Origin: Betaproteobacteria bacterium
Lineage (GTDB): Bacteria; Pseudomonadota; Gammaproteobacteria; Burkholderiales; Thiobacteraceae
Direction: 5' to 3'
Assembly: GCA_024641855.1 (NCBI GenBank)
Contig: JAHECG010000002.1
Coordinates: 52,089-116,088, forward strand
DNA length: 64,000 nt
Shown here: positions 1 to 64,000 of the stretch, one piece after another
How the letters are laid out: each line of letters starts with the position of its first letter
Position numbering within the stretch: the stretch's first letter is position 1
The notes under the pieces: generated by a model
What the model was told of the DNA's origin: nothing
What the model saw: only the letters and a program-made list of their open reading frames with translations
Database searches by the model: none
Program-made: the position numbers and the translations under genes

Positions 1-1150
1 AAATGATCTCGCCACTCACAGGTGCATGAACTTCACTATCCAACATGAATTCACGAAGTTGTAGCGTTGCCATATTCGCAAACAATGGGATATTGCTTTG
101 CACCAAACCCAGCGCTTCCGAGACATTCCGAGCCCGGGTGTAATTTTTAAATTTAGCCTTTAGTAAGGGTTCATCGGCAGGCTCCACTGGATTGCCCAGG
201 ATGTACTCGACTACCTCGTAACCTTGATTCATCGCCTGCTTAATCAGCGGATAACCGGCTAAGGCACCGACGATGTAAAGACCAGGAACATTCGACTCAT
301 AGGTGGCAGAAACTTGCGGTACGGCATCCATATTGGCATTGGGGAACTCGATGCCAAAACTTTCTACCAACTTTCTCGGGGGAATTGCACCCAAACGGGC
401 AATGATGCGATTGCAGGCGATATTCTCTACGCCCTGCGGCGTTTGTGCGACGAAACAAATGGGCTTGCCATCGGTTTCTAGGGCTTCGACTTTAATCGCT
501 GTAGTGCTGTATCGGCACTCCAATTTACCTTCACCTATTGCCTTGTTGATTAAGTCAATATTCCCTTGTTTAACCCGCGCAAATTCCTGTGAGCGATTTA
601 TCAGAATAACGCGATTGTTTGCAGTCAAGGCGATTGCATTTTCAATCCCTGCATCCCCCGCACCAACCACAATGATAGTCTCTCCAGAATATTCATCTGG
701 GTCATCGAGTTGATACTGGACTAACTCAATATCTTCACCGGGCACACCCAATTTACGGATATTTCCTTGCAAGCCGATACCGAGAACAACATTCTCTGCT
801 GCATAAGTTTCACCGCTTGCTGTCTTAATCTGAAAGGCCCCTTTAGTGCCCGTAATCGATGTTACGGCCGCACGATACTGAACATTGACCTTATATTTAT
901 CTAATTCATTGTTCCATTTATCTAGAATCGTTTCACGCTTACCCGCTTCAAACGACATAGGGCTGCGCAAAGGCAAGATGGTTGGTTCATCCATCACATG
1001 TTTGCCTTTTTGATAACGATATATCGTATGCGAAGCGTGATCTTCGGCTTCTAGCAAAACATGTGGGACGCTCAACTCAGCGGCATGCGCGGCACAAGAG
1101 AGCCCACCAGGACCAGAACCAATGATGGCGATTTTTACACTGTTCGTCAC
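1..1150 (-). CDS. FAD/NAD(P) oxidoreductase, probably with C-terminal cyclic-nucleotide-binding domain (partial)
   Basis: This reading frame is absent from the ORF track because it runs off the left edge; I translated it by hand. It starts at a GTG that overlaps the stop of the pentaheme gene (GTGA). The N-terminus carries the FAD-binding motif GSGPGGLSCAA, and a second dinucleotide fold VVGAGDAGIENA near residue 150 suits NAD(P)H. This is the two-nucleotide-fold plan of thioredoxin-reductase-like and YpdA-like flavoproteins. No CxxC redox motif is visible, so a disulfide reductase role is unlikely. The last visible residues (PLFANMATLQLREFM...SGEII) resemble the start of a cyclic-nucleotide-binding domain, which would continue outside the window. 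There is no signal peptide, so it should be cytoplasmic. As the last visible gene of the cytochrome operon it may pass electrons between NAD(P)H and the membrane cytochromes; that role is inferred from context. Confidence 0.8.
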   Translation of the reverse strand, partial: MTNSVKIAIIGSGPGGLSCAAHAAELSVPHVLLEAEDHASHTIYRYQKGKHVMDEPTILPLRSPMSFEAGKRETILDKWNNELDKYKVNVQYRAAVTSITGTKGAFQIKTASGETYAAENVVLGIGLQGNIRKLGVPGEDIELVQYQLDDPDEYSGETIIVVGAGDAGIENAIALTANNRVILINRSQEFARVKQGNIDLINKAIGEGKLECRYSTTAIKVEALETDGKPICFVAQTPQGVENIACNRIIARLGAIPPRKLVESFGIEFPNANMDAVPQVSATYESNVPGLYIVGALAGYPLIKQAMNQGYEVVEYILGNPVEPADEPLLKAKFKNYTRARNVSEALGLVQSNIPLFANMATLQLREFMLDSEVHAPVSGEII

Positions 1151-2469
1151 TTTACCGATCCTTTTGCGATACTGGATTTAAGTGCGCGCAAGGCTTGCTC
1201 AAAGCTCGCAGAGCGATATTTCTCATCGTTGGCAACCAGCGCAAGCAAACGTGTCAAATCAGCGCGTAGCGTGACCGTACGCAGCATGCCACTTCGGCCC
1301 ATGAAATCAGCAACACTTTGCACCGCCATGACAGCCTGTTCAGCCCCTTGATAATCTCCATATTGACCATCAAGTCCTTCGTCGATCAGTCCGATCATGA
1401 TGTTGCGTAAATCATCGGCAGAGAATCGGTGTGCACTGATCTTGGGAATTAGTTTGGTAATGGAATCTTGCACAATGCGTGCCTTTTGCAAACCATCATT
1501 ACCATCAGCGATCGCATGATGCATGGCTGAAACGGCAGCGGCCAGTTCCGCAGCCTCTTTGACATCGATGCGTTTCGCGATTTGGCGCAACATCAGGAAA
1601 GTCGCGTCGTTAATGCGCACAATACCCGGGCCCGCACCGACACGCGCGGCTGTATTACGCTTATCACTCATGTTGTGGTGGCAAGAGTGGCAATCGAATA
1701 ATACCAACTCCGGAAATAATCCATCACGCCCACGAGGACCCAGCAACAATCCTAGTAACTCTTGAGAGTACACCGCTTGCCCTATGGCCCAGGCACGTAC
1801 GCCATCCCATGAGCCTTTTCGCTTGTGCCAATCCTCATCAATCCGGAAATGGGCAGGACCGATTTGCGTGAAGGTATCTAATTCGAAGCTCATACGTGGG
1901 TGGCCAGCCGCCATAATACGGTGCGTCACGAATTTCTTTTGCGTTCCTAAGTGACAGGACAAGCACAACTGCACACGAGCAACATCATTCTCTGTCGGAT
2001 AAAGTCCTTTTTCCAAATTACCCGCGTGCGTTGCTTTCAACTCTACGTGACTTTTTATCCATCGCTCACCTGCACCATGGCAAGCCTCACAGGAGACACC
2101 ATCGCTGATGGTGAATTTTTCACCGTGCTGCGCCGGCGCCGGATTGTGCGCATGGCAATCCAGGCATAGCGCCGATTTATGGGCCGGTTCTTTTAAGCCA
2201 AGTTTCTTTGCAATATCTTTTGAGCGATCGTTGAGGAGTACCGCATAGGCACGCGAATGTTTGTCTGTGCGGATCCATGTGACATACTCATTTTGCAATA
2301 CATTTGAGTCTTTCCAGGTCTCGATCGAACCATGACAGAGACTGCTCGAGCAACTTGCCACGCCTAACGACTTGTCATGTGCGTATTGGGGTAGCACGTT
2401 TTCGGCCATGGCAATGCTTGAAACAAGCAGGGACAACACAATGGCAACTAAAGTGGTGGGTTTCATCAT
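1147..2469 (-). CDS. Periplasmic pentaheme c-type cytochrome, cytochrome c554-like
   Basis: A 440-residue exported protein with a signal peptide ending near AMAEN. It has five heme-binding motifs: one unusual CX4CH (CSSSLCH, about residues 40-46) and four ordinary CXXCH (CLDCH near 102, CEACH near 128, CLSCH near 168, CHSCH near 260). The spacing and the early motifs resemble the cytochrome c554 family, which carries electrons in the periplasm. The C-terminal 170 residues have no heme motifs and look helical. It starts at an ATG overlapping the stop of the decaheme-LVIVD gene and ends overlapping the flavoprotein start, so it is translationally coupled on both sides. An electron-shuttle role between inner- and outer-membrane cytochromes is inferred; no enzyme activity can be assigned. 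Confidence 0.85.
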   Translation of the reverse strand: MMKPTTLVAIVLSLLVSSIAMAENVLPQYAHDKSLGVASCSSSLCHGSIETWKDSNVLQNEYVTWIRTDKHSRAYAVLLNDRSKDIAKKLGLKEPAHKSALCLDCHAHNPAPAQHGEKFTISDGVSCEACHGAGERWIKSHVELKATHAGNLEKGLYPTENDVARVQLCLSCHLGTQKKFVTHRIMAAGHPRMSFELDTFTQIGPAHFRIDEDWHKRKGSWDGVRAWAIGQAVYSQELLGLLLGPRGRDGLFPELVLFDCHSCHHNMSDKRNTAARVGAGPGIVRINDATFLMLRQIAKRIDVKEAAELAAAVSAMHHAIADGNDGLQKARIVQDSITKLIPKISAHRFSADDLRNIMIGLIDEGLDGQYGDYQGAEQAVMAVQSVADFMGRSGMLRTVTLRADLTRLLALVANDEKYRSASFEQALRALKSSIAKGSVK

Positions 2470-5400
2470 GGTTTCACCGTCGCTGTAGGTGGCATTTTAA
2501 CCGTCCAGGGCGTGCCATCTGGTTTGAGGTAAAGCTTTCGCTGTTCCTCCAGATTGAAGGGGCGCGAACCAACACGCCCGAAGATCGCAACTTGGCCGCC
2601 TGTTTCATCAACTCCCCGATCACGCTCCAAACCGCGCGAAAGTGCCAACGCAGGACTTTGTGTTTTCTTTTGTGCGATTAAGTGTGGCTTTGGATCCGGT
2701 GTGAAGCCATAAAATTTTGGCTGTATTTCCGGTGAAGTCAATTGCAGCACTTTCAACCCATTGCGACCGTCAGCTACATAACCGATTAAAGAGGCATTGG
2801 TGGTTGCCACGACTACGTCACGCGCATCGTTTAAGCTACCGTCGGCTGTAAATTTCTGATACAGCTTAGGCTTCTCTGGGTTTTCAATATCCACAATCAC
2901 CAAACCTTCTGGCCCAGCCGCCACATAAGCAAAGCTACGCGCAATGTACACGCGATGTGCGTCTTTCAGTGGAATGAAAGCCCCCTCAACCACTTTCGCA
3001 CGCTCCGGTAAAGTGATATCGACAATCCGCAGTCCGGTATCATCAAGCACGGTCAAATAGCGGAATTGCAGTGCGCTAGAACGAATACCTTTCATCGGAA
3101 TGACTTTGGTCACAACCGGTTTCAATGGGTCATTCAGGTTAAGGATGACCAGACCTGCATCGGCCGCAATATACGCATAGTAGCCACCCATGGTGATATG
3201 CCGCGCACCATTCAAGATGCCATTTTCATTCCATGTCAGGGCGCGTGTCAGGTAATTGTTCTGTGGATTACCGTCTTGCAAGGTATTCACATCCGACAGG
3301 ATCAGACCTTCCTTGGCATCTGTAATAAAGACGTAGTTATAAATCGGATGCATGGGTTGCTCTAGATTGTCATGCCGAATTATTTCTGTATTTTTAAGCG
3401 GTGCGACGGGTTGATTGGTCGGCAATGCCATACAAGTCGCGTTCGTCGAAGCAATGTGCGTATCGTGCCCCAATGGCGAAAATGGGGCTGTCAGTATGCG
3501 CTGCGAAATGCCTTTATTGGCAATGGATGCGACATCGTAGACCCGCATCCCTCCAGCGCCTTCTGCAACATACAGATATTCGCCCCGTAGCTGAATGCAG
3601 GAAGCATTACCTTCCGTAGTATGGTTGTGCGCTTCCGGCAATTCCAGACCGCGCTTTTGGTGCTCAGCATAAAAATCCGGGTACGCGTAGCGATGCAGGT
3701 AACTGCCAATGACGGCTTGTGGCTCTTCCCACTCGGTGACTTGAATACCTTCTACGTGCTTCTCTTCGCCCAAGAAAGCATCGTAGCCGACAAATCCTAC
3801 AAAACCGGTTCCGTGCAACAACAACTGCGCCATGATGGCGTTGTTGTCGTTCTTTGGCGATAAATGACAATCATCACAAGTCTTGGTTTCAGTTTTCCGC
3901 TCGGTATGCGCATAGTGTGGCGCGAACGCTTGGCTCGAATAGCCGCTGGCGGCCGTCGGCGGCTGTTGCACATAAATATGTTCTCGATTGATATTGGTAG
4001 ATGACAATACCAACGCAGAAGACGAACGCACCGGCGCAATTTTTCCACCCTTCGATGGACCGTGTATCCCTAACTGGAACATTTGATCACGTGCGACTTG
4101 GGGGTTATAAGTTGCAAAATTTCGCGTCTCGCCACCTTCGTAATGCTGACGCTCGGTTTTATCATTAGCCTCGATCGGCAGATGACACCCTGCACAACTG
4201 GTAGTCCAAGACGTATGGCAAGTCTGGCATAACATCCGACTATCTTTATGCGCACGTTTATTGGCCGGCACTGACGCGTCCCAGCGTTGCTGATAATCAT
4301 CAAAGCTGCCTTCGGCTACGAGTTTAGCGTGCGCGGCTTTTTCATTGTATTTAGCATGTTTCGGATTAACCGAATCTTTGACCAGCGACATCTCCCATTC
4401 CTTATCGGGATAGAGCGAGGAACGTTGGAACAATTTACCCTCGCGCCATTCAAAGCGCTTGCGACCGTCCGGGGTGCGCAACAGACTCATATCCATACCG
4501 CCCGGCTTTGCCGCAGGACCCGTGGTAAATAGGGTCGGATAATTATCCACAGTACCATGGCAGTCTTCGCAGGTGATTTCGATAGCATCTGCCACTTGTG
4601 TATAGATAAATCCGTTGCCGTGGGCATCTTGTGAAAAATGGCAATCGACGCAATGCATTCCCAGATCGACATGAATGGACTGAAGATGTACGGCCTTCTT
4701 AAATTTTTCAGGATCCGTATCAGATACCTTGCCGCCATCCTTGTCCAAAAGCGTACCTTTACGATCACGTTTGTATATGGCGCGGAAATTCCAGCCGTGC
4801 CCGTGGTAATCGGCGAACTGGGTATCTTGGAGTTTCGGATTTAGGTCAAACACATTTTTTAGAAACTCCGGATCGCTCCAATTTCCGCGTACAGCAGCCC
4901 CCTCAGGATTACGCTTATAAATCTCGTGGCGCTCTTTATCTGTTGGATAACGTTGTTTCTTCGGCCACATAAAAGGCGCATCCGATTCGTAATCCCACAT
5001 GGTGTAGCCGTAGAACGTGTTCACAAATACATTCGGTTGATGCATGTGACAAATCATGCATTGTGAAGATGGAATAGCCCGCGTGAACTCGTGTTTTAAG
5101 GGATGGCCTGACTTATCTTTGGGGATCGTCGGGTCTGCCGTAATCGTTTTTCCTTCATGACCAAATTTTGCATAGGGGCCTGAATGAAATTCTTGACGGT
5201 CATTGGCATACACGACATGGCATCCAGCGCATCCGGATGAACGATAGTCGCCGGGTTGCTCATTGGTACCCAGAAACCACATAAACGGGTCGTTTAAGCG
5301 CGTCTTCGTAATATTGAGTACCGGAATCGCGATGCGCGAACCTGTCCCCGGGCCGCGATTGGACTGCTTGATATCCGGCCTACCGGGCTCATCCAATAAT

Positions 5401-6224
5401 TGTAAACGCCCGGTACTATTCGGAATGGCAATTTCCGGAAATTGACTACTAATAACGCGACCACCGCGTTCAAACACACGGAAAATATCAGCCGGCGGAA
5501 CAGTCTCCCAAGCGGGAAGCGGATAATACTGCGCAACGATCCCCTTTTCGATCAGTCTTTGTTTCTCAGACTCCGACAAATTCGGTGGTAAAGGACTTTT
5601 AATCGAAGCTGCTTGCCCATCTTCGGTATAAGCCTCACCCAACACGCCACGCTTAAACGGAAGAATTCCATTGTTATAGGCGCCGCCATTCCACAACATA
5701 GCGCCGGTCGACATCAGGCTACGTTCTGCCGCTTGAATGACGGTGAGGTGGCAGGCACCACAGGCATGCCGCACCACACGGTAATCAGACGGATTCATGA
5801 AACGAATGAATGCTGGGCTCTCTTGGTTAATTAACGTGAATGAACCTTGTGGATTCGCAGAATCTGGCGTGCGCCATTTCTCAGGAAAGCGCGGCAAAAT
5901 ATGCGCTTCATTCATCGCATCCGCATAAGCACTATGATTTTTACCTTTATAAATTGCATTTTTTGGTTTTTCAATTTTGACATTACCACCATGGCAATCG
6001 ACACAACCCAGAATGACTGCTGGATTACTATGCATGGTGTGACGGTCGGTAGCCGTGTGGCAAGTAACACATCCCGCAGATTTCGCATCTGCTTCGCGCT
6101 GCGTCTGTTTTTCTGGCGCAGGTGGCGCTGTTACCTTAATTTTTTCAGCTACATGGCCCGAAGTGCTGGCCTGAATGCCTACCGAAACCAGGATTAACAG
6201 TAGTGTTACAGTGAGTTTCTTCAT
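2466..6224 (-). CDS. Secreted decaheme c-type cytochrome with C-terminal LVIVD beta-propeller repeats
   Basis: A 1252-residue protein with an N-terminal signal peptide (cleavage near IQAS) and no lipobox. I count ten CXXCH motifs: CVTCH, CVDCH, CGACH, CAGCH, CMICH, CVDCH, CEDCH, CQTCH, CAGCH and CDDCH, spread from about residue 52 to about 780. The last 400 residues hold about six LVIVD-type repeats (for example GLVIVDIENPEKP, GLRIVDITLPERA, GLVILNLNDPLKP), which usually form a beta-propeller in cell-surface proteins. The ATG at 6224 overlaps by one base the stop of the beta-barrel gene upstream, so barrel and cytochrome are probably made in step. By analogy with porin-cytochrome complexes it may sit in or outside the outer membrane. 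It is not a recognisable MtrA, MtrC or OmcA relative. Confidence 0.85.
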   Translation of the reverse strand: MKKLTVTLLLILVSVGIQASTSGHVAEKIKVTAPPAPEKQTQREADAKSAGCVTCHTATDRHTMHSNPAVILGCVDCHGGNVKIEKPKNAIYKGKNHSAYADAMNEAHILPRFPEKWRTPDSANPQGSFTLINQESPAFIRFMNPSDYRVVRHACGACHLTVIQAAERSLMSTGAMLWNGGAYNNGILPFKRGVLGEAYTEDGQAASIKSPLPPNLSESEKQRLIEKGIVAQYYPLPAWETVPPADIFRVFERGGRVISSQFPEIAIPNSTGRLQLLDEPGRPDIKQSNRGPGTGSRIAIPVLNITKTRLNDPFMWFLGTNEQPGDYRSSGCAGCHVVYANDRQEFHSGPYAKFGHEGKTITADPTIPKDKSGHPLKHEFTRAIPSSQCMICHMHQPNVFVNTFYGYTMWDYESDAPFMWPKKQRYPTDKERHEIYKRNPEGAAVRGNWSDPEFLKNVFDLNPKLQDTQFADYHGHGWNFRAIYKRDRKGTLLDKDGGKVSDTDPEKFKKAVHLQSIHVDLGMHCVDCHFSQDAHGNGFIYTQVADAIEITCEDCHGTVDNYPTLFTTGPAAKPGGMDMSLLRTPDGRKRFEWREGKLFQRSSLYPDKEWEMSLVKDSVNPKHAKYNEKAAHAKLVAEGSFDDYQQRWDASVPANKRAHKDSRMLCQTCHTSWTTSCAGCHLPIEANDKTERQHYEGGETRNFATYNPQVARDQMFQLGIHGPSKGGKIAPVRSSSALVLSSTNINREHIYVQQPPTAASGYSSQAFAPHYAHTERKTETKTCDDCHLSPKNDNNAIMAQLLLHGTGFVGFVGYDAFLGEEKHVEGIQVTEWEEPQAVIGSYLHRYAYPDFYAEHQKRGLELPEAHNHTTEGNASCIQLRGEYLYVAEGAGGMRVYDVASIANKGISQRILTAPFSPLGHDTHIASTNATCMALPTNQPVAPLKNTEIIRHDNLEQPMHPIYNYVFITDAKEGLILSDVNTLQDGNPQNNYLTRALTWNENGILNGARHITMGGYYAYIAADAGLVILNLNDPLKPVVTKVIPMKGIRSSALQFRYLTVLDDTGLRIVDITLPERAKVVEGAFIPLKDAHRVYIARSFAYVAAGPEGLVIVDIENPEKPKLYQKFTADGSLNDARDVVVATTNASLIGYVADGRNGLKVLQLTSPEIQPKFYGFTPDPKPHLIAQKKTQSPALALSRGLERDRGVDETGGQVAIFGRVGSRPFNLEEQRKLYLKPDGTPWTVKMPPTATVKP

Positions 6225-8584
6225 TAGAAAGTGAGCAGTAGATTAAAGAGTGCTGAATATTGGCGCGCATCAACTGCGTTACCATAGATTTCCTTTAAGC
6301 CCTCCAGCGGCTCCAAGGTGGCGAACGACGCATTCAACACTACGTTTTGTGAGAAGTAAGGCCGATATTGAATCCCGACTGAAAGGTCGTATCCAAGCCT
6401 AGTGCTATGGAGTCGTTGGTTACGCAGCACCGCCAGCGAAGATAAATTATCGAATTCTAAATAATTCGCATTGGTAATCACGCGCAACCGCGGTGTAATA
6501 TCGAAATCCGCACCAACGCCAAACAAATGGATGCCTGGATTGGTGAAGTTCGACTGACCATGTTCACGTGAGGTTCGTAGATTTGCCAGGATGCCATTAC
6601 GCGTTGATAACGCAGTACCGCCACCACCAATCAACGGTACTGATTGACGAATAAAGTAGCTGGTATCAGCGCCTGCAAATTGTGGATTTTCTAAAACGGA
6701 GTCAAAGCCACCCGCTTTATTATCATAAGGATCCTTATCACCAGAAGCCCAAAGTGCACTGGCACGTACGCGATACCAATCGAAGTCTCGAGATAATTCC
6801 ATCGCCCCAAAATAAGCGCTAATATCTTCTTTGACACCGGACAGTTGTCCTTTGCTTACGTTACCCGTTGCGTAATAGCCAGATAAATTAAGATTCCAAC
6901 GTCCAAAGTGGCCATCTCCATTCAAGCCGAGATAGGTAACATCATAATTATAGGGTCGCCCGGATCCGAAAATTGCAGGACGTTCCAAGAACCCATTATC
7001 GTTAAAATAAAGGGGGCGGCTGCCTTCGCGATTACGACTGTGCAGAACTGTACCTTGTGTGGTAAAGCCAAGCACTGGCGTATCTTGGCTATAAACGTTA
7101 AACAGGAACAAGTCTTCTTTACGCAAGCTTTGGCTAATATCATTCAAGCCACTATTGGTATCTTTTTCCAAACGACGAAACCAGCCAAGATTGTATTGCA
7201 ACGTGTTATTAGCACGCGTACCAAACAAACGCACACCCAAAGGTTGGTCAAGAAATAGAAAGCCACGAAAATCGGCGGTGATGGGCTGAATGCCGACGCG
7301 CAAGCTATCAAAGTCGTAACGATCAGAAACGTTGCGCAAGTGCTTATCAACGAACAACTCTTGTACGGCTGCAAAGCTATCGGTACGCGTAGGACCATTA
7401 GCAGGATTAACATTTACTGCGCGCACTTCTTGAGTATGCGTGTAGTTAACATTGAAAACCGGAACAAAACGGAATTCGTAATCCGGTGGTTTAAACGTTG
7501 TATTACCCTTGATCAACGCAAAGTTGAAAATTGCAGTTTCCGCCAACGTGTATTGCTTGCCGCGTCCAAAAGTGCCATTGGAGCCAGCATTCAGCGTGGA
7601 TTGCGCGCCCACAGGCGTTGGCAACCGTCGCGCTTCAATTAAGGTGTCAGAAATCGCGCCAAAGTTAAAAAACCATTCATCGCCCAGCACATCCTGTAAC
7701 ACGGGTAGATCACCCTTAATCACATTTGGGTTATACGGGTCGAGGATATTGTAGGGCAGTAAATTCAGCGCCTTCACCAGACGCCAGCGATCCCGTATCG
7801 GAATTTCCTCGCGCACCAGATAAGGCGCTGGTGGTTCAACTTGTGACGGATCAATGATAGGAAGTCGAGGCTCAATAGGCGCACCTTGTGGACGGCTGCG
7901 TACGACGGCCGTTTCTTTTTCCTTTTCTTGCGCAGCGACAACTTCTGCGGCTTGCGCTTTCGTTAAGGATTCTGTCCGACGCGGATCCAATTGGCCTGCC
8001 GCATAATCGATGCGCCGATCTTTCGGAAATGGCTTAATAACTAACGTCGAACCCGTCCCGGTAGGTGCATTGAATATCCAAGCTTCACCACCACCAAAGC
8101 GTTTTACGCGATACCAATCGCCTTGTTTTAGATCTGCATCGAGTTCGACGCTTTGCTCTATGCGTGCAATCACTGGCAAGGATTGATCAGGGTGCTCATA
8201 GACAGCAACACTCGGCGCCAGCACTTGAACCAAGTAATGTTGGGTTGTTATCTCCGCCGCTGACTCAGCCACGGATGTAGACGCGCTTGCCATGTGGATC
8301 AAATCCGACCGAACCCAACCTTCCCGATCTAATACCGCAGGTTTAGTTCGCCGAATTTTGCTCCATCCATTCTCCTGTTGCAGTACCTGCACTATTTCGC
8401 CCCGGTACATCACAGCCAAGATGCGTTCATCTTCTCCCGGACCTGCACGCATGCGCGATGCGGTTGCAACTTCCGCTTGCGTCTCGACGGCTGCAGCCAA
8501 TACAGGTTGCACCCAAATCATTGGCGCTGTCAGCGCAAATAGGGACGCTACCATTAAACGAAGTTGTCTATTTTTATTTGCCAT
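6224..8584 (-). CDS. Outer-membrane beta-barrel protein with N-terminal SH3-like domains
   Basis: A protein of about 786 residues. I chose the ATG at 8584 (MANKNRQLRLMV), which overlaps the stop of the preceding gene by 11 bases. The track start at 8623 would overlap by 50 bases and put extra residues before the signal peptide. After the signal peptide (ending near PVLAAA) come two bacterial SH3-like segments: one containing MRAGPGEDERILAVMYRGE and a second around YLVQVLAPSVAVYEHPDQ. A charged Ala/Glu-rich linker follows. The remaining 500 residues alternate polar and aromatic/hydrophobic residues as in a beta-barrel, and the protein ends in phenylalanine (LLLTF), as outer-membrane proteins commonly do. 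Its place directly before a secreted decaheme cytochrome suggests it is the barrel sheath or anchor for that cytochrome. The SH3 segments may contact peptidoglycan or a partner. Confidence 0.75.
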   Translation of the reverse strand: MANKNRQLRLMVASLFALTAPMIWVQPVLAAAVETQAEVATASRMRAGPGEDERILAVMYRGEIVQVLQQENGWSKIRRTKPAVLDREGWVRSDLIHMASASTSVAESAAEITTQHYLVQVLAPSVAVYEHPDQSLPVIARIEQSVELDADLKQGDWYRVKRFGGGEAWIFNAPTGTGSTLVIKPFPKDRRIDYAAGQLDPRRTESLTKAQAAEVVAAQEKEKETAVVRSRPQGAPIEPRLPIIDPSQVEPPAPYLVREEIPIRDRWRLVKALNLLPYNILDPYNPNVIKGDLPVLQDVLGDEWFFNFGAISDTLIEARRLPTPVGAQSTLNAGSNGTFGRGKQYTLAETAIFNFALIKGNTTFKPPDYEFRFVPVFNVNYTHTQEVRAVNVNPANGPTRTDSFAAVQELFVDKHLRNVSDRYDFDSLRVGIQPITADFRGFLFLDQPLGVRLFGTRANNTLQYNLGWFRRLEKDTNSGLNDISQSLRKEDLFLFNVYSQDTPVLGFTTQGTVLHSRNREGSRPLYFNDNGFLERPAIFGSGRPYNYDVTYLGLNGDGHFGRWNLNLSGYYATGNVSKGQLSGVKEDISAYFGAMELSRDFDWYRVRASALWASGDKDPYDNKAGGFDSVLENPQFAGADTSYFIRQSVPLIGGGGTALSTRNGILANLRTSREHGQSNFTNPGIHLFGVGADFDITPRLRVITNANYLEFDNLSSLAVLRNQRLHSTRLGYDLSVGIQYRPYFSQNVVLNASFATLEPLEGLKEIYGNAVDARQYSALFNLLLTF

Positions 8585-10457
8585 CGCACACATTGGTTTC
8601 ATTTGAGTCAAGATAAGGCGCAACCGGACAGTTCACGTAGCGCAACTGCCCACCCGGTAAGCCCATAATCGTGTCGGCACGAATAGCGACTTTTGCATTA
8701 TGAATATCGCTCCCAGCACCTAACGCTACACCCGCATTATAAAGCCCGATAAAAGAGATGAAGTTATCCTGGTCGATACCGTCACCGGAAATGCCAATAC
8801 CACCGACCAACGTATCACCACGATAAATTGGGAAACCACCGGAGAATATCTGGATACCATTGGCCGATACTGCACTGCAGGTGGCCGCAGGCGTTGCAGT
8901 CAAAATATTGTTCACAACTTTAGTTCCTACCAAATCCAACTGTAAACCCACATTAAACGGGCTCCACTTGGTACTGTAATCCAGAGACAGCGGCCCCGCC
9001 GCGTTCGCATTTATACCATCCGGGAAAAACGGACGCGCGATCAAACCAATCGTTCTGTTACTGTAGGCAATGCCATCGGCAAATGCCGTCGTGCTGATCT
9101 GCGCTCTTGCGTTCGTTGTGTATTGGCTAATAGCGCCATTATTAATCCCCGCCGCACCCACCACAAAACCCGGTTGCGCATTTAACGTTGCATAGGCATC
9201 TGTGCGCGAAAAAAACATGGAGGTGCGCGCTTTTTGCACCGCTACATCGGTGCCAAATACCGGTGCATCCGGCGTGCGGATCAACCCAACAATCGCACCA
9301 TTGGTATCCACCACGGCGATATTCACTTGCGCTTGAGAACCTAGTGGCAAACGAATTTGACCCCGCGTGCGGTTAGTAACGCGGATGTTCTCGGCTAGAA
9401 TTTGAATCACTTCCGCCTGCGTCATTAAGCCATCCGTACCAGCGATAGCTGGGTAGCGGTTAACTCCCGCACCATTCACCAGCACAAATGCATTTAACCC
9501 AGTGAAATTGCCGCTACTATCAGCTAAATAACCTGATGCAGCCGTATTAAATGCGGTGCCATCTATCACGCCACCAGCCGCGGTGAAGTAGCCTGGAACA
9601 TCGACCAAAGCGCCACCGGACGGCATCGCCGGTGCTACTGCAGGATTCGTAGAAATTGCCTCGGAATCGGTAAACCGCAGGGTGCGTCCATCAACGGTAA
9701 TGCGATCAGCACGACGATTCGTCGGGGCGCTAAACCCACTGCTACCTGCCACAGCAATGAGTTCATCGACGCTCATATCGGTGTCAAGTATGTTCAAGTC
9801 TAGACTATATAAACCATCGGATATTACGCCGATGCCGCCAACCACCGTCCCATTTTTGTAAAGCGGCAATCCACCGGGGTCAGCCGAAAGTCCCAGGGGT
9901 GCACCGTGTGGGCCACGGCTACCGCCTGCTGCTTTATTCCAGGCGACATCAGAACAGGACAGTGAAGAAAACTGCACACCGAACAAAGGACCGCCTGGTT
10001 GATTTGTTTCATGCGGATTGAAATTCTGCTGCACAATTTGGCTCGCCGTACGACTGGTAAACGCATTGCCTTCAGAAGAAAGAAATGCACCGGTAATCGC
10101 TTTGCTGATGGCCGTGTATTCTGCACCGACCGCTACGCCTTGCAACCCACCGGTTACTGCACGACCAGCGGTAATCGTCGCGTTGGATGCACCACCGATT
10201 TGATAGACTCCCAAAACATTACCAACCCGATCCACGACAGCAATCGTGGTATTTGCGGCAAGATGCGCTTGGGCCTCTTTGACCGCTTGACTGATGATGC
10301 GATTGACTTCAGCCGCAGACAAGAAACTGGGCGTTGTCAAGGCGCAACTACCTGTACAGCCTGCGTCGCTGTTGATTGTCGCTCCGCCACCACCACCGGC
10401 ACTACCGCCACACCCGGTGAGTATGCTCAACAGCAACAAGACAACGATCAATCTCAT
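8574..10457 (-). CDS. Lipoprotein with two HbpS/GlcG-like (heme-binding type) domains
   Basis: A protein of about 627 residues. I chose the ATG at 10457 because it overlaps the preceding stop (ATGA), follows AAGGAAAG as ribosome-binding site, and opens a clean lipoprotein signal with lipobox LTGC followed by a Gly-rich stretch. Two copies of an HbpS/GlcG-like domain follow. Both show the family pattern AVVD..G..LG, a central KA-rich segment, and a closing GG.P(I/L)Y..G..VGGIG (GGLPLYKNGTVVGGIGV and GGFPIYRGDTLVGGIGI). Members of this family bind or degrade heme, or act as sensor accessory proteins. Here the domains are expanded by large inserts, so the usual function cannot be assumed. Within a multiheme cytochrome operon it may help heme delivery, assembly or redox sensing. 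Confidence 0.75.
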   Translation of the reverse strand: MRLIVVLLLLSILTGCGGSAGGGGGATINSDAGCTGSCALTTPSFLSAAEVNRIISQAVKEAQAHLAANTTIAVVDRVGNVLGVYQIGGASNATITAGRAVTGGLQGVAVGAEYTAISKAITGAFLSSEGNAFTSRTASQIVQQNFNPHETNQPGGPLFGVQFSSLSCSDVAWNKAAGGSRGPHGAPLGLSADPGGLPLYKNGTVVGGIGVISDGLYSLDLNILDTDMSVDELIAVAGSSGFSAPTNRRADRITVDGRTLRFTDSEAISTNPAVAPAMPSGGALVDVPGYFTAAGGVIDGTAFNTAASGYLADSSGNFTGLNAFVLVNGAGVNRYPAIAGTDGLMTQAEVIQILAENIRVTNRTRGQIRLPLGSQAQVNIAVVDTNGAIVGLIRTPDAPVFGTDVAVQKARTSMFFSRTDAYATLNAQPGFVVGAAGINNGAISQYTTNARAQISTTAFADGIAYSNRTIGLIARPFFPDGINANAAGPLSLDYSTKWSPFNVGLQLDLVGTKVVNNILTATPAATCSAVSANGIQIFSGGFPIYRGDTLVGGIGISGDGIDQDNFISFIGLYNAGVALGAGSDIHNAKVAIRADTIMGLPGGQLRYVNCPVAPYLDSNETNVCDGK

Positions 10458-12238
10458 TTCTTTCCTTTCGGCTTCGATAATAATTGCGCTTGCATCTCGG
10501 CGTGCCAATAATTTCGACCGGCATGGAATTGATGGCAAGTAGCGCAATCCGACGTCACTTTTCCGGATACTGGCTTAGCACCGACATGGCACTCTCGACA
10601 CTTCTCGATATTCGGCATCGCAATATCTTTGGATTCTTTCGAATTTTTGACAGCATGACAGCTCGCACATTCCTCGGTCGTATGTTTGGCGTGCGAAAAT
10701 ATCGCTTGCGGCATCCACACTTGCGCGATGCGTACCGGCGCGACTTCCCAACCGTTTTCATCGCCAGTCCGTTTGACGATATGGCAGGTGCTGCACACCT
10801 TGCGTTTCTCAAACATGTCGTACAACACTTGCTTCGCCTTTTGATTGGCGATTAGCAGCGCCTCTTGGCGTTGCGGATAGCTCAACACTGCACCAGGTCG
10901 CATCCGCCGCAGATCAGGAGGAGGGCTAACTCCGGGCGGAACATCACCAAGCACTAAACGCGCATAGAATTCACGCAACATCGTAGCCATTTCCGTTTCC
11001 GAGCCATGCGGCGCCTGACGGTTTGTCACTTGCGGCTCAAACGCCAGTGAGTGGCACTTCTGACAGTGTTGCTCCATCACAATCGGCTTGATCAACCGAC
11101 CGCCTTCGTCAGGTTCGTGGCAATCGGCGCACTTCATTACCGTACGACGTCCTTGTGCATCGCGCACACCAGCGGCATCCCGCTTACCATCAGGATCGCG
11201 CACACCATCTGGATCCAGATGCAATTTATGGTTGAACTTGAGGTTGGAATGTTCAACCAGCAGTTCCGCGTTCTTCTTATCTTGACGCACACGTCGAATC
11301 AACTTGGGTTTATCTGCATCCAGCAACGATAGACGGAAAGCCGGATGTTCAGTCCGGAAATCTGTCACCTTGCCAGACTGCGCGTCGGCGGCGACTTTCT
11401 CCACATCCGTATGACAATCCGCGCATTGCTCTTGCGCACGCGGCGCCAATTGCTTTCCTTTATGATCGCGATGACATTCAGCGCAACGCATGTCGCGAAA
11501 TGCAGCGCCTTGAGGCCCCGTCAATTCCTTAGCAGGAACATGTTCTTTGATTCGCTTATGACAAGTGACACACTCCTGATCGCGCGTATGTTTGAAAGGA
11601 ATCTGGTGGCATGCTCTGCAATCCGAAGCAAAAGGTTGATGGCCTTGGGACAGCGGCCCGGGATTCCAGGATTGCGTGAATTTGGCGCTAACCGCCTGCG
11701 TCATTTGCCCCACCGAACCCGCGTTCATCTTAGCCGCAGCTGGCGAACTCAATCGACCCAACAAATCCGCTGAGATTGGAACCAGCAAAGTCAGTATTAA
11801 TAAGCCAAGAAAAGCTAAATAGGACAAACGACGTTTTGAAATACGATTTTCAGTCGGTGCAACTCGAGTCAGAATATCCCCTGCGTCTCCACCTTCCAAG
11901 GGGTTCACCAACGTGATGGACAACGCCAGCGGTATTCCCTCCGACGCAGCCTCGACTTGCAGTAAATAGGGGCCGACTTCAATACGGTCGCCGATCGCTA
12001 ATCGGCTATTTTGAGCGGCTTGTCCATTGACCTGAATACGCCCAGGATCGGCCTCAATGACAGTACCGTCATCGGTAACGGTAATGCGCGCATGAGATAA
12101 GGCTACACGCGGATCGGCCAAATGAATTTGACATTGCGTGCCGCGGCCAATAATGAACACTGAACCCGGAATACGTCTTTGATCGCGCTGGGTCTGACCC
12201 CGTTGATTGACCGTAACATTGGTAACTTGGATTTCCAT
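10454..12238 (-). CDS. Inner-membrane decaheme c-type cytochrome with cytoplasmic FHA domain
   Basis: A 594-residue fusion. Residues about 25-95 form a forkhead-associated (FHA) domain (FIIGRGTQCQIHL...RIQVNG). A single membrane helix follows near 131-155 (LAFLGLLILTLLVPISADLL). Then comes a periplasmic region with ten CXXCH motifs: CRACH, CVTCH, CAECH, CADCH, CADCH, CQKCH, CSTCH, CASCH, CRECH and CATCH. The predicted topology is FHA inside, hemes outside. FHA domains normally bind phosphothreonine. Here the conserved Ser three residues before the His is Ala (ALSHARI), and the Asn of the STNG-type loop is missing, so phospho-binding may be lost. The gene lies 18 bases after a b-type cytochrome gene and overlaps the lipoprotein gene, so it likely takes electrons from or gives them to the membrane b-cytochrome. 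Confidence 0.88.
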   Translation of the reverse strand: MEIQVTNVTVNQRGQTQRDQRRIPGSVFIIGRGTQCQIHLADPRVALSHARITVTDDGTVIEADPGRIQVNGQAAQNSRLAIGDRIEVGPYLLQVEAASEGIPLALSITLVNPLEGGDAGDILTRVAPTENRISKRRLSYLAFLGLLILTLLVPISADLLGRLSSPAAAKMNAGSVGQMTQAVSAKFTQSWNPGPLSQGHQPFASDCRACHQIPFKHTRDQECVTCHKRIKEHVPAKELTGPQGAAFRDMRCAECHRDHKGKQLAPRAQEQCADCHTDVEKVAADAQSGKVTDFRTEHPAFRLSLLDADKPKLIRRVRQDKKNAELLVEHSNLKFNHKLHLDPDGVRDPDGKRDAAGVRDAQGRRTVMKCADCHEPDEGGRLIKPIVMEQHCQKCHSLAFEPQVTNRQAPHGSETEMATMLREFYARLVLGDVPPGVSPPPDLRRMRPGAVLSYPQRQEALLIANQKAKQVLYDMFEKRKVCSTCHIVKRTGDENGWEVAPVRIAQVWMPQAIFSHAKHTTEECASCHAVKNSKESKDIAMPNIEKCRECHVGAKPVSGKVTSDCATCHQFHAGRNYWHAEMQAQLLSKPKGKK

Positions 12239-12256
12239 TGCGAGCCGGTCCTTGGG

Positions 12257-13138
12257 TTACCAGTAATAAAAGACGGAAAGAATATGCGCGATTAAGGTTG
12301 CGAGCAGCGCAAAAGATAAAGGCACATGCAGATACAACCAAATTCGCATGAGCGCCCGATAGCGCAAATCGCGACGAACGCGATCTGTTAATGCACTCTT
12401 ACGTGTCATTTCCGACAACAATTGCCCGTTAATGCGTGCTTGCTCCGGTGTTAATTTAGTGCCCACACGCATCAACGCATCACAAGCGGCACGCGTAGGA
12501 CAAAACTCATTCATCGCGGTAATTTGTCGACGCATGCTACTTCCCACCGCCAAGGCACGAGGATGGGCTCGGGTCGCTTTCAAAACAATGGTGTTGGCCT
12601 CATCCGGTAGATCTAATGCCAACTTTCGACATTTACGATCCAAGTCGGCAATCTTTAACAGCAAACTCTCCAACGTCTCTCCTGCAAGATTGCCCGTCAT
12701 GAGTTCGGGATATCGCAAATAGGCATAGACGCCAAAAAAACCACTCAGAATAACAATGACCATTAGGACATAGGCCAGGGTATGGATATTCCATCCAAAT
12801 TCGAAAGCACTATGCAATGTTGCAATAATGATTAAGCTTGTACCCAGGTAAACGTGCGCCGAAGTCCATCCTTGTACGCTGCCCATATTGGATCGATAGC
12901 GGCGCTTACGCACACCCAGCAACATCAACCATACAATCAAAACCGCAGCAATCGTACCTAAGGTATAGCCGAGCCAAGTGCCGCCATAAGGTTTAATGTA
13001 CACAACCGGGGGTTCATGCCATATATAAACGACCAGAGACAACACGCAGAACCATAACGCGAGTTTTAAGTAGCGCGCGCGCTTGAAGGCAAGAATAGAC
13101 TGATTTTGGTGCATGGCTGATGTTAGGCGAGAGCCCAT
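12257..13138 (-). CDS. Membrane b-type cytochrome, cytochrome b561-like
   Basis: A protein of about 293 residues with two helices near residues 25-45 and 55-75, two more near 90-115 and 120-140, a long charged segment of about 120 residues, and a final helix at the C-terminus. Histidines placed for heme b ligation are visible in SAHVYLGTSL and TLHSAFEFGW, and again in LHVPLSFALLATLIAH in the last helix. I see no CXXCH motif. The ATG at 13138 is preceded by AAGAGG; the GTG at 13141 is an alternative. As first gene of the operon it would connect the quinone pool to the FHA-decaheme cytochrome. The exact subfamily is not certain, and the large charged insert before the last helix is unusual. Confidence 0.75.
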   Translation of the reverse strand: MGSRLTSAMHQNQSILAFKRARYLKLALWFCVLSLVVYIWHEPPVVYIKPYGGTWLGYTLGTIAAVLIVWLMLLGVRKRRYRSNMGSVQGWTSAHVYLGTSLIIIATLHSAFEFGWNIHTLAYVLMVIVILSGFFGVYAYLRYPELMTGNLAGETLESLLLKIADLDRKCRKLALDLPDEANTIVLKATRAHPRALAVGSSMRRQITAMNEFCPTRAACDALMRVGTKLTPEQARINGQLLSEMTRKSALTDRVRRDLRYRALMRIWLYLHVPLSFALLATLIAHILSVFYYW

Positions 13139-13162
13139 CACCTCTTATTTTATTGGCGCGAT

Positions 13163-13192
13163 TAATTAGCGCCTGCCGCACTAAATGAACAA
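13163..13192 (-). promoter_or_regulatory. Candidate sigma70 promoter of the cytochrome operon
   Basis: Read on the minus strand, TTGTTC and TAATTA are spaced by 18 bases, with the start codon about 25 bases beyond the -10. The -10 lies within an imperfect inverted element (GGCGC, 9 bases, GCGCC; 13155-13173). The hexamers are only moderate matches, so the assignment is tentative. Confidence 0.35.
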
Positions 13193-13222
13193 ATTATGAT
13201 TTAAGCCAGCGGGCTGTCTCGC

Positions 13223-13243
13223 AATTTAAACCTTGTTTAAATT
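13223..13243. promoter_or_regulatory. Perfect 9-bp inverted repeat, candidate operator
   Basis: AATTTAAAC and GTTTAAATT are perfect reverse complements separated by three bases (CTT). The centre lies about 77 bases upstream of the predicted start of the cytochrome operon transcript, a typical position for an activator site. There is no T-tract and no adjacent gene end, so it is unlikely to be a terminator. The cognate regulator is unknown. Confidence 0.45.
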
Positions 13244-13535
13244 TGAAGCCTTGAATAACCCAAGATTAAATCAAAAATCTTCTAATTAGATACAGAGCTA
13301 GGCATTTTTATAGCACTAAAGTATATAGGAATGAATAAACAGCGTGTAATATTTTTCCCTTTCCAGGGGATCGCTAGTTACCACCACTGACCCCTGACCA
13401 AATAGCAATACCCTAAAACCATAATTACTTTAAGGTTATTTCATGGGGACCTTTTTTGCAAGCGAACATTTTGCGGTAAAGTGAACTAGGTGCACGAATT
13501 CTTGAGCACGACAACCAACCCCGACAACCCAACCG

Positions 13536-14033
13536 ATGCAGAAGCATAAACACAAAAGAATAATACGAACGCCTGGATTTACCTTGATCGAAATCCTAGT
13601 TGTCGTAATCATCATCGGCGTCATGGCAAGCAGTATTGCGATTAAGGCATTTCCGGATGATCGCAGCCGCCTACGACAAGAAGCTGAACGACTCGGATTA
13701 TTGCTAGCACAAGCGCGCGACGAGGCATTTCTCAGCGGCCACAGCATTACATGGTCAATACAAAATCAGACCTATAGCTTCTGGAAACTGAATAACGAAC
13801 GCCAATGGGTGCCGCTGACCAATAATCTAGCGCTAAGATCGCGCACCTTACCAACAACAATCTCATTAATTGATTTAACCATAAACGCAACGAAAGTTCC
13901 TTTGAGCCAAAGTGTAATATTCTCCCCATCCGGACTAAATATCCCATTTTCAGCCACTCTGGCTACGCAGGAGTATCGGGTACTCTTGTCAGGCGATAGT
14001 GCCGGTCGCATACAAATCAAAGATGAAAATTAA
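13536..14033 (+). CDS. gspH: Type II secretion minor pseudopilin GspH
   Basis: A 165-residue prepilin-like protein. A short basic leader precedes the prepilin peptidase site in PGFTLIEILVVVIII, where cleavage occurs after Gly and the new N-terminal Phe is methylated. The hydrophobic helix is followed by a globular domain of mostly beta character. In type II secretion, GspH belongs to the minor pseudopilins of the periplasmic pseudopilus. It opens a seven-gene operon H-I-J-K-L-M-N. FimT-like type IV pilus proteins look similar, but the neighbours settle the call. Confidence 0.88.
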   Translation: MQKHKHKRIIRTPGFTLIEILVVVIIIGVMASSIAIKAFPDDRSRLRQEAERLGLLLAQARDEAFLSGHSITWSIQNQTYSFWKLNNERQWVPLTNNLALRSRTLPTTISLIDLTINATKVPLSQSVIFSPSGLNIPFSATLATQEYRVLLSGDSAGRIQIKDEN

Positions 14034-14406
14034 AATACGCACAACTGGTTTTACGCTAATCGAAGTTTTAGTGGCACTCGCCATTCTAGGCATCGCTTTA
14101 TCCGCAGTTTTACGCGCCAGCGTCGTCACCACAGATCAAGCCCAAGCAATAAAACTGAAACTGCTGGCCCAGTGGAGCGCAGAAAATTTACTAGCAGAAC
14201 AAATAGCGCGTAAACATTGGCCAGATCCGGGGATACAAACAGGCAATAGCGAACAAGCCGGTATCACGCTGCAGTGGGAACAAACCACGACCACTACGCC
14301 AAATCCAGATTTTCGACGCATCGAAATTAAAATTTATGCGCAACCAGACCACACCTATGCTTTAACCCAATTAGTAGGGTTTGCAACAAATCCGTCAGCG
14401 TTATGA
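14023..14406 (+). CDS. gspI: Type II secretion minor pseudopilin GspI
   Basis: About 127 residues. The ATG at 14023 was chosen over the track start because it gives a short basic leader (MKIKIRTTG) before the cleavage motif GFTLIEVLVALAIL and overlaps the end of gspH by 11 bases. GspI initiates assembly of the pseudopilus tip complex with GspJ and GspK. The length and the C-terminal RRIEIKIYAQ region fit the family. It ends overlapping the start of gspJ. Confidence 0.87.
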   Translation: MKIKIRTTGFTLIEVLVALAILGIALSAVLRASVVTTDQAQAIKLKLLAQWSAENLLAEQIARKHWPDPGIQTGNSEQAGITLQWEQTTTTTPNPDFRRIEIKIYAQPDHTYALTQLVGFATNPSAL

Positions 14407-15023
14407 ACCTACACAGCAAACAAAAGGTATCAGGGTTCACGCTGCTCGAAATGCTCGTTGCGCTTGCCATCTTTGCAATAATATCCGTGATGACCTATCG
14501 CGGTCTGACGACTGTTCTGCAAACCCGTTCGCATCTTGCGCAAGAAAACCGCAAGTGGCAGGACGTGGCGCTACTCTTTACCCGCATTGAACAAGATTTG
14601 TCGATGCTGGCCAAGCGTTCCGTGCGTGATACCGACAACCGCTCTACTGCGCCATTCCTAGCCATGCCCATTGCACAGGGAGCACAAGACGCAATCCTCA
14701 TGTTTACCCGCATGGGATTCCCGGAACAAGCGAACACCTTAGCTGGACCATTGCGCTGCGGTTATCGCTTACGCCGCGATACCGTCGAACAACTTTTGTG
14801 GGCAGCCCCAGATGCAGCACCGCGCGCGACACCCATCGTCAATCATCTCCTAGACAATGTTGCCGCCATGGAATTCCAATATTTAGATCAGATAGGAACC
14901 TGGCACACGCATTGGCCACAACCGGGAAATACCCGTATTTTTCCCGCTGCCGTACGCATAGTCATCGAATTAAAATCCAAAGAACGCATTACACGGATTT
15001 TCGCCCTACCGGCATTACAATGA
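14403..15023 (+). CDS. gspJ: Type II secretion minor pseudopilin GspJ
   Basis: A 206-residue pseudopilin with cleavage motif GFTLLEMLVALAIFAI after a nine-residue basic leader. The rest matches the GspJ pattern of a conserved N-terminal helix (YRGLTTVLQTRSHLAQENRKW) and a beta-rich body that contacts GspI and GspK. The start overlaps the gspI stop (ATGA) and the stop overlaps the gspK start (ATGA), so the tip proteins are translationally coupled. Confidence 0.88.
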   Translation: MNLHSKQKVSGFTLLEMLVALAIFAIISVMTYRGLTTVLQTRSHLAQENRKWQDVALLFTRIEQDLSMLAKRSVRDTDNRSTAPFLAMPIAQGAQDAILMFTRMGFPEQANTLAGPLRCGYRLRRDTVEQLLWAAPDAAPRATPIVNHLLDNVAAMEFQYLDQIGTWHTHWPQPGNTRIFPAAVRIVIELKSKERITRIFALPALQ

Positions 15024-15949
15024 CCCGAGGCAAACAACAAGGCGCAGCCCTAATCTTGGCCATCCTCGTCGTAGCGTTAGCATCGACCATCGCTATCTTC
15101 ATGGCTAGCCAGCAGTCCTTGTGGACACAACAAATGCTTAATCTAAAGGGGCGTGCGCAAGCCGAGGCATTGGCGCATGCCGCAATCGATTGGTCACGCG
15201 GGGTATTGGCAGAAGATGCGCGCAACAGCAAAGCCGACCATTTTGGAGAATCCTGGGCGCGTGGCTTAATTTCGTTACCCGTCGAATCCACTAATATCAG
15301 CGGCACCCTTACCGATCAGCAAGCTTTGTTTAACTTAAATAACTTGGTGCGTGATGGCCATGACAGCGAAAATGATATCGCGTTGTTCAAGCGCTTACTG
15401 GCCCACTTGCAACTACCGACAGAGCTTGTGAATCCATTGTTGGATTGGATTGATGAAGATAGTATGGTACATATTCCCGGTGGCGCAGAAGATGTCGAAT
15501 ATTTGCAGAGTCCTCAACCATATCGATGCGCAAATCAAGCTTTATTGAGTGTCGATGAGCTTTACCGCGTGCGTGGTTTCAATAAATCGAATATAGACCG
15601 ACTTAAACCCTTCGTCACAGCGCTACCCGAACGCACGACGATTAATATCAATACCGCACCGCGTGAGATTTTGAGCGCCTTATTACCCGATTACGCAGAA
15701 ACTGATATCAGCACCCTACTCGATAATCGAAAGACTGCTTTTTTTAAAAGCAAACAAGATTTCCGCGCACGCCTGCCGATAGCCACATCGGGTTTGCGCG
15801 ATGAATCTTTTGATGTTGCCAGTAACTATTTTTTAGTCCAGATCATCGTACGTGCCCAACACGCCGACAGCGCTTACAAGGCGCTTCTGGCCAGGACGCT
15901 TACGGGGAACTGGCCAGTGATCGTTTGGCAATCAAAATTAGTCGAATAA
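15020..15949 (+). CDS. gspK: Type II secretion minor pseudopilin GspK
   Basis: About 309 residues from the ATG at 15020, which overlaps the gspJ stop; the track's longer start lies inside gspJ and is rejected. The leader MTRGKQQGAALILAILVVALAS lacks the usual Glu at +5, which is the hallmark of GspK. The large periplasmic domain contains the LNLNNL segment and helix-hairpin-like stretches (INTAPREILSALLP) typical of the family. GspK caps the pseudopilus tip. Confidence 0.88.
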   Translation: MTRGKQQGAALILAILVVALASTIAIFMASQQSLWTQQMLNLKGRAQAEALAHAAIDWSRGVLAEDARNSKADHFGESWARGLISLPVESTNISGTLTDQQALFNLNNLVRDGHDSENDIALFKRLLAHLQLPTELVNPLLDWIDEDSMVHIPGGAEDVEYLQSPQPYRCANQALLSVDELYRVRGFNKSNIDRLKPFVTALPERTTININTAPREILSALLPDYAETDISTLLDNRKTAFFKSKQDFRARLPIATSGLRDESFDVASNYFLVQIIVRAQHADSAYKALLARTLTGNWPVIVWQSKLVE

Positions 15950-15974
15950 ACATAACGCGTTTTTAGGATTAGGC

Positions 15975-17195
15975 ATGTCGATCTTGCAAATTTATGTTCC
16001 CGAGTCAGGTATTGCGGAAAACTGCGCCTGGGTCTTGCGCGATGCTGGCACCGTTAAGACCGGTAGCAGCGCCTGTTCAGCTGTTCCGCAGGCCGATCAA
16101 ATCCTACTCATCGTTGCCGCAAGCCGCGTATTGCTCACTCAAATCCATCTGCCCGCAGTTAGACAAGGTAAATTGCGTGAACTTTTGGCCTTTGCGGTAG
16201 AAGACAAATTACTCACCGAGCCGGACAAAATTCATGTCGTTGCTTCCTCACGCATACAGAGTGGTGAGACGCCGGTTGCCATTATCGATAGAGCCTGGTT
16301 TCGACAACAATTAACCTATTTGCAACAACAGGGCATCCACCCCACCCAAGCGTTGCCCGAAACGCTACTACCTCGCTTAGCAAGTACTGCCTGGAGCCTA
16401 GTCTGGAATGGTCAAGGTGGTTTTGTGCGCATCGGCCCTAGCGCCGGAATTGTTGTCGATGGCGGAGACCTGCATACCCCGCCAATCGCTTTAACGCTGG
16501 CACTGGAGGAGGCGCGCCTCTTAAAAACAGCGCCATCGCGCCTCTTGGTCTACCCCATCAATGGCGCCAGTACGCCTGAGTGGTCAAACAGTTTGAACCT
16601 CGACATCGAACAATGTGGCACGTGGGCATGGCAAAATGCCGAAACCCATGACGCTTCCACGTTAAATTTATTACAGGGTGAGTTCGCCCCTCCAAAGAAA
16701 AATAAAACCTGGCTGCCCCAATTGCGCCCAGTATTCGTTCTCATCGGTTTAATTGTTACCGTACAACTGGTTGCACTATTTGCAGATTGGCTGCTTCTGC
16801 GCCAAGAGCATCAACGATTGCAAAACGAAATGGTTGCTACGTTTAAACAAGCATTTCCTGAAGCTACTGCCATTGTCGATCCAGCATTACAAATGCGCCG
16901 CAATCTCTCCGATATACAACGTGCGCACGGTACTTTAGCCAGTACCGACTTCTTACCGCTTCTGGCCGCTGCCGCACCCGTCATCCATCAAGCAAAACTT
17001 CTAGGCATGCACTATGAGCAAGACCAACTACAAATTGAAATCTTGATCCGCGATACCATCCAAATGGAGACTTTACGCGAACAGCTCAGCTCATTACCCT
17101 ACCCTGCAATCATTAACACATCAGAGACAACACCGACCGGAATCAAAGCCCAGCTAAAGCTCGGCTCGAATTTCTTGTCCCACGAGAAAAAATAA
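15975..17195 (+). CDS. gspL: Type II secretion inner-membrane platform protein GspL
   Basis: A 406-residue protein with an actin-like cytoplasmic N-terminal domain (about residues 1-245), one membrane helix near 255-275 (RPVFVLIGLIVTVQLVALFA), and a small periplasmic ferredoxin-like domain. GspL recruits the assembly ATPase GspE and pairs with GspM. AGGATTAGG precedes the ATG. It ends overlapping gspM by one base (TAATG). Confidence 0.88.
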   Translation: MSILQIYVPESGIAENCAWVLRDAGTVKTGSSACSAVPQADQILLIVAASRVLLTQIHLPAVRQGKLRELLAFAVEDKLLTEPDKIHVVASSRIQSGETPVAIIDRAWFRQQLTYLQQQGIHPTQALPETLLPRLASTAWSLVWNGQGGFVRIGPSAGIVVDGGDLHTPPIALTLALEEARLLKTAPSRLLVYPINGASTPEWSNSLNLDIEQCGTWAWQNAETHDASTLNLLQGEFAPPKKNKTWLPQLRPVFVLIGLIVTVQLVALFADWLLLRQEHQRLQNEMVATFKQAFPEATAIVDPALQMRRNLSDIQRAHGTLASTDFLPLLAAAAPVIHQAKLLGMHYEQDQLQIEILIRDTIQMETLREQLSSLPYPAIINTSETTPTGIKAQLKLGSNFLSHEKK

Positions 17196-17686
17196 TGAAA
17201 GACAAAATACTAGCCTTTTGGCAGCAACGAAATTACGCCGAGCGCCGCACCATCATGATCGCGGGCACGCTACTGATGACCGCACTACTGTATGTCTTTA
17301 TATGGCATCCGTTAACACAAGAACAACAGCGCTTACGAACCGTACTTCCGCAGATACGTGCTACAACGGCGCAAATGCATCATCAAGCTACAGCGATAAA
17401 CCATCTACGCAATGTGCCGCAAAAAAACTTTAACGCTAATATCCGTGAGGCCCTTGAAAAGGCGGCAGTAATTAGCGCACTTGGCTCACCATTTCAACAG
17501 ACGCTCCTAGACAATAGACACGCAAAAATCACAATCAATGCCATCGCCTTCGATCGCTGGATCGAATGGATCAATATTCTGCAATCAGAACAAGGTGTCC
17601 GTATTGAATCGGCGGAAATCGTTACGCTTACCGAACCCGGCATAGTGAAAATTCAAGCCACGCTTTCTTCGCCCGCCAGCCGCTAA
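17195..17686 (+). CDS. gspM: Type II secretion platform protein GspM
   Basis: A 163-residue protein with a short cytoplasmic N-terminus, one helix (IMIAGTLLMTALLYVFIW), a coiled-coil-like segment and a periplasmic ferredoxin-like domain. This is the standard architecture of GspM, the partner of GspL in the inner-membrane platform. Both ends overlap the neighbouring genes by one base. Confidence 0.85.
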   Translation: MKDKILAFWQQRNYAERRTIMIAGTLLMTALLYVFIWHPLTQEQQRLRTVLPQIRATTAQMHHQATAINHLRNVPQKNFNANIREALEKAAVISALGSPFQQTLLDNRHAKITINAIAFDRWIEWINILQSEQGVRIESAEIVTLTEPGIVKIQATLSSPASR

Positions 17687-18438
17687 TGCGTTTTACCCCG
17701 ACCGGACAAAAACCTTATATCGCCATACTGTGCGCGGCCTATTTACTGATTTTAGCTGCCACCACCCCAGCAATACTCCTTGAAAAAATTTTTGCTACGC
17801 AGTCCGGCATCCAATTGGAACACCTTTCGGGGACACTTTGGCATGGCACTGTAGGCAAGGTAAGCTTTCCCAGGAGGATCGGCGTAGCACCCATTCAAAA
17901 CCTGCAATGGAACTTTCAATGGCATTATTTATTCCGTGGAGAACTCGCCGTTAACCTTGAAAGCGCCGACATCGTTGGTAGCCTAACTTTGGCGCGTGGC
18001 TTCGGTGGACTGCGTATAGCGCAAGCTGATCTTGCCCTGCCGACAGAAGACCTAACGCAATTCTTCCCGCAGCTTGGCCTTTGGCAGCCCGGTGGCGAGG
18101 TGCAACTCCAAACGCAAGGTTTCGCACCGAATACGAGAACGGCCGACGAGATAAATATTGTATGGCGCAACGCAACGCTTAATTTAACCTCATTGCAACC
18201 CTTGGGAGATTATCAGCTACAACTGCTAAACGAAGATGGGCAAATTAAGACTCGACTGAAAACACTAACCGGAAAACTGCAATTAGAAGGTGTTGGCACA
18301 TTCACGAAGGATGGATTCCAATTCACCGGCAGCGCTCGTGCGTTTCCCGCCTACGCTACACAACTTAAACCGCTACTAGATTCGTTTGGGCAAGACCGCG
18401 GAGATGGCTCACATATTTTTCAGCTAGCGTTTCATTAA
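17686..18438 (+). CDS. gspN: Type II secretion protein GspN
   Basis: A 250-residue protein with an N-terminal membrane anchor (IAILCAAYLLILAATTPAIL) and a beta-rich periplasmic body with the GTLWHG and NLQWNFQWHYLFRGEL segments characteristic of GspN. GspN is an accessory component found in some type II systems. It is the last gene of the operon; its stop codon overlaps the stop of the convergent GGDEF-EAL gene. Genes gspC-G, including the secretin, ATPase and major pseudopilin, are not in the window. Confidence 0.85.
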   Translation: MRFTPTGQKPYIAILCAAYLLILAATTPAILLEKIFATQSGIQLEHLSGTLWHGTVGKVSFPRRIGVAPIQNLQWNFQWHYLFRGELAVNLESADIVGSLTLARGFGGLRIAQADLALPTEDLTQFFPQLGLWQPGGEVQLQTQGFAPNTRTADEINIVWRNATLNLTSLQPLGDYQLQLLNEDGQIKTRLKTLTGKLQLEGVGTFTKDGFQFTGSARAFPAYATQLKPLLDSFGQDRGDGSHIFQLAFH

Positions 18439-20522
18439 CCTGGGTTTTGACTTAGGAAAGTGGACAGCGGCTGCGGTTCAATTAACCAATTCCCTTGGAC
18501 ATAATCAACCCCAATTCGCTTTAAATGATCGTGAATCATTTCAGATTCCACATACTCCGCAATCGTCTTCAATCCCAAGATATGGCCGATATGATTAATC
18601 GATTCGACCATGGCACAATCCATGGGATCCGTTGCCATGTCTTGTACGAAGGCGCCATCAATCTTCAAGTAATCAACAGGCAAATTCTTCAAATACGTAA
18701 AAGAAGACAACCCGCTCCCGAAATCATCAAGCGAAAACTTACACCCTTTTAATTTGAGTGCGTGAATAAAACGAATCGCATCCGTTAAATTGGTGATGGC
18801 CGCCGTTTCTGTAATTTCAAAGCAAATTGCCGCATAAGGCACGTGGTTAATGTTGAATTGACGTTCAATAAAATCCAAAAACTTTTCATCGCAAAGTGAA
18901 TGCCCCGAAAGATTTATAGTACAAACCGATTGGCCATCATAGGCCTTGGGAAATAACAAAGGAAACGCTGACAAGGTCGCCCCGACGACCCAACGGTCGA
19001 TCGATGGCATTAAGTTATAACGCTCTGCGGCAGGGATGAATGCCATCGGCAACACCACCTCCCCGTCATCATCCAGCATCCGCAACAAAATCTCAAAATG
19101 CGTATCGGCCCCCGAGTGCGGATACAACGGCAAGATCGGCTGCACATAGAGGCGCATGCGATTTTCTTCCAAGGCCCGTGTAATGAGCGTTACCCACTGC
19201 ATCTCGCCTTGCCGTTTAACCAACTCCGCATCTTCGGCTTTGTAAACGTGTACGCGATTCCGTCCGCGATCTTTTGCCTCATAGCATGCTGCATCAGCGT
19301 AGCTAAGCAGCCCGGACAACCCCTCGCTTTCCGCCGTGATGGCGACTAAGCCGATACTGACGCCGATCGAAAAAGAATTATCGTGCCAAACAAAGCGAAA
19401 ATCCTTTACCTGCTGACGTAATACATCAGCAATGGGATGAGCTTGCTCTAAATTACAGTTCAGCAGCAACACGCCAAACTCATCCCCGCCCAAACGGGCT
19501 AACGTATCTCGGTCTCGCAATCGCGCTTGCAACAAGGTCGCCAGCTGACGTAACAATTCATCTCCGGCTATGTGGCCTGATGTGTCGTTCACGATTTTGA
19601 ACTGGTCTAAATCCAGATAACACAGGGTATGCGCCTCATTCTGTTCGCGTGCACTAATCAAGGCCCGCTCCAAACGTATTTCAAATTCCCGTCGATTCGG
19701 CAAGCCCGTCAACGCATCATGTGATGCTTGATAGGAAAGTCGAGAAGTTGCTTCGTCGATACGCTCCTGTAAATTTTCATGAGACATTTTGAGTGCAGCC
19801 GTCATCCTGTTGACACCATGCTCCAATACTTGCAACTCTCCTGTTGAAATTTCATCGACGCAAACATTCAATTCGCCGTTAGCGATCTTCTGCACAGCAT
19901 CTGATAAATATTGGATTGGACGCGTCACTTGTCGACTCATGCGAAATGCCAGTATGCCGCTCACCGACAACCCTAAAAAAGTAATCATGAGCCCATTACG
20001 AACCAACTCGTTCTGGCGTTGGACGGTGTGCGCACGGCTCATTTCCACATACACACGCCCAACGTTTTGCATTTTCATTGATTGTTTTTTGTCTGCATTG
20101 GCAATATCTTCAATCTCAATTTGACTTAACATCACCGGCGCACTAAAAATTAGCGTCGTGTCATTTTCAGAGGTAGCAAGATCAAGACCGGTGTGTGTAT
20201 TTAGTAATTGCTGTGCCTGTGCCACTGTACCGTTTTGGGCCAAAACACGATTGTTAATATCTGCAATCATGACCCAATTAACATCCGCTTCTCTTTTTGC
20301 TTCACGCGTCAAATGCTGAAGAATCTCGTGGTTCGCAGAAAAAACACCATATTCGCTGGCCGGCGCCAATTGACGCGCAATCGCCAAGCCGCGTTCACGT
20401 AGCGATCGTTCAATATCCATGATTTGGCTATTGATAAAATAGAGCGCTAAAACCACTGCGATTAAAGCGGTCGGTGCCAGCGCGAGAAACAACACCTTGC
20501 CTTGGATACCCCATTTATTCAT
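18435..20522 (-). CDS. Membrane GGDEF-EAL protein (cyclic-di-GMP turnover)
   Basis: A 695-residue sensor. Helix 1 is near residues 12-30, followed by a periplasmic sensor segment of about 150 residues whose start (LRERGLAIARQLAPASEYGV) resembles the periplasmic domain of BarA-type kinases. Helix 2 is near 180-200, then a HAMP segment (RQVTRPIQYLSDAVQKIANG), a GGDEF domain with intact GGDEF and an inhibitory RxxD site (RDRD), and an EAL domain. The EAL signature reads EIL, and the DDFGSG and KIDG motifs are present, so both synthesis and breakdown of cyclic-di-GMP are possible. It overlaps the substrate-binding gene by four bases and is the last gene of a TonB receptor operon, which suggests that ligand capture controls second-messenger output. 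Confidence 0.88.
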   Translation of the reverse strand: MNKWGIQGKVLFLALAPTALIAVVLALYFINSQIMDIERSLRERGLAIARQLAPASEYGVFSANHEILQHLTREAKREADVNWVMIADINNRVLAQNGTVAQAQQLLNTHTGLDLATSENDTTLIFSAPVMLSQIEIEDIANADKKQSMKMQNVGRVYVEMSRAHTVQRQNELVRNGLMITFLGLSVSGILAFRMSRQVTRPIQYLSDAVQKIANGELNVCVDEISTGELQVLEHGVNRMTAALKMSHENLQERIDEATSRLSYQASHDALTGLPNRREFEIRLERALISAREQNEAHTLCYLDLDQFKIVNDTSGHIAGDELLRQLATLLQARLRDRDTLARLGGDEFGVLLLNCNLEQAHPIADVLRQQVKDFRFVWHDNSFSIGVSIGLVAITAESEGLSGLLSYADAACYEAKDRGRNRVHVYKAEDAELVKRQGEMQWVTLITRALEENRMRLYVQPILPLYPHSGADTHFEILLRMLDDDGEVVLPMAFIPAAERYNLMPSIDRWVVGATLSAFPLLFPKAYDGQSVCTINLSGHSLCDEKFLDFIERQFNINHVPYAAICFEITETAAITNLTDAIRFIHALKLKGCKFSLDDFGSGLSSFTYLKNLPVDYLKIDGAFVQDMATDPMDCAMVESINHIGHILGLKTIAEYVESEMIHDHLKRIGVDYVQGNWLIEPQPLSTFLSQNPG

Positions 20523-21460
20523 TCGCGCTCCGCTCCCGCTTTAATGTGTTCCAATATCGTCGCTTCTTCCTGTAGACCAACACCCAATGACTGTCCGACT
20601 GAATAATTCACACTGACAGAAAAATATTTTGGGTGCTGCGGCGGCGGTAGCTGAACATTCCTTGTTTGAAATATGTGTATAAGGGTTTCGGCCGTTTGCT
20701 GCCCGATTTGCGCCGGTGTCGAATACACTGCCGCAAGTGCACCCGCTTTAACATAGGCGTTGGAATACGCGATTAACGGTGTTTGCACACGATAGGATGT
20801 CAGTAAAATACTTTGCGCGGTATTTGAATTAAAAATCAACGGGTCTGGCAACGCCAACAACACTTTGCTTTTGGCTAACAAACGCTTCAATGCAGGAATA
20901 ATTTCATCCTGATTTGCCACCTGTTGAATATCCAGGACTAGTTTCTGCTCACGTGCTGTTTGCTGCAAAGGTTTAATACGCTCAACTGAGCCCGACCCCA
21001 GCAAAATACCGACACTATTACGCCCAGGCAGCAACTGCTTGATCAGTCGAAATTGACGTGCCCAGGGTTGATCCAAATAGATCGCCGAAAATCCACTAGC
21101 GTCTCGACGGGTACGGCTCCGCGCAAACTCATAATTCTGACGTGGCACCAAAATATTGAGCGTTGGCTTATTGATATTAAGTGTGGTGTCCATGGCGCGT
21201 GTACCGACCGCCACCAACATGTCCGCTTCTGCCAAATCCGGCGAATTCTCCGCCAGGGCTTCCAACATCAGCGTGCGCAGCACAATCGAGGAGCCTTGCT
21301 CCCGTAGATGGCTACGCATGGTTTCTACTGCTTCGCGATATGACGTACCATTTCCGCTTAAAACCACCAGTACTTGCGGGGCGGCGAATGCGAATCTCGA
21401 TACAAAACACAAAGTACATACAAGTAGTATGCGTCTGTAAACACGCCACCTAAGTCGCAT
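20519..21460 (-). CDS. ABC-type substrate-binding protein (uncharacterised family), periplasmic
   Basis: A 313-residue exported protein with a signal peptide ending FAFAAP. The two-lobed body resembles the uncharacterised ABC substrate-binding family (ABC_sub_bind): an early VLVVLSGNGTSYREAVE strand-loop, and a later SVGILLGSGSVERIKPL hinge. No ABC permease or ATPase lies nearby. Instead it sits between a TonB receptor and a GGDEF-EAL sensor with a four-base overlap. It may therefore present a ligand to the sensor rather than feed a transporter. The ligand is not evident. Confidence 0.8.
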   Translation of the reverse strand: MRLRWRVYRRILLVCTLCFVSRFAFAAPQVLVVLSGNGTSYREAVETMRSHLREQGSSIVLRTLMLEALAENSPDLAEADMLVAVGTRAMDTTLNINKPTLNILVPRQNYEFARSRTRRDASGFSAIYLDQPWARQFRLIKQLLPGRNSVGILLGSGSVERIKPLQQTAREQKLVLDIQQVANQDEIIPALKRLLAKSKVLLALPDPLIFNSNTAQSILLTSYRVQTPLIAYSNAYVKAGALAAVYSTPAQIGQQTAETLIHIFQTRNVQLPPPQHPKYFSVSVNYSVGQSLGVGLQEEATILEHIKAGAERE

Positions 21461-21482
21461 TCTGATCGTGTCTTTAAACAGA

Positions 21483-23480
21483 CTAAAACTCCATACTCAA
21501 CGTTGCGAGCACACGCAATTTAAATTCATTATCGTTGCGATATTCGGTATATGGTTTGAACAAATTTTGAAATACGACTGCCGCTTGGCCACGCTGGCCC
21601 GCCAAATGAAAATCATGCGCCAAGCGTGCATCCAAACGCCGATGAATTTTCAAGCGATCGCCATCGCCGATCGGTTCGAGCAAACTCACATAGTAATATC
21701 CCAAACTAGCCTCAATAGTGCTGCCAAAGCGATGTGACAGTAACGCGCTCGCCGTATGGCTAGGGGTCGCGTATTGCAAATCCTCTGCCACAGCATTGTT
21801 AAAGGATCGATCAATAATGGTTTTGGTATAGGCGTGTGAAAAATTAAGTTGCGAGCCACCTACGTGCCAACGAACTTGTGTTTGCACGCCCTTTGTCGTC
21901 ACATCTGCAGCATTTTGAAATACAAAATACTCGAAGGGGGCGATCACCTTAACCGGCGCAATCACATTACGAACACGATCTACATAGAATCGAACATCCG
22001 CCGAAAATCCCTGAATAGGCGCATCGAACAGATAAGCCAATTCATGACTCGTAATCTTCTCCGGAGGTAAGCTGGCGTTACCGAAAAAACGAGGCACCGA
22101 TATCGGGCCAATGGCCGTATTAATCCTGACACTGTAGCTGCCAATATCTTCAAGTACGGTAGGGGTTCGTAGGGCACGCGATATACCAGCGCGAATCGTG
22201 TGCCCCGGGGCTAAGTGATAGCTCAGCGCCAAACGCGGCGATAGGTCGGTACCGGTAATATCGTTACGCTCCAAAGCCGCACCGGTATTCACAACCCAAT
22301 CCGTGGCTGGGCGCCATTCGGCATTAAAAAAAGCACGGTGTAATTGCGTCTTTTGGGTTTGTTCATTTCCCAAATACAGCGGGGCATGCACCTGATCCAA
22401 TCGGCTGCTTAGACCCCAAGCCAAACGCAATGTGGGCGTTAAGCGCTGATTGCGTTGAAACTCAAGATCAAAACGCTCCGCATCGAGATCATTGCGGATC
22501 ACCGTCGCCAGAATCGGTAATGCGCCATTCAAAAACGGGATGGTGGTGAACACTTCATGATTTACGTTATAGGTGTGGTAAAACTGTAAGGACATCTCAT
22601 CATCAGGCCCCACGGCTTGACGCCACACCAATTGCTGAAAACTGCTTTGCACTTGCTGGTTACGCGGCCCATCGGTTTTACTACCAAAATAACCGATCCC
22701 GAATGCCGCGCCGGTATAGCCTAATTGCACTTGTAAGCTATTGTGATTATCAATACGGAAGTCTCCACGCGCAGAAACTGAATCTGTGTGTTGGCTATCG
22801 TTGCGCAACTCAAAGCCGCTATCTTGTTTATGACTTAACGTAACGCGATAGTCCCAACCACCTACGGCCCCTCCCATGCGCACCAGTCCATCGGCAACAT
22901 CGGGCGCGCCGATTCGACTTGTGACCAATACACCCTGATCCTGAACCGGATGCCGAGTAATGATATTGATCACGCCGAGAAATGCGTTGGCACCATAGGT
23001 GGCGGCATTGGGTCCGCGCGTAACTTCAATCCGCTCGATATCTTCCAAGGCAAGCGGCAAAGCAGTCCAAGGCACCTGCCCGAACATCGGGGTATAAACC
23101 GACTTCCCATCAAGCAATACTTGCACACGACCAAAAAAACGATTATTGAGCCCCCCGCTGACCAAGTGTTCATTGCCAGAAAAAAGCCCAACGTAAAAAC
23201 CAGGAACCAAGCGAAACACATCAGACAGATCACGAAAACCCGATGTCCGGATCATTTCGCGATCAATCACAGTGACCGCCGCCGGCGCTTCTGCAATCGG
23301 CTGCACCAAACGTGAAACCGTCAGCACCATCGGCATGTCGCTATAAAAATCCTGCTCAGATAACGGGGTATTCACAGATTCAACAGCAACAGCCCCTGCT
23401 GTAAATAACATTCCAAATATACTGAACAATATTCCGCAGAACGGATGATCGATTAATGCTTTCATGTTCTTGTTCCCCAT
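21483..23480 (-). CDS. TonB-dependent outer-membrane receptor
   Basis: A 665-residue receptor with a signal peptide. Its plug domain is at about residues 60-180 (EAPAAVTVIDREMIRTSGFRD, then RIEVTRGPNAATYGANAF and GVINIITRHP). A 22-strand-type barrel follows and ends in phenylalanine (LSMEF). Such receptors import siderophores, cobalamin, heme or other large solutes using TonB energy. The ligand cannot be read from the sequence. The upstream region is only 64 bases to dnaQ, too short for a cobalamin riboswitch. It is probably co-transcribed with the substrate-binding protein (22-base gap) and the GGDEF-EAL sensor. Confidence 0.9.
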   Translation of the reverse strand: MGNKNMKALIDHPFCGILFSIFGMLFTAGAVAVESVNTPLSEQDFYSDMPMVLTVSRLVQPIAEAPAAVTVIDREMIRTSGFRDLSDVFRLVPGFYVGLFSGNEHLVSGGLNNRFFGRVQVLLDGKSVYTPMFGQVPWTALPLALEDIERIEVTRGPNAATYGANAFLGVINIITRHPVQDQGVLVTSRIGAPDVADGLVRMGGAVGGWDYRVTLSHKQDSGFELRNDSQHTDSVSARGDFRIDNHNSLQVQLGYTGAAFGIGYFGSKTDGPRNQQVQSSFQQLVWRQAVGPDDEMSLQFYHTYNVNHEVFTTIPFLNGALPILATVIRNDLDAERFDLEFQRNQRLTPTLRLAWGLSSRLDQVHAPLYLGNEQTQKTQLHRAFFNAEWRPATDWVVNTGAALERNDITGTDLSPRLALSYHLAPGHTIRAGISRALRTPTVLEDIGSYSVRINTAIGPISVPRFFGNASLPPEKITSHELAYLFDAPIQGFSADVRFYVDRVRNVIAPVKVIAPFEYFVFQNAADVTTKGVQTQVRWHVGGSQLNFSHAYTKTIIDRSFNNAVAEDLQYATPSHTASALLSHRFGSTIEASLGYYYVSLLEPIGDGDRLKIHRRLDARLAHDFHLAGQRGQAAVVFQNLFKPYTEYRNDNEFKLRVLATLSMEF

Positions 23481-23544
23481 ACGCCAACAGCGATACTCAA
23501 CGGGAATGTTGGCAACGCATCATTCGTAGCATTGAAATGTTTTT

Positions 23545-24243
23545 TTAATCCAACTTATTCCAAATACACGACCCTTTGCTTGCTTTCTCGATGTCTCCCA
23601 ACAAGGCTTCATGTGCCGCTAATTCCTCTGTGGATGCGAACAAGACTTGCAATGGCAAAGAAGACGTAAGCGCCGCATCAGCAGTGATTTCTTGTGTCGT
23701 CGGTGCCATCTCAATCATCAAGCTTTCCTGACCGCGTGTCATAGCGAGATACACTTCCGACAAAAGCTCCGCATCCAGTAAGGCGCCATGCAAGGTACGG
23801 TTGGAGTTGTCGACTGCATAGCGTTTACATAATGCATCCAAATTATTTTTCTGGCCGGGATGCAGATCTTTGGCCAGTTTTAAAGTATCAATCACACCGG
23901 CACAATAAGTTTCGACAGGCGCCAAATTCAGCAGTGACAATTCATGATTCAGAAATCCCACATCAAACGGCGCATTATGAATGACCAATTCGCCACCACT
24001 GACAAAACGGATGAACTCTTGCGATACCTCTGCGAACTTGGGCTTATCTTGCAGAAATTCTAGACTGATACCGTGAACCTGCTGCGCGCCGCTGTCGATT
24101 TCGCGTTCCGGATTGAGATAGCAGTGGTAGTGATTCCCGGTGAGGCGGCGATTGACCATCTCCACCGCAGCGACTTCGATAATGCGATGGCCGAGCGCTG
24201 GACTCAGACCCGTCGTTTCAGTATCCAAAATAATTTGTCGCAT
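23545..24243 (-). CDS. dnaQ: DNA polymerase III epsilon subunit (3'-5' proofreading exonuclease)
   Basis: A 232-residue DEDDh exonuclease. ExoI is DTETTG near residue 7, ExoII lies in HNAPFDVGFLNHE, and ExoIII is HGALLDAELLSEVYL. The C-terminal 50 residues would hold the tether that binds the alpha subunit. It proofreads for the replicative polymerase. The order gloB-methyltransferase-rnhA-dnaQ resembles gammaproteobacterial gloB-yafS-rnhA-dnaQ, but here dnaQ points the same way as rnhA with a 39-base gap. Confidence 0.95.
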   Translation of the reverse strand: MRQIILDTETTGLSPALGHRIIEVAAVEMVNRRLTGNHYHCYLNPEREIDSGAQQVHGISLEFLQDKPKFAEVSQEFIRFVSGGELVIHNAPFDVGFLNHELSLLNLAPVETYCAGVIDTLKLAKDLHPGQKNNLDALCKRYAVDNSNRTLHGALLDAELLSEVYLAMTRGQESLMIEMAPTTQEITADAALTSSLPLQVLFASTEELAAHEALLGDIEKASKGSCIWNKLD

Positions 24244-24282
24244 TACATTCCAATAAAATTGTGATTTTCGTTCTAACTGATA

Positions 24283-24726
24283 TCAAGCTTGTTTCTCGCA
24301 GCCTTGATTCGCCAACACATCGGCACGTTCATTCCCCTCATGTCCCGCATGCCCCTTCACCCACAACCACTCTATATCGTGTTGGGTGGAAAGTTGATCC
24401 AATTCCAACCAAAGATCGACATTCTTCACGGGCTTTTTATCTGCTGTTTTCCACCCGCGTTTTTTCCAGCCGGTGATCCATTCACTGATGCCCTTTTGCA
24501 CATATTGCGAATCGGTATGCAACTTGACTTTACTGCGCCGTTTAAGCGCTTCCAGCGCACGAATCACCGCAGTCAGTTCCATGCGATTATTCGTGGTGAG
24601 CGGCTCACCGCCGCACAATTCTTTTTCCTTGGCGCCCAAGCGCAGTAACGCGCCCCATCCGCCGGGGCCAGGGTTGCCTTTACAAGCACCATCGGTAAAA
24701 ATTTCTACGACATCAGACAAGCTCAT
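24283..24726 (-). CDS. rnhA: Ribonuclease HI
   Basis: A 147-residue RNase HI that cleaves the RNA strand of RNA-DNA hybrids. The catalytic acids lie in the standard places: [33 protein letters not shown] and the C-terminal GNERADVLA. The basic handle [20 protein letters not shown] is present. The start overlaps the end of the methyltransferase gene by 14 bases, with AGGAG just before the ATG. Confidence 0.95.
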
Positions 24727-25480
24727 TCTCCTGGGATGCGTGGTTTTGTTTAGCCCCCTTTTGCGTCACGGGCGCAATCCCGCGCTGTGCGGCCATGCGC
24801 TCACTCCACGAGGGCAAAATAACACGCATGCTGTGCACTCGTTTCTTGGCGAGCAAAAAATATACGCCACCGGCCAATGGCCACCAACGATCTCCAGCGG
24901 ACTCCATAAATTGAAAACGCATCAGCCACTTTTCACTTTGCATTGGTGGCGCATAACAAGCCAGTTTTCCGGCAACCACTTCAAAGCCGAGCAACGCCAG
25001 CCAATCTTTTAGGCGCGGCAAGCTGATAAACTTTCCGCGCCACGGATACTCGTCACTGCGACGCTTGATCACATGGCATGCCCCCCAAAGGCTCAACGGG
25101 TTAAATCCCGTGATCAATATATGCCCTTCCGGAATCAACACGCGCTCCACCTCACGCAAAATTTGATGCGGTGATGAAGAAAATTCGAGCACGTGCGGCA
25201 TTAGCGCCAAATCGACACTCTGACTTTCGATGGCCAATGCATCAAAATCAGTGCGTAAGCGTGAAGGTGCATACGGGCCGAGCGTGATATGCGTAGCGAT
25301 ACGGCTAGCCCGCAACAATTCATATTGTGACAAACCAAATTGCAACGCATTAAAGCCGAAAATATCGCTGACCGTCTTATCGATGTAGGCTTGCTCGCGA
25401 TCCAGCACATAACGACCGAGTGTTGTGTCGTACCATGGACGCGCATCATGCCGACGCTCGACAGTCTGTGTATCATTCAT
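24713..25480 (-). CDS. SAM-dependent methyltransferase, YafS-like
   Basis: About 255 residues from the ATG at 25480; TTG at 25507 and GTG at 25504 are alternatives. It has a class I methyltransferase core: a conserved N-terminal W(Y/F)..T..G..VL segment, an acidic loop around [22 protein letters not shown], and a late [17 protein letters not shown] strand. The glycine-rich SAM loop is not obvious, as in YafS relatives. The substrate is unknown. Its position between rnhA and gloB matches yafS in enterobacteria. Confidence 0.8.
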
Positions 25481-25517
25481 ATTTGACAAGTCGCCGCTCT
25501 CCACCAACTATAGACAT

Positions 25518-26285
25518 ATGATTCAAATCATCCCCATTTCGGCATTTGAAGACAATTACCTGTGGCTGCTCGTCCACGGCACCTACGCCGCCGTGGTCGA
25601 CCCGGGCGATGCGCAACCGGTATTGGATTATTTGAAACAACATCATCTTACGCTTTGTGCCATCCTCTGCACCCATCATCATGGCGACCATGTCGGTGGC
25701 AATCGCGAATTGCTTAGGCACTACCAAGTCCCAGTCTATGGCCCAGCACATGAAAATATTCCTGGGCGGACGCATGCGCTTGTCGATGGCGATATCGTGC
25801 GACTACCTGAATTAGCACTGGATTTAACCGTTTTCGACGTGCCCGGCCACACCGCAGGACATGTGGCCTATTATGGCGCAGAAAGCCTATTTTGTGGCGA
25901 CACCTTGTTTGCCTGTGGTTGCGGTAGGTTGTTTGAAGGCACACCACAAACCATGTACCAATCGCTCAGCAAAATTGCCAGCCTACCCGATGCAACACAA
26001 ATCTACTGTGCACACGAATACACCTTGGATAACATCCGATTCGCCAAGGTCGTCGAGCCCACGAATCCCGATTTATTGGAACGAGAACGACATGACCAGG
26101 AAAGCCGCGCCAACAACCAACCCACCGTCCCTTCTCGATTAGATTTGGAAAAGCGCACCAATCCCTTTCTACGCAGCCAGGTACCATCCGTGATCCAAGC
26201 TGCGCAAGAATATGCCGGACACCCGTTCACCGAACCCTGGCAAGTGTTCGCAACTGTACGCGCTTGGAAGGACAGTCTGGATTGA
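25518..26285 (+). CDS. gloB: Hydroxyacylglutathione hydrolase (glyoxalase II)
   Basis: About 255 residues from ATG 25518; the track start lies further upstream in a non-homologous extension. It is a metallo-beta-lactamase fold enzyme with the metal-binding motif THHHGDHVGG and later ligands in GHTAGHVAY, FCGDTLFACGCGR and HEYT. It hydrolyses S-lactoylglutathione to D-lactate and glutathione in methylglyoxal detoxification. It is divergent from the methyltransferase, with a 37-base gap. Confidence 0.94.
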   Translation: MIQIIPISAFEDNYLWLLVHGTYAAVVDPGDAQPVLDYLKQHHLTLCAILCTHHHGDHVGGNRELLRHYQVPVYGPAHENIPGRTHALVDGDIVRLPELALDLTVFDVPGHTAGHVAYYGAESLFCGDTLFACGCGRLFEGTPQTMYQSLSKIASLPDATQIYCAHEYTLDNIRFAKVVEPTNPDLLERERHDQESRANNQPTVPSRLDLEKRTNPFLRSQVPSVIQAAQEYAGHPFTEPWQVFATVRAWKDSLD

Positions 26286-26304
26286 GTTCTCACAGAATAA
26301 ACCC

Positions 26305-26334
26305 TTGACTTGAAAGGCCTTAAGCCCGTACTAT
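26305..26334 (+). promoter_or_regulatory. Sigma70-like promoter for mltD
   Basis: TTGACT and TACTAT are separated by 18 bases, placing transcription start about 28 bases before the mltD ATG. Both hexamers are good matches to the consensus. Confidence 0.6.
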
Positions 26335-26368
26335 CGCACTGGATCGCCAACAAAAAAGATTAAATTTG

Positions 26369-28126
26369 ATGCTGTTGAATTGCACCAAACTGACGATTGC
26401 AGTTTTGATCGCAAGTATTTATAGCTGTGGCGCCTTGGCCCAGGATACTTTGGTCTCCGCCGCAGATGCGATTAGTGACACTGCCGACGACGCTTCGAAT
26501 ACGAATCCCAGCCCAACTTTAAACCTTGCCGTTGAATTAACGCCGCCGTTGCTTTCCACGGTTACCCCCGATTTGTTGACGGTATTAACACCGCAAAACA
26601 CAGACGCTAACGACATCGATAACGCTTCACCCGAGCAAACCTCGATCATCAGCATCGAGTCTGCACCCAACGACTCTACCCCATTACTTAAAGCCGCAGA
26701 TAACCTCGGAAACCCACAGCAAGACTTGTGGGCACGCATTCGAGTCGGCTTCTCTCTCGCCGACCTCGATACGCATTTAGTGCAGGAAAATATCGATTGG
26801 TATGTTCATCGACCTGACTATGTTTCGCGGATGTTGGAGCGCAGCAAGCGCTATCTGTTTTATATCGTCGAAGCGGCTGAAAAGCGCGGCATGCCAACCG
26901 AGGTTGCTCTGTTGCCGATGATTGAAAGCGCTTTCAATCCGAAGGCCTACTCTAGCGCGCATGCATCAGGTCTGTGGCAATTCATCCCCTCTACGGGTCG
27001 TACCTATGGCTTGCAGCAAAACTGGTGGGTGGACAATCGCCGTGACGTGATTAGCGCGACGAATGCTGCCCTCGATTACTTGCAAAAACTGCATGACATG
27101 TTTAATAGTTGGGAATTAGCCCTTGCCGCTTATAACTGGGGTGAAGGCTCAGTACAGCGCGCCATTGCAAAAAATAGGGCCAAGGGCTTGCCCACGGATT
27201 ATCTGAGCTTGCGTATGCCCAGAGAGACGCAGCAATATGTGCCGCGCCTGCTGGCTATCAAGAGCATGATTCAACATCCGGAAAATTACGCCATGGATTT
27301 AGGCGTGGTACCGAATACCCCCTACTTTGCACAGATCACCTTGACGCAACATATGGATGTTGCGCTGGCGGCTAAACTGGCGGAAACCACGCTCGAAGAA
27401 TTTACCGCACTCAATCCGAACTACACGCGCCCAGTGATTCAAGCACGCCAGCCGGCCTCGCTGTTGTTGCCGGTGGATAAAGCAGAAGTCTTTGCGGCGA
27501 ATCTGGAGAATTACAGCAAGCCTTTAGTTTCCTGGCAGCCTTACCATGCCAAGCGCGGTGAGAAACTCGTTGCGATTGCCAGCCGTCACGGCATCAGTGC
27601 GGCGCGCTTGCAAGAAGCCAATGGCCTCAAACTCAAGCGCGGTCGCCTCGTGGGAAATCAAATGCTGCTAGTCCCTGGCTCGAGTGAGGCAAAACTAGAA
27701 AATGTCTCCTTTAGCGAAATCAAAGCGGCACCAGAATCCAACGGTGGAATCTATTCCGTGCGCAATGGCGATACGCTACTCTCCATTGCAAAACGACATG
27801 GCGTTAAAGCGACTCAAATTAAAGCCTGGAATAATCTCAAATCGAACCGTCTTGCGTTGAATCAGAAACTACGTCTCTTTGCAGACGAACCAACTGAATC
27901 CAAACCAACGCGTGTTGCGAGCAGCACTGCACCGGCGAAAGAATCGCGTCAAAAATCCACCTCAAAGCAAAAGCAATACACCGTGCGCCGTGGCGATACG
28001 CTGTACTCTATCGCTCAACGCTTTGATGTCGATCTCGATGATTTGCGGCGGTGGAACAAGTTCTCGCACAAGTCCCGCATTCACCCAGGTGACAAGCTCA
28101 CTGTCGCCCTGGCTAAAAACAGCTAA
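26369..28126 (+). CDS. mltD: Membrane-bound lytic murein transglycosylase D with three LysM domains
   Basis: About 585 residues; the ATG at 26369 is preferred over the TTG one codon earlier. The signal peptide ends near GALA; the Cys in IYSCGA is a poor lipobox. A disordered Thr/Asp/Pro-rich stretch precedes the SLT domain with the catalytic Glu in LPMIESAFNPKAYSSAHASG and the GLWQFIPSTG motif. Three LysM domains follow (YHAKRGEKLVAIA, YSVRNGDTLLSIA, YTVRRGDTLYSIA). The enzyme cleaves glycan strands of peptidoglycan to 1,6-anhydro ends. Next to gloB it repeats the enterobacterial gloB-mltD adjacency. Confidence 0.93.
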   Translation: MLLNCTKLTIAVLIASIYSCGALAQDTLVSAADAISDTADDASNTNPSPTLNLAVELTPPLLSTVTPDLLTVLTPQNTDANDIDNASPEQTSIISIESAPNDSTPLLKAADNLGNPQQDLWARIRVGFSLADLDTHLVQENIDWYVHRPDYVSRMLERSKRYLFYIVEAAEKRGMPTEVALLPMIESAFNPKAYSSAHASGLWQFIPSTGRTYGLQQNWWVDNRRDVISATNAALDYLQKLHDMFNSWELALAAYNWGEGSVQRAIAKNRAKGLPTDYLSLRMPRETQQYVPRLLAIKSMIQHPENYAMDLGVVPNTPYFAQITLTQHMDVALAAKLAETTLEEFTALNPNYTRPVIQARQPASLLLPVDKAEVFAANLENYSKPLVSWQPYHAKRGEKLVAIASRHGISAARLQEANGLKLKRGRLVGNQMLLVPGSSEAKLENVSFSEIKAAPESNGGIYSVRNGDTLLSIAKRHGVKATQIKAWNNLKSNRLALNQKLRLFADEPTESKPTRVASSTAPAKESRQKSTSKQKQYTVRRGDTLYSIAQRFDVDLDDLRRWNKFSHKSRIHPGDKLTVALAKNS

Positions 28127-28158
28127 TCTCGCCTTTTTCTCGCTACGCCCCTAGCGGA

Positions 28159-30174
28159 CTAATGATTGCATGGATATAAATGACAGTGCACGGTGTGCCC
28201 TGCATCGAAGACACTTTGATCGGGATATTGTTGCGGACATTGCGGCAGCGCCTGTGGACAGCGCGGATGAAAATGACAACCGCTGGGAGGATTGGCCGGC
28301 GATGGCATCTCACCTTGCAAGCGGATAATTTCACGGCCAGAAACTTTTTCGACCAGCGGTACTGCCGACAATAAAGCCTGCGTGTAGGGATGTTTGGGCG
28401 AACCCAAGACCGACTCCACCGGACCACGTTCCACGATGCGGCCGAGATACATCACCGCCACTTCATGCGCGAGATATTCCACCACCGAAATATTGTGCGT
28501 AATGAACAAATAAGACAATTGATGTGCGGCTTGCAGGCTATGCAATAGATTCAAGATTTGCGCCTGTACCGACACATCCAGGGCACTGGTTGGCTCGTCG
28601 CAAACGATGAGCTGCGGCTTGACCGCCAAGGCACGCGCGATGGCAATGCGTTGCCGTTGTCCGCCGGAAAATTCGTGTGGATAGCGAAATTGACTCTCTG
28701 GGCTTAGACCGACTTCCGTCAACAAACGGTCGATGTGGTCTTGGCGTTGTGCGTTATTGATGCCGAGGACGTGCATCCCTTCTTCCAGAATTTCCATCAC
28801 CGTCATGCGCGGGTCAAGTGACGAGAAAGGATCTTGGAAGATAATCTGAAATTTCCCGCGTCGCGTGCGCAAAGCTTGCGGGGGCATTTGTGTAAGCTCT
28901 TCACCGGAAAATTGCACGCTTCCTGCACTGACTGGCAGCAGTTGCAGCAAGCCTTTTCCGACAGTGGTTTTACCGCAACCCGACTCGCCCACCAAGGCTA
29001 ATGTGCGGCCAGGAGCGATGCTTAGGCTGACGCCATCCACCGCTTTGACATGACCCACGACGCGCTGCCAAAATCCTTTGCGAATCGGAAAATGCACTTT
29101 TAAGTCGCTGACTTTCAACAATGGCCCAACCTCTGCACCGCCTTGGCTGGTAGTTTGTGCTGTCGATAACGGCACAAGTATGGCGCCCAATTTTCCTTGG
29201 CCTGCCATCTCTGCTGCGTACAAATGACAACGTACACCGCTACCACCGTCACCATTGATCCAGCGCGGCGCTTGTTCATGGCACACAGCCATTACCTGAT
29301 CGCAACGCGCAGCAAAGCGGCAACCGACAAATTCCTGATCCAGGCGCGGCACACTGCCACTGATAACCGCCAAGGCTTCACCACGCTTGGAACTACGCGG
29401 CAAAGAATCGAAGAGCTTTTGCGAATAGGGGTGACGTGGGCGCTGGAAAAACTCGTCACGCGTCGCCAGCTCCACAATTTCACCGGCATACATCACCGCA
29501 ACACGCTGCGCGACTTCGGCCACAACGCCCAGATCATGCGTGATAAACAACATCCCCATGCCGGTCTTGGTTTGCAAGTTGCGCAACAAACGCAGCACTT
29601 GGGCTTGAATGGTGACATCGAGCGCGGTGGTTGGCTCATCTGCGATCAGCAAATCCGGCTCGCAAGCCAGGGCGATGGCGATCATGATGCGTTGCTTCAT
29701 GCCGCCGGAAAGTTGGTGCGGATAGCTGGCGAGTACACGCGCCGGATCGGGAATGCCGACTGACTCCAGCAAGCTTAACTGGCGTTGTTTTAACTCTGCA
29801 TTCGCTAACTGTTGGTGTGTCACCAGCACCTCGCTGATCTGCTGTGACACCGTTAAGACCGGATTTAAGCTGGTCATCGGTTCTTGAAAAATCATGGCAA
29901 TGCGCGCACCACGCACGCTACGCATCGTGACTTCGGGCAGACTGACGAGATCTTGGCCATCTAAACGAACGCTACCCGAAACAACATGCCCACCCGTTGG
30001 CAGCAGACGCAGCACAGATAACGCGGTCATGGATTTGCCACAGCCGGATTCTCCCAGCAAGGCGAAGGTCTCGCCGCGCTCGATGTGAAAACTGACGTCA
30101 TCCAAGGCGCGCACCTTGCGAGTTCCTGATTGAATCAGGGTGCTGAGATTTGAAACTTCGAGTAAATGCGCCAT
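28159..30174 (-). CDS. yejF: Fused dual-ATPase subunit of peptide ABC importer (YejF-like)
   Basis: A 671-residue tandem ABC ATPase. Walker A motifs are [11 protein letters not shown] near residue 38 and [11 protein letters not shown] in the second half. Signature motifs are LSGGMKQR and FSGGQRQR. Each half ends in the oligopeptide-transporter C-terminal extension with clustered cysteines (GCRFAARC..., [15 protein letters not shown]), which in some OppD/DppD proteins binds an iron-sulfur cluster. It powers the importer encoded just upstream in the same operon and starts three bases after the permease stop. Confidence 0.92.
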
Positions 30175-30177
30175 GGT

Positions 30178-31584
30178 CTATTGAACCCTAGGGTCGAAGG
30201 CATCGCGCACGGCGTCGGCAAACAAATTCGCCGCCAGCACCAATACGAACATGAATACGAATGCCGCCGCCAACGGCCACCACACCATCGGCTCACGCGC
30301 CAACTCTAAACGTGCGCTGTTGATCATATTGCCCCAGCTATGCATGGAAGGATCAACACCCACGCCGACATAAGCCAGCACTGCCTCTGCCAGCACCAGC
30401 GAGCTGAATTCGAGCGTGATGGTAATCAACACGATGTGCATGACATTCGGCACAATATGCCGTGTCATGATTTTCCAATGGCTAGCGCCCAAGGCATGAG
30501 CCGCTTGCACATAATCGAATTCACGCAGTTTCAAGGTTTCTGCGCGCAATAGACGGCACAGCCCAGTCCAACTGGTGACGCCCAAAATCAGGCATAAAAA
30601 CAGCAAGCGCACATCAGCACGCTCAACCACTGAGTTGAAGGCATCCTTGTTCAAATCCATATACACCTGCAACATCAGCACCGCAGCTGCGATGAGTAAT
30701 ACGCTGGGAATAGAATTAAGCACGGTGTAAATGTACTGAATGACATCATCGATCCAGCCTTTGAAATAGCCGGCCATGATGCCAAACAACAGTGCGAACG
30801 GTAGCATCACCAGCGTGGTCAAGATGCCGATCACCAAGCCGGTGCGTATGCTTTTTAAGGTTAAATAGAGGACATCCAGGCCAACCTTATCCGTGCCGAA
30901 CAAGTGATAATTCGGCGCGAGTTGCCAAACAATCGAGCCGAACCACAACACGATGCCAATGGTGAATAGCAGTGTGCGCCAAGGCAACTCGGTTTGGCCA
31001 CGCCAGAGGCGTTGCGCCATCTGCGAAAACCGCACTTTTGCATGTGTCGCTAAGGCTGCGTTCAACATGAAACCAAGCAACACCCAAAGCAAGGCGCCAG
31101 ATATTGCGCCTTTGGTGAAGAGCCGCCATTGGTCTTGCGTGCTTTGATCGATATCTTTACCCAAATGACCACCGGCATATTTTAAACGCGGGAAGAGTCG
31201 GGCCACGCGACCATCAGCTTGCTCCACACTTTCCATTGCAAATAAATTGACTGCCAATGGTGCGGAATAGGTTTTCTCGACATGATCGCGTAGCGGCTTT
31301 GCCAGGCGGTCAAATGCGCTGATGATCTCGGCGCTATAGACGGTCTTACCGCTGTTGTCTGCTTGCGGCAGCGCCTCACGGAAATGGATCGAATCGAGCA
31401 AGCCTATCGTGGCAAACACCAGCAAGATGACACTGGAAGCCACAGCAGTTGGGTTGCGCACGACTTTGCGCCAAGGCGCGAGAAGATGCGGCTTGCTGCG
31501 CGTGTAGCCAATATAAACGGCAATAATTACGCACAAGGCGTAGATCAGCCAGTCAGTCCACAAAGGCGTCAGTTGCACCATCAT
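30178..31584 (-). CDS. yejE: Peptide ABC transporter permease (YejE/OppC-like)
   Basis: A 468-residue inner-membrane permease, longer than typical OppC. It has an N-terminal helix pair and a soluble segment at about residues 65-165. The core contains the family EAA loop region (VQAAHALGASHWKIMTRHIVPNV) that docks the ATPase. It pairs with the YejB-like permease. The start overlaps the stop of that gene. Substrates of Yej systems include oligopeptides and peptide antibiotics such as microcin C; specificity here is inferred only. Confidence 0.9.
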   Translation of the reverse strand: MMVQLTPLWTDWLIYALCVIIAVYIGYTRSKPHLLAPWRKVVRNPTAVASSVILLVFATIGLLDSIHFREALPQADNSGKTVYSAEIISAFDRLAKPLRDHVEKTYSAPLAVNLFAMESVEQADGRVARLFPRLKYAGGHLGKDIDQSTQDQWRLFTKGAISGALLWVLLGFMLNAALATHAKVRFSQMAQRLWRGQTELPWRTLLFTIGIVLWFGSIVWQLAPNYHLFGTDKVGLDVLYLTLKSIRTGLVIGILTTLVMLPFALLFGIMAGYFKGWIDDVIQYIYTVLNSIPSVLLIAAAVLMLQVYMDLNKDAFNSVVERADVRLLFLCLILGVTSWTGLCRLLRAETLKLREFDYVQAAHALGASHWKIMTRHIVPNVMHIVLITITLEFSSLVLAEAVLAYVGVGVDPSMHSWGNMINSARLELAREPMVWWPLAAAFVFMFVLVLAANLFADAVRDAFDPRVQ

Positions 31585-32558
31585 GATAAGCGTACTCGCG
31601 GATCAACCCAGGTGTAGGAAATGTCCGTTAACAAGAGACCGAGGATATACAGCACCGATCCCAAGAACACCATGGCATGTACGATGGCAAAATCTTGGCT
31701 GCGGATAGCGTCGATGGTGTAACTACCGAGACCTGGAATCCCGAAAAAGGATTCTGATACCAAGCTACCCATGAACAGGGTTGGAATCACGACCACCACA
31801 CCAGTGAGAATTGGGATCATGGCATTTTTAAGCACATGACGAAACAACACGATCCGCTCCGGCAAACCTTTGGCACGTGCTGTGCGCACATAGTCACGAT
31901 TCATTTCTTCCAAGAAAATCGTGCGGTACCAGCGACTGCTCCCCCCCATACCGCCAATCACGCCGATCGCCACCGGCAGCACTAAGAATTTGAAAGCATC
32001 GGTACCGTACTGATAGCCGGAAATTGGCACTAGGTGCAACAGCTTGCTGATGAGAAATTGCCCACCGATGATGTAGAACAAACCAGAGATCGACATCATG
32101 GCTACGCATAACACCACGCCGGCATAGTCGACATAAGTGGCGCGGAAAAATGCCAAAGTGAGTGCAAAAGTAATATAGAGCAACAAACCGACTAGAAATA
32201 CCGGTGCGGCCAGTGCGAGACTCGGCATCATGCGCGTTTTAATATCGTGACCAATATCTCGACCATCATCTGCGGCGCCAAATTGAAACGCGAACATCGG
32301 CACGGATTTCCCGAAGAAAATCGTTTCAGTTATTTTGCCTGCACCTTTTGCTTGCGCATTAAACAACAGGGGCTTGTCGTAGCCATGCTCATGCTTCCAT
32401 TTGGCAATCGCATCGGGTGTCACGCGTTTCAAACCAAGATGGATACGCGCCATATTGTCTGGTGTGTTGACCGCAAAGAATAAGGTGAAGATCAGAATAT
32501 TGACCCCAATCAAAATCGGGATCGCATACAGTAAGCGACGCAGCACATAACCGATCAT
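31581..32558 (-). CDS. yejB: Peptide ABC transporter permease (YejB/OppB-like)
   Basis: A 325-residue permease opening MIGYVLRRLLYAIPILIGVNILIF, the standard OppB-type first helix. A periplasmic insert of about 60 residues and the EAA loop (YVRTARAKGLPERIVLFRHVLKNA) follow. It forms the transmembrane channel together with the YejE-like subunit. Four-base overlaps on both sides show tight operon coupling. Confidence 0.92.
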   Translation of the reverse strand: MIGYVLRRLLYAIPILIGVNILIFTLFFAVNTPDNMARIHLGLKRVTPDAIAKWKHEHGYDKPLLFNAQAKGAGKITETIFFGKSVPMFAFQFGAADDGRDIGHDIKTRMMPSLALAAPVFLVGLLLYITFALTLAFFRATYVDYAGVVLCVAMMSISGLFYIIGGQFLISKLLHLVPISGYQYGTDAFKFLVLPVAIGVIGGMGGSSRWYRTIFLEEMNRDYVRTARAKGLPERIVLFRHVLKNAMIPILTGVVVVIPTLFMGSLVSESFFGIPGLGSYTIDAIRSQDFAIVHAMVFLGSVLYILGLLLTDISYTWVDPRVRLS

Positions 32559-34741
32559 TTGTCTTTCCTTACCCGTGGTGCGGCATGGACTTTACGCCGA
32601 TAGGCCAATGCTGCGGGCAGCAACACCATGGCGATTAGCATGACCAGGATGCCGATCGGCCACAGCAGCGGCTGATTCCACTGGCTGCGTTTGCGCTCCC
32701 TGGCTTGTGCATCGATGCGCAAATACTTTAAGCCATTATTTGCCATCAAATTTGGTTTCGCATTGAAATACCAGGCATGGTACAAGGCATAGTTTTTTGG
32801 ATAAAATCCCCAAACCCAAGGAGAATCACGACGTACGATTTCCAGCATCTGCGTGATGATCTGTTGGCGTGCGGGGTTGTTCTCCATATTCTTCATTTGC
32901 TCGAACAGTCGGTCGAACTCTGGATTCTCATAATTCGAAGCATTCTCGCCACCCGAACCGACTTTTTTATTCGGCCCATACAGCAAAAATAAAAAATTTT
33001 CCGGGTCTGGATAGTCGGCATTCCAACCCCATTCGAAAATTTGCGCATCACCCTTGAGCATTTTGTCTTGGAAACGATTGTAGTCGGTGGAACGAATCAC
33101 CAGTTGTACATCGATTTTTTTGAGTTGTTTTACCAGCCATTCGAGATGCGCCTTTGCATCAGGGCCAACCGCAGACGTATCGAAATTTAACAGCAAGGGT
33201 TTCCCGCTGTTCGCATCGCGGCCTCCAGGATAGCCAGCCTCTGCCAATAGCCGTTTGGCTTCGGCAATGGCTTTGCGTGCCGGCTTGCCCTTGGACCAGT
33301 CATATACATAGTGATTGATACCGACTTCACCTTCCTCATAGCCGAAGATGCCGGGTGGGATTGGGCCTTGCGCCGCAATGCCACGTCCATTGCGGAAAAT
33401 CGAAATCATTTCTTCGCTATCGATGGCAATTGAAATGGCTTGACGTAATTTTCGTGTGCGATCGGATAAACCGCCAACCACGGTGTCTTGCATATTGAAG
33501 CCAATATAACTGATGCTGGTGGCCACAGTCGTCTTGAGTTGGATGCCCTTTTCTTCCATATCCGGGGTCAGCGCAGCATCCCCGGTACCGCCAATTTTGA
33601 CGGCTTGATCGAAGGTATCGGAGCTGATGCCTGAGGCATCGTAATAACCTTGCTGAAATTTATTCCAGTAGGGAATGTCTTCTTTCTCCAAGGTATAGAC
33701 CGCACGATCGATAAAGGGGATGGGTTTACCGGCATCAGCCAATAAGCCGCTCTCCCGATCGCCAGGCGCACCTTCACTGGGATAACGTTCTCCATGAAAA
33801 TTAGGATTTTTCAGTAACACCATTTGTTTGTTCGGATTGTTCTCAGCCAGCAGGTAGGGGCCGGATCCGACAGGAAACCAATCGAGCACAAAATTTTTCG
33901 CCTTCATGCCGGGTTGTGCGTAAAACCGCTCAACCTCCCATGGCACTGGAGAAAAAAACGGCATAGCTAGCCAGTATTTGAATTGCGCGTACTTACCTTT
34001 GACGCGGATACGATAGGTATATCGATCCAGCGCTTGGGCGCCTGACAAAGGGTAGCGATTAAGGTCGAGATAGGCCTCAACGCCGCTTTGTGCTTTGAGT
34101 TTTTTATCTTCCCGACTGAGTTGCTCACCGTATTCTTTCAAGCCCATGATGTAATCGGACATCAAACCAAAAATCGGCGAATTCAGGCGCGGATGAGCGA
34201 GACGTTTAATCTCAAACACATAGTCTTCTGCCGTTAATTCGCGTTTGGCTTGTTGCGGTAAATCGGTCGGCGCTTGCAAAGAGGCAATCTGCTCCGGGCG
34301 CAACGCGTGGTACACATATTGACCCTGTGCGTCTTGCACAAATGCAGGGTGCGGCTGATAGTAAATCCCCGGCCGAATATGGATTAGGTAGTCGCTATAA
34401 GCGATGTGCTCAGGAGCGGTATCCGTTGCCAGTGCCTGCCCTTGCGCATTGAAATATTGCACCTCGGGCATGGCTTGGGCGGTCAGCGGCTCTAAAGTAT
34501 AAGGCCGCGTTAAATATTGATATTGCAGCGGCGGTTCATAGATTTGGCCAATAAAGACAATCTCATTGGATGAGTAAGAGCGCGCTGGATCCAAATGCTT
34601 GGGGCGCTCGTTGAAGACACTGTATAGGGTATTTTTTCCGCGCTCGGATACTGGGTAAGGATCGTTCCAGGGTGCCTTACCGCATGCTGCGACCAACGAA
34701 AGCAGTAATACACAGACAGATACGCGTAAATAGCTAAACAT
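32555..34741 (-). CDS. yejA: Peptide-binding lipoprotein of ABC importer (SBP_bac_5 family) with C-terminal membrane helix
   Basis: A 728-residue family 5 solute-binding protein. The signal peptide ends in a lipobox (LVAACG), so it is a lipoprotein. The binding domain shows typical segments (KHLDPARSYSSNEIVFIGQIYE; the ...LRQAISIAIDSEEMI... stretch). Unusually, the last 50 residues contain a second hydrophobic helix (LLWPIGILVMLIAMVLLPAALA) followed by a basic tail, which would anchor the C-terminus in the membrane as well. First gene of a four-gene importer operon and divergent from fabI. Confidence 0.88.
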   Translation of the reverse strand: MFSYLRVSVCVLLLSLVAACGKAPWNDPYPVSERGKNTLYSVFNERPKHLDPARSYSSNEIVFIGQIYEPPLQYQYLTRPYTLEPLTAQAMPEVQYFNAQGQALATDTAPEHIAYSDYLIHIRPGIYYQPHPAFVQDAQGQYVYHALRPEQIASLQAPTDLPQQAKRELTAEDYVFEIKRLAHPRLNSPIFGLMSDYIMGLKEYGEQLSREDKKLKAQSGVEAYLDLNRYPLSGAQALDRYTYRIRVKGKYAQFKYWLAMPFFSPVPWEVERFYAQPGMKAKNFVLDWFPVGSGPYLLAENNPNKQMVLLKNPNFHGERYPSEGAPGDRESGLLADAGKPIPFIDRAVYTLEKEDIPYWNKFQQGYYDASGISSDTFDQAVKIGGTGDAALTPDMEEKGIQLKTTVATSISYIGFNMQDTVVGGLSDRTRKLRQAISIAIDSEEMISIFRNGRGIAAQGPIPPGIFGYEEGEVGINHYVYDWSKGKPARKAIAEAKRLLAEAGYPGGRDANSGKPLLLNFDTSAVGPDAKAHLEWLVKQLKKIDVQLVIRSTDYNRFQDKMLKGDAQIFEWGWNADYPDPENFLFLLYGPNKKVGSGGENASNYENPEFDRLFEQMKNMENNPARQQIITQMLEIVRRDSPWVWGFYPKNYALYHAWYFNAKPNLMANNGLKYLRIDAQARERKRSQWNQPLLWPIGILVMLIAMVLLPAALAYRRKVHAAPRVRKDK

Positions 34742-34793
34742 GGGGGATGAGTTTAGCGCAAAACCGCCCCTGCGAGGTGCCGCCAGCTTGATT

Positions 34794-34799
34794 TATAAT
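34794..34799 (+). promoter_or_regulatory. -10 element upstream of fabI
   Basis: A perfect TATAAT stands 35 bases before the fabI start, with AAGGAATA as ribosome-binding site between. No good -35 is visible at 16-18 bases, so an activator may be needed or the -35 is weak. Confidence 0.4.
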
Positions 34800-34833
34800 G
34801 GCGAATTCGATTCATCCAAAGAAGGAATAAGCC

Positions 34834-35619
34834 ATGGGTTTTCTCGCAGGCAAAAAAATCTTAATCACCGGATTATTAAGCAACCGTTCTATTGCTTACG
34901 GTATTGCTCAAGCAGCGAAACGTGAAGGCGCTGAACTGGCTTTTACCTACCAAGGCGAGCGCACCCGGGAGCGCGTGCTAGATTTAGCCAAGGATTTCGA
35001 CTCTCAGTTGGCGTTCAATTGCGATGTCGGCAGCGATGAGCAAATCGATCAATTGTTTATTGATCTTAAATCCCACTGGGACGGCCTCGACAGCCTCGTG
35101 CACTCGGTGGCCTTCGTGCCGCGCGATGCGCTTTCGGGGGATTACCTCAGCACCGTGAATCGCGAAAATTTCCGCATTGCGCACGATATCAGCAGCTATA
35201 GTTTTTCGGCCCTAGCCAAAGCGGCATTGCCGATGATGGAAGGACGCAACGGCGCGCTCCTCACCCTATCCTACCTGGGTGCGGTACGCTCGATCATCAA
35301 TTACAACGTAATGGGTCTGGCCAAGGCTAGCCTGGAATCAAGCGTGTATTACTTGGCGCAAAGCCTCGGCCCAAAAGGTATTCGGGTAAATGGCATTTCT
35401 GCTGGCCCGATTAAAACCTTGGCCGCCACCGGCATTGCCGGATTCGGCAAGATTTTGGATTTCGTGGAAAACAGCGCGCCGCTACGACGCAATGTCACAA
35501 TCGAAGAAGTCGGTAATGTCGCTGCTTTTTTGATGAGCGATTTGGCCTCCGGTATGACCGGCGAAATTACTTATGTCGATAGCGGCTTTAATACCACCGT
35601 GGGAGGACTTTGGAGCTAG
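34834..35619 (+). CDS. fabI: Enoyl-[acyl-carrier-protein] reductase (NADH)
   Basis: A 261-residue enzyme that reduces trans-2-enoyl-ACP in the last step of fatty acid elongation. It shows the atypical short-chain dehydrogenase signature of FabI: N-terminal [13 protein letters not shown] for the dinucleotide, and the catalytic Tyr-x6-Lys in [14 protein letters not shown]. The [18 protein letters not shown] loop covers the substrate and is the triclosan-binding region. It is monocistronic, between the divergent importer operon and the convergent ppiD. Confidence 0.95.
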
Positions 35620-35955
35620 TTGCTCAGGCCGAGACGCATACCAAGTGAATCTCAAATGCCAACGCAAGTAGCAGGCATTCGTCATTTGTACTCTCGGAGC
35701 GACTGTCAGCAGATGGAAGGCCATTGGGCTAATCTAACCGGAAGGAGTAAAAATAGACCACGCGACCTACTCGAAATGCGATAAGCGGGGCTTATGCCTT
35801 TGCGCATAATAAAACCAGTTGCGTGCTTTATGGCATGCCCAAAGACGCCGTTGCCATAGGTAGCACTCGTAAAATTGTATTGCTAAAGAAATGGCTGTAT
35901 CGGCTCTAAATCACTGACGTCACATCAGTGACGTCGCTTCAGACTGAAATCAAAA
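35620..35955. other. Intergenic region between convergent fabI and ppiD
   Basis: A 336-base stretch with no recognisable gene; the small frames in it are short and match nothing I know. Close to the ppiD end there is an inverted repeat (TCACTGA, 7 bases, TCAGTGA; 35911-35931) that also contains a direct repeat of TGACGTC (35915 and 35929). There is no U-tract, so it is a poor intrinsic terminator for either gene. Confidence 0.6.
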
Positions 35956-37872
35956 TTACTGTTCGGCGCCAACTTTATCGAACACATCTTGTTTGATTTT
36001 AACCTTGCCTTGATTCCGCAAGCTTCCTACATATGCGCGAAGAATTTGCTCTGACTGCGTTTGCGCAATAGAGAACGGTAGGATCTGAAGTGTTTGCTGA
36101 CGCAGTTGATCATTTACACTCACCGCGCTAATTTTATACAACGCAAAATCGCCATTGGCTAGCGTGACGCCTGTAAACGCGGGCAATTGCTTAACATTGG
36201 TACGGTAAATTTCTTGCATTGAAGCGATATCCAAACCGGATTTAGCCAAATCTTCACGCCCGACTTTAATTGATTGATCAAATTGAAGCCCAGAAATGGA
36301 TTTCCCTTGCTGTAACTCCGCAAGATAGGTTTTACCTTGTTGACTTGCCAATACACTGGATTGTTCTTTGCGCAACTGTGATTCAATATCGTCTTTAACC
36401 AAGGCTAACGGTTTTTGTCCAGCCGACTTGTATTCCAAAATGCGCGCCGCAACGAGGGTATTAGAAGCCACTTCAATTGACTCGGTATTACGTTTATTTT
36501 TTACTGCATCGTTCGAAAAAATGGCGTTAAGTAAACGCTCATTTTTAAGTAAGCCCTGTGCTGGACCATTGCGTCCAAACCAGTCACTGGTTTGAATGGA
36601 GAGCTTATATTTTTCTGCTGCAGGCTTAAGGCTATCCGCTTTGGAGTAAACCGCATCACCAAACTGCTCGACTTCTTCATTAAATTTGCGCACAGCCATT
36701 TCACGTTTTGCAGCTTCCAGAACCTGTGTTTTCACCTCTTCAAAACTGCGCTGCTTACCGCCGACAATGGCTTTCAGCATGACAATATGAAATCCAGCAG
36801 GCGATTGTATCGGCCCACGAATCTCGCCCGGCGTCATCCCAAACGCAGCATCTTCAACTTGCTTGAAAATCATTCCGCGTTGAATCAAACCCATTGAGCC
36901 GCCTTTGGCGGCCGTTAATGGATCTTGTGAACTTTGTTTTGCCAACGCATCAAACGCTTGCGGAGTTTTCTGAGCTTGTGCGAACAATTCCTGAACTTTT
37001 TGCTGTGCGGCTTTACGTTGTTCTGGTTTCGCATCGGCCGGAGCGCGAATTAAAATATGTGAGACATCTCGACTTTCAGGTTCTGTAAATTGGGCAATAT
37101 GAGAGTTGTAATAGGCTTGCGCATCCGCTTCACTCACTTGCAACTGTGCGAGCACCACCTCCGGCGAGAATACAATATATTCGATACGCGCTTGCTCCGG
37201 TACTTGCGACAATTCAGGATGCGCATCGTAATAAGTTTTAATTTGCGCCGCGTCAATCTTCGCTTGTGCCGAAAAAGTCGATGCTTTTAAAATGGATTTA
37301 GCAACTTCACGTTGTTCAGCCAAAATCCCCGCCATATGCACTGCCAAACTTTTGGGAACAATTGTGGCCTGTGCTTGAGATGCCAGCATGTCCTGAATCA
37401 TTTGGTCTTGTATCACACTCGCCAAATACTGCTTTCGTGTAAGCCGCCGACTCTCCAGAAAGCGCTGAAATAAGGCCTCCGAAAATTTCCCATTTTCCTG
37501 TAGCGCCGGACTATTTTGAATCGCGGAGAGAAGGGCCGCTTCATTTCCGCTATAACCAAGCTTTATGGCTTGAGTTAGCAACAATCTTTCATTGATAAAA
37601 TTGTCCAGAACCGCGGTTTTTAGCTCTTTGCTGTTTAAGACTTTTGAGTTACGTTCACCGGCTTCGCGTAACTGATTCTGCTCACTTTTAAATTTCTCTT
37701 CAAAGGGCTGCAACAGGATTTTAGTATCCCCCACCTCAGCTACGACGGTAGCGGAACCGCCTGCTGATCGATAGGTTTCCACACCAAATAAGGCAAATGA
37801 AAGAATAACAATGCCTAAAATAATTCTGGCAAATAAACCTTTCGTTTTCTCGTGCATGGTGTCGGATAACAT
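35956..37872 (-). CDS. ppiD: Periplasmic folding chaperone / peptidyl-prolyl isomerase PpiD
   Basis: A 638-residue inner-membrane-anchored periplasmic protein. A short cytoplasmic N-terminus precedes one helix (IILGIVILSFALFGVETY). A SurA-like N-terminal chaperone domain follows (about residues 40-190), then a parvulin-type rotamase domain at about 265-360 (RDVSHILIRAP...GGSMGLIQRGMIFKQVEDAAF...FHIVML). A long C-terminal chaperone region completes it. PpiD assists folding of proteins leaving the Sec translocon. TAGGATTG precedes the ATG. It lies downstream of hupB and the tRNAs, as in many proteobacteria. Confidence 0.92.
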   Translation of the reverse strand: MLSDTMHEKTKGLFARIILGIVILSFALFGVETYRSAGGSATVVAEVGDTKILLQPFEEKFKSEQNQLREAGERNSKVLNSKELKTAVLDNFINERLLLTQAIKLGYSGNEAALLSAIQNSPALQENGKFSEALFQRFLESRRLTRKQYLASVIQDQMIQDMLASQAQATIVPKSLAVHMAGILAEQREVAKSILKASTFSAQAKIDAAQIKTYYDAHPELSQVPEQARIEYIVFSPEVVLAQLQVSEADAQAYYNSHIAQFTEPESRDVSHILIRAPADAKPEQRKAAQQKVQELFAQAQKTPQAFDALAKQSSQDPLTAAKGGSMGLIQRGMIFKQVEDAAFGMTPGEIRGPIQSPAGFHIVMLKAIVGGKQRSFEEVKTQVLEAAKREMAVRKFNEEVEQFGDAVYSKADSLKPAAEKYKLSIQTSDWFGRNGPAQGLLKNERLLNAIFSNDAVKNKRNTESIEVASNTLVAARILEYKSAGQKPLALVKDDIESQLRKEQSSVLASQQGKTYLAELQQGKSISGLQFDQSIKVGREDLAKSGLDIASMQEIYRTNVKQLPAFTGVTLANGDFALYKISAVSVNDQLRQQTLQILPFSIAQTQSEQILRAYVGSLRNQGKVKIKQDVFDKVGAEQ

Positions 37873-37947
37873 TGTGCAATCCTATCGTCGTTGGCTTACA
37901 AATGAAAAAGGCGAACCCCTAACATAACTTAAGGGCTCGCCCGGTAT

Positions 37948-38024
37948 TGGCGGAGTGGACGGGACTCGAACCCGCGACCCCCGGCGTGACAGGCCGGTAT
38001 TCTAACCAACTGAACTACCACTCC
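37948..38024 (-). tRNA. tRNA-Asp (GTC)
   Basis: On the minus strand the acceptor GGAGTGG pairs with CCACTCC, followed by discriminator G and an encoded CCA. The anticodon stem CCGGC/GCCGG carries loop CTGTCAC with anticodon GTC. The T arm GGTTCGAGTCC is intact. It is ten bases downstream of tRNA-Val and likely in the same transcript. Confidence 0.95.
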
Positions 38025-38034
38025 TTATTTTCTT

Positions 38035-38110
38035 TGGTGGGTGCTGAGGGGTTCGAACCCCCGACATTCGCCTTGTAAGGGCGACGCTCTACCAGCTGAG
38101 CTAAGCACCC
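38035..38110 (-). tRNA. tRNA-Val (TAC)
   Basis: On the minus strand the acceptor GGGTGCT pairs with AGCACCC, with discriminator A and encoded CCA. The anticodon stem TCGCC/GGCGA bears loop CTTACAA with anticodon TAC. The T arm GGTTCGAACCC is intact. Confidence 0.95.
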
Positions 38111-38224
38111 AAAACGGAGCCTTTCTCGCGACATCTTGTAAGCTAAGGGCTAAATCCAGATATTGCTACTAAAGACACTAGGATCGAACGCGTCGTAAAG
38201 CAACGCGACCTCACCAAAAGGCCG

Positions 38225-38497
38225 CTAGTTTAATGCATCTTTCAGAGATTTTCCAGCACGGAATTTAGGAACTTTAGCGGCTTTGATTTTAAGCGTAGCG
38301 CCGGTCTGCGGATTACGTCCATTGCGCGCAGCGCGTTTGCCAACATAAAAGGTTCCGAAACCTACTAACGTGACCATATGGCCCTTTTTAAGGGCTTGCT
38401 GCACAGCGCCAACGGTAGCGTCTAATGCACGACCGGCTGCCGCTTTAGAAATATCCGCCTCTTTGGCAATGGCTTCGATCAATTCTGTCTTATTCAT
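38225..38497 (-). CDS. hupB: DNA-binding protein HU
   Basis: A 90-residue HU-family protein. It shows the family N-terminal helices [27 protein letters not shown], the [21 protein letters not shown] arm region and the [12 protein letters not shown] end. It bends and compacts DNA as a dimer. The spacing lon-hupB-tRNAs-ppiD matches other proteobacteria. AAAAGGG precedes the ATG. Confidence 0.96.
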
Positions 38498-38542
38498 GTA
38501 TCGCCCTTTTGGTTGTGTTTCGTTATTAATCTTGCATCCTGC

Positions 38543-38571
38543 TTTATATCAGTCGAAAAAACTTCGTGCAA
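38543..38571 (-). promoter_or_regulatory. Strong sigma70-like promoter of hupB
   Basis: On the minus strand TTGCAC and TATAAA are separated by exactly 17 bases, about 45 bases before the hupB ATG. This fits the high expression expected for HU. Confidence 0.7.
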
Positions 38572-38624
38572 GACGTATGCTGCTTGTAATGATTAAACCA
38601 TGTTAAGTAAAAATTAATTTCTAT

Positions 38625-38662
38625 AAAAAAAACCGGATGGGAATTCCCCATCCGGTTTTTTT
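38625..38662 (-). terminator. Intrinsic terminator of lon
   Basis: A 15-bp stem (AAAAAACCGGATGGG paired with its exact complement) with a five-base loop, ending in a run of T on the minus strand. It starts 12 bases after the lon stop codon. The run of A on the other side makes it structurally bidirectional. Confidence 0.88.
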
Positions 38663-38674
38663 AGACTGTCGCTA

Positions 38675-41083
38675 TCAATGTTTGACGACTGTAGTCGGCT
38701 TTTCCTCGATCTTCGTTGGTGGTGTCGCAGGCGCTTCATCCGGCAACGATTGCGGCTTGCGCTCCAACGCATACTCCAAGACTTGATCAATCCAACGTAC
38801 TGGATGCAACTCAAGTTTGTTTTTAATATTGTCCGGTATGTCAGCCAAGTCCTTCGTATTTTCTTGGGGGATCAAAACGGTTTTAATTCCACCACGATGT
38901 GCTGCAAGCAACTTTTCCTTTAATCCACCAATCGGCAATACTTCGCCACGCAGCGTGATTTCCCCGGTCATGGCTACATCGGCACGAACGGGGATGCCGG
39001 TAAGTACCGATACCATTGCAGTACAAATTGCGATGCCCGCACTGGGGCCATCTTTAGGCGTCGCGCCTTCTGGCAAATGGATATGGATATCATTGTTTTG
39101 GTAAAAGTCCTCCGGAATGCCTAGCTTCTTAGATCTGCTACGCACCACTGACAATGCCGCTTGTATCGATTCTTGCATCACATCACCTAGTTTTCCCGTG
39201 GTGATTGTTTTGCCTCTACCAGGTATTTTGACGGATTCAATCGTTAGCAACTCACCGCCCACTTCGGTCCAAGCCAAACCAGTGACCTGCCCCACTTGAT
39301 TCGCTTTTTCAGCCATACCATAACTGAAACGCCGAACACCCAAAAACTTATCCAAATTGCGCGCGCTGACGGTAATTTTGTTGGCCTTTTTATCGACCAA
39401 CAAAGATTTCACCACCTTGCGACAAATTTTGGCGATTTCACGTTCCAGACTACGCACACCCGCTTCACGCGTGTAATAGCGAACAATGTCACGAATCGCG
39501 CTCTGTGTAACGCTAATCTCACCCTGCTTCAAACCATGCGTCTTAATCTGCTTTTGTAATAGATAATTGATCGCGATATTTATCTTTTCGTCTTCCGTAT
39601 AGCCGGCCAGACGAATCACTTCCATTCGATCGAGTAGTGGCGCCGGAATATTTAAGGAATTGGCGGTTGCCACGAACATTACCTCAGACAAATCAAATTC
39701 GACTTCAACATAATGATCTACAAATGTGTGGTTTTGCTCAGGATCCAGCACTTCCAATAATGCGGAAGAAGGATCACCACGAAAATCTGACCCCATTTTG
39801 TCCACTTCATCAAGCAAGAACAGTGGATTGCGAACACCGACTTTCGTCATGCTTTGCAAAATCTTGCCAGGCATGGATCCAATATAAGTACGGCGATGAC
39901 CGCGTATTTCAGCTTCGTCGCGCACCCCACCTAAAGCCATCCGCACATATTTACGGTTAGTTGCTTTGGCAATGGACTGCCCGAGTGACGTTTTACCAAC
40001 ACCAGGCGGGCCCACCAAACAAAGAATCGGCGCCTTGAGTTTATCCACCCGCTGTTGCACTGCAAGATACTCAATAATGCGTTCTTTGACCCGATCAAGG
40101 CCAAAATGATCCTCATTCAACACGTCTTCAGCACGGCTCAAATCTTTGCTGATTTTGCTCTTTTTACGCCACGGTAAATTGACGATAGTCTCGACAAAAT
40201 TACGTACTACAGTCGCTTCGGCAGCCATCGGCGACATCATTTTGAGTTTTTTCAGTTCTGACATGGCTTTGGCTTGCGCCTCTTTCGACATCTTCGACTC
40301 AACGACACGTTTCTCTAGATCGTCAAGATCGGCGCCTTCTTCCATGTCGCCCAATTCCTTCTGAATCGCCTTAACTTGTTCATTCAGATAGTACTCACGC
40401 TGGCTCTTCTCCATTTGCCGCTTCACCCGGCCACGAATGCGTTTTTCAACTTGCAAAATATCGATTTCAGCATTGAGTAAACCAAACAGATGCTCCAGGC
40501 GCTCATGCACCGAGAACATTTCAAGAATTTCCTGTTTCTGTTCCAACTTAATAGGTAAATGCGCAGCAATCGTATCCGCAAGACGGCCCGCATCATCAAT
40601 GCTGGCGAGCGAAGTCAGAATTTCGGGTGGTATTTTTTTGTTGAGTTTTACGTACTGATCAAACTCCGTAAAAACACTACGCATCAAGGCCAGGGTTTCG
40701 TTGTCGGTTGGGGGTTCAATCAATGTGATTTCAGCATCCGCCGCAAAATGCGTTTTCGCATCGATAAAATCACTGATTTGCGCGCGTTGATTCCCTTCGA
40801 CCAGCACTTTTACTGTGCCATCCGGTAATTTCAACATTTGCAAAATGCTCGCGACACTACCCACGTGGTAAAGATCATCGGTGGTGGGCTCGTCTTTCGA
40901 AGCAGATTTTTGCGCCACAAGCAAAATATGCTTACCGGCTTCCATCGCAACTTCTAGCGCTTTAATGGATTTCGGACGCCCCACGAATAGGGGAATCACG
41001 ATATGGGGATAGACCACCACATCACGGAGTGGTAACAGGGGTAACGTTACGCGGTCGCCCAGAGTCTCTTGAGGTAAGCTCAT
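38675..41083 (-). CDS. lon: ATP-dependent protease Lon
   Basis: An 802-residue LonA protease. The N-terminal substrate-binding domain ([23 protein letters not shown]) is followed by an AAA+ module with Walker [11 protein letters not shown] and Walker [12 protein letters not shown]. The C-terminal protease domain has the catalytic Ser in DGPSAGIA and the Lys in [14 protein letters not shown]. It degrades misfolded and regulatory proteins in the cytoplasm. A sigma32-like promoter lies upstream, as expected for a heat-shock gene. Confidence 0.97.
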
Positions 41084-41118
41084 AATTTATCTGCCTAAGT
41101 TAGAAGCGAGTTTAAGTG

Positions 41119-41146
41119 AGATTGGGGCCTAATCGACTATATCAAG
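41119..41146 (-). promoter_or_regulatory. Sigma32-like heat-shock promoter of lon
   Basis: On the minus strand CTTGATA is followed after 12 bases by CCCCAATCT, close to the RpoH consensus CTTGAAA / CCCCATNT. It ends about 36 bases before the lon start codon. Lon is a classical RpoH target, so the match is biologically sensible. Confidence 0.65.
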
Positions 41147-41165
41147 AGCCGATTTGGATTCATTT

Positions 41166-41195
41166 GCAAAACGCCACCGAATGGTGACGTTTTGC
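41166..41195 (-). terminator. Hairpin between clpX and lon, possible clpX terminator
   Basis: GCAAAACGTCACC and GGTGGCGTTTTGC form a 13-bp stem in the minus-strand transcript (one U-G pair) with loop ATTC. It lies 58 bases after the clpX stop and just before the lon promoter. No T-tract follows the stem, so termination may be partial or the hairpin may have another role. Confidence 0.4.
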
Positions 41196-41252
41196 TCTTG
41201 GAAAGAATAGCGGCGCGCTGACGGAAATACTTGAATGGCAAAAATCGTTGAT

Positions 41253-42512
41253 TCACGCGACGCGCGGTTGATCCGCATAAATAAGCATAGGCTTGGTGTT
41301 GTCTTTAATCACATCTTCGTCTAACACCACCTTGGCAACATCTTTAAGCGATGGGAGTTCATACATAATGTCCAGCAGCACATGTTCCATAATCGATCGT
41401 AGGCCGCGTGCGCCAGTCTTACGCGCAAGGGCCTTGCGTGCAATCTCTTCAATCGCACTATCGCGAAACTCCAGTTCAACCCCTTCCATATTGAAGAGCT
41501 TTTGATACTGGCGAACCAAGGCATTCTTCGGTTCAGTTAAGATTTGTACCAGCGCTTTTTCATCCAACTCTTCTAAAGTTGCCACGACAGGTAAACGACC
41601 CACAAATTCAGGAATCAAACCAAATTTGATCAAATCTTCGGGTTCAACACCGCGCAAAACTTCACCAATAGCTTTTCGATCTTCTTTACTTTTCACTTGT
41701 GCGCCGAAACCGATTCCACCCTTTTCAGAGCGGTTACGAATAACCTTGACCAAACCGTCAAAAGCACCGCCACAAATAAACAAAATATTGGACGTATCGA
41801 CCTGAACAAACTCCTGATTCGGATGTTTGCGTCCCCCTTGTGGTGGCACAGAAGCAACCGTCCCTTCAATCAGTTTCAGCAGGGCTTGCTGTACACCCTC
41901 GCCCGAAACATCGCGCGTAATAGAGGGATTATCCGATTTTCGTGAAATCTTATCAATTTCATCAATATAAACAATTCCTTGCTGCGCTTTTTCGACGTTG
42001 TAATCACACTTTTGCAGCAACTTTTGAATGATATTTTCGACATCTTCACCCACATAGCCAGCTTCAGTAAGCGTAGTGGCATCGGCGATCACAAAAGGCA
42101 CATTGAGTAGCCGCGCCAAGGTTTGCGCCAGTAAAGTCTTACCGGATCCCGTTGGGCCAATTAGCAAAATATTGCTTTTGGAAAGCTCAACTTCGTCGGT
42201 TTTAGACGTATTCTTCAACCGTTTGTAATGGTTATAAACGGCAACAGACAGAATTTTCTTTGCTACGTCTTGGCCTATTACATATTGACCGAGAATTTGA
42301 CAGATCTCAGCAGGCGTCGGCAATTCTGTACCGCCTGCCTTCGCACCTGCGTCACCCTGAATTTCTTCTCGGATGATGTCGTTGCACAAATCAACGCACT
42401 CGTCACAAATAAAGACCGATGGGCCCGCGATGAGCTTGCGCACTTCATGCTGGCTTTTACCGCAGAAGGAACAGTAAAGTAATTTTTCGTTACTGCCGGT
42501 TTTATCGTTCAT
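41253..42512 (-). CDS. clpX: ATP-dependent unfoldase ClpX
   Basis: A 419-residue AAA+ unfoldase. The N-terminal zinc-binding domain has the four cysteines in [11 protein letters not shown] and ICDECVDLC. Walker A is [11 protein letters not shown] and Walker B is [11 protein letters not shown]. It feeds tagged proteins to ClpP. It is encoded 30 bases downstream of clpP, giving the common order tig-clpP-clpX-lon. Confidence 0.97.
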
Positions 42513-42542
42513 AACCCAATCCTCTTAATGACGGTGTTTACA

Positions 42543-43193
42543 TCAATCCGTTGCTTCGCCTCGATTAACCAGTACTTTATCCACCAAACCATAAGTGACC
42601 GCCTGATCGCCACTCATAAAATAGTCACGATCGCTGTCGCGTTCAATGACTTCAACTGGTTGCCCAGTGTGCTTGGATAAAATATCGTTCAATCGCGAAC
42701 GCAAATACAGTATCTCTTTGGCCTGAATTTCAATGTCCGAGGCTTGACCTTGAAATCCGCCTGACGGTTGATGAATCATCACACGCGAATTGGGTAAGCA
42801 AAAACGCTTACCCTTAGCACCCGAGGCCAATAAGAATGCGCCCATACTGGCGGCAATACCGGTACAAAGCGTACCTACATCCGGCTTAATAAATTGCATG
42901 GTGTCGTAAATTGCCAAACCTGCCGAAACCGACCCGCCCGGGGAATTGATATAAAAACTAATATCTTTATCGGGATTTTCCGATTCTAAGAACAACAACT
43001 GCGCAACAATCACATTGGCGGTTGCATCGTTAACCGGCCCAACCAAAAACACCACGCGTTCTTTTAATAAGCGCGAATAAATATCATATGAGCGTTCGCC
43101 ACGACCACTCTGCTCGATCACCATCGGGATGTAACCAAGCATTTGCGGATCAAATCCGTTACGGTCAGCGAAATGCATAAAACGATCGATCAT
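42543..43193 (-). CDS. clpP: ATP-dependent Clp protease proteolytic subunit ClpP
   Basis: A 216-residue serine peptidase. The catalytic Ser is in [14 protein letters not shown], the His in [13 protein letters not shown], and the Asp in the [11 protein letters not shown] segment. The short N-terminal propeptide (up to about GYIPMVIEQ) would be removed on assembly. It forms the tetradecameric chamber for ClpX. The start codon overlaps the tig stop by four bases. Confidence 0.97.
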
Positions 43194-44497
43194 TTATTGG
43201 TTCCCATTAACGCATCAAAAGGAGTGGATTTATCTTCCACTTGCACTTGCTTCAAAGCCCAGCTTACCACATTCTGTTCTAACGCCAAGGATTCAACTTC
43301 CGCAAGCCGAGTAGGGTTTTCATAGTACCAAGCGATCACTTGTTCGGGCTGTTCGTAGCTTTCGGCATAGCTCTCCACTTGCTTGCGAACTTGCGCTGGA
43401 TCCGCCTTCAAATCATTAGCTTTTACCACTTCCGCCAAAATCAAGCCTAATGAAACGCGTCGCGTCGCTTGCTCTTCAAAAAACTGGGGCGGTAAAGCGA
43501 TATCAGCACCTTGAATGCCGCGTGCTTGCATGTCCTGTCGCATTTGTTGAGCTAAACGCTCAGTTTCCGAGTCGATTAAAACCCGGGGAACCGACAATGG
43601 GGTGGCGGAAATCAACGCTTGCATCACTTGTTCCTTGATCTTGTTATCGACCCGTTTTTCAACTTCACGTTCAATATTGGTACGTACATCTGCGCGCATC
43701 TTTGTGACATCGCCATCCTCAACACCTAAAGATTGCGCAAATTCCGCGTCAATCTCCGGTAATTTTGGTGCCAGAACTTTATTCAGTTTAGCCTCAAAAG
43801 TTGCAGTTTTTCCTGCAACTTCTTTACCTTGATAGTCGCCTGGAAAAGTCACTTCAAAAGACTTTGACTCACCCACTTGCATACCCATGAGCGCATTATC
43901 AAATTCAGCCAGTGTGCGCCCTTGCCCCAACGTCACGACAAACCCTTTAGCCTCATTACCCACGAAGGACTCGCCGGCGATTTTCCCAACATAATCAAGA
44001 TCGACTTGATCGCCCACTTGGGCAGCACGATCCACGGGAGAAAAAGTCGCGCGTTGTTTACGCAACACCTCGATCGTGTTATCAACGTCTAGCTCGGTGA
44101 CTTGAACTACAGGGCGTTCGACCTTGGCGGCCGCAAGATCGCCAATAACGACTTCAGGATAGACTTCAAAGACTGCGGTAAATTCCAATTGGTCGGCACT
44201 ACTGGCTTCAGCGGCAGGTTCAATGCGTGGATATCCCGCAATTTTTATTTGCTGTTCGCGCAACGTATCGTTAATGCGTTGGCTACCCACTTCTGAAATA
44301 ACTTCTTGGCGCACTTGCCCGCCATATTGTTGTGCCACGATTCTCATCGGCACTTTACCCGGACGAAAGCCATGCAATTTCACAGTACGCGCAAGGCGCT
44401 TTAATCGGTTTTCGACTTCCGCCTCAATTTGAGCACGTGGTATAGAGATTTGAACGCGCCGCTCCAATTGGCCGGTAGTTTCAACTTGTCCTTGCAT
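43190..44497 (-). CDS. tig: Trigger factor (ribosome-associated chaperone)
   Basis: About 435 residues from ATG 44497; the track start lies further upstream inside the tRNA-Leu gene and is rejected. The ribosome-docking motif GFRPGKVP is near residue 43. An FKBP-type isomerase domain follows at about 150-240 ([16 protein letters not shown]...), then the helical C-terminal arms. It shields nascent chains at the tunnel exit. It starts 27 bases after tRNA-Leu on the same strand, so both may share a transcript. Confidence 0.96.
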
Positions 44498-44524
44498 GAT
44501 TATGTCCTTAAATTCAAATAGTTC

Positions 44525-44609
44525 TGGTGCGAAAGGGGGGACTCGAACCCCCACGCCCTGCGGCGCTGGAACCTAAATCCAGTGCGTCTACCAATTCCGC
44601 CACTTTCGC
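44525..44609 (-). tRNA. tRNA-Leu (TAG)
   Basis: On the minus strand the acceptor GCGAAAG pairs with CTTTCGC, with discriminator A and encoded CCA. The anticodon stem CTGGA/TCCAG carries loop TTTAGGT with anticodon TAG. A long variable arm (CGCCGCAGGGCG region) marks a class II tRNA. Confidence 0.95.
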
Positions 44610-44698
44610 TTAAAATGCAGCATTTTAGTCGAAACCCGTCGCCGAGTCATTTTTACCATCTAACCCGCTCATTATAAGCGACATTCTGGAGCCTGCCG

Positions 44699-45517
44699 GT
44701 GGATTATGCTGTTCAGCACTACGAGAATTTCCCTGTTGCTTCAATTCTTTTACCACGCCACTTACGTTATCCGGTACAGATCATCTATGCCTTTGCCCGC
44801 CAGGCAGATGATTTTGCCGATGAAGGCAATGACGAGCCCGAGGTGCGAATCCGCAAACTTCAAGCGTTCAATACCGAGTTAGATCATATTGCGCAAGGAG
44901 AAATAAGCGCTATCCCGCTATTCCAGGATCTAGCCAGCGTAATTAAAGCGCATCAACTTCCCCTAAGTTATTTCCGTGATCTACTCGATGCCTTTAGCCA
45001 AGATGTGCGAAAAACACGGTATGCTAACTTCGCTGAAGTCATGGATTATTGTCGACGCTCTGCCAACCCGATCGGCCGATTGCTATTGCATTTATACGGG
45101 CGCAACGATGCCCGCGAACTCGCCATGTCTGATGGCATCTGTTCCGCATTGCAACTGATAAATTTTTTGCAGGACATCGCCATTGACTATCAAAAAGGCC
45201 GCATTTACCTACCCCAAGATGAACTGGCAAAATACAACATTACCGAGCACCAACTCGCACGTGGCGAGACCAACGATCTATGGTGGCCTTTTATGCAATT
45301 CCAAATTGCACGCGCGCAAAAATTACTGCAAGCTGGTGCACCTTTAGGCAAGCAACTACCAGGAAGAATCGGACTGGAGCTACGTCTCATTGTGTTGGGT
45401 GGAGACCGTATTTTGAACAAGCTACATACATCGAAGGGCGATATTTTTCATCATCGCCCCGTTTTAAAAAAAATCGATTGGCTATCGATGATCTATCGCG
45501 CAGTTAGGGCCAAATGA
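44699..45517 (+). CDS. hpnC: Hydroxysqualene synthase HpnC
   Basis: A 272-residue member of the squalene/phytoene synthase family. It starts at GTG with CTGGAG seven bases upstream. The opening YENFPVASILLPRHLR is typical of HpnC. Two Asp-rich motifs bind Mg-diphosphate: QADDFADE and NFLQDIAIDYQKGRIYLP. In bacterial squalene synthesis HpnC converts presqualene diphosphate to hydroxysqualene. The stop overlaps the hpnD start by four bases. Confidence 0.92.
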   Translation: MDYAVQHYENFPVASILLPRHLRYPVQIIYAFARQADDFADEGNDEPEVRIRKLQAFNTELDHIAQGEISAIPLFQDLASVIKAHQLPLSYFRDLLDAFSQDVRKTRYANFAEVMDYCRRSANPIGRLLLHLYGRNDARELAMSDGICSALQLINFLQDIAIDYQKGRIYLPQDELAKYNITEHQLARGETNDLWWPFMQFQIARAQKLLQAGAPLGKQLPGRIGLELRLIVLGGDRILNKLHTSKGDIFHHRPVLKKIDWLSMIYRAVRAK

Positions 45518-46347
45518 CCCCGGTCGAATATTGTCAAAACAAAGCCGTACAAAGCGGTTCCAGCTTTTATTACAGTTTTTTGTTTTTACCAAAAGAACGT
45601 CGTGAAGCGATCACTGCGCTGTATGCCTTTTGTCGTGAAGTCGATGACATTGCCGACGAATGCAACGATACCGCCATTGCGCGCGTGAAACTCGAATGGT
45701 GGCGACAAGAATTAGCGCAGACATTTGCCGATAAACCCAGTCACCCAGTCAGCCAAGCCTTATTGCCGGCGATCCGCAACTATGGCTTAGCTCTAGAGCT
45801 GTTCGAAGAAATTATCGACGGCATGGAAATGGATTTGCAACACGTGCGTTATGCTGATTTCAAAGCGTTGCAATTGTATTGCTACCGAGTGGCCGCCGTG
45901 GTTGGGCAACTCGCCGCTGCGATATTCGGATATAGCGATCGCGGGACGCTAAAGTATGCTCATGATTTAGGCATCGCGTTTCAACTCACCAACATTATTC
46001 GCGACGTCGGAGAAGATGCCAGGCGCAACCGCATCTATCTGCCTCAAGATGAACTCGCGCAATTTGGCGTATCGGAAAGTAGTATCCTTTCCGGCCAATC
46101 CAGTCCCGAATTTCGCGCCTTGCTGGCGCACCAAACAGCACGAGCCCAGCAATACTACCAGCAAGCCATGCAAGAATTACCGCAAGCGGATCGCCGCAAC
46201 CAACGTCCTGGCTTAGTCATGGCTGCCATTTATCGAGCGGTGCTGAATGAAATCGCGGCGGATGATTTCCCCGTACTCCAACAACGCGTATCGTTAACCC
46301 CTGTTCGCAAGCTGTGGCTTGCTTGGCGCACCTGGGTGTTTCACTAA
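45514..46347 (+). CDS. hpnD: Presqualene diphosphate synthase HpnD
   Basis: A 277-residue trans-isoprenyl diphosphate synthase. The family opening SGSSFYYSFLFLPKERREAI precedes the Asp-rich motifs EVDDIADE and NIIRDVGEDARRNRIYLPQDEL. It condenses two farnesyl diphosphates to presqualene diphosphate. It acts before HpnC in the pathway although encoded after it. The hpnE start follows four bases after its stop. Confidence 0.93.
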   Translation: MTPVEYCQNKAVQSGSSFYYSFLFLPKERREAITALYAFCREVDDIADECNDTAIARVKLEWWRQELAQTFADKPSHPVSQALLPAIRNYGLALELFEEIIDGMEMDLQHVRYADFKALQLYCYRVAAVVGQLAAAIFGYSDRGTLKYAHDLGIAFQLTNIIRDVGEDARRNRIYLPQDELAQFGVSESSILSGQSSPEFRALLAHQTARAQQYYQQAMQELPQADRRNQRPGLVMAAIYRAVLNEIAADDFPVLQQRVSLTPVRKLWLAWRTWVFH

Positions 46348-46351
46348 CTCC

Positions 46352-47644
46352 ATGTCTGTTGCCATCATTGGCGGTGGCTGGGCCGGCCTAGCCGCTGCCG
46401 TTACTTTAGCTGAGCAACAGGTTCCGGTGACCTTATTTGAAAGCGCCGCTCAACTGGGTGGCCGCGCACGACGCGTTGCGATCAACGGCCTTTCCTTAGA
46501 CAACGGTCAGCACATTTTAATTGGGGCTTACCATGAAACGCTACGCCTTCTGAATCAAGTTGGCGTCGATTTTGAGCGCGCCTGTTTTGGACCAGCACTC
46601 AGACTACAAGTTGAACCGGCGTTTCGTCTACAAGCTGCATCGCTGCCAGCGCCTTGGCATTTAGGCCTTGGATTGCTGCGTAGCCATGGAATTTCGCTAC
46701 GCGAAAAATTTTCCGCCATGCGTTTTTTGTTAGCATTAAATCGCATGCGGTTCCATGTCAGCCCTGAACTCTCGGTGTCCACGTTGCTGTCGCAACAAAA
46801 TCAAAGCATCAACTTAAATGCGTTTCTCTGGCACCCCTTGTGCCTAGCCGCACTCAACACCCCCCCCGAGAATGCATCTGCACAGATCTTTATCAATGTG
46901 CTGCGCGACGCATTTTTTGCTGCACGGGACGATAGCCGCTTATTGTTACCACAAATCGATTTAGGCGCACTGTTCCCAGATGCTGCAACCCGTTATCTCA
47001 ATTCAAACCGGGGAAACCTGCACTGCAATCGACGTATTCAACACATCGATATGCATCATGGAGCTTTTACTCTGCATCATGCCCAAGGCACCGACACTTT
47101 TTCTCATGTGGTGTGTGCCCTCCCGTCATTTCGGGTGTCTGCGCTACTCGGGCACATCCCCGCAATGCAAGCGATTACCGCAGAGCTTTCGACTTGGCAC
47201 TATCAACCGATCTACACCATCTACCTACAATATGACGCGGAAGTGCAACTCCCGTTCCCCTTACTCGGTCTCTCGCAAACCATGAGCCAGTGGGTGATTG
47301 ATCGCGTGCTGACACAACAACCTGGCCTACTAGCCGTCATCATTAGCGCGCAAGGCGCGCATGAAAAGTTGAGTCATGAAGCACTAGCCCTACATGTTCA
47401 AAACGAGTTGCGTCAAACATTAGGCATCAACGCGATCCCACATTGGACACAAGTCATTGCGGAAAAACGCGCTACATTTTCCTGTACGCCAAATTTACAA
47501 CGTCCACAGAATCAAACACCCGTTCCAGGACTTTTCTTGGCCGGCGATTACACAATATCTGACTACCCTGCCACCCTCGAAGCCGCGATCCGTAGCGGTG
47601 TGAATAGCGCGCGCTTGGTTTTGCACAATCTAGCCCGATTGTAG
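46352..47644 (+). CDS. hpnE: Hydroxysqualene dehydroxylase HpnE
   Basis: About 430 residues from ATG 46352; the track start lies inside hpnD. An N-terminal FAD-binding motif (VAIIGGGWAGLAAAVTLA, then FESAAQLGGRARR) and a C-terminal GLFLAGDYTISDYPATLEAAIRSG segment are typical of the amine oxidase/desaturase superfamily. HpnE reductively removes the hydroxyl of hydroxysqualene to give squalene. Together hpnCDE supply squalene for hopanoids; the cyclase gene is not in the window. Confidence 0.92.
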   Translation: MSVAIIGGGWAGLAAAVTLAEQQVPVTLFESAAQLGGRARRVAINGLSLDNGQHILIGAYHETLRLLNQVGVDFERACFGPALRLQVEPAFRLQAASLPAPWHLGLGLLRSHGISLREKFSAMRFLLALNRMRFHVSPELSVSTLLSQQNQSINLNAFLWHPLCLAALNTPPENASAQIFINVLRDAFFAARDDSRLLLPQIDLGALFPDAATRYLNSNRGNLHCNRRIQHIDMHHGAFTLHHAQGTDTFSHVVCALPSFRVSALLGHIPAMQAITAELSTWHYQPIYTIYLQYDAEVQLPFPLLGLSQTMSQWVIDRVLTQQPGLLAVIISAQGAHEKLSHEALALHVQNELRQTLGINAIPHWTQVIAEKRATFSCTPNLQRPQNQTPVPGLFLAGDYTISDYPATLEAAIRSGVNSARLVLHNLARL

Positions 47645-47701
47645 AACCCGACATACGGCATCGGAACCCGCTACAATATTGATTTTTTCGGAATGCACGT
47701 C

Positions 47702-48454
47702 ATGAATTACGTTCCTGCCCCTGATTTGCTAAAAGATCGGGTGATACTCGTCACCGGTGCCGCCCAAGGCATTGGTAAATCCGCCGCCCTGACTTATGCA
47801 AAGTACGGCGCGACCGTATTGTTATTGGGAAGAAAACAGAAAAGTCTGGATACCCTGTATGACGAGATTATGGATGCAGGATACCCTGAACCGATGTCGC
47901 TCAAACTCGACTTAGCCAAGGCAGACGACAAAGAATTTACAGCGATGGCAGAAGCCATCTTCAAACAATTGGGGCGACTCGATGGAATATTGCACAATGC
48001 TGCGCGCTTTGAAGGCTTAATTCCTCTGGAGTTACAAGCCATGGAACCCTGGTTAAATATTTTGCGCGTTAACCTAGTGGCGCCCATTGCGTTGACCCGC
48101 GCATGTTGGCCACTTCTCACGCGCGCACCGGATGCCTCTGTTATCTTCACGTCCGAAACACATGGGCATACACCTGCGGCCTTTTGGGGCGCCTTTGCAG
48201 CTTCAAAAGCAGGATTGGAAGCTGCGGTAAAAATTTGGGCGGAAGAAATCACGCCTCATCCAAATTTTAGAATCAACGGTATCGTGCCAGGGCCAGTCCG
48301 TTCACCACAACGATTAATTAGTCATCCCGCCGAAAATCGGGATCAATTAGCCAGCCTTGAAAGCCTCATGCCGCTCTATCTCTATTTGATGGGTGCAGAT
48401 AGTGTTGGACAAAATGGGCGAATATTCGAGGCGCAGTCCGAAGACTTATTGTAA
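47702..48454 (+). CDS. YciK-like short-chain dehydrogenase lacking the catalytic Tyr
   Basis: About 250 residues. I chose ATG 47702 because MNYVPAPDLLKDRVILVTGA lines up with the YciK N-terminus and GGA lies at good spacing; 47693 is possible. The NAD(P)-binding motif TGAAQGIGKSA, the LHNAA motif and the structural Asn in LRVNLVAP are present. The active-site Tyr of YxxxK is Phe: the sequence reads GAFAASK (F165, K169). The usual Ser region is TSETHG. Classical dehydrogenase chemistry is therefore doubtful. The end overlaps the convergent FHA gene by nine bases. Confidence 0.85.
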   Translation: MNYVPAPDLLKDRVILVTGAAQGIGKSAALTYAKYGATVLLLGRKQKSLDTLYDEIMDAGYPEPMSLKLDLAKADDKEFTAMAEAIFKQLGRLDGILHNAARFEGLIPLELQAMEPWLNILRVNLVAPIALTRACWPLLTRAPDASVIFTSETHGHTPAAFWGAFAASKAGLEAAVKIWAEEITPHPNFRINGIVPGPVRSPQRLISHPAENRDQLASLESLMPLYLYLMGADSVGQNGRIFEAQSEDLL

Positions 48455-49141
48455 ATGGAACTGCAATTTGTCCATGCCAACTTCGATTTGATCAAGATTA
48501 TCGAGCGCATAGGGCTGGGTACCGATGGATTTACCATTCACGATTGGGTACTTTTTCCCTGCCACATGCGTGATGAAATAACCGCCTGGCCGACGCGTGA
48601 TAATCGCGCTCCCTCCAATTTTTCCCAGGGGGGTAATTGCACGCACCAACTCGATTTCACACCCCATCACCCCACCGCCAATACCGCGCACGACACCCAA
48701 AGGAAAAACGGTTTTAACGTTACGTGCATTGGAAACAGCCGTAGAAATGCTAGCGGTATCTTCGCCAACGTTGTCCTCGCCTACCACTTTTAACTTGGTT
48801 CGATCAAAAGCGGGGATCATCAACGTTTTGTCAAAATCCATATCCGGCATGGCTTTTTGATTCACATATTTCAAACGATAACGCCCAACTTCGATCACAT
48901 CGCCATTTTGCAAAATTTGACGTTTTACGACTTGCCCGTTGACGTGGGTGCCGTTCGTCGATTCCATATCCTCTAAAATCTGGTCATTGCCCACGGTTAA
49001 AATTACAGCATGCTCCTTAGATACCCCCTGATCATTGATATGGATATCACAGACAGGTTTGCGCCCGATGGTAAACCGTTCCTTTTCCAGGAAGTAATTT
49101 CCCAACACTGAACCATTCATGCTTAACACTAACTTTGCCAT
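48446..49141 (-). CDS. FHA-domain signalling protein (copy 1)
   Basis: A 231-residue cytoplasmic protein. The N-terminal FHA domain has intact phosphothreonine-contact residues: TIGRKPVCDI, VSKEHAVI and ESTNGTHVNG. After a linker the C-terminal half ends in a second FHA-like beta unit (GGSAIITRRPGGYFITHV...YPIVNGKSIG...DQIEVGMDKLQFHL), which keeps the strand pattern but not the SxxH. It likely binds a phosphorylated partner of the neighbouring kinase. It lies 12 bases after a PP2C gene. Confidence 0.87.
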   Translation of the reverse strand: MAKLVLSMNGSVLGNYFLEKERFTIGRKPVCDIHINDQGVSKEHAVILTVGNDQILEDMESTNGTHVNGQVVKRQILQNGDVIEVGRYRLKYVNQKAMPDMDFDKTLMIPAFDRTKLKVVGEDNVGEDTASISTAVSNARNVKTVFPLGVVRGIGGGVMGCEIELVRAITPLGKIGGSAIITRRPGGYFITHVAGKKYPIVNGKSIGTQPYALDNLDQIEVGMDKLQFHLQ

Positions 49142-49153
49142 CTTCGACCTCGT

Positions 49154-49966
49154 CTAAGAAGCAGCGCCAAACCAACGTGCAAAAAAACCAGTACGCAACG
49201 GAAAAGGTTTTTCGACTTTAATTGCAGCAACCGAAATATTATCGTGACCACCATTATCATTCGCCATTGTGACTAACTGCTGAACCAGTAGCGGAATGTT
49301 TTCTTTAATTGCGACCATAGCCAATTCGATATCCATATCATCCACCATATCGTTTAGGCCATCCGAACAAAGCAAGTAAATATCTCCAGGCAACGCGCGT
49401 TCTTGACGTATATCGACGGCAATCGTTTGATTAACCCCCAATGCTCTCGTCACCAGATTGCGGTTGTGTGAGACGCGCGCATCCTCGGCTGAAATTAAAC
49501 CTAACTGAACCTGCTCTTGTAGTAATGAATGATCAATGGTCAGTTGCTCAAGCTTATCGTTACGTAAGCGATATAGACGCGAATCCCCCGCATGGGCAAT
49601 CGTGACCACGTTATCCCGAAACAAGGTAATGACCACAGTCGTACCCATACCTTGAAACTGCGTTTTATTATGGGCCGCATGATAAATCGCTTGGTTAGCG
49701 CGGCTGACAGCATCGCGTAACATCGCCGTTTCCAAATCTACACCGTTAGACTTGCCGACATTCTTGGCGAATTTCTCTTTCAGTTCATTCCCAATGATCA
49801 TGGTCGCCATTCCGCTGGCAACATCGCCCGCTTTATAGCCGCCCATACCATCCGCCAATACGACAAGGCCAAAGTCATCGTCGGCAACGACGCTATCTTC
49901 GTTGAAATTGCGAACCAGACCGGCATCACTGGCACTGGAAATGGTGAGGGCATGCTTCAGTTTCAT
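49154..49966 (-). CDS. PP2C-type serine/threonine phosphatase (copy 1)
   Basis: A 270-residue PPM phosphatase. Metal-binding and signature motifs are VRNFNEDSVVAD, VLADGMGGYKAGDVAS, AHAGDSRLYRLRNDKLEQLT, CSDGLNDMV and GGHDNISVAAIKV. It should reverse phosphorylation by the divergently encoded kinase. There is no membrane helix. It resembles the Stp1/PppA class, paired with PknB/PpkA kinases. Confidence 0.93.
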   Translation of the reverse strand: MKLKHALTISSASDAGLVRNFNEDSVVADDDFGLVVLADGMGGYKAGDVASGMATMIIGNELKEKFAKNVGKSNGVDLETAMLRDAVSRANQAIYHAAHNKTQFQGMGTTVVITLFRDNVVTIAHAGDSRLYRLRNDKLEQLTIDHSLLQEQVQLGLISAEDARVSHNRNLVTRALGVNQTIAVDIRQERALPGDIYLLCSDGLNDMVDDMDIELAMVAIKENIPLLVQQLVTMANDNGGHDNISVAAIKVEKPFPLRTGFFARWFGAAS

Positions 49967-49975
49967 TTTGTACTT

Positions 49976-50041
49976 TTACCGTTGGCAGACAATGGCACAG
50001 ATTTATTTCATAGCGCTATGATTACAAAATGTTACCGTTGG
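49976..50041. repeat. 10-bp direct repeats flanking a 12-bp palindrome
   Basis: TTACCGTTGG occurs exactly twice (49976 and 50032). Between the copies lies the perfect palindrome CATAGCGCTATG (50009-50020). The whole lies in the divergent region between the phosphatase and kinase genes, closer to the phosphatase start, as expected for an operator array. Confidence 0.6.
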
Positions 50042-50190
50042 AGTGACTGGCATAATTTAACTTTTGTTAATGTATTCAAATCGCCTGATATTCCAGCGGT
50101 ATTTTACTTAAAATGACTGCCTGAGTTTTAAGTCTTACCCTTTTACGGGCAAAATTCGTAAAAACTTTAGTATTTCAACGCTACAGTCCC

Positions 50191-50219
50191 TTGACACCGT
50201 AGCCGATAAAAACTACTTT
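50191..50219 (+). promoter_or_regulatory. Sigma70 promoter of the kinase operon
   Basis: A perfect -35 TTGACA and TACTTT are separated by 17 bases. Transcription would begin near 50226. This leaves about 30 bases of leader before ATG 50256 and argues against the upstream TTG at 50232. Confidence 0.65.
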
Positions 50220-50255
50220 AGATATCCTAACTTGCCAGCTTATTCCTTAAATTAC

Positions 50256-51836
50256 ATGGTCATTGAAAAACTTGGCCGCTACGTTATCGTTGAGGAAATC
50301 GGTCAAGGCGCCATGGGCGTCGTGTATAAGGCCGTAGATCCTCTCATCGACCGTACCGTTGCAATCAAAACAATTAATCTCGATCTCTCCAAGGAAGAAT
50401 TAGAGAATTTCGAGAAGCGTTTTCAACGTGAAGTGCAATCCGCAGGAAAACTCAATCACCCAAATATCGTGACCGTTTACGATGTCGGCCGCACCGAGGG
50501 TGTCGCCTACATGGCAATGGAGTTTTTAGAAGGTAAAGAATTACGCGAGATTCTCGATTCCGGTGTTGTACTTCCGATTGAAAAAATTTCCCACATCGCA
50601 TCACAAGTTGCGGACGGCTTGGGCTTCGCCCATGAGCGCGGCATTGTGCACCGTGACGTAAAACCCGCCAATGTCATGGTGATGAAAAATGGCTTAGTGA
50701 AAATTACCGATTTTGGCATTGCGCAAATGTCCTCGGCCTCCCGCACCATGTCCGGCATGGTCATGGGCTCCCCCAAATATATGTCGCCCGAACAAGTCGT
50801 CGGACAAGCGGTCGACGGCCGTTCTGATATTTTTTCGCTAGCGGTTGTCTTGTACGAAATGCTCACAGGTAAAACCCCATTTTCGGGGGACAATATTAGC
50901 GCCATCATGTATCAAATTCTGAATGATGAGCCGATTCCGCCTAAAGCATTCAATCAAAGTATTCCCGATTCGATTAACTACATCGTCCTTAAAGCGCTGG
51001 CAAAACATCCTGACAAGCGCTACCAAAACGCCAAAGATATGGCGCGCGATTTAAAGCGCTACAAGACAATGGAAGTTCCGGTAGATAGCGATCGTCCCGC
51101 CTTGCCAGAACGCATGGAACGCCGCTCAAAAGCAAGAGACAGCTCGGTCGACGCCACACAACTGATGCCCAGCATGGTGCTTCAGGATGATGAAACCACG
51201 CTTAACAAAAGCGCTGCGCATCACGATAGTTGGTGGAATACCCAGCGTTTTTTATTGTATGCAGCCATCCCGGCAATGATTGTTACATTCGCCGCAGTCG
51301 TTACGCTCAGCAAAACCCCAAAAGGGGTAAATCCTGAGGAAGCTAGCGCTGTTTTAAATACACCCGCCGCAAGCCCTGTTGAAGCAGATTTAGCGCCGAC
51401 GCCACGCGCCACTGTGGATGAAAAATTAGCCCGCCTCCCCGTAAAAGAGCAAGCGGTTCCGGAGTCTAAACCCGTATCACCTGAAAAACCCGTAGACGTC
51501 GATCAAGCGTTAAATGCAAAAATCGCCGCCAAAGAAAAAACCCGCATAAAACGCGAGCAAACCAAACTTGCCAATGTAGAAGGTGGAATAAAATCTGAAA
51601 ACAATACCAAAACGAGCGTCGCTAAACTCGCTTCAGTTACCTTAGCCATTAGTCCGTGGGGCGAAATTTTCGTCGATGGAAATCGCCAAGGTGTTAGTCC
51701 ACCTTTGCGGGAGCTATCGTTGGCGCCTGGAAAACATACCATCCTGATCGTCAATGAAACCTTTAAGCCCTATTCCCAGAGCATTGATCTGGCACCGGGC
51801 GGCACGCTAAAAATAAAATTCAAATTTCAAAATTGA
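50256..51836 (+). CDS. PknB-like transmembrane Ser/Thr protein kinase with PEGA domain
   Basis: About 526 residues; ATG 50256 was chosen using the promoter position. The kinase domain (residues 6-270) has a glycine loop IGQGAMGVVYKA, catalytic HRDVKPANV, DFG in ITDFGIAQM, and activation segment GSPKYMSPEQV, so it should be active. A disordered stretch precedes one helix near 338-358 (LLYAAIPAMIVTFAAVVTL). The outer part is low-complexity and ends in a PEGA domain (ISPWGEIFVDGNRQGVSPP...), a fold often found on surface-exposed tails. It is followed after ten bases by a lipoprotein gene and lies between two PP2C-FHA pairs. Confidence 0.93.
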   Translation: MVIEKLGRYVIVEEIGQGAMGVVYKAVDPLIDRTVAIKTINLDLSKEELENFEKRFQREVQSAGKLNHPNIVTVYDVGRTEGVAYMAMEFLEGKELREILDSGVVLPIEKISHIASQVADGLGFAHERGIVHRDVKPANVMVMKNGLVKITDFGIAQMSSASRTMSGMVMGSPKYMSPEQVVGQAVDGRSDIFSLAVVLYEMLTGKTPFSGDNISAIMYQILNDEPIPPKAFNQSIPDSINYIVLKALAKHPDKRYQNAKDMARDLKRYKTMEVPVDSDRPALPERMERRSKARDSSVDATQLMPSMVLQDDETTLNKSAAHHDSWWNTQRFLLYAAIPAMIVTFAAVVTLSKTPKGVNPEEASAVLNTPAASPVEADLAPTPRATVDEKLARLPVKEQAVPESKPVSPEKPVDVDQALNAKIAAKEKTRIKREQTKLANVEGGIKSENNTKTSVAKLASVTLAISPWGEIFVDGNRQGVSPPLRELSLAPGKHTILIVNETFKPYSQSIDLAPGGTLKIKFKFQN

Positions 51837-51846
51837 AGGGTAGGCG

Positions 51847-52263
51847 ATGAAAATATTATTTTGGATCATGATGATTTGCACTGTTCTCGTTACAGGATGC
51901 GCCTCCCAAACATCACGCGATCTCGGTCTCGACAAACTTGCGCCACGTAAAGCGGAACAATCCCTCAATAGCGGTGTTTTACAATATGAAGATGGCGATT
52001 TAAAAGCGGCCCAGAAAAGTATCCAAGAGGCGCTTAGCCTTGGCCTTACTTTCGACTCTGAGAAAGTTTCCGCACATAAATACCTGGCTTTTATTTACTG
52101 CGCATCGAATCAAGAGAAGCAATGCCGCGATGAATTTCGCCGCGCCTTCGAAATTGATTCTGGGTTTAAATTGGATCGTACTGAAATCGGGCATCCCTTA
52201 TGGGGACCCGTTTATAATAATGTGCGCGCAGAGTTATTATCCAGAGGCCGCATCAAACCCTGA
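51847..52263 (+). CDS. TssQ-like TPR lipoprotein
   Basis: A 138-residue lipoprotein (lipobox VTGC after a short signal). The body has TPR-like helices (SLNSGVLQYEDGDLKAAQKSIQEAL) and a C-terminal segment HKYLAFIYCASNQEKQCRDEFRRAFEID...GHPLWGPVYNNVR like the TssQ family, which accompanies type VI secretion loci. No tss structural gene is in the window. Encoded with the kinase, it may bind the kinase's outer PEGA tail or the cell wall; this is inferred. Confidence 0.78.
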   Translation: MKILFWIMMICTVLVTGCASQTSRDLGLDKLAPRKAEQSLNSGVLQYEDGDLKAAQKSIQEALSLGLTFDSEKVSAHKYLAFIYCASNQEKQCRDEFRRAFEIDSGFKLDRTEIGHPLWGPVYNNVRAELLSRGRIKP

Positions 52264-52295
52264 GGCAGGCCATGTTGCGGAATCCTATGACGGGT

Positions 52296-53054
52296 TTATT
52301 TATAATAAAACTCTAAACGCGTACCCGCTAATTCGAGAATATCGTGATCTTGTAAATGGTAGGGGGTTGACCCCACTTCTACGCCATTGACCAGTGGATA
52401 GCTGGTTCCCTCGACATACGTCAGAAAATAACCTGCCGTTTTTTTTCCGATCACTGCGGTTTGGATGCCTGGTTTTCCGAGCGTCAAAACCTGCTTATCC
52501 AAATCGACCTGCTTCCCTGTACCGGCCCCACCCATGAGGCGCAGTACGCCGGTCCGCATCTCGTTATTCTGACTATTCGCCTTATCCTGTTTAACCACGA
52601 AGGTGTCGAACATACGGTTATTCGTATCGTTGCGTGATAACCCTGCACTATCGTTTAAACCGATTTCTAGCAGCGTTTCATCGTTACCGGCGTGATTCGC
52701 CATTTCGGTTTGTTTAATCGTTTTAGTCACGGTTGGTGCCCAAGAGCTATCTGGCATAACCCATGGCTCAAATAAAAATTTAAGATGAAAGATGGCGATA
52801 TTGATCTCATCGCCATCTTGCAAGTGATGATTTTTGATCAACTTACCGTTGACGCGAACACCGTTTGTGCTCCCTAAATCCTGTAGAAAGGAATCATTAC
52901 GTATGGTGGAAATTAGGGCATGTTCACCGCTCACCGAAATATGATCGAGCGGTATATCGCAATCCGTACGGCGCCCTATCTTGATTCGCTCGCGATTCAA
53001 TTGTCGCTCACTAATCTCGACGCCATTCTGATCCAACAAAACCAACTTAGACAT
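52296..53054 (-). CDS. FHA-domain signalling protein (copy 2)
   Basis: A 252-residue paralogue of the other FHA protein, with the same plan. The N-terminal FHA domain has KIGRRTDCDI, SVSGEHALI and GSTNGVRVNG, so phosphothreonine binding is likely. A variable linker follows, then a C-terminal FHA-like unit (VLTLGKPGIQTAVIGKKTAGYFLTYV...YPLVNGVEVG...ILELAGTRLEF) without the binding residues. It lies 41 bases after a PP2C gene. Confidence 0.87.
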   Translation of the reverse strand: MSKLVLLDQNGVEISERQLNRERIKIGRRTDCDIPLDHISVSGEHALISTIRNDSFLQDLGSTNGVRVNGKLIKNHHLQDGDEINIAIFHLKFLFEPWVMPDSSWAPTVTKTIKQTEMANHAGNDETLLEIGLNDSAGLSRNDTNNRMFDTFVVKQDKANSQNNEMRTGVLRLMGGAGTGKQVDLDKQVLTLGKPGIQTAVIGKKTAGYFLTYVEGTSYPLVNGVEVGSTPYHLQDHDILELAGTRLEFYYK

Positions 53055-53095
53055 TTTGCTCCCGCCACTGCGTCAAGCGCAGAACGGTCAACAGG

Positions 53096-53908
53096 CTAGA
53101 CTGCTCGCGCTAGAATCAATGAAATATTATCGTACCCACCTTTATGGTTGGCGGTATCGATTAACTGCTGCGCTGCCAACTCCAAATCATCTGCATGTTC
53201 GATAACATACTGAATTTCAGTATCATCCATCATATCGAACAGCCCATCGGAACACAGCAAAAAAACATCGCTTAACAACACCGGCTGCTCTTGCACATCA
53301 ACCTCTACGCCTGCCTGCACGCCTAATGCACGCGTAATAAGACCACGGCTACCAGCTAAACGCCCTTGTTCTGGCGTAATCAAACCGCACTCAATTTGCT
53401 CCTGCAATACGGTATGATCGACCGTGAGTTGTTCAAAGTGCCCCTGACGTAAACGATATACCCGTGAATCGCCAATACTCACGATGGTAACTCGCGCCCC
53501 CGTAAACAAGGCCGCCACCAGCGTGGTACCCATACCGCACAACTCCGTTTGTAGCTGGCTTAACTGATAAATTTCGCGATTAGCTTTGGCAATCGCAGTA
53601 CATAAACGCATCGAAGCATGGCTTAACCCCGCTGCTAAACCGTCGTCCGTCGGTAATGTTAATGGAAATTGCCGAAATTCATTTAAGACAATATTGAGCG
53701 CCATTGCGCTCGCAATTTCACCGCCATTACAGCCACCCATCCCATCCGCCAGCACCAATAAGCCAGTTTCCGGATCAAATTCTAGACTATCCTCGTTACT
53801 CGATCGGACGCGGCCGGTATCACTCAAGGCAGCGTATTCAAGCCGCGTAGCCCGAGGCGTCAATGCGAATCGTTCCGGAGCTATGGTTTGTGCAGCCTCC
53901 ACTTCCAC
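53096..53908 (-). CDS. PP2C-type serine/threonine phosphatase (copy 2)
   Basis: A 270-residue PPM phosphatase that starts at GTG. Motifs are VRSSNEDSLEFD, VLADGMGGCNGGEIAS, VSIGDSRVYRLRQGHFEQLT, CSDGLFDMMDD and GGYDNISLILA. It is similar in length and motif order to the copy near 49.5 kb, so the two PP2C-FHA pairs look like an ancient duplication. A 25-residue N-terminal extension precedes the catalytic domain. Confidence 0.92.
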   Translation of the reverse strand: MEVEAAQTIAPERFALTPRATRLEYAALSDTGRVRSSNEDSLEFDPETGLLVLADGMGGCNGGEIASAMALNIVLNEFRQFPLTLPTDDGLAAGLSHASMRLCTAIAKANREIYQLSQLQTELCGMGTTLVAALFTGARVTIVSIGDSRVYRLRQGHFEQLTVDHTVLQEQIECGLITPEQGRLAGSRGLITRALGVQAGVEVDVQEQPVLLSDVFLLCSDGLFDMMDDTEIQYVIEHADDLELAAQQLIDTANHKGGYDNISLILARAV

Positions 53909-54019
53909 CTCTCACCAGTTTGCGGGTTGAAAAATACAATTCAAAGTTAAATTATTGTTATTTTAAGAAAATTTCGATAAACAAATAATACGGATAATTA
54001 CATTGTCATTGTAGATTTG

Positions 54020-55384
54020 TTACCGGAATTTTTCAACCGCTTCTTCGAGACGCCCAACCGCAACGATTTCCATACCAGAAATGGTTTGTTTAGGCTTATT
54101 TGCATTGGGTATAACGGCACGCGTAAAGCCAAGTTTAGCGGCTTCTTTCAATCTTTCTTGACCGCGTTGCACCGGACGCACTTCGCCAGCCAAACCAACC
54201 TCTCCAAACACCACCATCTTTTCCGGTAAAGGTTTATTCTTAAACGAAGAAACGATGGCCAACAATACAGCTAAGTCTGCTGCCGGCTCAGTAATTCGCA
54301 CCCCACCGACGGCATTCACAAACACATCTTGATCGAAGCATGCGATACCGGCATGCCGATGTAGGACGGCCAGCAACATACCCAAGCGATTTTGTTCCAA
54401 CCCCACGCTCAAACGTCGCGGATTTGGTGCGTGTGCTTCATCAACCAAGGCCTGAATTTCGACCAACAAAGGTCGAGTTCCTTCTTGGGTTACCATGACG
54501 CAGGATCCCGGTACTTCCTGCACATGATGCGAAAGAAACAATGCCGATGGATTGCTCACCTCGCGTAACCCCTTTTCGGTCATGGCAAACACGCCCAATT
54601 CATTGACGGCACCAAAGCGATTTTTAAAGGCACGAACCAAACGAAAACTAGAGCTAGTCTCTCCTTCAAAATAGAGGACGGTGTCGACAATATGTTCGAG
54701 CACGCGTGGGCCGGCCAGCGTGCCTTCTTTAGTCACATGACCGACAAAAATAATCGATATCCCCGATTGTTTGGCCATCCGCGTTAATTGTGCCGCACAT
54801 TCGCGAACTTGTGCCACACTGCCGGGCGCAGATTGCAAAGCCTCTGAATACACCGTTTGAATCGAGTCGATCACAGCCACCTTGGGCCGCTCTCGTTGTA
54901 AGCAGGCAATAATTTTTTCCAGATTAATTTCCGCCAACAACACCACTTCATTGGCATTGAGTACGAGCCGCTTAGCCCTGAGCGCAATTTGTTGCGGCGA
55001 CTCCTCTCCGCTGACATACAACACCTTATGCAACTCGCTCATATGCGCCAAGGCTTGCAATAATAGCGTCGACTTACCAATACCGGGGTCGCCACCAATG
55101 AGTACCACCGCACCATCCACTAAACCACCGCCAAGCACTCGATCTAGTTCCGCAACACCCGTCGGCGTGCGCGGCACTTCAAGTGCTTCGACTTCGGATA
55201 ATGTTTGCACCTTACCATCTGCCGCTAAAGCACTATAGCGATTACCGGCAGTCGCGGGACTCACGACCTCAGCAATCGTCTCAACCAAGGTATTCCAGGC
55301 GTTGCAATGCGGGCATTGACCTTGCCACTTCAAGCTTTGCCCTCCACATTCCGTACAGGTATAAATTGATTTAGACTTAGCCAT
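54020..55384 (-). CDS. radA: DNA repair protein RadA
   Basis: About 454 residues from ATG 55384 (MAKSKSIYTC); the track extension runs into alr. The zinc finger is CTECGGQSLKWQGQCPHC, the RecA-like core has Walker A GDPGIGKSTLL, the RadA-specific KNRFG motif is present, and a Lon-protease-like C-terminal domain follows. It promotes branch migration in recombination repair. Last gene of the dnaB-alr-radA group. Confidence 0.96.
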   Translation of the reverse strand: MAKSKSIYTCTECGGQSLKWQGQCPHCNAWNTLVETIAEVVSPATAGNRYSALAADGKVQTLSEVEALEVPRTPTGVAELDRVLGGGLVDGAVVLIGGDPGIGKSTLLLQALAHMSELHKVLYVSGEESPQQIALRAKRLVLNANEVVLLAEINLEKIIACLQRERPKVAVIDSIQTVYSEALQSAPGSVAQVRECAAQLTRMAKQSGISIIFVGHVTKEGTLAGPRVLEHIVDTVLYFEGETSSSFRLVRAFKNRFGAVNELGVFAMTEKGLREVSNPSALFLSHHVQEVPGSCVMVTQEGTRPLLVEIQALVDEAHAPNPRRLSVGLEQNRLGMLLAVLHRHAGIACFDQDVFVNAVGGVRITEPAADLAVLLAIVSSFKNKPLPEKMVVFGEVGLAGEVRPVQRGQERLKEAAKLGFTRAVIPNANKPKQTISGMEIVAVGRLEEAVEKFR

Positions 55385-55406
55385 GCAATCCTCTAGTACA
55401 CAAACC

Positions 55407-56474
55407 CTACGCTTCCACAATTGATACGCGTTCAGCCCGAGCACATAGCAATTCATAGCTAATAGTGCCCGCAGCTCGCGCTACTTCATCAACCGATAAC
55501 GCTCCGCCCCATAGCGTCACCGCCGATCCAATTTTGGCTTGTGGCAGTGCGGATAGATCAACCATTAACATATCCATTGATACGCGACCCAATGTCCTGG
55601 TGCGAGTTCCTTCCACCAAAATCGGGGTTCCAGTAAGCGCGTGGCGCGGATAACCATCCGCGTAACCACAGGCAACAACACCAATACGCATGTCGCTATC
55701 CGCTCTAAACAACCCGCCATAACCCATCGATTCACCAGCCTTTATCTGCTGTACAGCGATGATTTCTGAAACCAAACTCATCGCTGGTTCCAAACCCAAT
55801 TCAGCTGCACTTACATCGCTAAAAGGTGAAGACCCATACAACATGATGCCAGGCCGCACCCAGTCGCCATGGGTCTCTGAATAACGCAGTAATGCGGCCG
55901 AATTTGCCAGCGACATCGCTAAGCCAAACGGCTGATTCAAGCGCTGAAATAAAGCCCATTGACCGCTGATCCCCTGACCCTCATCTGCAGTCGCAAAGTG
56001 CGACATGAGGGTTATTCGCCCAATGATTGGACATTTTCTCAACGCTGCTAAAGCTTCCGGGAATTCCTGCGGCATAAACCCGAGCCGATTCATCCCTGTG
56101 TTGACTTTAAGAAAGACATCGATACGCACCGGCGACCATGCATGCTTCAGCCATTCAATTTGTTCATGCGTGTGAATCACCAAACTCAATTGATGCTCCG
56201 TGACGACCGCTAATTCCGCCTCTGAGAACACACCCTCCAGCAGTAAGATGGGTTGGGCAAAACCAGCTTCGCGCAATTGCACCGCCTCTTCTAAAGACAG
56301 TACGGCAAAGCCATCGCTTTCCTCTAAAGACTTTGCAACGCGCAACAGGCCGTGTCCGTAAGCATTGGCTTTGATGACGGCAAAAATTTTAGCAGTAGGA
56401 GCCGCTTGACGCGCAACGAGTAAATTATTGACGAGGGCGGAGGTGTGTACAATGGCCTGAATCGGGCGGGTCAT
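55407..56474 (-). CDS. alr: Alanine racemase
   Basis: A 355-residue PLP enzyme with the cofactor lysine in FAVIKANAYGHG and the catalytic Tyr region in ESMGYGGLFRA. It makes D-alanine for peptidoglycan. It is encoded 33 bases after dnaB and 22 bases before radA on the same strand. Confidence 0.95.
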   Translation of the reverse strand: MTRPIQAIVHTSALVNNLLVARQAAPTAKIFAVIKANAYGHGLLRVAKSLEESDGFAVLSLEEAVQLREAGFAQPILLLEGVFSEAELAVVTEHQLSLVIHTHEQIEWLKHAWSPVRIDVFLKVNTGMNRLGFMPQEFPEALAALRKCPIIGRITLMSHFATADEGQGISGQWALFQRLNQPFGLAMSLANSAALLRYSETHGDWVRPGIMLYGSSPFSDVSAAELGLEPAMSLVSEIIAVQQIKAGESMGYGGLFRADSDMRIGVVACGYADGYPRHALTGTPILVEGTRTRTLGRVSMDMLMVDLSALPQAKIGSAVTLWGGALSVDEVARAAGTISYELLCARAERVSIVEA

Positions 56475-56507
56475 ATGCGTTGAATTTTACTTCGCAAGCT
56501 TTGCGCG

Positions 56508-57878
56508 TTAGTGGTCTTGGTAGCTTCCATGCGCCAGATTTTCAAAGCGCGTATATTCGCCAAGGAAAGCCAAGCGCACGGTTCCAATCGGACCGTTACG
56601 TTGCTTGCCAATGATGATCTCAGATACGCCTTTTTCCGGGGTTTCTGGGTTGTACACTTCATCGCGATAAATAAACAAAATTACGTCAGCATCTTGTTCG
56701 ATGGCGCCAGATTCCCGTAAATCCGACATGACTGGACGTTTATTCGGACGCTGCTCCAAGCTGCGATTGAGCTGCGATAACGCAATCACGGGCACATCGA
56801 GCTCTTTGGCTAAGGCTTTCAGCGAACGCGATATTTCCGAAATTTCCGTTGCGCGGTTTTCGCCTTGGCGCGTCGAAGACATAAGTTGGATGTAGTCGAT
56901 CACAATCAGACCCAATTTACCGCATTGGCGATGCAAGCGACGCGCTCTGGCCCGCAATTCGAGTGCAGTGAGCGCAGCCGATTCATCGATATACAGCGGC
57001 GCCTCGTTCAATTTTCCTACTGCGTACGTCAACCGTTGCCAATCGTCATCCTGCAAACGCCCGGTGCGAACCTTATGCTGATCCAATTTGCCGACCGAAC
57101 CCATCATCCGCATCACGAGTTGTGAACCGCCCATCTCCATACTAAACACCGCCACCGGCAAGCCAGATTCCAGCGCCACATTTTCGGCGATGTTTAGCGA
57201 GAAGGCCGTCTTACCCATCGAGGGCCGTCCTGCTACGATGATTAAATCACCCGGCTGCAAGCCTGAAGTTTTTTGATCCAGATCTGCGAACCCAGTAGGG
57301 ATGCCGGTAATGTCACTCGGATTGTCACGCTGAAACAGCATATCGATGCGTTCCACCACTTGCGTCAACAATTCCGGCAACGCCATAAACCCTTTTTGAC
57401 CACGCGCACCAGCTTCGGCAATTTCAAAAACCTTACCCTCGGCATGATCCAACAACTCGCTCGCGGAGCGTCCCATGGGGCTGTAAGCGGAATCGGCGAT
57501 GGAGGTACCGACCTCAACCAAGCCACGTAAAATTGCGCGGTCACGCACGATTTCGGCATAGCGCCGAATATTCGCTGCGCTCGGTGTGTTTTGTGCTAAA
57601 GCGCCCAGATAGGCTAAGCCACCCACCGTGGTCAGTTCTTCGCTGGACTCAAGCGATTCGGAAACCGTCACCACGTCTGCCGGTCGACTCCGATCCAACA
57701 GCTTCACAATGTGACGGTAAATCAGGCGATGGTCGTGACGATAAAAATCCTGCTCGTTAATCAGATCGGCAATGCGCTCCCAAGCACTATTTTCAAGCAG
57801 CAAGCCGCCCAAAACCGATTGCTCGGCTTCCACGGAATGCGGCGGGAGTTTAATTGCGTCTAATTGATTATCGCCCAT
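56508..57878 (-). CDS. dnaB: Replicative DNA helicase DnaB
   Basis: A 456-residue hexameric helicase. The N-terminal primase-interaction domain opens with PPHSVEAEQSVLGGLL. The RecA-like domain has Walker A GRPSMGKTAFSLN, Walker B LIVIDYIQLM, and the KRPVMSDLRESGAIEQDAD loop. No intein is present. It unwinds DNA at the replication fork. Confidence 0.97.
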   Translation of the reverse strand: MGDNQLDAIKLPPHSVEAEQSVLGGLLLENSAWERIADLINEQDFYRHDHRLIYRHIVKLLDRSRPADVVTVSESLESSEELTTVGGLAYLGALAQNTPSAANIRRYAEIVRDRAILRGLVEVGTSIADSAYSPMGRSASELLDHAEGKVFEIAEAGARGQKGFMALPELLTQVVERIDMLFQRDNPSDITGIPTGFADLDQKTSGLQPGDLIIVAGRPSMGKTAFSLNIAENVALESGLPVAVFSMEMGGSQLVMRMMGSVGKLDQHKVRTGRLQDDDWQRLTYAVGKLNEAPLYIDESAALTALELRARARRLHRQCGKLGLIVIDYIQLMSSTRQGENRATEISEISRSLKALAKELDVPVIALSQLNRSLEQRPNKRPVMSDLRESGAIEQDADVILFIYRDEVYNPETPEKGVSEIIIGKQRNGPIGTVRLAFLGEYTRFENLAHGSYQDH

Positions 57879-57947
57879 ATCACTTCGCTCAAAAAAAACA
57901 GATTAGCACAGAAATTCCATGCGTTATAAGTTACTGCTCTAGCAAAC

Positions 57948-57976
57948 AAAAAAGGGCCGCAAAAGCGGCCCTTTTT
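57948..57976 (-). terminator. Intrinsic terminator after rplI
   Basis: AAAAAGGGCCGC, loop AAAA and its complement GCGGCCCTTTTT form a GC-rich hairpin with a T-tract on the minus strand. It starts 18 bases after the rplI stop and separates the ribosomal operon from dnaB. The A-run on the other side makes it near-symmetric. Confidence 0.9.
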
Positions 57977-57994
57977 GCTAAAACAAAACAGCGA

Positions 57995-58444
57995 TTAAGC
58001 TTCGCCTAATACCGAAACGCTAATGGTCGCAGTCACGTCAGTATGGAACGCCAACGTAATCGGGAAATCGCCGATCTGCTTGAGCGCGCCTTCCGGCATA
58101 CGCACTTCAGCTTTAGCCACTTCAAAGCCTTGGCTCTTCAGGGCATCCACGATATCGCCATTGTTCACGGAACCGAACAGTTTCCCATCTGGGCCAGCTT
58201 TCTGGGTAATCTGCAACAGATAACCTTCCAGCTTCTCGGCACGCGCCTGCGCTTTTACCAGCAATTCTGCTTGTTGTTTCTCCAACTCAGCACGACGCTC
58301 TTCAAACGCTTTTAAATTGCTTTCCGTTGCGCGTTTTGCCTTGCCTTGCGGAATCAAGAAATTACGTGCAAAACCGTCTTTCACTTTCACCACATCGCCC
58401 AATTGACCGAGGTTAGCGACTTTTTCCATTAGAATAATTTGCAT
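57995..58444 (-). CDS. rplI: 50S ribosomal protein L9
   Basis: A 149-residue protein with the L9 signature [36 protein letters not shown], a long connecting helix and a C-terminal domain ([16 protein letters not shown]). It is the last gene of rpsF-priB-rpsR-rplI, starting ten bases after rpsR. Confidence 0.97.
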
Positions 58445-58454
58445 CGCGTGCCCC

Positions 58455-58682
58455 TTAGTGCAAGTCGGTGTAGTGCAACAACGCTAAAAAGCGTGCGCGC
58501 TTAACCGCAACAGACAATTGGCGCTGATAACGCGCCTTGGTGCCGGTGATACGTGCCGGAATGATCCGACCGTTTTCGTTAATGAAATCCTTCAGCAGAC
58601 CCACATCCTTGTAGTCTACTTCTTTAATGCCCTCTGCCGAAAAACGGCAATATCTTCTACGTTTAAACATTTGACGTGACAT
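58455..58682 (-). CDS. rpsR: 30S ribosomal protein S18
   Basis: A 75-residue S18 with the core [21 protein letters not shown] and [24 protein letters not shown] precedes the ATG. It binds S6 on the small subunit, and the S6 gene lies two genes upstream. Confidence 0.97.
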
Positions 58683-58691
58683 GGTTCACCT

Positions 58692-58991
58692 CTATTCAAT
58701 CAATTCAAAATTTTGTACATGCAACACTAACGCAAAATCGGTACGGCTCGCTTGTGCTAGAAACCCGGTGGCTTTAATCAGCGTACCAACAGGGAGTTTG
58801 GCAATTTCCTGTGCCAGATCCTCTGCTGCGGTGGCCTTCATTGCACAGCCCACTTTTCGTAGACTGTTTGCTTCTTTCTGCTCTGAGCGATGTGCAATGG
58901 TGAAATCCACCAAGGCTACCCCGGCAGGGCTAAAGCGCAATGCCCCTCTAGTTTCCAGTCGGCCGCACAATTGCGTGCGGTTACACGACAC
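58692..58991 (-). CDS. priB: Primosomal replication protein N (PriB)
   Basis: A 99-residue OB-fold single-strand DNA-binding protein (NRTQLCGRLETRG, SPAGVALVDFTIAHRSEQKE). It starts at GTG directly after the rpsF stop. It stabilises PriA at stalled forks. The rpsF-priB-rpsR order is the beta/gammaproteobacterial arrangement. Confidence 0.93.
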   Translation of the reverse strand: MSCNRTQLCGRLETRGALRFSPAGVALVDFTIAHRSEQKEANSLRKVGCAMKATAAEDLAQEIAKLPVGTLIKATGFLAQASRTDFALVLHVQNFELIE

Positions 58992-59378
58992 TTAGCTTGC
59001 AGCCTCCGCGGATTCCGTTGGTGCGGATTCAACCGGTGCTGCGGCACGCGGTTTTTCTTCACCTGCGCGCATCATAGGCGAAGGTTCAGTGACCGCACTC
59101 TTCATGCTGATCGTCAAATGACGCAACACAGCATCGTTGAATTTGAACGCGTGCTCCAATTCATTCAACGTTTCCAAATCGCACTCGATATTCATCAGTA
59201 CGTAATGGGCTTTGTGGATTTTTTGGATCGGATAAGCAAGCTGACGACGGCCCCAATCTTCAAGGCGGTGAATCGCACCGCTGCGCGTAGCAATCGTCGC
59301 TTTATAACGCTCGATCATCGCTGGCACTTGCTCGCTCTGGTCCGGATGGACGATAAAACAGATCTCGTAATGACGCAT
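58992..59378 (-). CDS. rpsF: 30S ribosomal protein S6
   Basis: A 128-residue S6 ([47 protein letters not shown]) with an Ala/Glu-rich C-terminal tail, the region where some S6 proteins receive glutamate additions. AAGGAG precedes the ATG. Confidence 0.97.
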
Positions 59379-59462
59379 GCACGCTCCTTCTGGTCATACC
59401 TCCTGCATGTGCGGCAGTGAGGCAAGGTTAACATTCCTGACAAGGCGCCAGGAAAGTCGGCC

Positions 59463-59491
59463 ATTATACTGATTTTCAAGGGAAACAGCAA
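59463..59491 (-). promoter_or_regulatory. Promoter of the rpsF-priB-rpsR-rplI operon
   Basis: On the minus strand TTGCTG and a perfect TATAAT are 17 bases apart. A leader of about 75 bases follows before the rpsF ATG, long enough for ribosomal-protein autoregulation. Confidence 0.65.
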
Positions 59492-59514
59492 ACAGAATCC
59501 CTAGCTGAAAAAGG

Positions 59515-59540
59515 AAAGGGGCAGGTTTCCCTGCCCCTTT
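59515..59540 (-). terminator. Intrinsic terminator after the carbonic anhydrase gene
   Basis: AAAGGGGCAGG and its complement form an 11-bp stem with a four-base loop, followed by a T-rich stretch on the minus strand. It lies 30 bases after the carbonic anhydrase stop. Confidence 0.8.
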
Positions 59541-59569
59541 ACCAAATCGGCTGCTTAATCAAACGCTTT

Positions 59570-60331
59570 TTAATCGTCCGAGCGTTTGATCTTACGGCCG
59601 TTCAAAGGCTGATCCGGACGTGCGTTTCCTTCAAAAATCGCACGGAATTGCTCGATTTGGGCTTTGGATACGGTTACGGCATCTTCCAATACCATCCAGG
59701 TAACACCTTCAGAACAAGGCGGCGTAGTCAAGGATCCCGAGTAGCTGTAGTACTCACGCTCTCTCGGCAGAAGATTCGCCACATTCACATCAACGCCAGC
59801 CACTTCGACTTCACCCTCGGTTTTTGGAATATTGTCGAAAATAGGCTTGAGGAAAGCATTGGTGTGATCACCCTCTTTCAAGAACAAGCCCAACACTGCC
59901 AAATTGCCATAATCGTCGACATGTACCATGTGCGCTTCTAGTGGATAAGCCCGCCCATCTTTCAAGTGCTCGCTCGGTGTATGGAAGTGAAATTGCAATA
60001 AGCGGTATTTTTTGTCGCCCACGGTTAACGTGCTGCCGCTCGCATAATTCACTTGCGCCGTATGGCCATTGTTTTTAATCGTCAATGGCGTAGCTTTATA
60101 GTCAACCTTAAGTGACGGAACGCGTGCTTCCCGGGCGCGATATAAGTTGATCGGGCTTTGGCTCAAGCCATCCTTACACAGATGGAATTCTTCAGCCAAA
60201 TCGCCCCAATTTGCAGGCGCACATTCGGTTCCCGCTTCGTAGCAGAAATGTACGCTAGCCGCTTGCGCTGCGCTAAAAACAAAAACAGATGAAAGTGCGA
60301 GAATAACTTGTTTTAAAGTGCGATGTTGCAT
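59570..60331 (-). CDS. Periplasmic alpha-carbonic anhydrase
   Basis: About 253 residues from ATG 60331, which has a perfect AGGAGG seven bases upstream; the track start lies much further upstream without a signal peptide. The signal peptide ends near SAAQAAS. The zinc ligands are the His residues of LQFHFHTPSEH and EAHMVHV, and the closing motif SLTTPPCSEGVTW is present. The cysteine of that motif probably pairs with an N-terminal cysteine. It interconverts CO2 and bicarbonate in the periplasm. It has its own terminator and is monocistronic. Confidence 0.94.
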   Translation of the reverse strand: MQHRTLKQVILALSSVFVFSAAQAASVHFCYEAGTECAPANWGDLAEEFHLCKDGLSQSPINLYRAREARVPSLKVDYKATPLTIKNNGHTAQVNYASGSTLTVGDKKYRLLQFHFHTPSEHLKDGRAYPLEAHMVHVDDYGNLAVLGLFLKEGDHTNAFLKPIFDNIPKTEGEVEVAGVDVNVANLLPREREYYSYSGSLTTPPCSEGVTWMVLEDAVTVSKAQIEQFRAIFEGNARPDQPLNGRKIKRSDD

Positions 60332-60456
60332 GCTTGCCTCCTTGGTGGTTGTAATATTTTTATGGCCGACATCAAACCATTTACCAAGGCACAGCGCAAT
60401 TGAGTAAATAACTATGAAATAATAGGCTTTATATACCAAAACCCTAAAACCTGAAT

Positions 60457-60489
60457 ACAAAAAAGCCCTATTAATACGGGCTTTTTTGT
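60457..60489 (-). terminator. Intrinsic terminator after rlmB
   Basis: ACAAAAAAGCCC and GGGCTTTTTTGT flank a nine-base loop. The T-run on the minus strand follows the stem, about 43 bases after the rlmB stop. Confidence 0.8.
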
Positions 60490-60531
60490 TAAAACATAAA
60501 ATAATAAGATATATCTAGAAATACATTTTTT

Positions 60532-61269
60532 CTAAAGCCTTCGCTGGCGTTGCGTCTCATATAGACAAATACCGCTCGCCACCGACACATTCAAGCTATC
60601 CACGCTACCAAACATCGGAATGCGCACCAACACATCGCAATGCTCGCGCGTCAAACGCCGTAAACCTTCTCCTTCGGCGCCCAACACCCAAGCGATTGGG
60701 CCGCTTAGCTTGGCGCTGAACAAATCTTGTTCAGCCTCCCCGTCCGCACCCATGATCCACACGCCTTCATCTTTGAGCTCGCGCAAACTGCGCGCCAGAT
60801 TGGTGACGGGGATAAACGGCACAACTTCAGCGGCACCCGAGGCGACTTTCCGCACCGTGGCGTTCACACCAACTGCACGATCCTTCGGTGCGATCACCGC
60901 ATGCGCACCCAAAGCATCAGCCAGACGCAAACAAGCGCCCAAATTATGCGGATCTTGCACACCATCCAATACCAATAACAATGCAGGCTCGGTCAGCACA
61001 TCCAACACATCTGCAATGGAAACCGCGAGCTTGATCGCTGAAACACGCGCCACGCAGCCTTGATGTTTGTCGTTGCCGACCATGCCGTCCAAGCGTTTGC
61101 GATCCACTGGCAAAATGCGCACCTTGAGTTGCTCGGCCAACTCCAACAAATTACGTACGCGCTGGTCTTTACGCTCGACATCGACATACAACTCGTTGAC
61201 GCTTTCGGCGTGGCTGCGCAAACGGCTTTGCACGGCATGAAAGCCGTAGATGAATTCATTGGCACTCAT
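60532..61269 (-). CDS. rlmB: 23S rRNA (guanosine-2'-O-)-methyltransferase RlmB
   Basis: A 245-residue SpoU-family enzyme. The N-terminal RNA-binding domain ([11 protein letters not shown]) is followed by the SPOUT knot motifs [33 protein letters not shown] and [22 protein letters not shown]. It methylates the ribose of a conserved guanosine in 23S rRNA. The start overlaps the rnr stop by four bases, as commonly found. Confidence 0.96.
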
Positions 61270-63590
61270 TTGCGGCGTTTCCGTTTGGGTGGGCGTTCGG
61301 GCACGGGTTCATGCTTTGTTTTTTTGCCTGATGCTTTGGCCGTCACTTTACGGGGTTCTTTACGAAATTCTTTCCGTGCACCTTTTCCAGAGTCTTGGCG
61401 TGGCTCGTTACTCGATTCGGCTAAAGAAAAATCGATACGGCTAGTCTCCAAATCAACCCGCGCGATCTTCACTTTCAAACGGTCGGATAAGCGATACACA
61501 TGGTGCGTACGCTCGCCGGTCATGGTATGACGTGCCGGATCGAACTGATAGTAGTCGTTGCCCAGTTCGGTGACATGCACCAAACCTTCCACATACACGC
61601 CATCCAGAGAGACGAAAATGCCAAAGCTGGTCACGCCGCTGATCGTGCCGTCAAACACTTCGCCCACACGATCTTGCATGTAGAAGCACTTCAGCCATTG
61701 CTCGACATCGCGCGTAGCGTCATCGGCACGGCGCTCGGTCATCGAGCAATGCGCGCCTAAATCTTTCCAACTGCCCGGCTTGTAATGTTCGCCCAGCAAA
61801 ACCGCTTTGATGGCGCGATGCACCAGCAAGTCCGGGTAACGCCGAATCGGTGAGGTGAAGTGCGTATACGATTCATACGCCAAGCCGAAATGGCCGGCGT
61901 TTTCCGGGTTGTATTGCGCTTGCTTGAGCGAGCGCAGCAGCACGGTTTGCAGTAATTGCGCATCCGGACGCAGCTTAATTTCTTCTAACAGCTTGGCGTA
62001 ATCCTTGGCATGCGGTTTATCGCCACCGGGCAATCCCAAGCCAAAACCTTTCAGGAAATCACGCAAGGCGACCAGCTTCTCCGGCGTCGGGCCTTCGTGT
62101 ACGCGGTACAGCGTCGGATGGTCATGGTCGTGCAAAAAATCCGAAGCGCACACATTGGCGGACAACATGCATTCTTCGATGATGCGATGCGCATCGTTGC
62201 GGAACACCGGCTGGATACGATCAATCTTGCCGTCTTCATTGAAGATCATCTGCGTTTCGATGGTCTCGAAATCGATGGCGCCACGCTTGCCGCGCGCCTT
62301 GGCCAAGGCTTTAAACAGCTTGTACAGTTCCTGTACGCGCGGCAATACCGCGGCGAATTGTTTGGCGGCTGGGCCTTTGGGCTTCTCCAGCATCTCCCAC
62401 GCCAGGTTATAGGTCAGCCGTGCATGCGAGTACATCACGCCCGGATAAAAACGATAGTGCTGAATTGCGCCCGTCGCAGAAATATCCATATCGCACACCA
62501 TGCACAACCGGTCCACTTCCGGATTCAGCGAGCACAAGCCATTGGATAACGCCTCCGGCAACATCGGAATCACGCGCCGCGGAAAATACACCGAGTTACC
62601 GCGATCCAGCGCTTCCTTATCCAAAGCGTCTTTCGGCTCCACATAGTGGCTAACATCGGCAATCGCCACCACCAAGCGCCAACCACGGCCTTGTTTTTCG
62701 CAAAACACCGCATCATCGAAGTCGCGCGCCGTCTCACCGTCGATGGTCACCAGCGGCAAGTCGCGAATATCCTCGCGCCCTTTCAAATCGGTTTTGCGCA
62801 CGCCTTTGGGGAATTTCTTCGCCAGCTTTTCGATCTCAGCCGAAAACACATGCGGCAATTCGTGTTTGCGCAGCGCAATTTCGATTTCCATGCCCGGATC
62901 CGCATAATTACCGAGAATTTCGATAATGCGGCCGATCGGCTGCGCATGTCGGCTGGGTTGTTGAATAATCTCAACCACCACCACTTGCCCCGGCTTGGCT
63001 TTTTTAGTGCCGCCCGGTTCCACCAAAATGTCTTGGCTGATGCGTTTATTTTCCGGAACCACGGTCGCGATGCCATGTTCCTGGATCAAGCGGCCGACGA
63101 TTTGCGTATTGGCGCGCTCCAACACTTCGACAATCGCGCCTTCCGGTCGGCCACGGCGATCCACGCCGATGGCGCGGGCCACCACGCGGTCGCCATGCAA
63201 TACTTTTTCCATCTCGCGCGTCGCGAGAAATAAATCCGCGCTGCCGTCATCCGGCACTAAAAAGCCATAGCCATCGGGATGGCCTTGCACGATGCCGGGG
63301 ATCAAATGCAGCTTATCCATCTTGCACAGCGCGCCTTTGCGGTTGCGCATGATCTGGCCATCGCGCTCCATGGCATCAATACGGCGCGAGAAAACCTGCA
63401 TTTCTTCCTGCGTAATGCCCATCAGTTTGGCGAAGTCTTCAAACTCCACCGGCACGCCCTGTTCTTCGAGCATAGTCAGGATGTATTCGCGGCTCGGCAG
63501 CGGCAAGCCGTATTTAGCTTGTTCACGCTCGTAATGCGGGTCCTTCAAACGGATTTTTGCGAGTTTGATTTTTTTGGGTTTCGTTGACAA
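61266..63590 (-). CDS. rnr: Ribonuclease R
   Basis: A 774-residue 3'-5' exoribonuclease. An N-terminal winged-helix and cold-shock domains ([13 protein letters not shown]) precede the RNB catalytic domain with Asp cluster [12 protein letters not shown], then an S1 domain ([20 protein letters not shown]) and a Lys/Arg-rich tail. It degrades structured RNA. The start codon is TTG with AGGA about ten bases upstream, and this TTG lies within the -35 of the divergent tRNA-Leu promoter. Confidence 0.95.
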
Positions 63591-63611
63591 ATCGGGGGTT
63601 TCCTATAAAAT
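63584..63611 (+). promoter_or_regulatory. Promoter of tRNA-Leu (CAG)
   Basis: A perfect TTGACA is followed after 16 bases by TAAAAT (or 14 bases by TATAAA). Transcription would start near 63618, just before the tRNA. The -35 overlaps the start codon of rnr on the other strand. Confidence 0.65.
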
Positions 63612-63632
63612 TCGCTGCCTTGCTTTAGGCAT

Positions 63633-63719
63633 GCCCGGATGGCGGAATTGGTAGACGCACATGGTTCAGGTCCATGCGGTGGCAACACTGTGGAGGTTCG
63701 AGTCCTCTTCCGGGCACCA
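63633..63719 (+). tRNA. tRNA-Leu (CAG)
   Basis: The acceptor GCCCGGA pairs with TCCGGGC (TTCCGGGC at the 3' side), with discriminator A and encoded CCA. The anticodon stem CATGG/CCATG carries loop TTCAGGT with anticodon CAG. The long variable arm GCGGTGGCAACACTGT marks a class II tRNA. Confidence 0.96.
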
Positions 63720-63731
63720 TCAAGAAATATT

Positions 63732-63763
63732 AAAAACCGCATCCATACTTGATGCGGTTTTTT
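63732..63763 (+). terminator. Intrinsic terminator after tRNA-Leu
   Basis: AAAAACCGCATC and GATGCGGTTTTT form a 12-bp stem with a seven-base loop, ending in a T-run. It lies 13 bases after the tRNA CCA. Confidence 0.88.
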
Positions 63764-63948
63764 ATTGTCCGCAACAAAAGCAGCGAATCTGCTGCGGCAC
63801 TCTATAACTTTCGCATTTTACCCCAGTTTGCACTGAAGCTCTTTGGTTTGTGTAATGCTCAACCCAAGCCTGCAAAATAATTCCGCTGATTTAACCCCAA
63901 AGCTTTAAGCCCGGCGTTTAAACACCATCACCAACGCACGGAGCCACC

Positions 63949-64000
63949 ATGATGCAAGCCCTATTTCTATTCCTGTTGATGTTTGGCCTCACCCTACCGA
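63949..64000 (+). CDS. Start of an exported or membrane protein (partial)
   Basis: Only 17 codons are visible: MMQALFLFLLMFGLTLP. GGAG lies five bases before the first ATG and eight before the second. The hydrophobic start suggests a signal peptide or membrane anchor. The product cannot be identified. Confidence 0.4.
   Translation, partial: MMQALFLFLLMFGLTLP

Follow-up and report, generated by a model that had tools for sequence, protein, structure and literature searches.

A run of seven closely packed genes at one edge of the window (the whole 64,000-nucleotide stretch analysed, from a betaproteobacterium of the Thiobacteraceae) raises the question of whether they encode a complete electron route between cytoplasm and cell surface, and what such a route would serve. 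The earlier note, made from the sequence alone, had proposed a coupled operon that may form an electron conduit for extracellular Fe(II) oxidation or metal reduction. The gene order that it gave is confirmed, with all seven ORFs on the minus strand (Table 1). The single 18-base gap (12239-12256) separates the genes for cytochrome b and the FHA-decaheme; the remaining junctions overlap by 1-4 bases or, between the HbpS lipoprotein and the barrel, by ~10 or more bases, varying with the start codon taken. Its count of 25 c-heme motifs (10 + 10 + 4 CXXCH, giving 24, plus one CX4CH) is correct if the CX4CH is included. The operon is embedded within the type II secretion (T2SS) gsp cluster, with gspC-G on one side and gspH onwards on the other. 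A coupled, conserved trans-envelope redox operon, with NAD(P)H at one end and the outer membrane at the other, is supported, and the overall interpretation is supported in part.

Table 1. Genes of the operon and flanking T2SS genes (window positions, except where locus L001 is named)
Feature	Position	Strand
Gene 1: cytochrome b of the inner membrane (PF01292; PCC3/PCC4-type IMP)	12257..13141	-
Gene 2: decaheme in the periplasm, single TM, FHA/YscD-like domain in the cytoplasm	10454..12238	-
Gene 3: HbpS/GlcG-like lipoprotein (ATG at 10457 the likely start; ORF from 10547)	8574..10457	-
Gene 4: outer-membrane beta-barrel, two N-terminal SH3 domains	6224..8602	-
Gene 5: secreted decaheme cytochrome, C-terminal LVIVD beta-propeller	2466..6224	-
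Gene 6: c554-like periplasmic cytochrome, 4 CXXCH + 1 CX4CH	1147..2469	-
Gene 7: first 383 aa inside the window (cut by its edge)	1..1150	-
Gene 7, complete: FAD/NAD(P) oxidoreductase, 2 cNMP-binding domains, 4Fe-4S dicluster (PF13247), 801 aa	L001 10834-13239	-
T2SS flank, gspH onwards (context, outside the system proper)	13536..18438	+
gspC-G, opposite flank of the operon	L001 4272-10779	

Components of the inner and outer modules

The system is built of two modules: an inner one of flavo-FeS protein, cytochrome b and membrane decaheme, and an outer one of HbpS lipoprotein, barrel and decaheme-LVIVD cytochrome. Gene 7 had been described as a flavin/NAD(P) oxidoreductase, which stands for its FAD/NAD(P) part but misses the cNMP-binding and 4Fe-4S C-terminus beyond the truncating window edge. 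The complete protein matches PF13247 (E 7.9e-9) and has two cNMP-binding domains, both intact in sequence; in the homologue alignment, the Gly and Arg of both phosphate-binding motifs are invariant and the Glu is nearly so. Its consensus NRRDEFARAK is similar to the NADPH motif of thioredoxin reductase. In most alpha- and gammaproteobacterial loci the flavoprotein gene lies directly upstream of that for cytochrome b. At six loci the genes have CHASE2-adenylate/guanylate cyclases as neighbours, and alphaproteobacterial loci have calcineurin-type phosphoesterases; PP2C phosphatase and FHA genes also cluster with the system; these signalling neighbours are lineage-specific.

The window's cytochrome b contains two WX3HX13H motifs and SGXXG, and its four ligand histidines (in 28 sequences) and H120 are invariant. 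The FHA-decaheme combines ten CXXCH motifs with ten additional conserved histidines, making all-bis-His ligation possible. A YscD-like model outscores the FHA model for its N-terminal domain; phosphothreonine control through this domain was considered and downgraded, as most sequences have Ala or Arg in place of the Ser at H-3, with GR and H mostly kept. In the soluble cytochrome encoded by gene 6, the CX4CH is kept in nearly all homologues, and a sequence search of the PDB returned cytochrome c554 as the sole meaningful relative.

Within the outer module, the lipoprotein has the lipobox LTGC-GG. An 18-strand model of the barrel (mean pLDDT 66) finds its nearest structural match in AlgE (E ~1e-14, target TM-score ~0.6, 11-12% identity). 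MtrB, a barrel of 26 strands, is not among its best 50 structural matches, and a sequence search gave no convincing PDB relative. SH3 domains occur in 14 of 97 barrel ORFs, in the betaproteobacterial branch only. The barrel lacks any CXXCH motif, and no heme protein is fused to it. If the model is right, a barrel so much narrower than MtrB would be too narrow for an MtrA-type decaheme plug, which argues against such an arrangement. Given this AlgE-like model and the absence of MtrB from the best 50 matches, a heme path through the outer membrane, as implied by the earlier pairing of barrel and decaheme as a porin-cytochrome conduit, is not supported.

The decaheme-LVIVD cytochrome is the most conserved protein of the system (mean identity 64%, 308 of 1200 positions invariant), and its invariant positions lie mostly outside the heme motifs. 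By comparison, porin-cytochrome proteins of Geobacter are poorly conserved (PMC12977616). This pattern appears more like that of an enzyme than of a wire, though it could also stem from tight protein-protein packing. Against the ExtM model the heme core scores E 7e-23 and 80.7 bits (cut-off 800), and its alignment to ExtM-like 12-heme cytochromes has E 8e-30; the homology is a remote one only. A sequence search yielded no convincing PDB relative; the structure model is unreliable outside the propeller, and a fold search returned only generic beta-propellers.

Distribution and inheritance

The system recurs at 160 genome-contig loci. Of the 398 Pseudomonadota genomes sampled, 12 (~3%) carry it, spanning alpha-, beta- and gammaproteobacteria. 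Thirteen of the 398 contain the barrel family: 12 with the full decaheme-LVIVD cytochrome, and one (G184) in which the contig ends right after the barrel; this case aside, the barrel is always accompanied by decaheme-LVIVD (12/12). The chance expectation for this overlap is ~5e-22, in a calculation that ignores shared ancestry. Because the same genes recur jointly in dozens of genomes, the seven-gene set is far beyond chance. Identity distances correlate across all seven proteins (r 0.67-0.93), most tightly within the inner module among flavoprotein, cytochrome b and FHA-decaheme (r 0.89-0.91), while the c554-like protein co-varies best with decaheme-LVIVD (r 0.93). Several alphaproteobacteria encode each module in an operon of its own.

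Apart from a few changes, the tree of the decaheme tracks the bacterial classes. This points to descent that is mainly vertical and old, with plasmids carrying some copies, and horizontal spread was rejected as the principal mode. Large plasmids of Sphingobium and Sphingopyxis carry the system, and named carriers also include Dokdonella, Tahibacter, Solimonas and Pseudoteredinibacter, all genera of aerobic heterotrophs. Sphingobium herbicidovorans, Solimonas fluminis and Dokdonella immobilis are laboratory aerobes among the carriers. The expectation that all seven genes would be conserved together in Fe(II) oxidizers was borne out for their joint recurrence, but most carriers are not known iron oxidizers. 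A literature search (LVIVD, porin-cytochrome, multiheme, FHA, cNMP and host genera) found no description of the cluster. The seven genes form a real, apparently undescribed electron-transfer system across the cell envelope that is inherited as a unit.

Proposed electron path and competing explanations

We favour, at a probability of about 0.5, a two-module trans-envelope system providing a cyclic-nucleotide-gated, NADPH-driven outward path that ends at decaheme-LVIVD. Cyclic nucleotides would gate the entry flavoprotein, and electrons would pass from NADPH to FAD, the 4Fe-4S clusters, the two b hemes, the FHA-decaheme, the c554-like cytochrome and finally decaheme-LVIVD, which would act at the outer membrane as terminal catalyst and reduce a substrate there. 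The barrel would let a soluble substrate in or out, or anchor the cytochrome and lipoprotein, rather than sheathe a heme wire. Judging from the Ext cluster, a remote relative, the best guess for that substrate is a soluble oxidant, for example an oxyanion or a metal complex. The fuller picture, a widespread respiratory or detoxifying system of aerobic Pseudomonadota in which this switched path feeds a decaheme propeller enzyme with a reaction new to multiheme enzymes, aided by a lipoprotein that binds heme and by an AlgE-like channel, is more tentative. The models of barrel and decaheme weigh against the preferred reading, the former with its pLDDT of 66 and the latter being poor beyond the propeller. 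Counter to an outward path, the inner module is shared with PCC3 and PCC4, for which inward electron flow has been proposed; direction of flow is not readable from sequence.

A PCC-type trans-outer-membrane conduit, with a barrel that holds or docks a cytochrome and a surface decaheme-LVIVD exchanging electrons with minerals, electrodes or cells in either direction, is conceivable but rather unlikely. The inner module's homology to PCC4 and, distantly, PCC3 would suit it, as would the adjoining lipoprotein, barrel and decaheme genes. T2SS genes lie beside the operon in three alphaproteobacterial and several betaproteobacterial loci, and in Shewanella the T2SS exports MtrC and OmcA; the adjacency is a hint of a component at the cell surface and fits a surface conduit better. 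Against it stand the narrow, AlgE-like model of the barrel, the barrel's lack of a fused heme protein and a decaheme with much stronger conservation than conduit cytochromes usually show. Still less probable is a non-respiratory role in periplasmic redox sensing, repair or detoxification (for instance of reactive oxygen or metal oxyanions) under second-messenger and phosphorylation control. The cNMP domains, the clustered cyclase, phosphoesterase, phosphatase and FHA genes and the mostly aerobic named hosts are consistent with it, but the FHA Ser for phosphothreonine binding is not conserved, the signalling neighbours differ by lineage and 25 hemes would be a large investment for a sensor. The ExtM relatives, being part of a selenite/tellurite-reduction cluster, also fit this role (PMC5877670).

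The specific role in Fe(II) oxidation raised at the outset, a dedicated pathway carrying electrons inward to quinone or NAD(P), fared worst and is very improbable. The source organism is probably an iron oxidizer, because its genome has two RuBisCO large-subunit matches and, separately from this operon, a Mto cluster, a Cyc2-motif protein and a PCC3-like cluster (L147, G000:C56); a true MtrB/PioB-family member is encoded at G000:C138. The genome already contains three candidates for Fe(II) oxidation, however, and of nine other genomes from the same genus or family just one has the present system. Among 12 carriers tested, 10 lack an MtrB/PioB family match and 10 lack the Cyc2 motif, so the general role is something other than Fe(II) oxidation; the named carriers are heterotrophs, and the 80 closest loci include none from a named, recognized iron oxidizer.

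Envelope-spanning multiheme systems have mostly been sought in metal reducers and iron oxidizers. The present carriers include culturable aerobic genera, and knockout and assay are therefore feasible in standard laboratory strains. If NADPH electrons are indeed exported on a cyclic-nucleotide signal, common soil and water bacteria would possess a regulated redox function at the outer membrane.

Comparison with known systems

The statement that the parts match no MtrCAB, MtoAB or Cyc2 holds for these systems, but to take them as resembling nothing known would be too strong: the inner module resembles PCC4 and PCC3, and the decaheme core ExtM. For the outer module, no match to any described conduit was found. 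As in MtrCAB, MtoAB and PioAB, decahemes and an outer-membrane barrel share one operon; unlike in those systems, the barrel has no TIGR03509 match and 18 modelled rather than 26 strands, and the decaheme match to the DmsE/MtrA family (TIGR03508) reaches 31.3 bits against a cut-off of 192.2. Cyc2 differs in being a barrel with a single fused heme. The likeness to the alginate exporter AlgE is one of fold only (18 strands) and does not imply alginate function. The extHIJKLMNOPQS cluster of Geobacter, which functions in selenite/tellurite reduction and includes ExtM (PMC5877670), likewise combines multiheme cytochromes with a porin and cytochrome b, and the heme cores appear related. The present decaheme, however, has an additional LVIVD propeller and misses the curated ExtM cut-off, and the rhodanese, Rieske protein and selenocytochrome of Ext are absent from the operon.

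The closest relationships, judged by sequence, are with the porin-cytochrome clusters PCC3 and PCC4 (He et al. 2017; PMC5566968): the inner module and c554-like cytochrome have homologues in PCC4 and distant ones in PCC3. PCC3 shares a distantly homologous cytochrome b and FAD/4Fe-4S protein, but its multiheme cytochromes (MHCs) carry tens of hemes (medians 34 and 21; 24 and 17 in L147) with low-complexity repeats (PMC5566968), and none occurs in the operon. PCC4-like loci (L148, L151 and L152, assigned by gene content only) share the homologous cytochrome b, the cNMP/4Fe-4S protein, a decaheme beside cytochrome b and the c554-like cytochrome. The cytochrome b motifs are those that define the PCC4 IMP, a profile match to one PCC4-like IMP has E 6e-14, and the PF13247 protein beside the IMP is the mark of PCC4 subgroup II. 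PCC4 MHCs carry 4, 5 and 10 hemes (PMC5566968), compared with 10, 10 and 4+1 motifs here. PCC4-like loci encode a separate FNR-type reductase, whereas FAD/NAD(P) is fused to the cNMP-FeS protein in the present system; neither HbpS lipoprotein nor any counterpart of decaheme-LVIVD was seen in them, and the barrel profile gave no match to the presumed porin of L148, the two porins being unrelated. PCC4, PCC3 and the present system build on a related inner-membrane entry module joined to differing outer modules.

Composition and inheritance of the operon

The operon comprises seven consecutive genes enclosed by a type II secretion (T2SS) cluster, between gspG and gspH, and rechecking of coordinates bore out the gene junctions described in the earlier note. 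By motif count, the FHA-decaheme and decaheme-LVIVD proteins carry ten heme motifs each, and the c554-like cytochrome four CXXCH and one conserved CX4CH. The seventh gene is truncated by the window; its full product, encoded in the window's own contig (G000:C39; 801 aa), combines FAD/NAD(P) domains with a pair of cNMP-binding domains and a 4Fe-4S dicluster that contains PF13247.

Coordinates of the operon and of other features discussed
Feature	Location	Position
Seven-gene operon	Window	From 13141 down beyond 1, minus strand
Operon barrel	Window	6224-8602
GGDEF-EAL protein, periplasmic binding-like protein, TonB-dependent receptor	Window	18435-23480
Ser/Thr kinase with universal stress protein domain, metallophosphatase	L001 (own contig)	358-2537
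GspD	L001, left of window start	5120-7546
Mto-type cluster: monoheme cytochrome, MtoA-like decaheme, MtrB/PioB-family barrel, NapC-like tetraheme	G000:C138 (L159)	3704-8055
Cyc2-motif protein	G000:C33 (L160)	1801-3174
PCC3-like cluster	G000:C56 (L147)	4142-11593
CHASE2-type protein, ShlB, 2092-aa protein	L155 (Sphingobium herbicidovorans pMSHV)	1-10680

The decaheme-LVIVD protein, used as query against genome contigs of bacteria and archaea, has 160 confirmed relatives there, the best 80 of the 160 at 59-84% identity. When the seven proteins were mapped on these loci, the same gene set was found together in alpha-, beta- and gammaproteobacteria, in keeping with the earlier note's treatment of the seven as one unit. 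The flavoprotein gene ends the set in betaproteobacteria and starts it in most others. Hyphomonas, Parvularculaceae, Sphingobium and one further family (f72) have the set as two operons: the inner one holds the flavoprotein, cytochrome b and FHA-decaheme genes, the outer one those of the c554-like cytochrome, HbpS lipoprotein, barrel and decaheme-LVIVD protein. The c554-like gene is present in 13 of 13 genomes where it is mostly non-adjacent.

Among 398 evenly drawn Pseudomonadota genomes, 12 encode the full decaheme-LVIVD protein. The same 12 have the barrel family, as does G184, where the contig stops just past the barrel. Strong cytochrome b matches occur in 16 genomes, namely the 13 with the barrel, G041 (at a contig end), G012 and G074. 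The G012 locus (L144, G012:C18) is a reduced inner-module version with a partial HbpS and neither barrel nor LVIVD protein; that of G074 (L146, G074:C50) is a variant in which flavoprotein and cytochrome b are fused (1120 aa), without any outer module. The identity distances of the seven proteins are mutually correlated, and the decaheme-LVIVD tree is mostly in line with taxonomic classes.

Surface conduit, iron oxidation or a soluble substrate

The decaheme-LVIVD cytochrome is the most conserved part of the system (mean identity 64% in 30 diverse sequences, 308 of 1200 positions invariant; FHA-decaheme, 33% and 51 of 594), and 16 extra conserved histidines make bis-His ligation possible for all hemes. 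Given that Geobacter porin-cytochrome and nanowire cytochromes are reportedly poorly conserved (PMC12977616), this contrast suggests a catalytic or tightly packed role.

The earlier note had proposed a possible electron conduit to the surface, with Fe(II) oxidation or metal reduction as possible roles. The modelled barrel has 18 long strands (mean pLDDT 66 for the model, 80-90 for most of the barrel strands) and best matches AlgE, then OprD/Occ porins; MtrB is not in the top 50 structural matches. From known barrel geometry, we take 18 strands to be too narrow for an MtrA-type decaheme, which leaves a barrel-cytochrome conduit unsupported. A surface conduit, perhaps of another arrangement, is a tentative, less probable reading; the best hint of a component reaching the surface is the adjacency of T2SS genes, shared by several betaproteobacteria and by three MAGs from alphaproteobacteria. 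The window's organism is itself probably an autotrophic iron oxidiser, since its genome contains two RuBisCO large-subunit matches, an Mto-type cluster, a Cyc2-motif protein and a PCC3-like cluster. However, the system is not tied to iron oxidation: an MtrB/PioB-family match is absent from 10 of 12 carriers tested, as is the Cyc2 motif from 10 of 12, making Fe(II) oxidation a very improbable role. These absences, together with the identity of the named carriers (Dokdonella, Tahibacter, Solimonas, Pseudoteredinibacter, Sphingobium and Sphingopyxis), favour over both alternatives an NADPH-driven flow of electrons outward to a soluble substrate, to which we assign a probability of about 0.5.

Signalling and secretion neighbours

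The flavoprotein has what we take to be a thioredoxin-reductase-like NADPH motif, and both its cNMP domains keep the phosphate-binding motif. CHASE2 proteins adjoin the cluster in six loci (L035, L074, L124, L131, L132, L155), with adenylate/guanylate cyclase domains in all three scanned (L035, L124, L131). In ten gammaproteobacterial loci, genes for PP2C phosphatases come after the cluster, in most cases with an FHA gene beside the phosphatase, and calcineurin-type phosphoesterases occur in alphaproteobacterial loci. Phosphothreonine binding by the FHA-like domain is doubtful, because it lacks the usual Ser ligand. A kinase-metallophosphatase pair lies just outside the T2SS cluster, and a GGDEF-EAL protein and its neighbours, read from sequence, adjoin the T2SS genes.

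On the barrel, SH3 domains were found in the betaproteobacterial branch only. GspD, the type II secretin of the window's genus, has an N-terminal SH3 domain resembling that of the barrel (E 1e-10 to 3e-23), which suggests that the T2SS and the embedded operon share domains; in L008, no SH3 match was obtained for the homologous GspD that adjoins the operon. Directly upstream of the outer operon in L155 lie the CHASE2, two-partner-secretion transporter (ShlB) and 2092-aa protein genes, and ShlB-like genes are also close to L131 and L144. The system may have a secreted partner at the surface.

Relation to known multiheme systems

The gene set is not described in the open-access papers searched. 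He et al. (PMC5566968) mention further multiheme/inner-membrane protein clusters, among them a porin-containing one from Leptothrix cholodnii; these might represent the present system. The decaheme-LVIVD heme core aligns with ExtM-like 12-heme cytochromes (E 8e-30) and matches the NCBI ExtM model at 80.7 bits, against a cut-off of 800. Free-standing ExtM-like cytochromes with 10-12 hemes (L118-L122) form a family with neither the Ext operon nor the present one; that of L121 adjoins a TorC-type pentaheme protein.

The cytochrome b, with four invariant ligand histidines, carries the WX3HX13H motif twice together with SGXXG, a combination that marks PCC3/PCC4 inner-membrane proteins (He et al. 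2017; PMC5566968). It is homologous to its counterparts in the PCC4-like locus L148 (E 6e-14) and in its own genome's PCC3-like cluster (E 4e-12). The latter also encodes 24-heme and 17-heme (or larger, masked) multiheme proteins and a divergent FAD/4Fe-4S protein. The PCC4-like loci (L148, L151, L152) also have in common with the present system the c554-like cytochrome, the cNMP/4Fe-4S protein and the decaheme adjoining cytochrome b. They differ from it in containing no LVIVD or HbpS protein, in the FNR-type reductase of L148 and L151, and in the porin of L148, which is unlike the system's barrel. On the strength of the cytochrome b homology and these common parts, the inner module is a branch of the PCC4 type, whereas the outer module is not.
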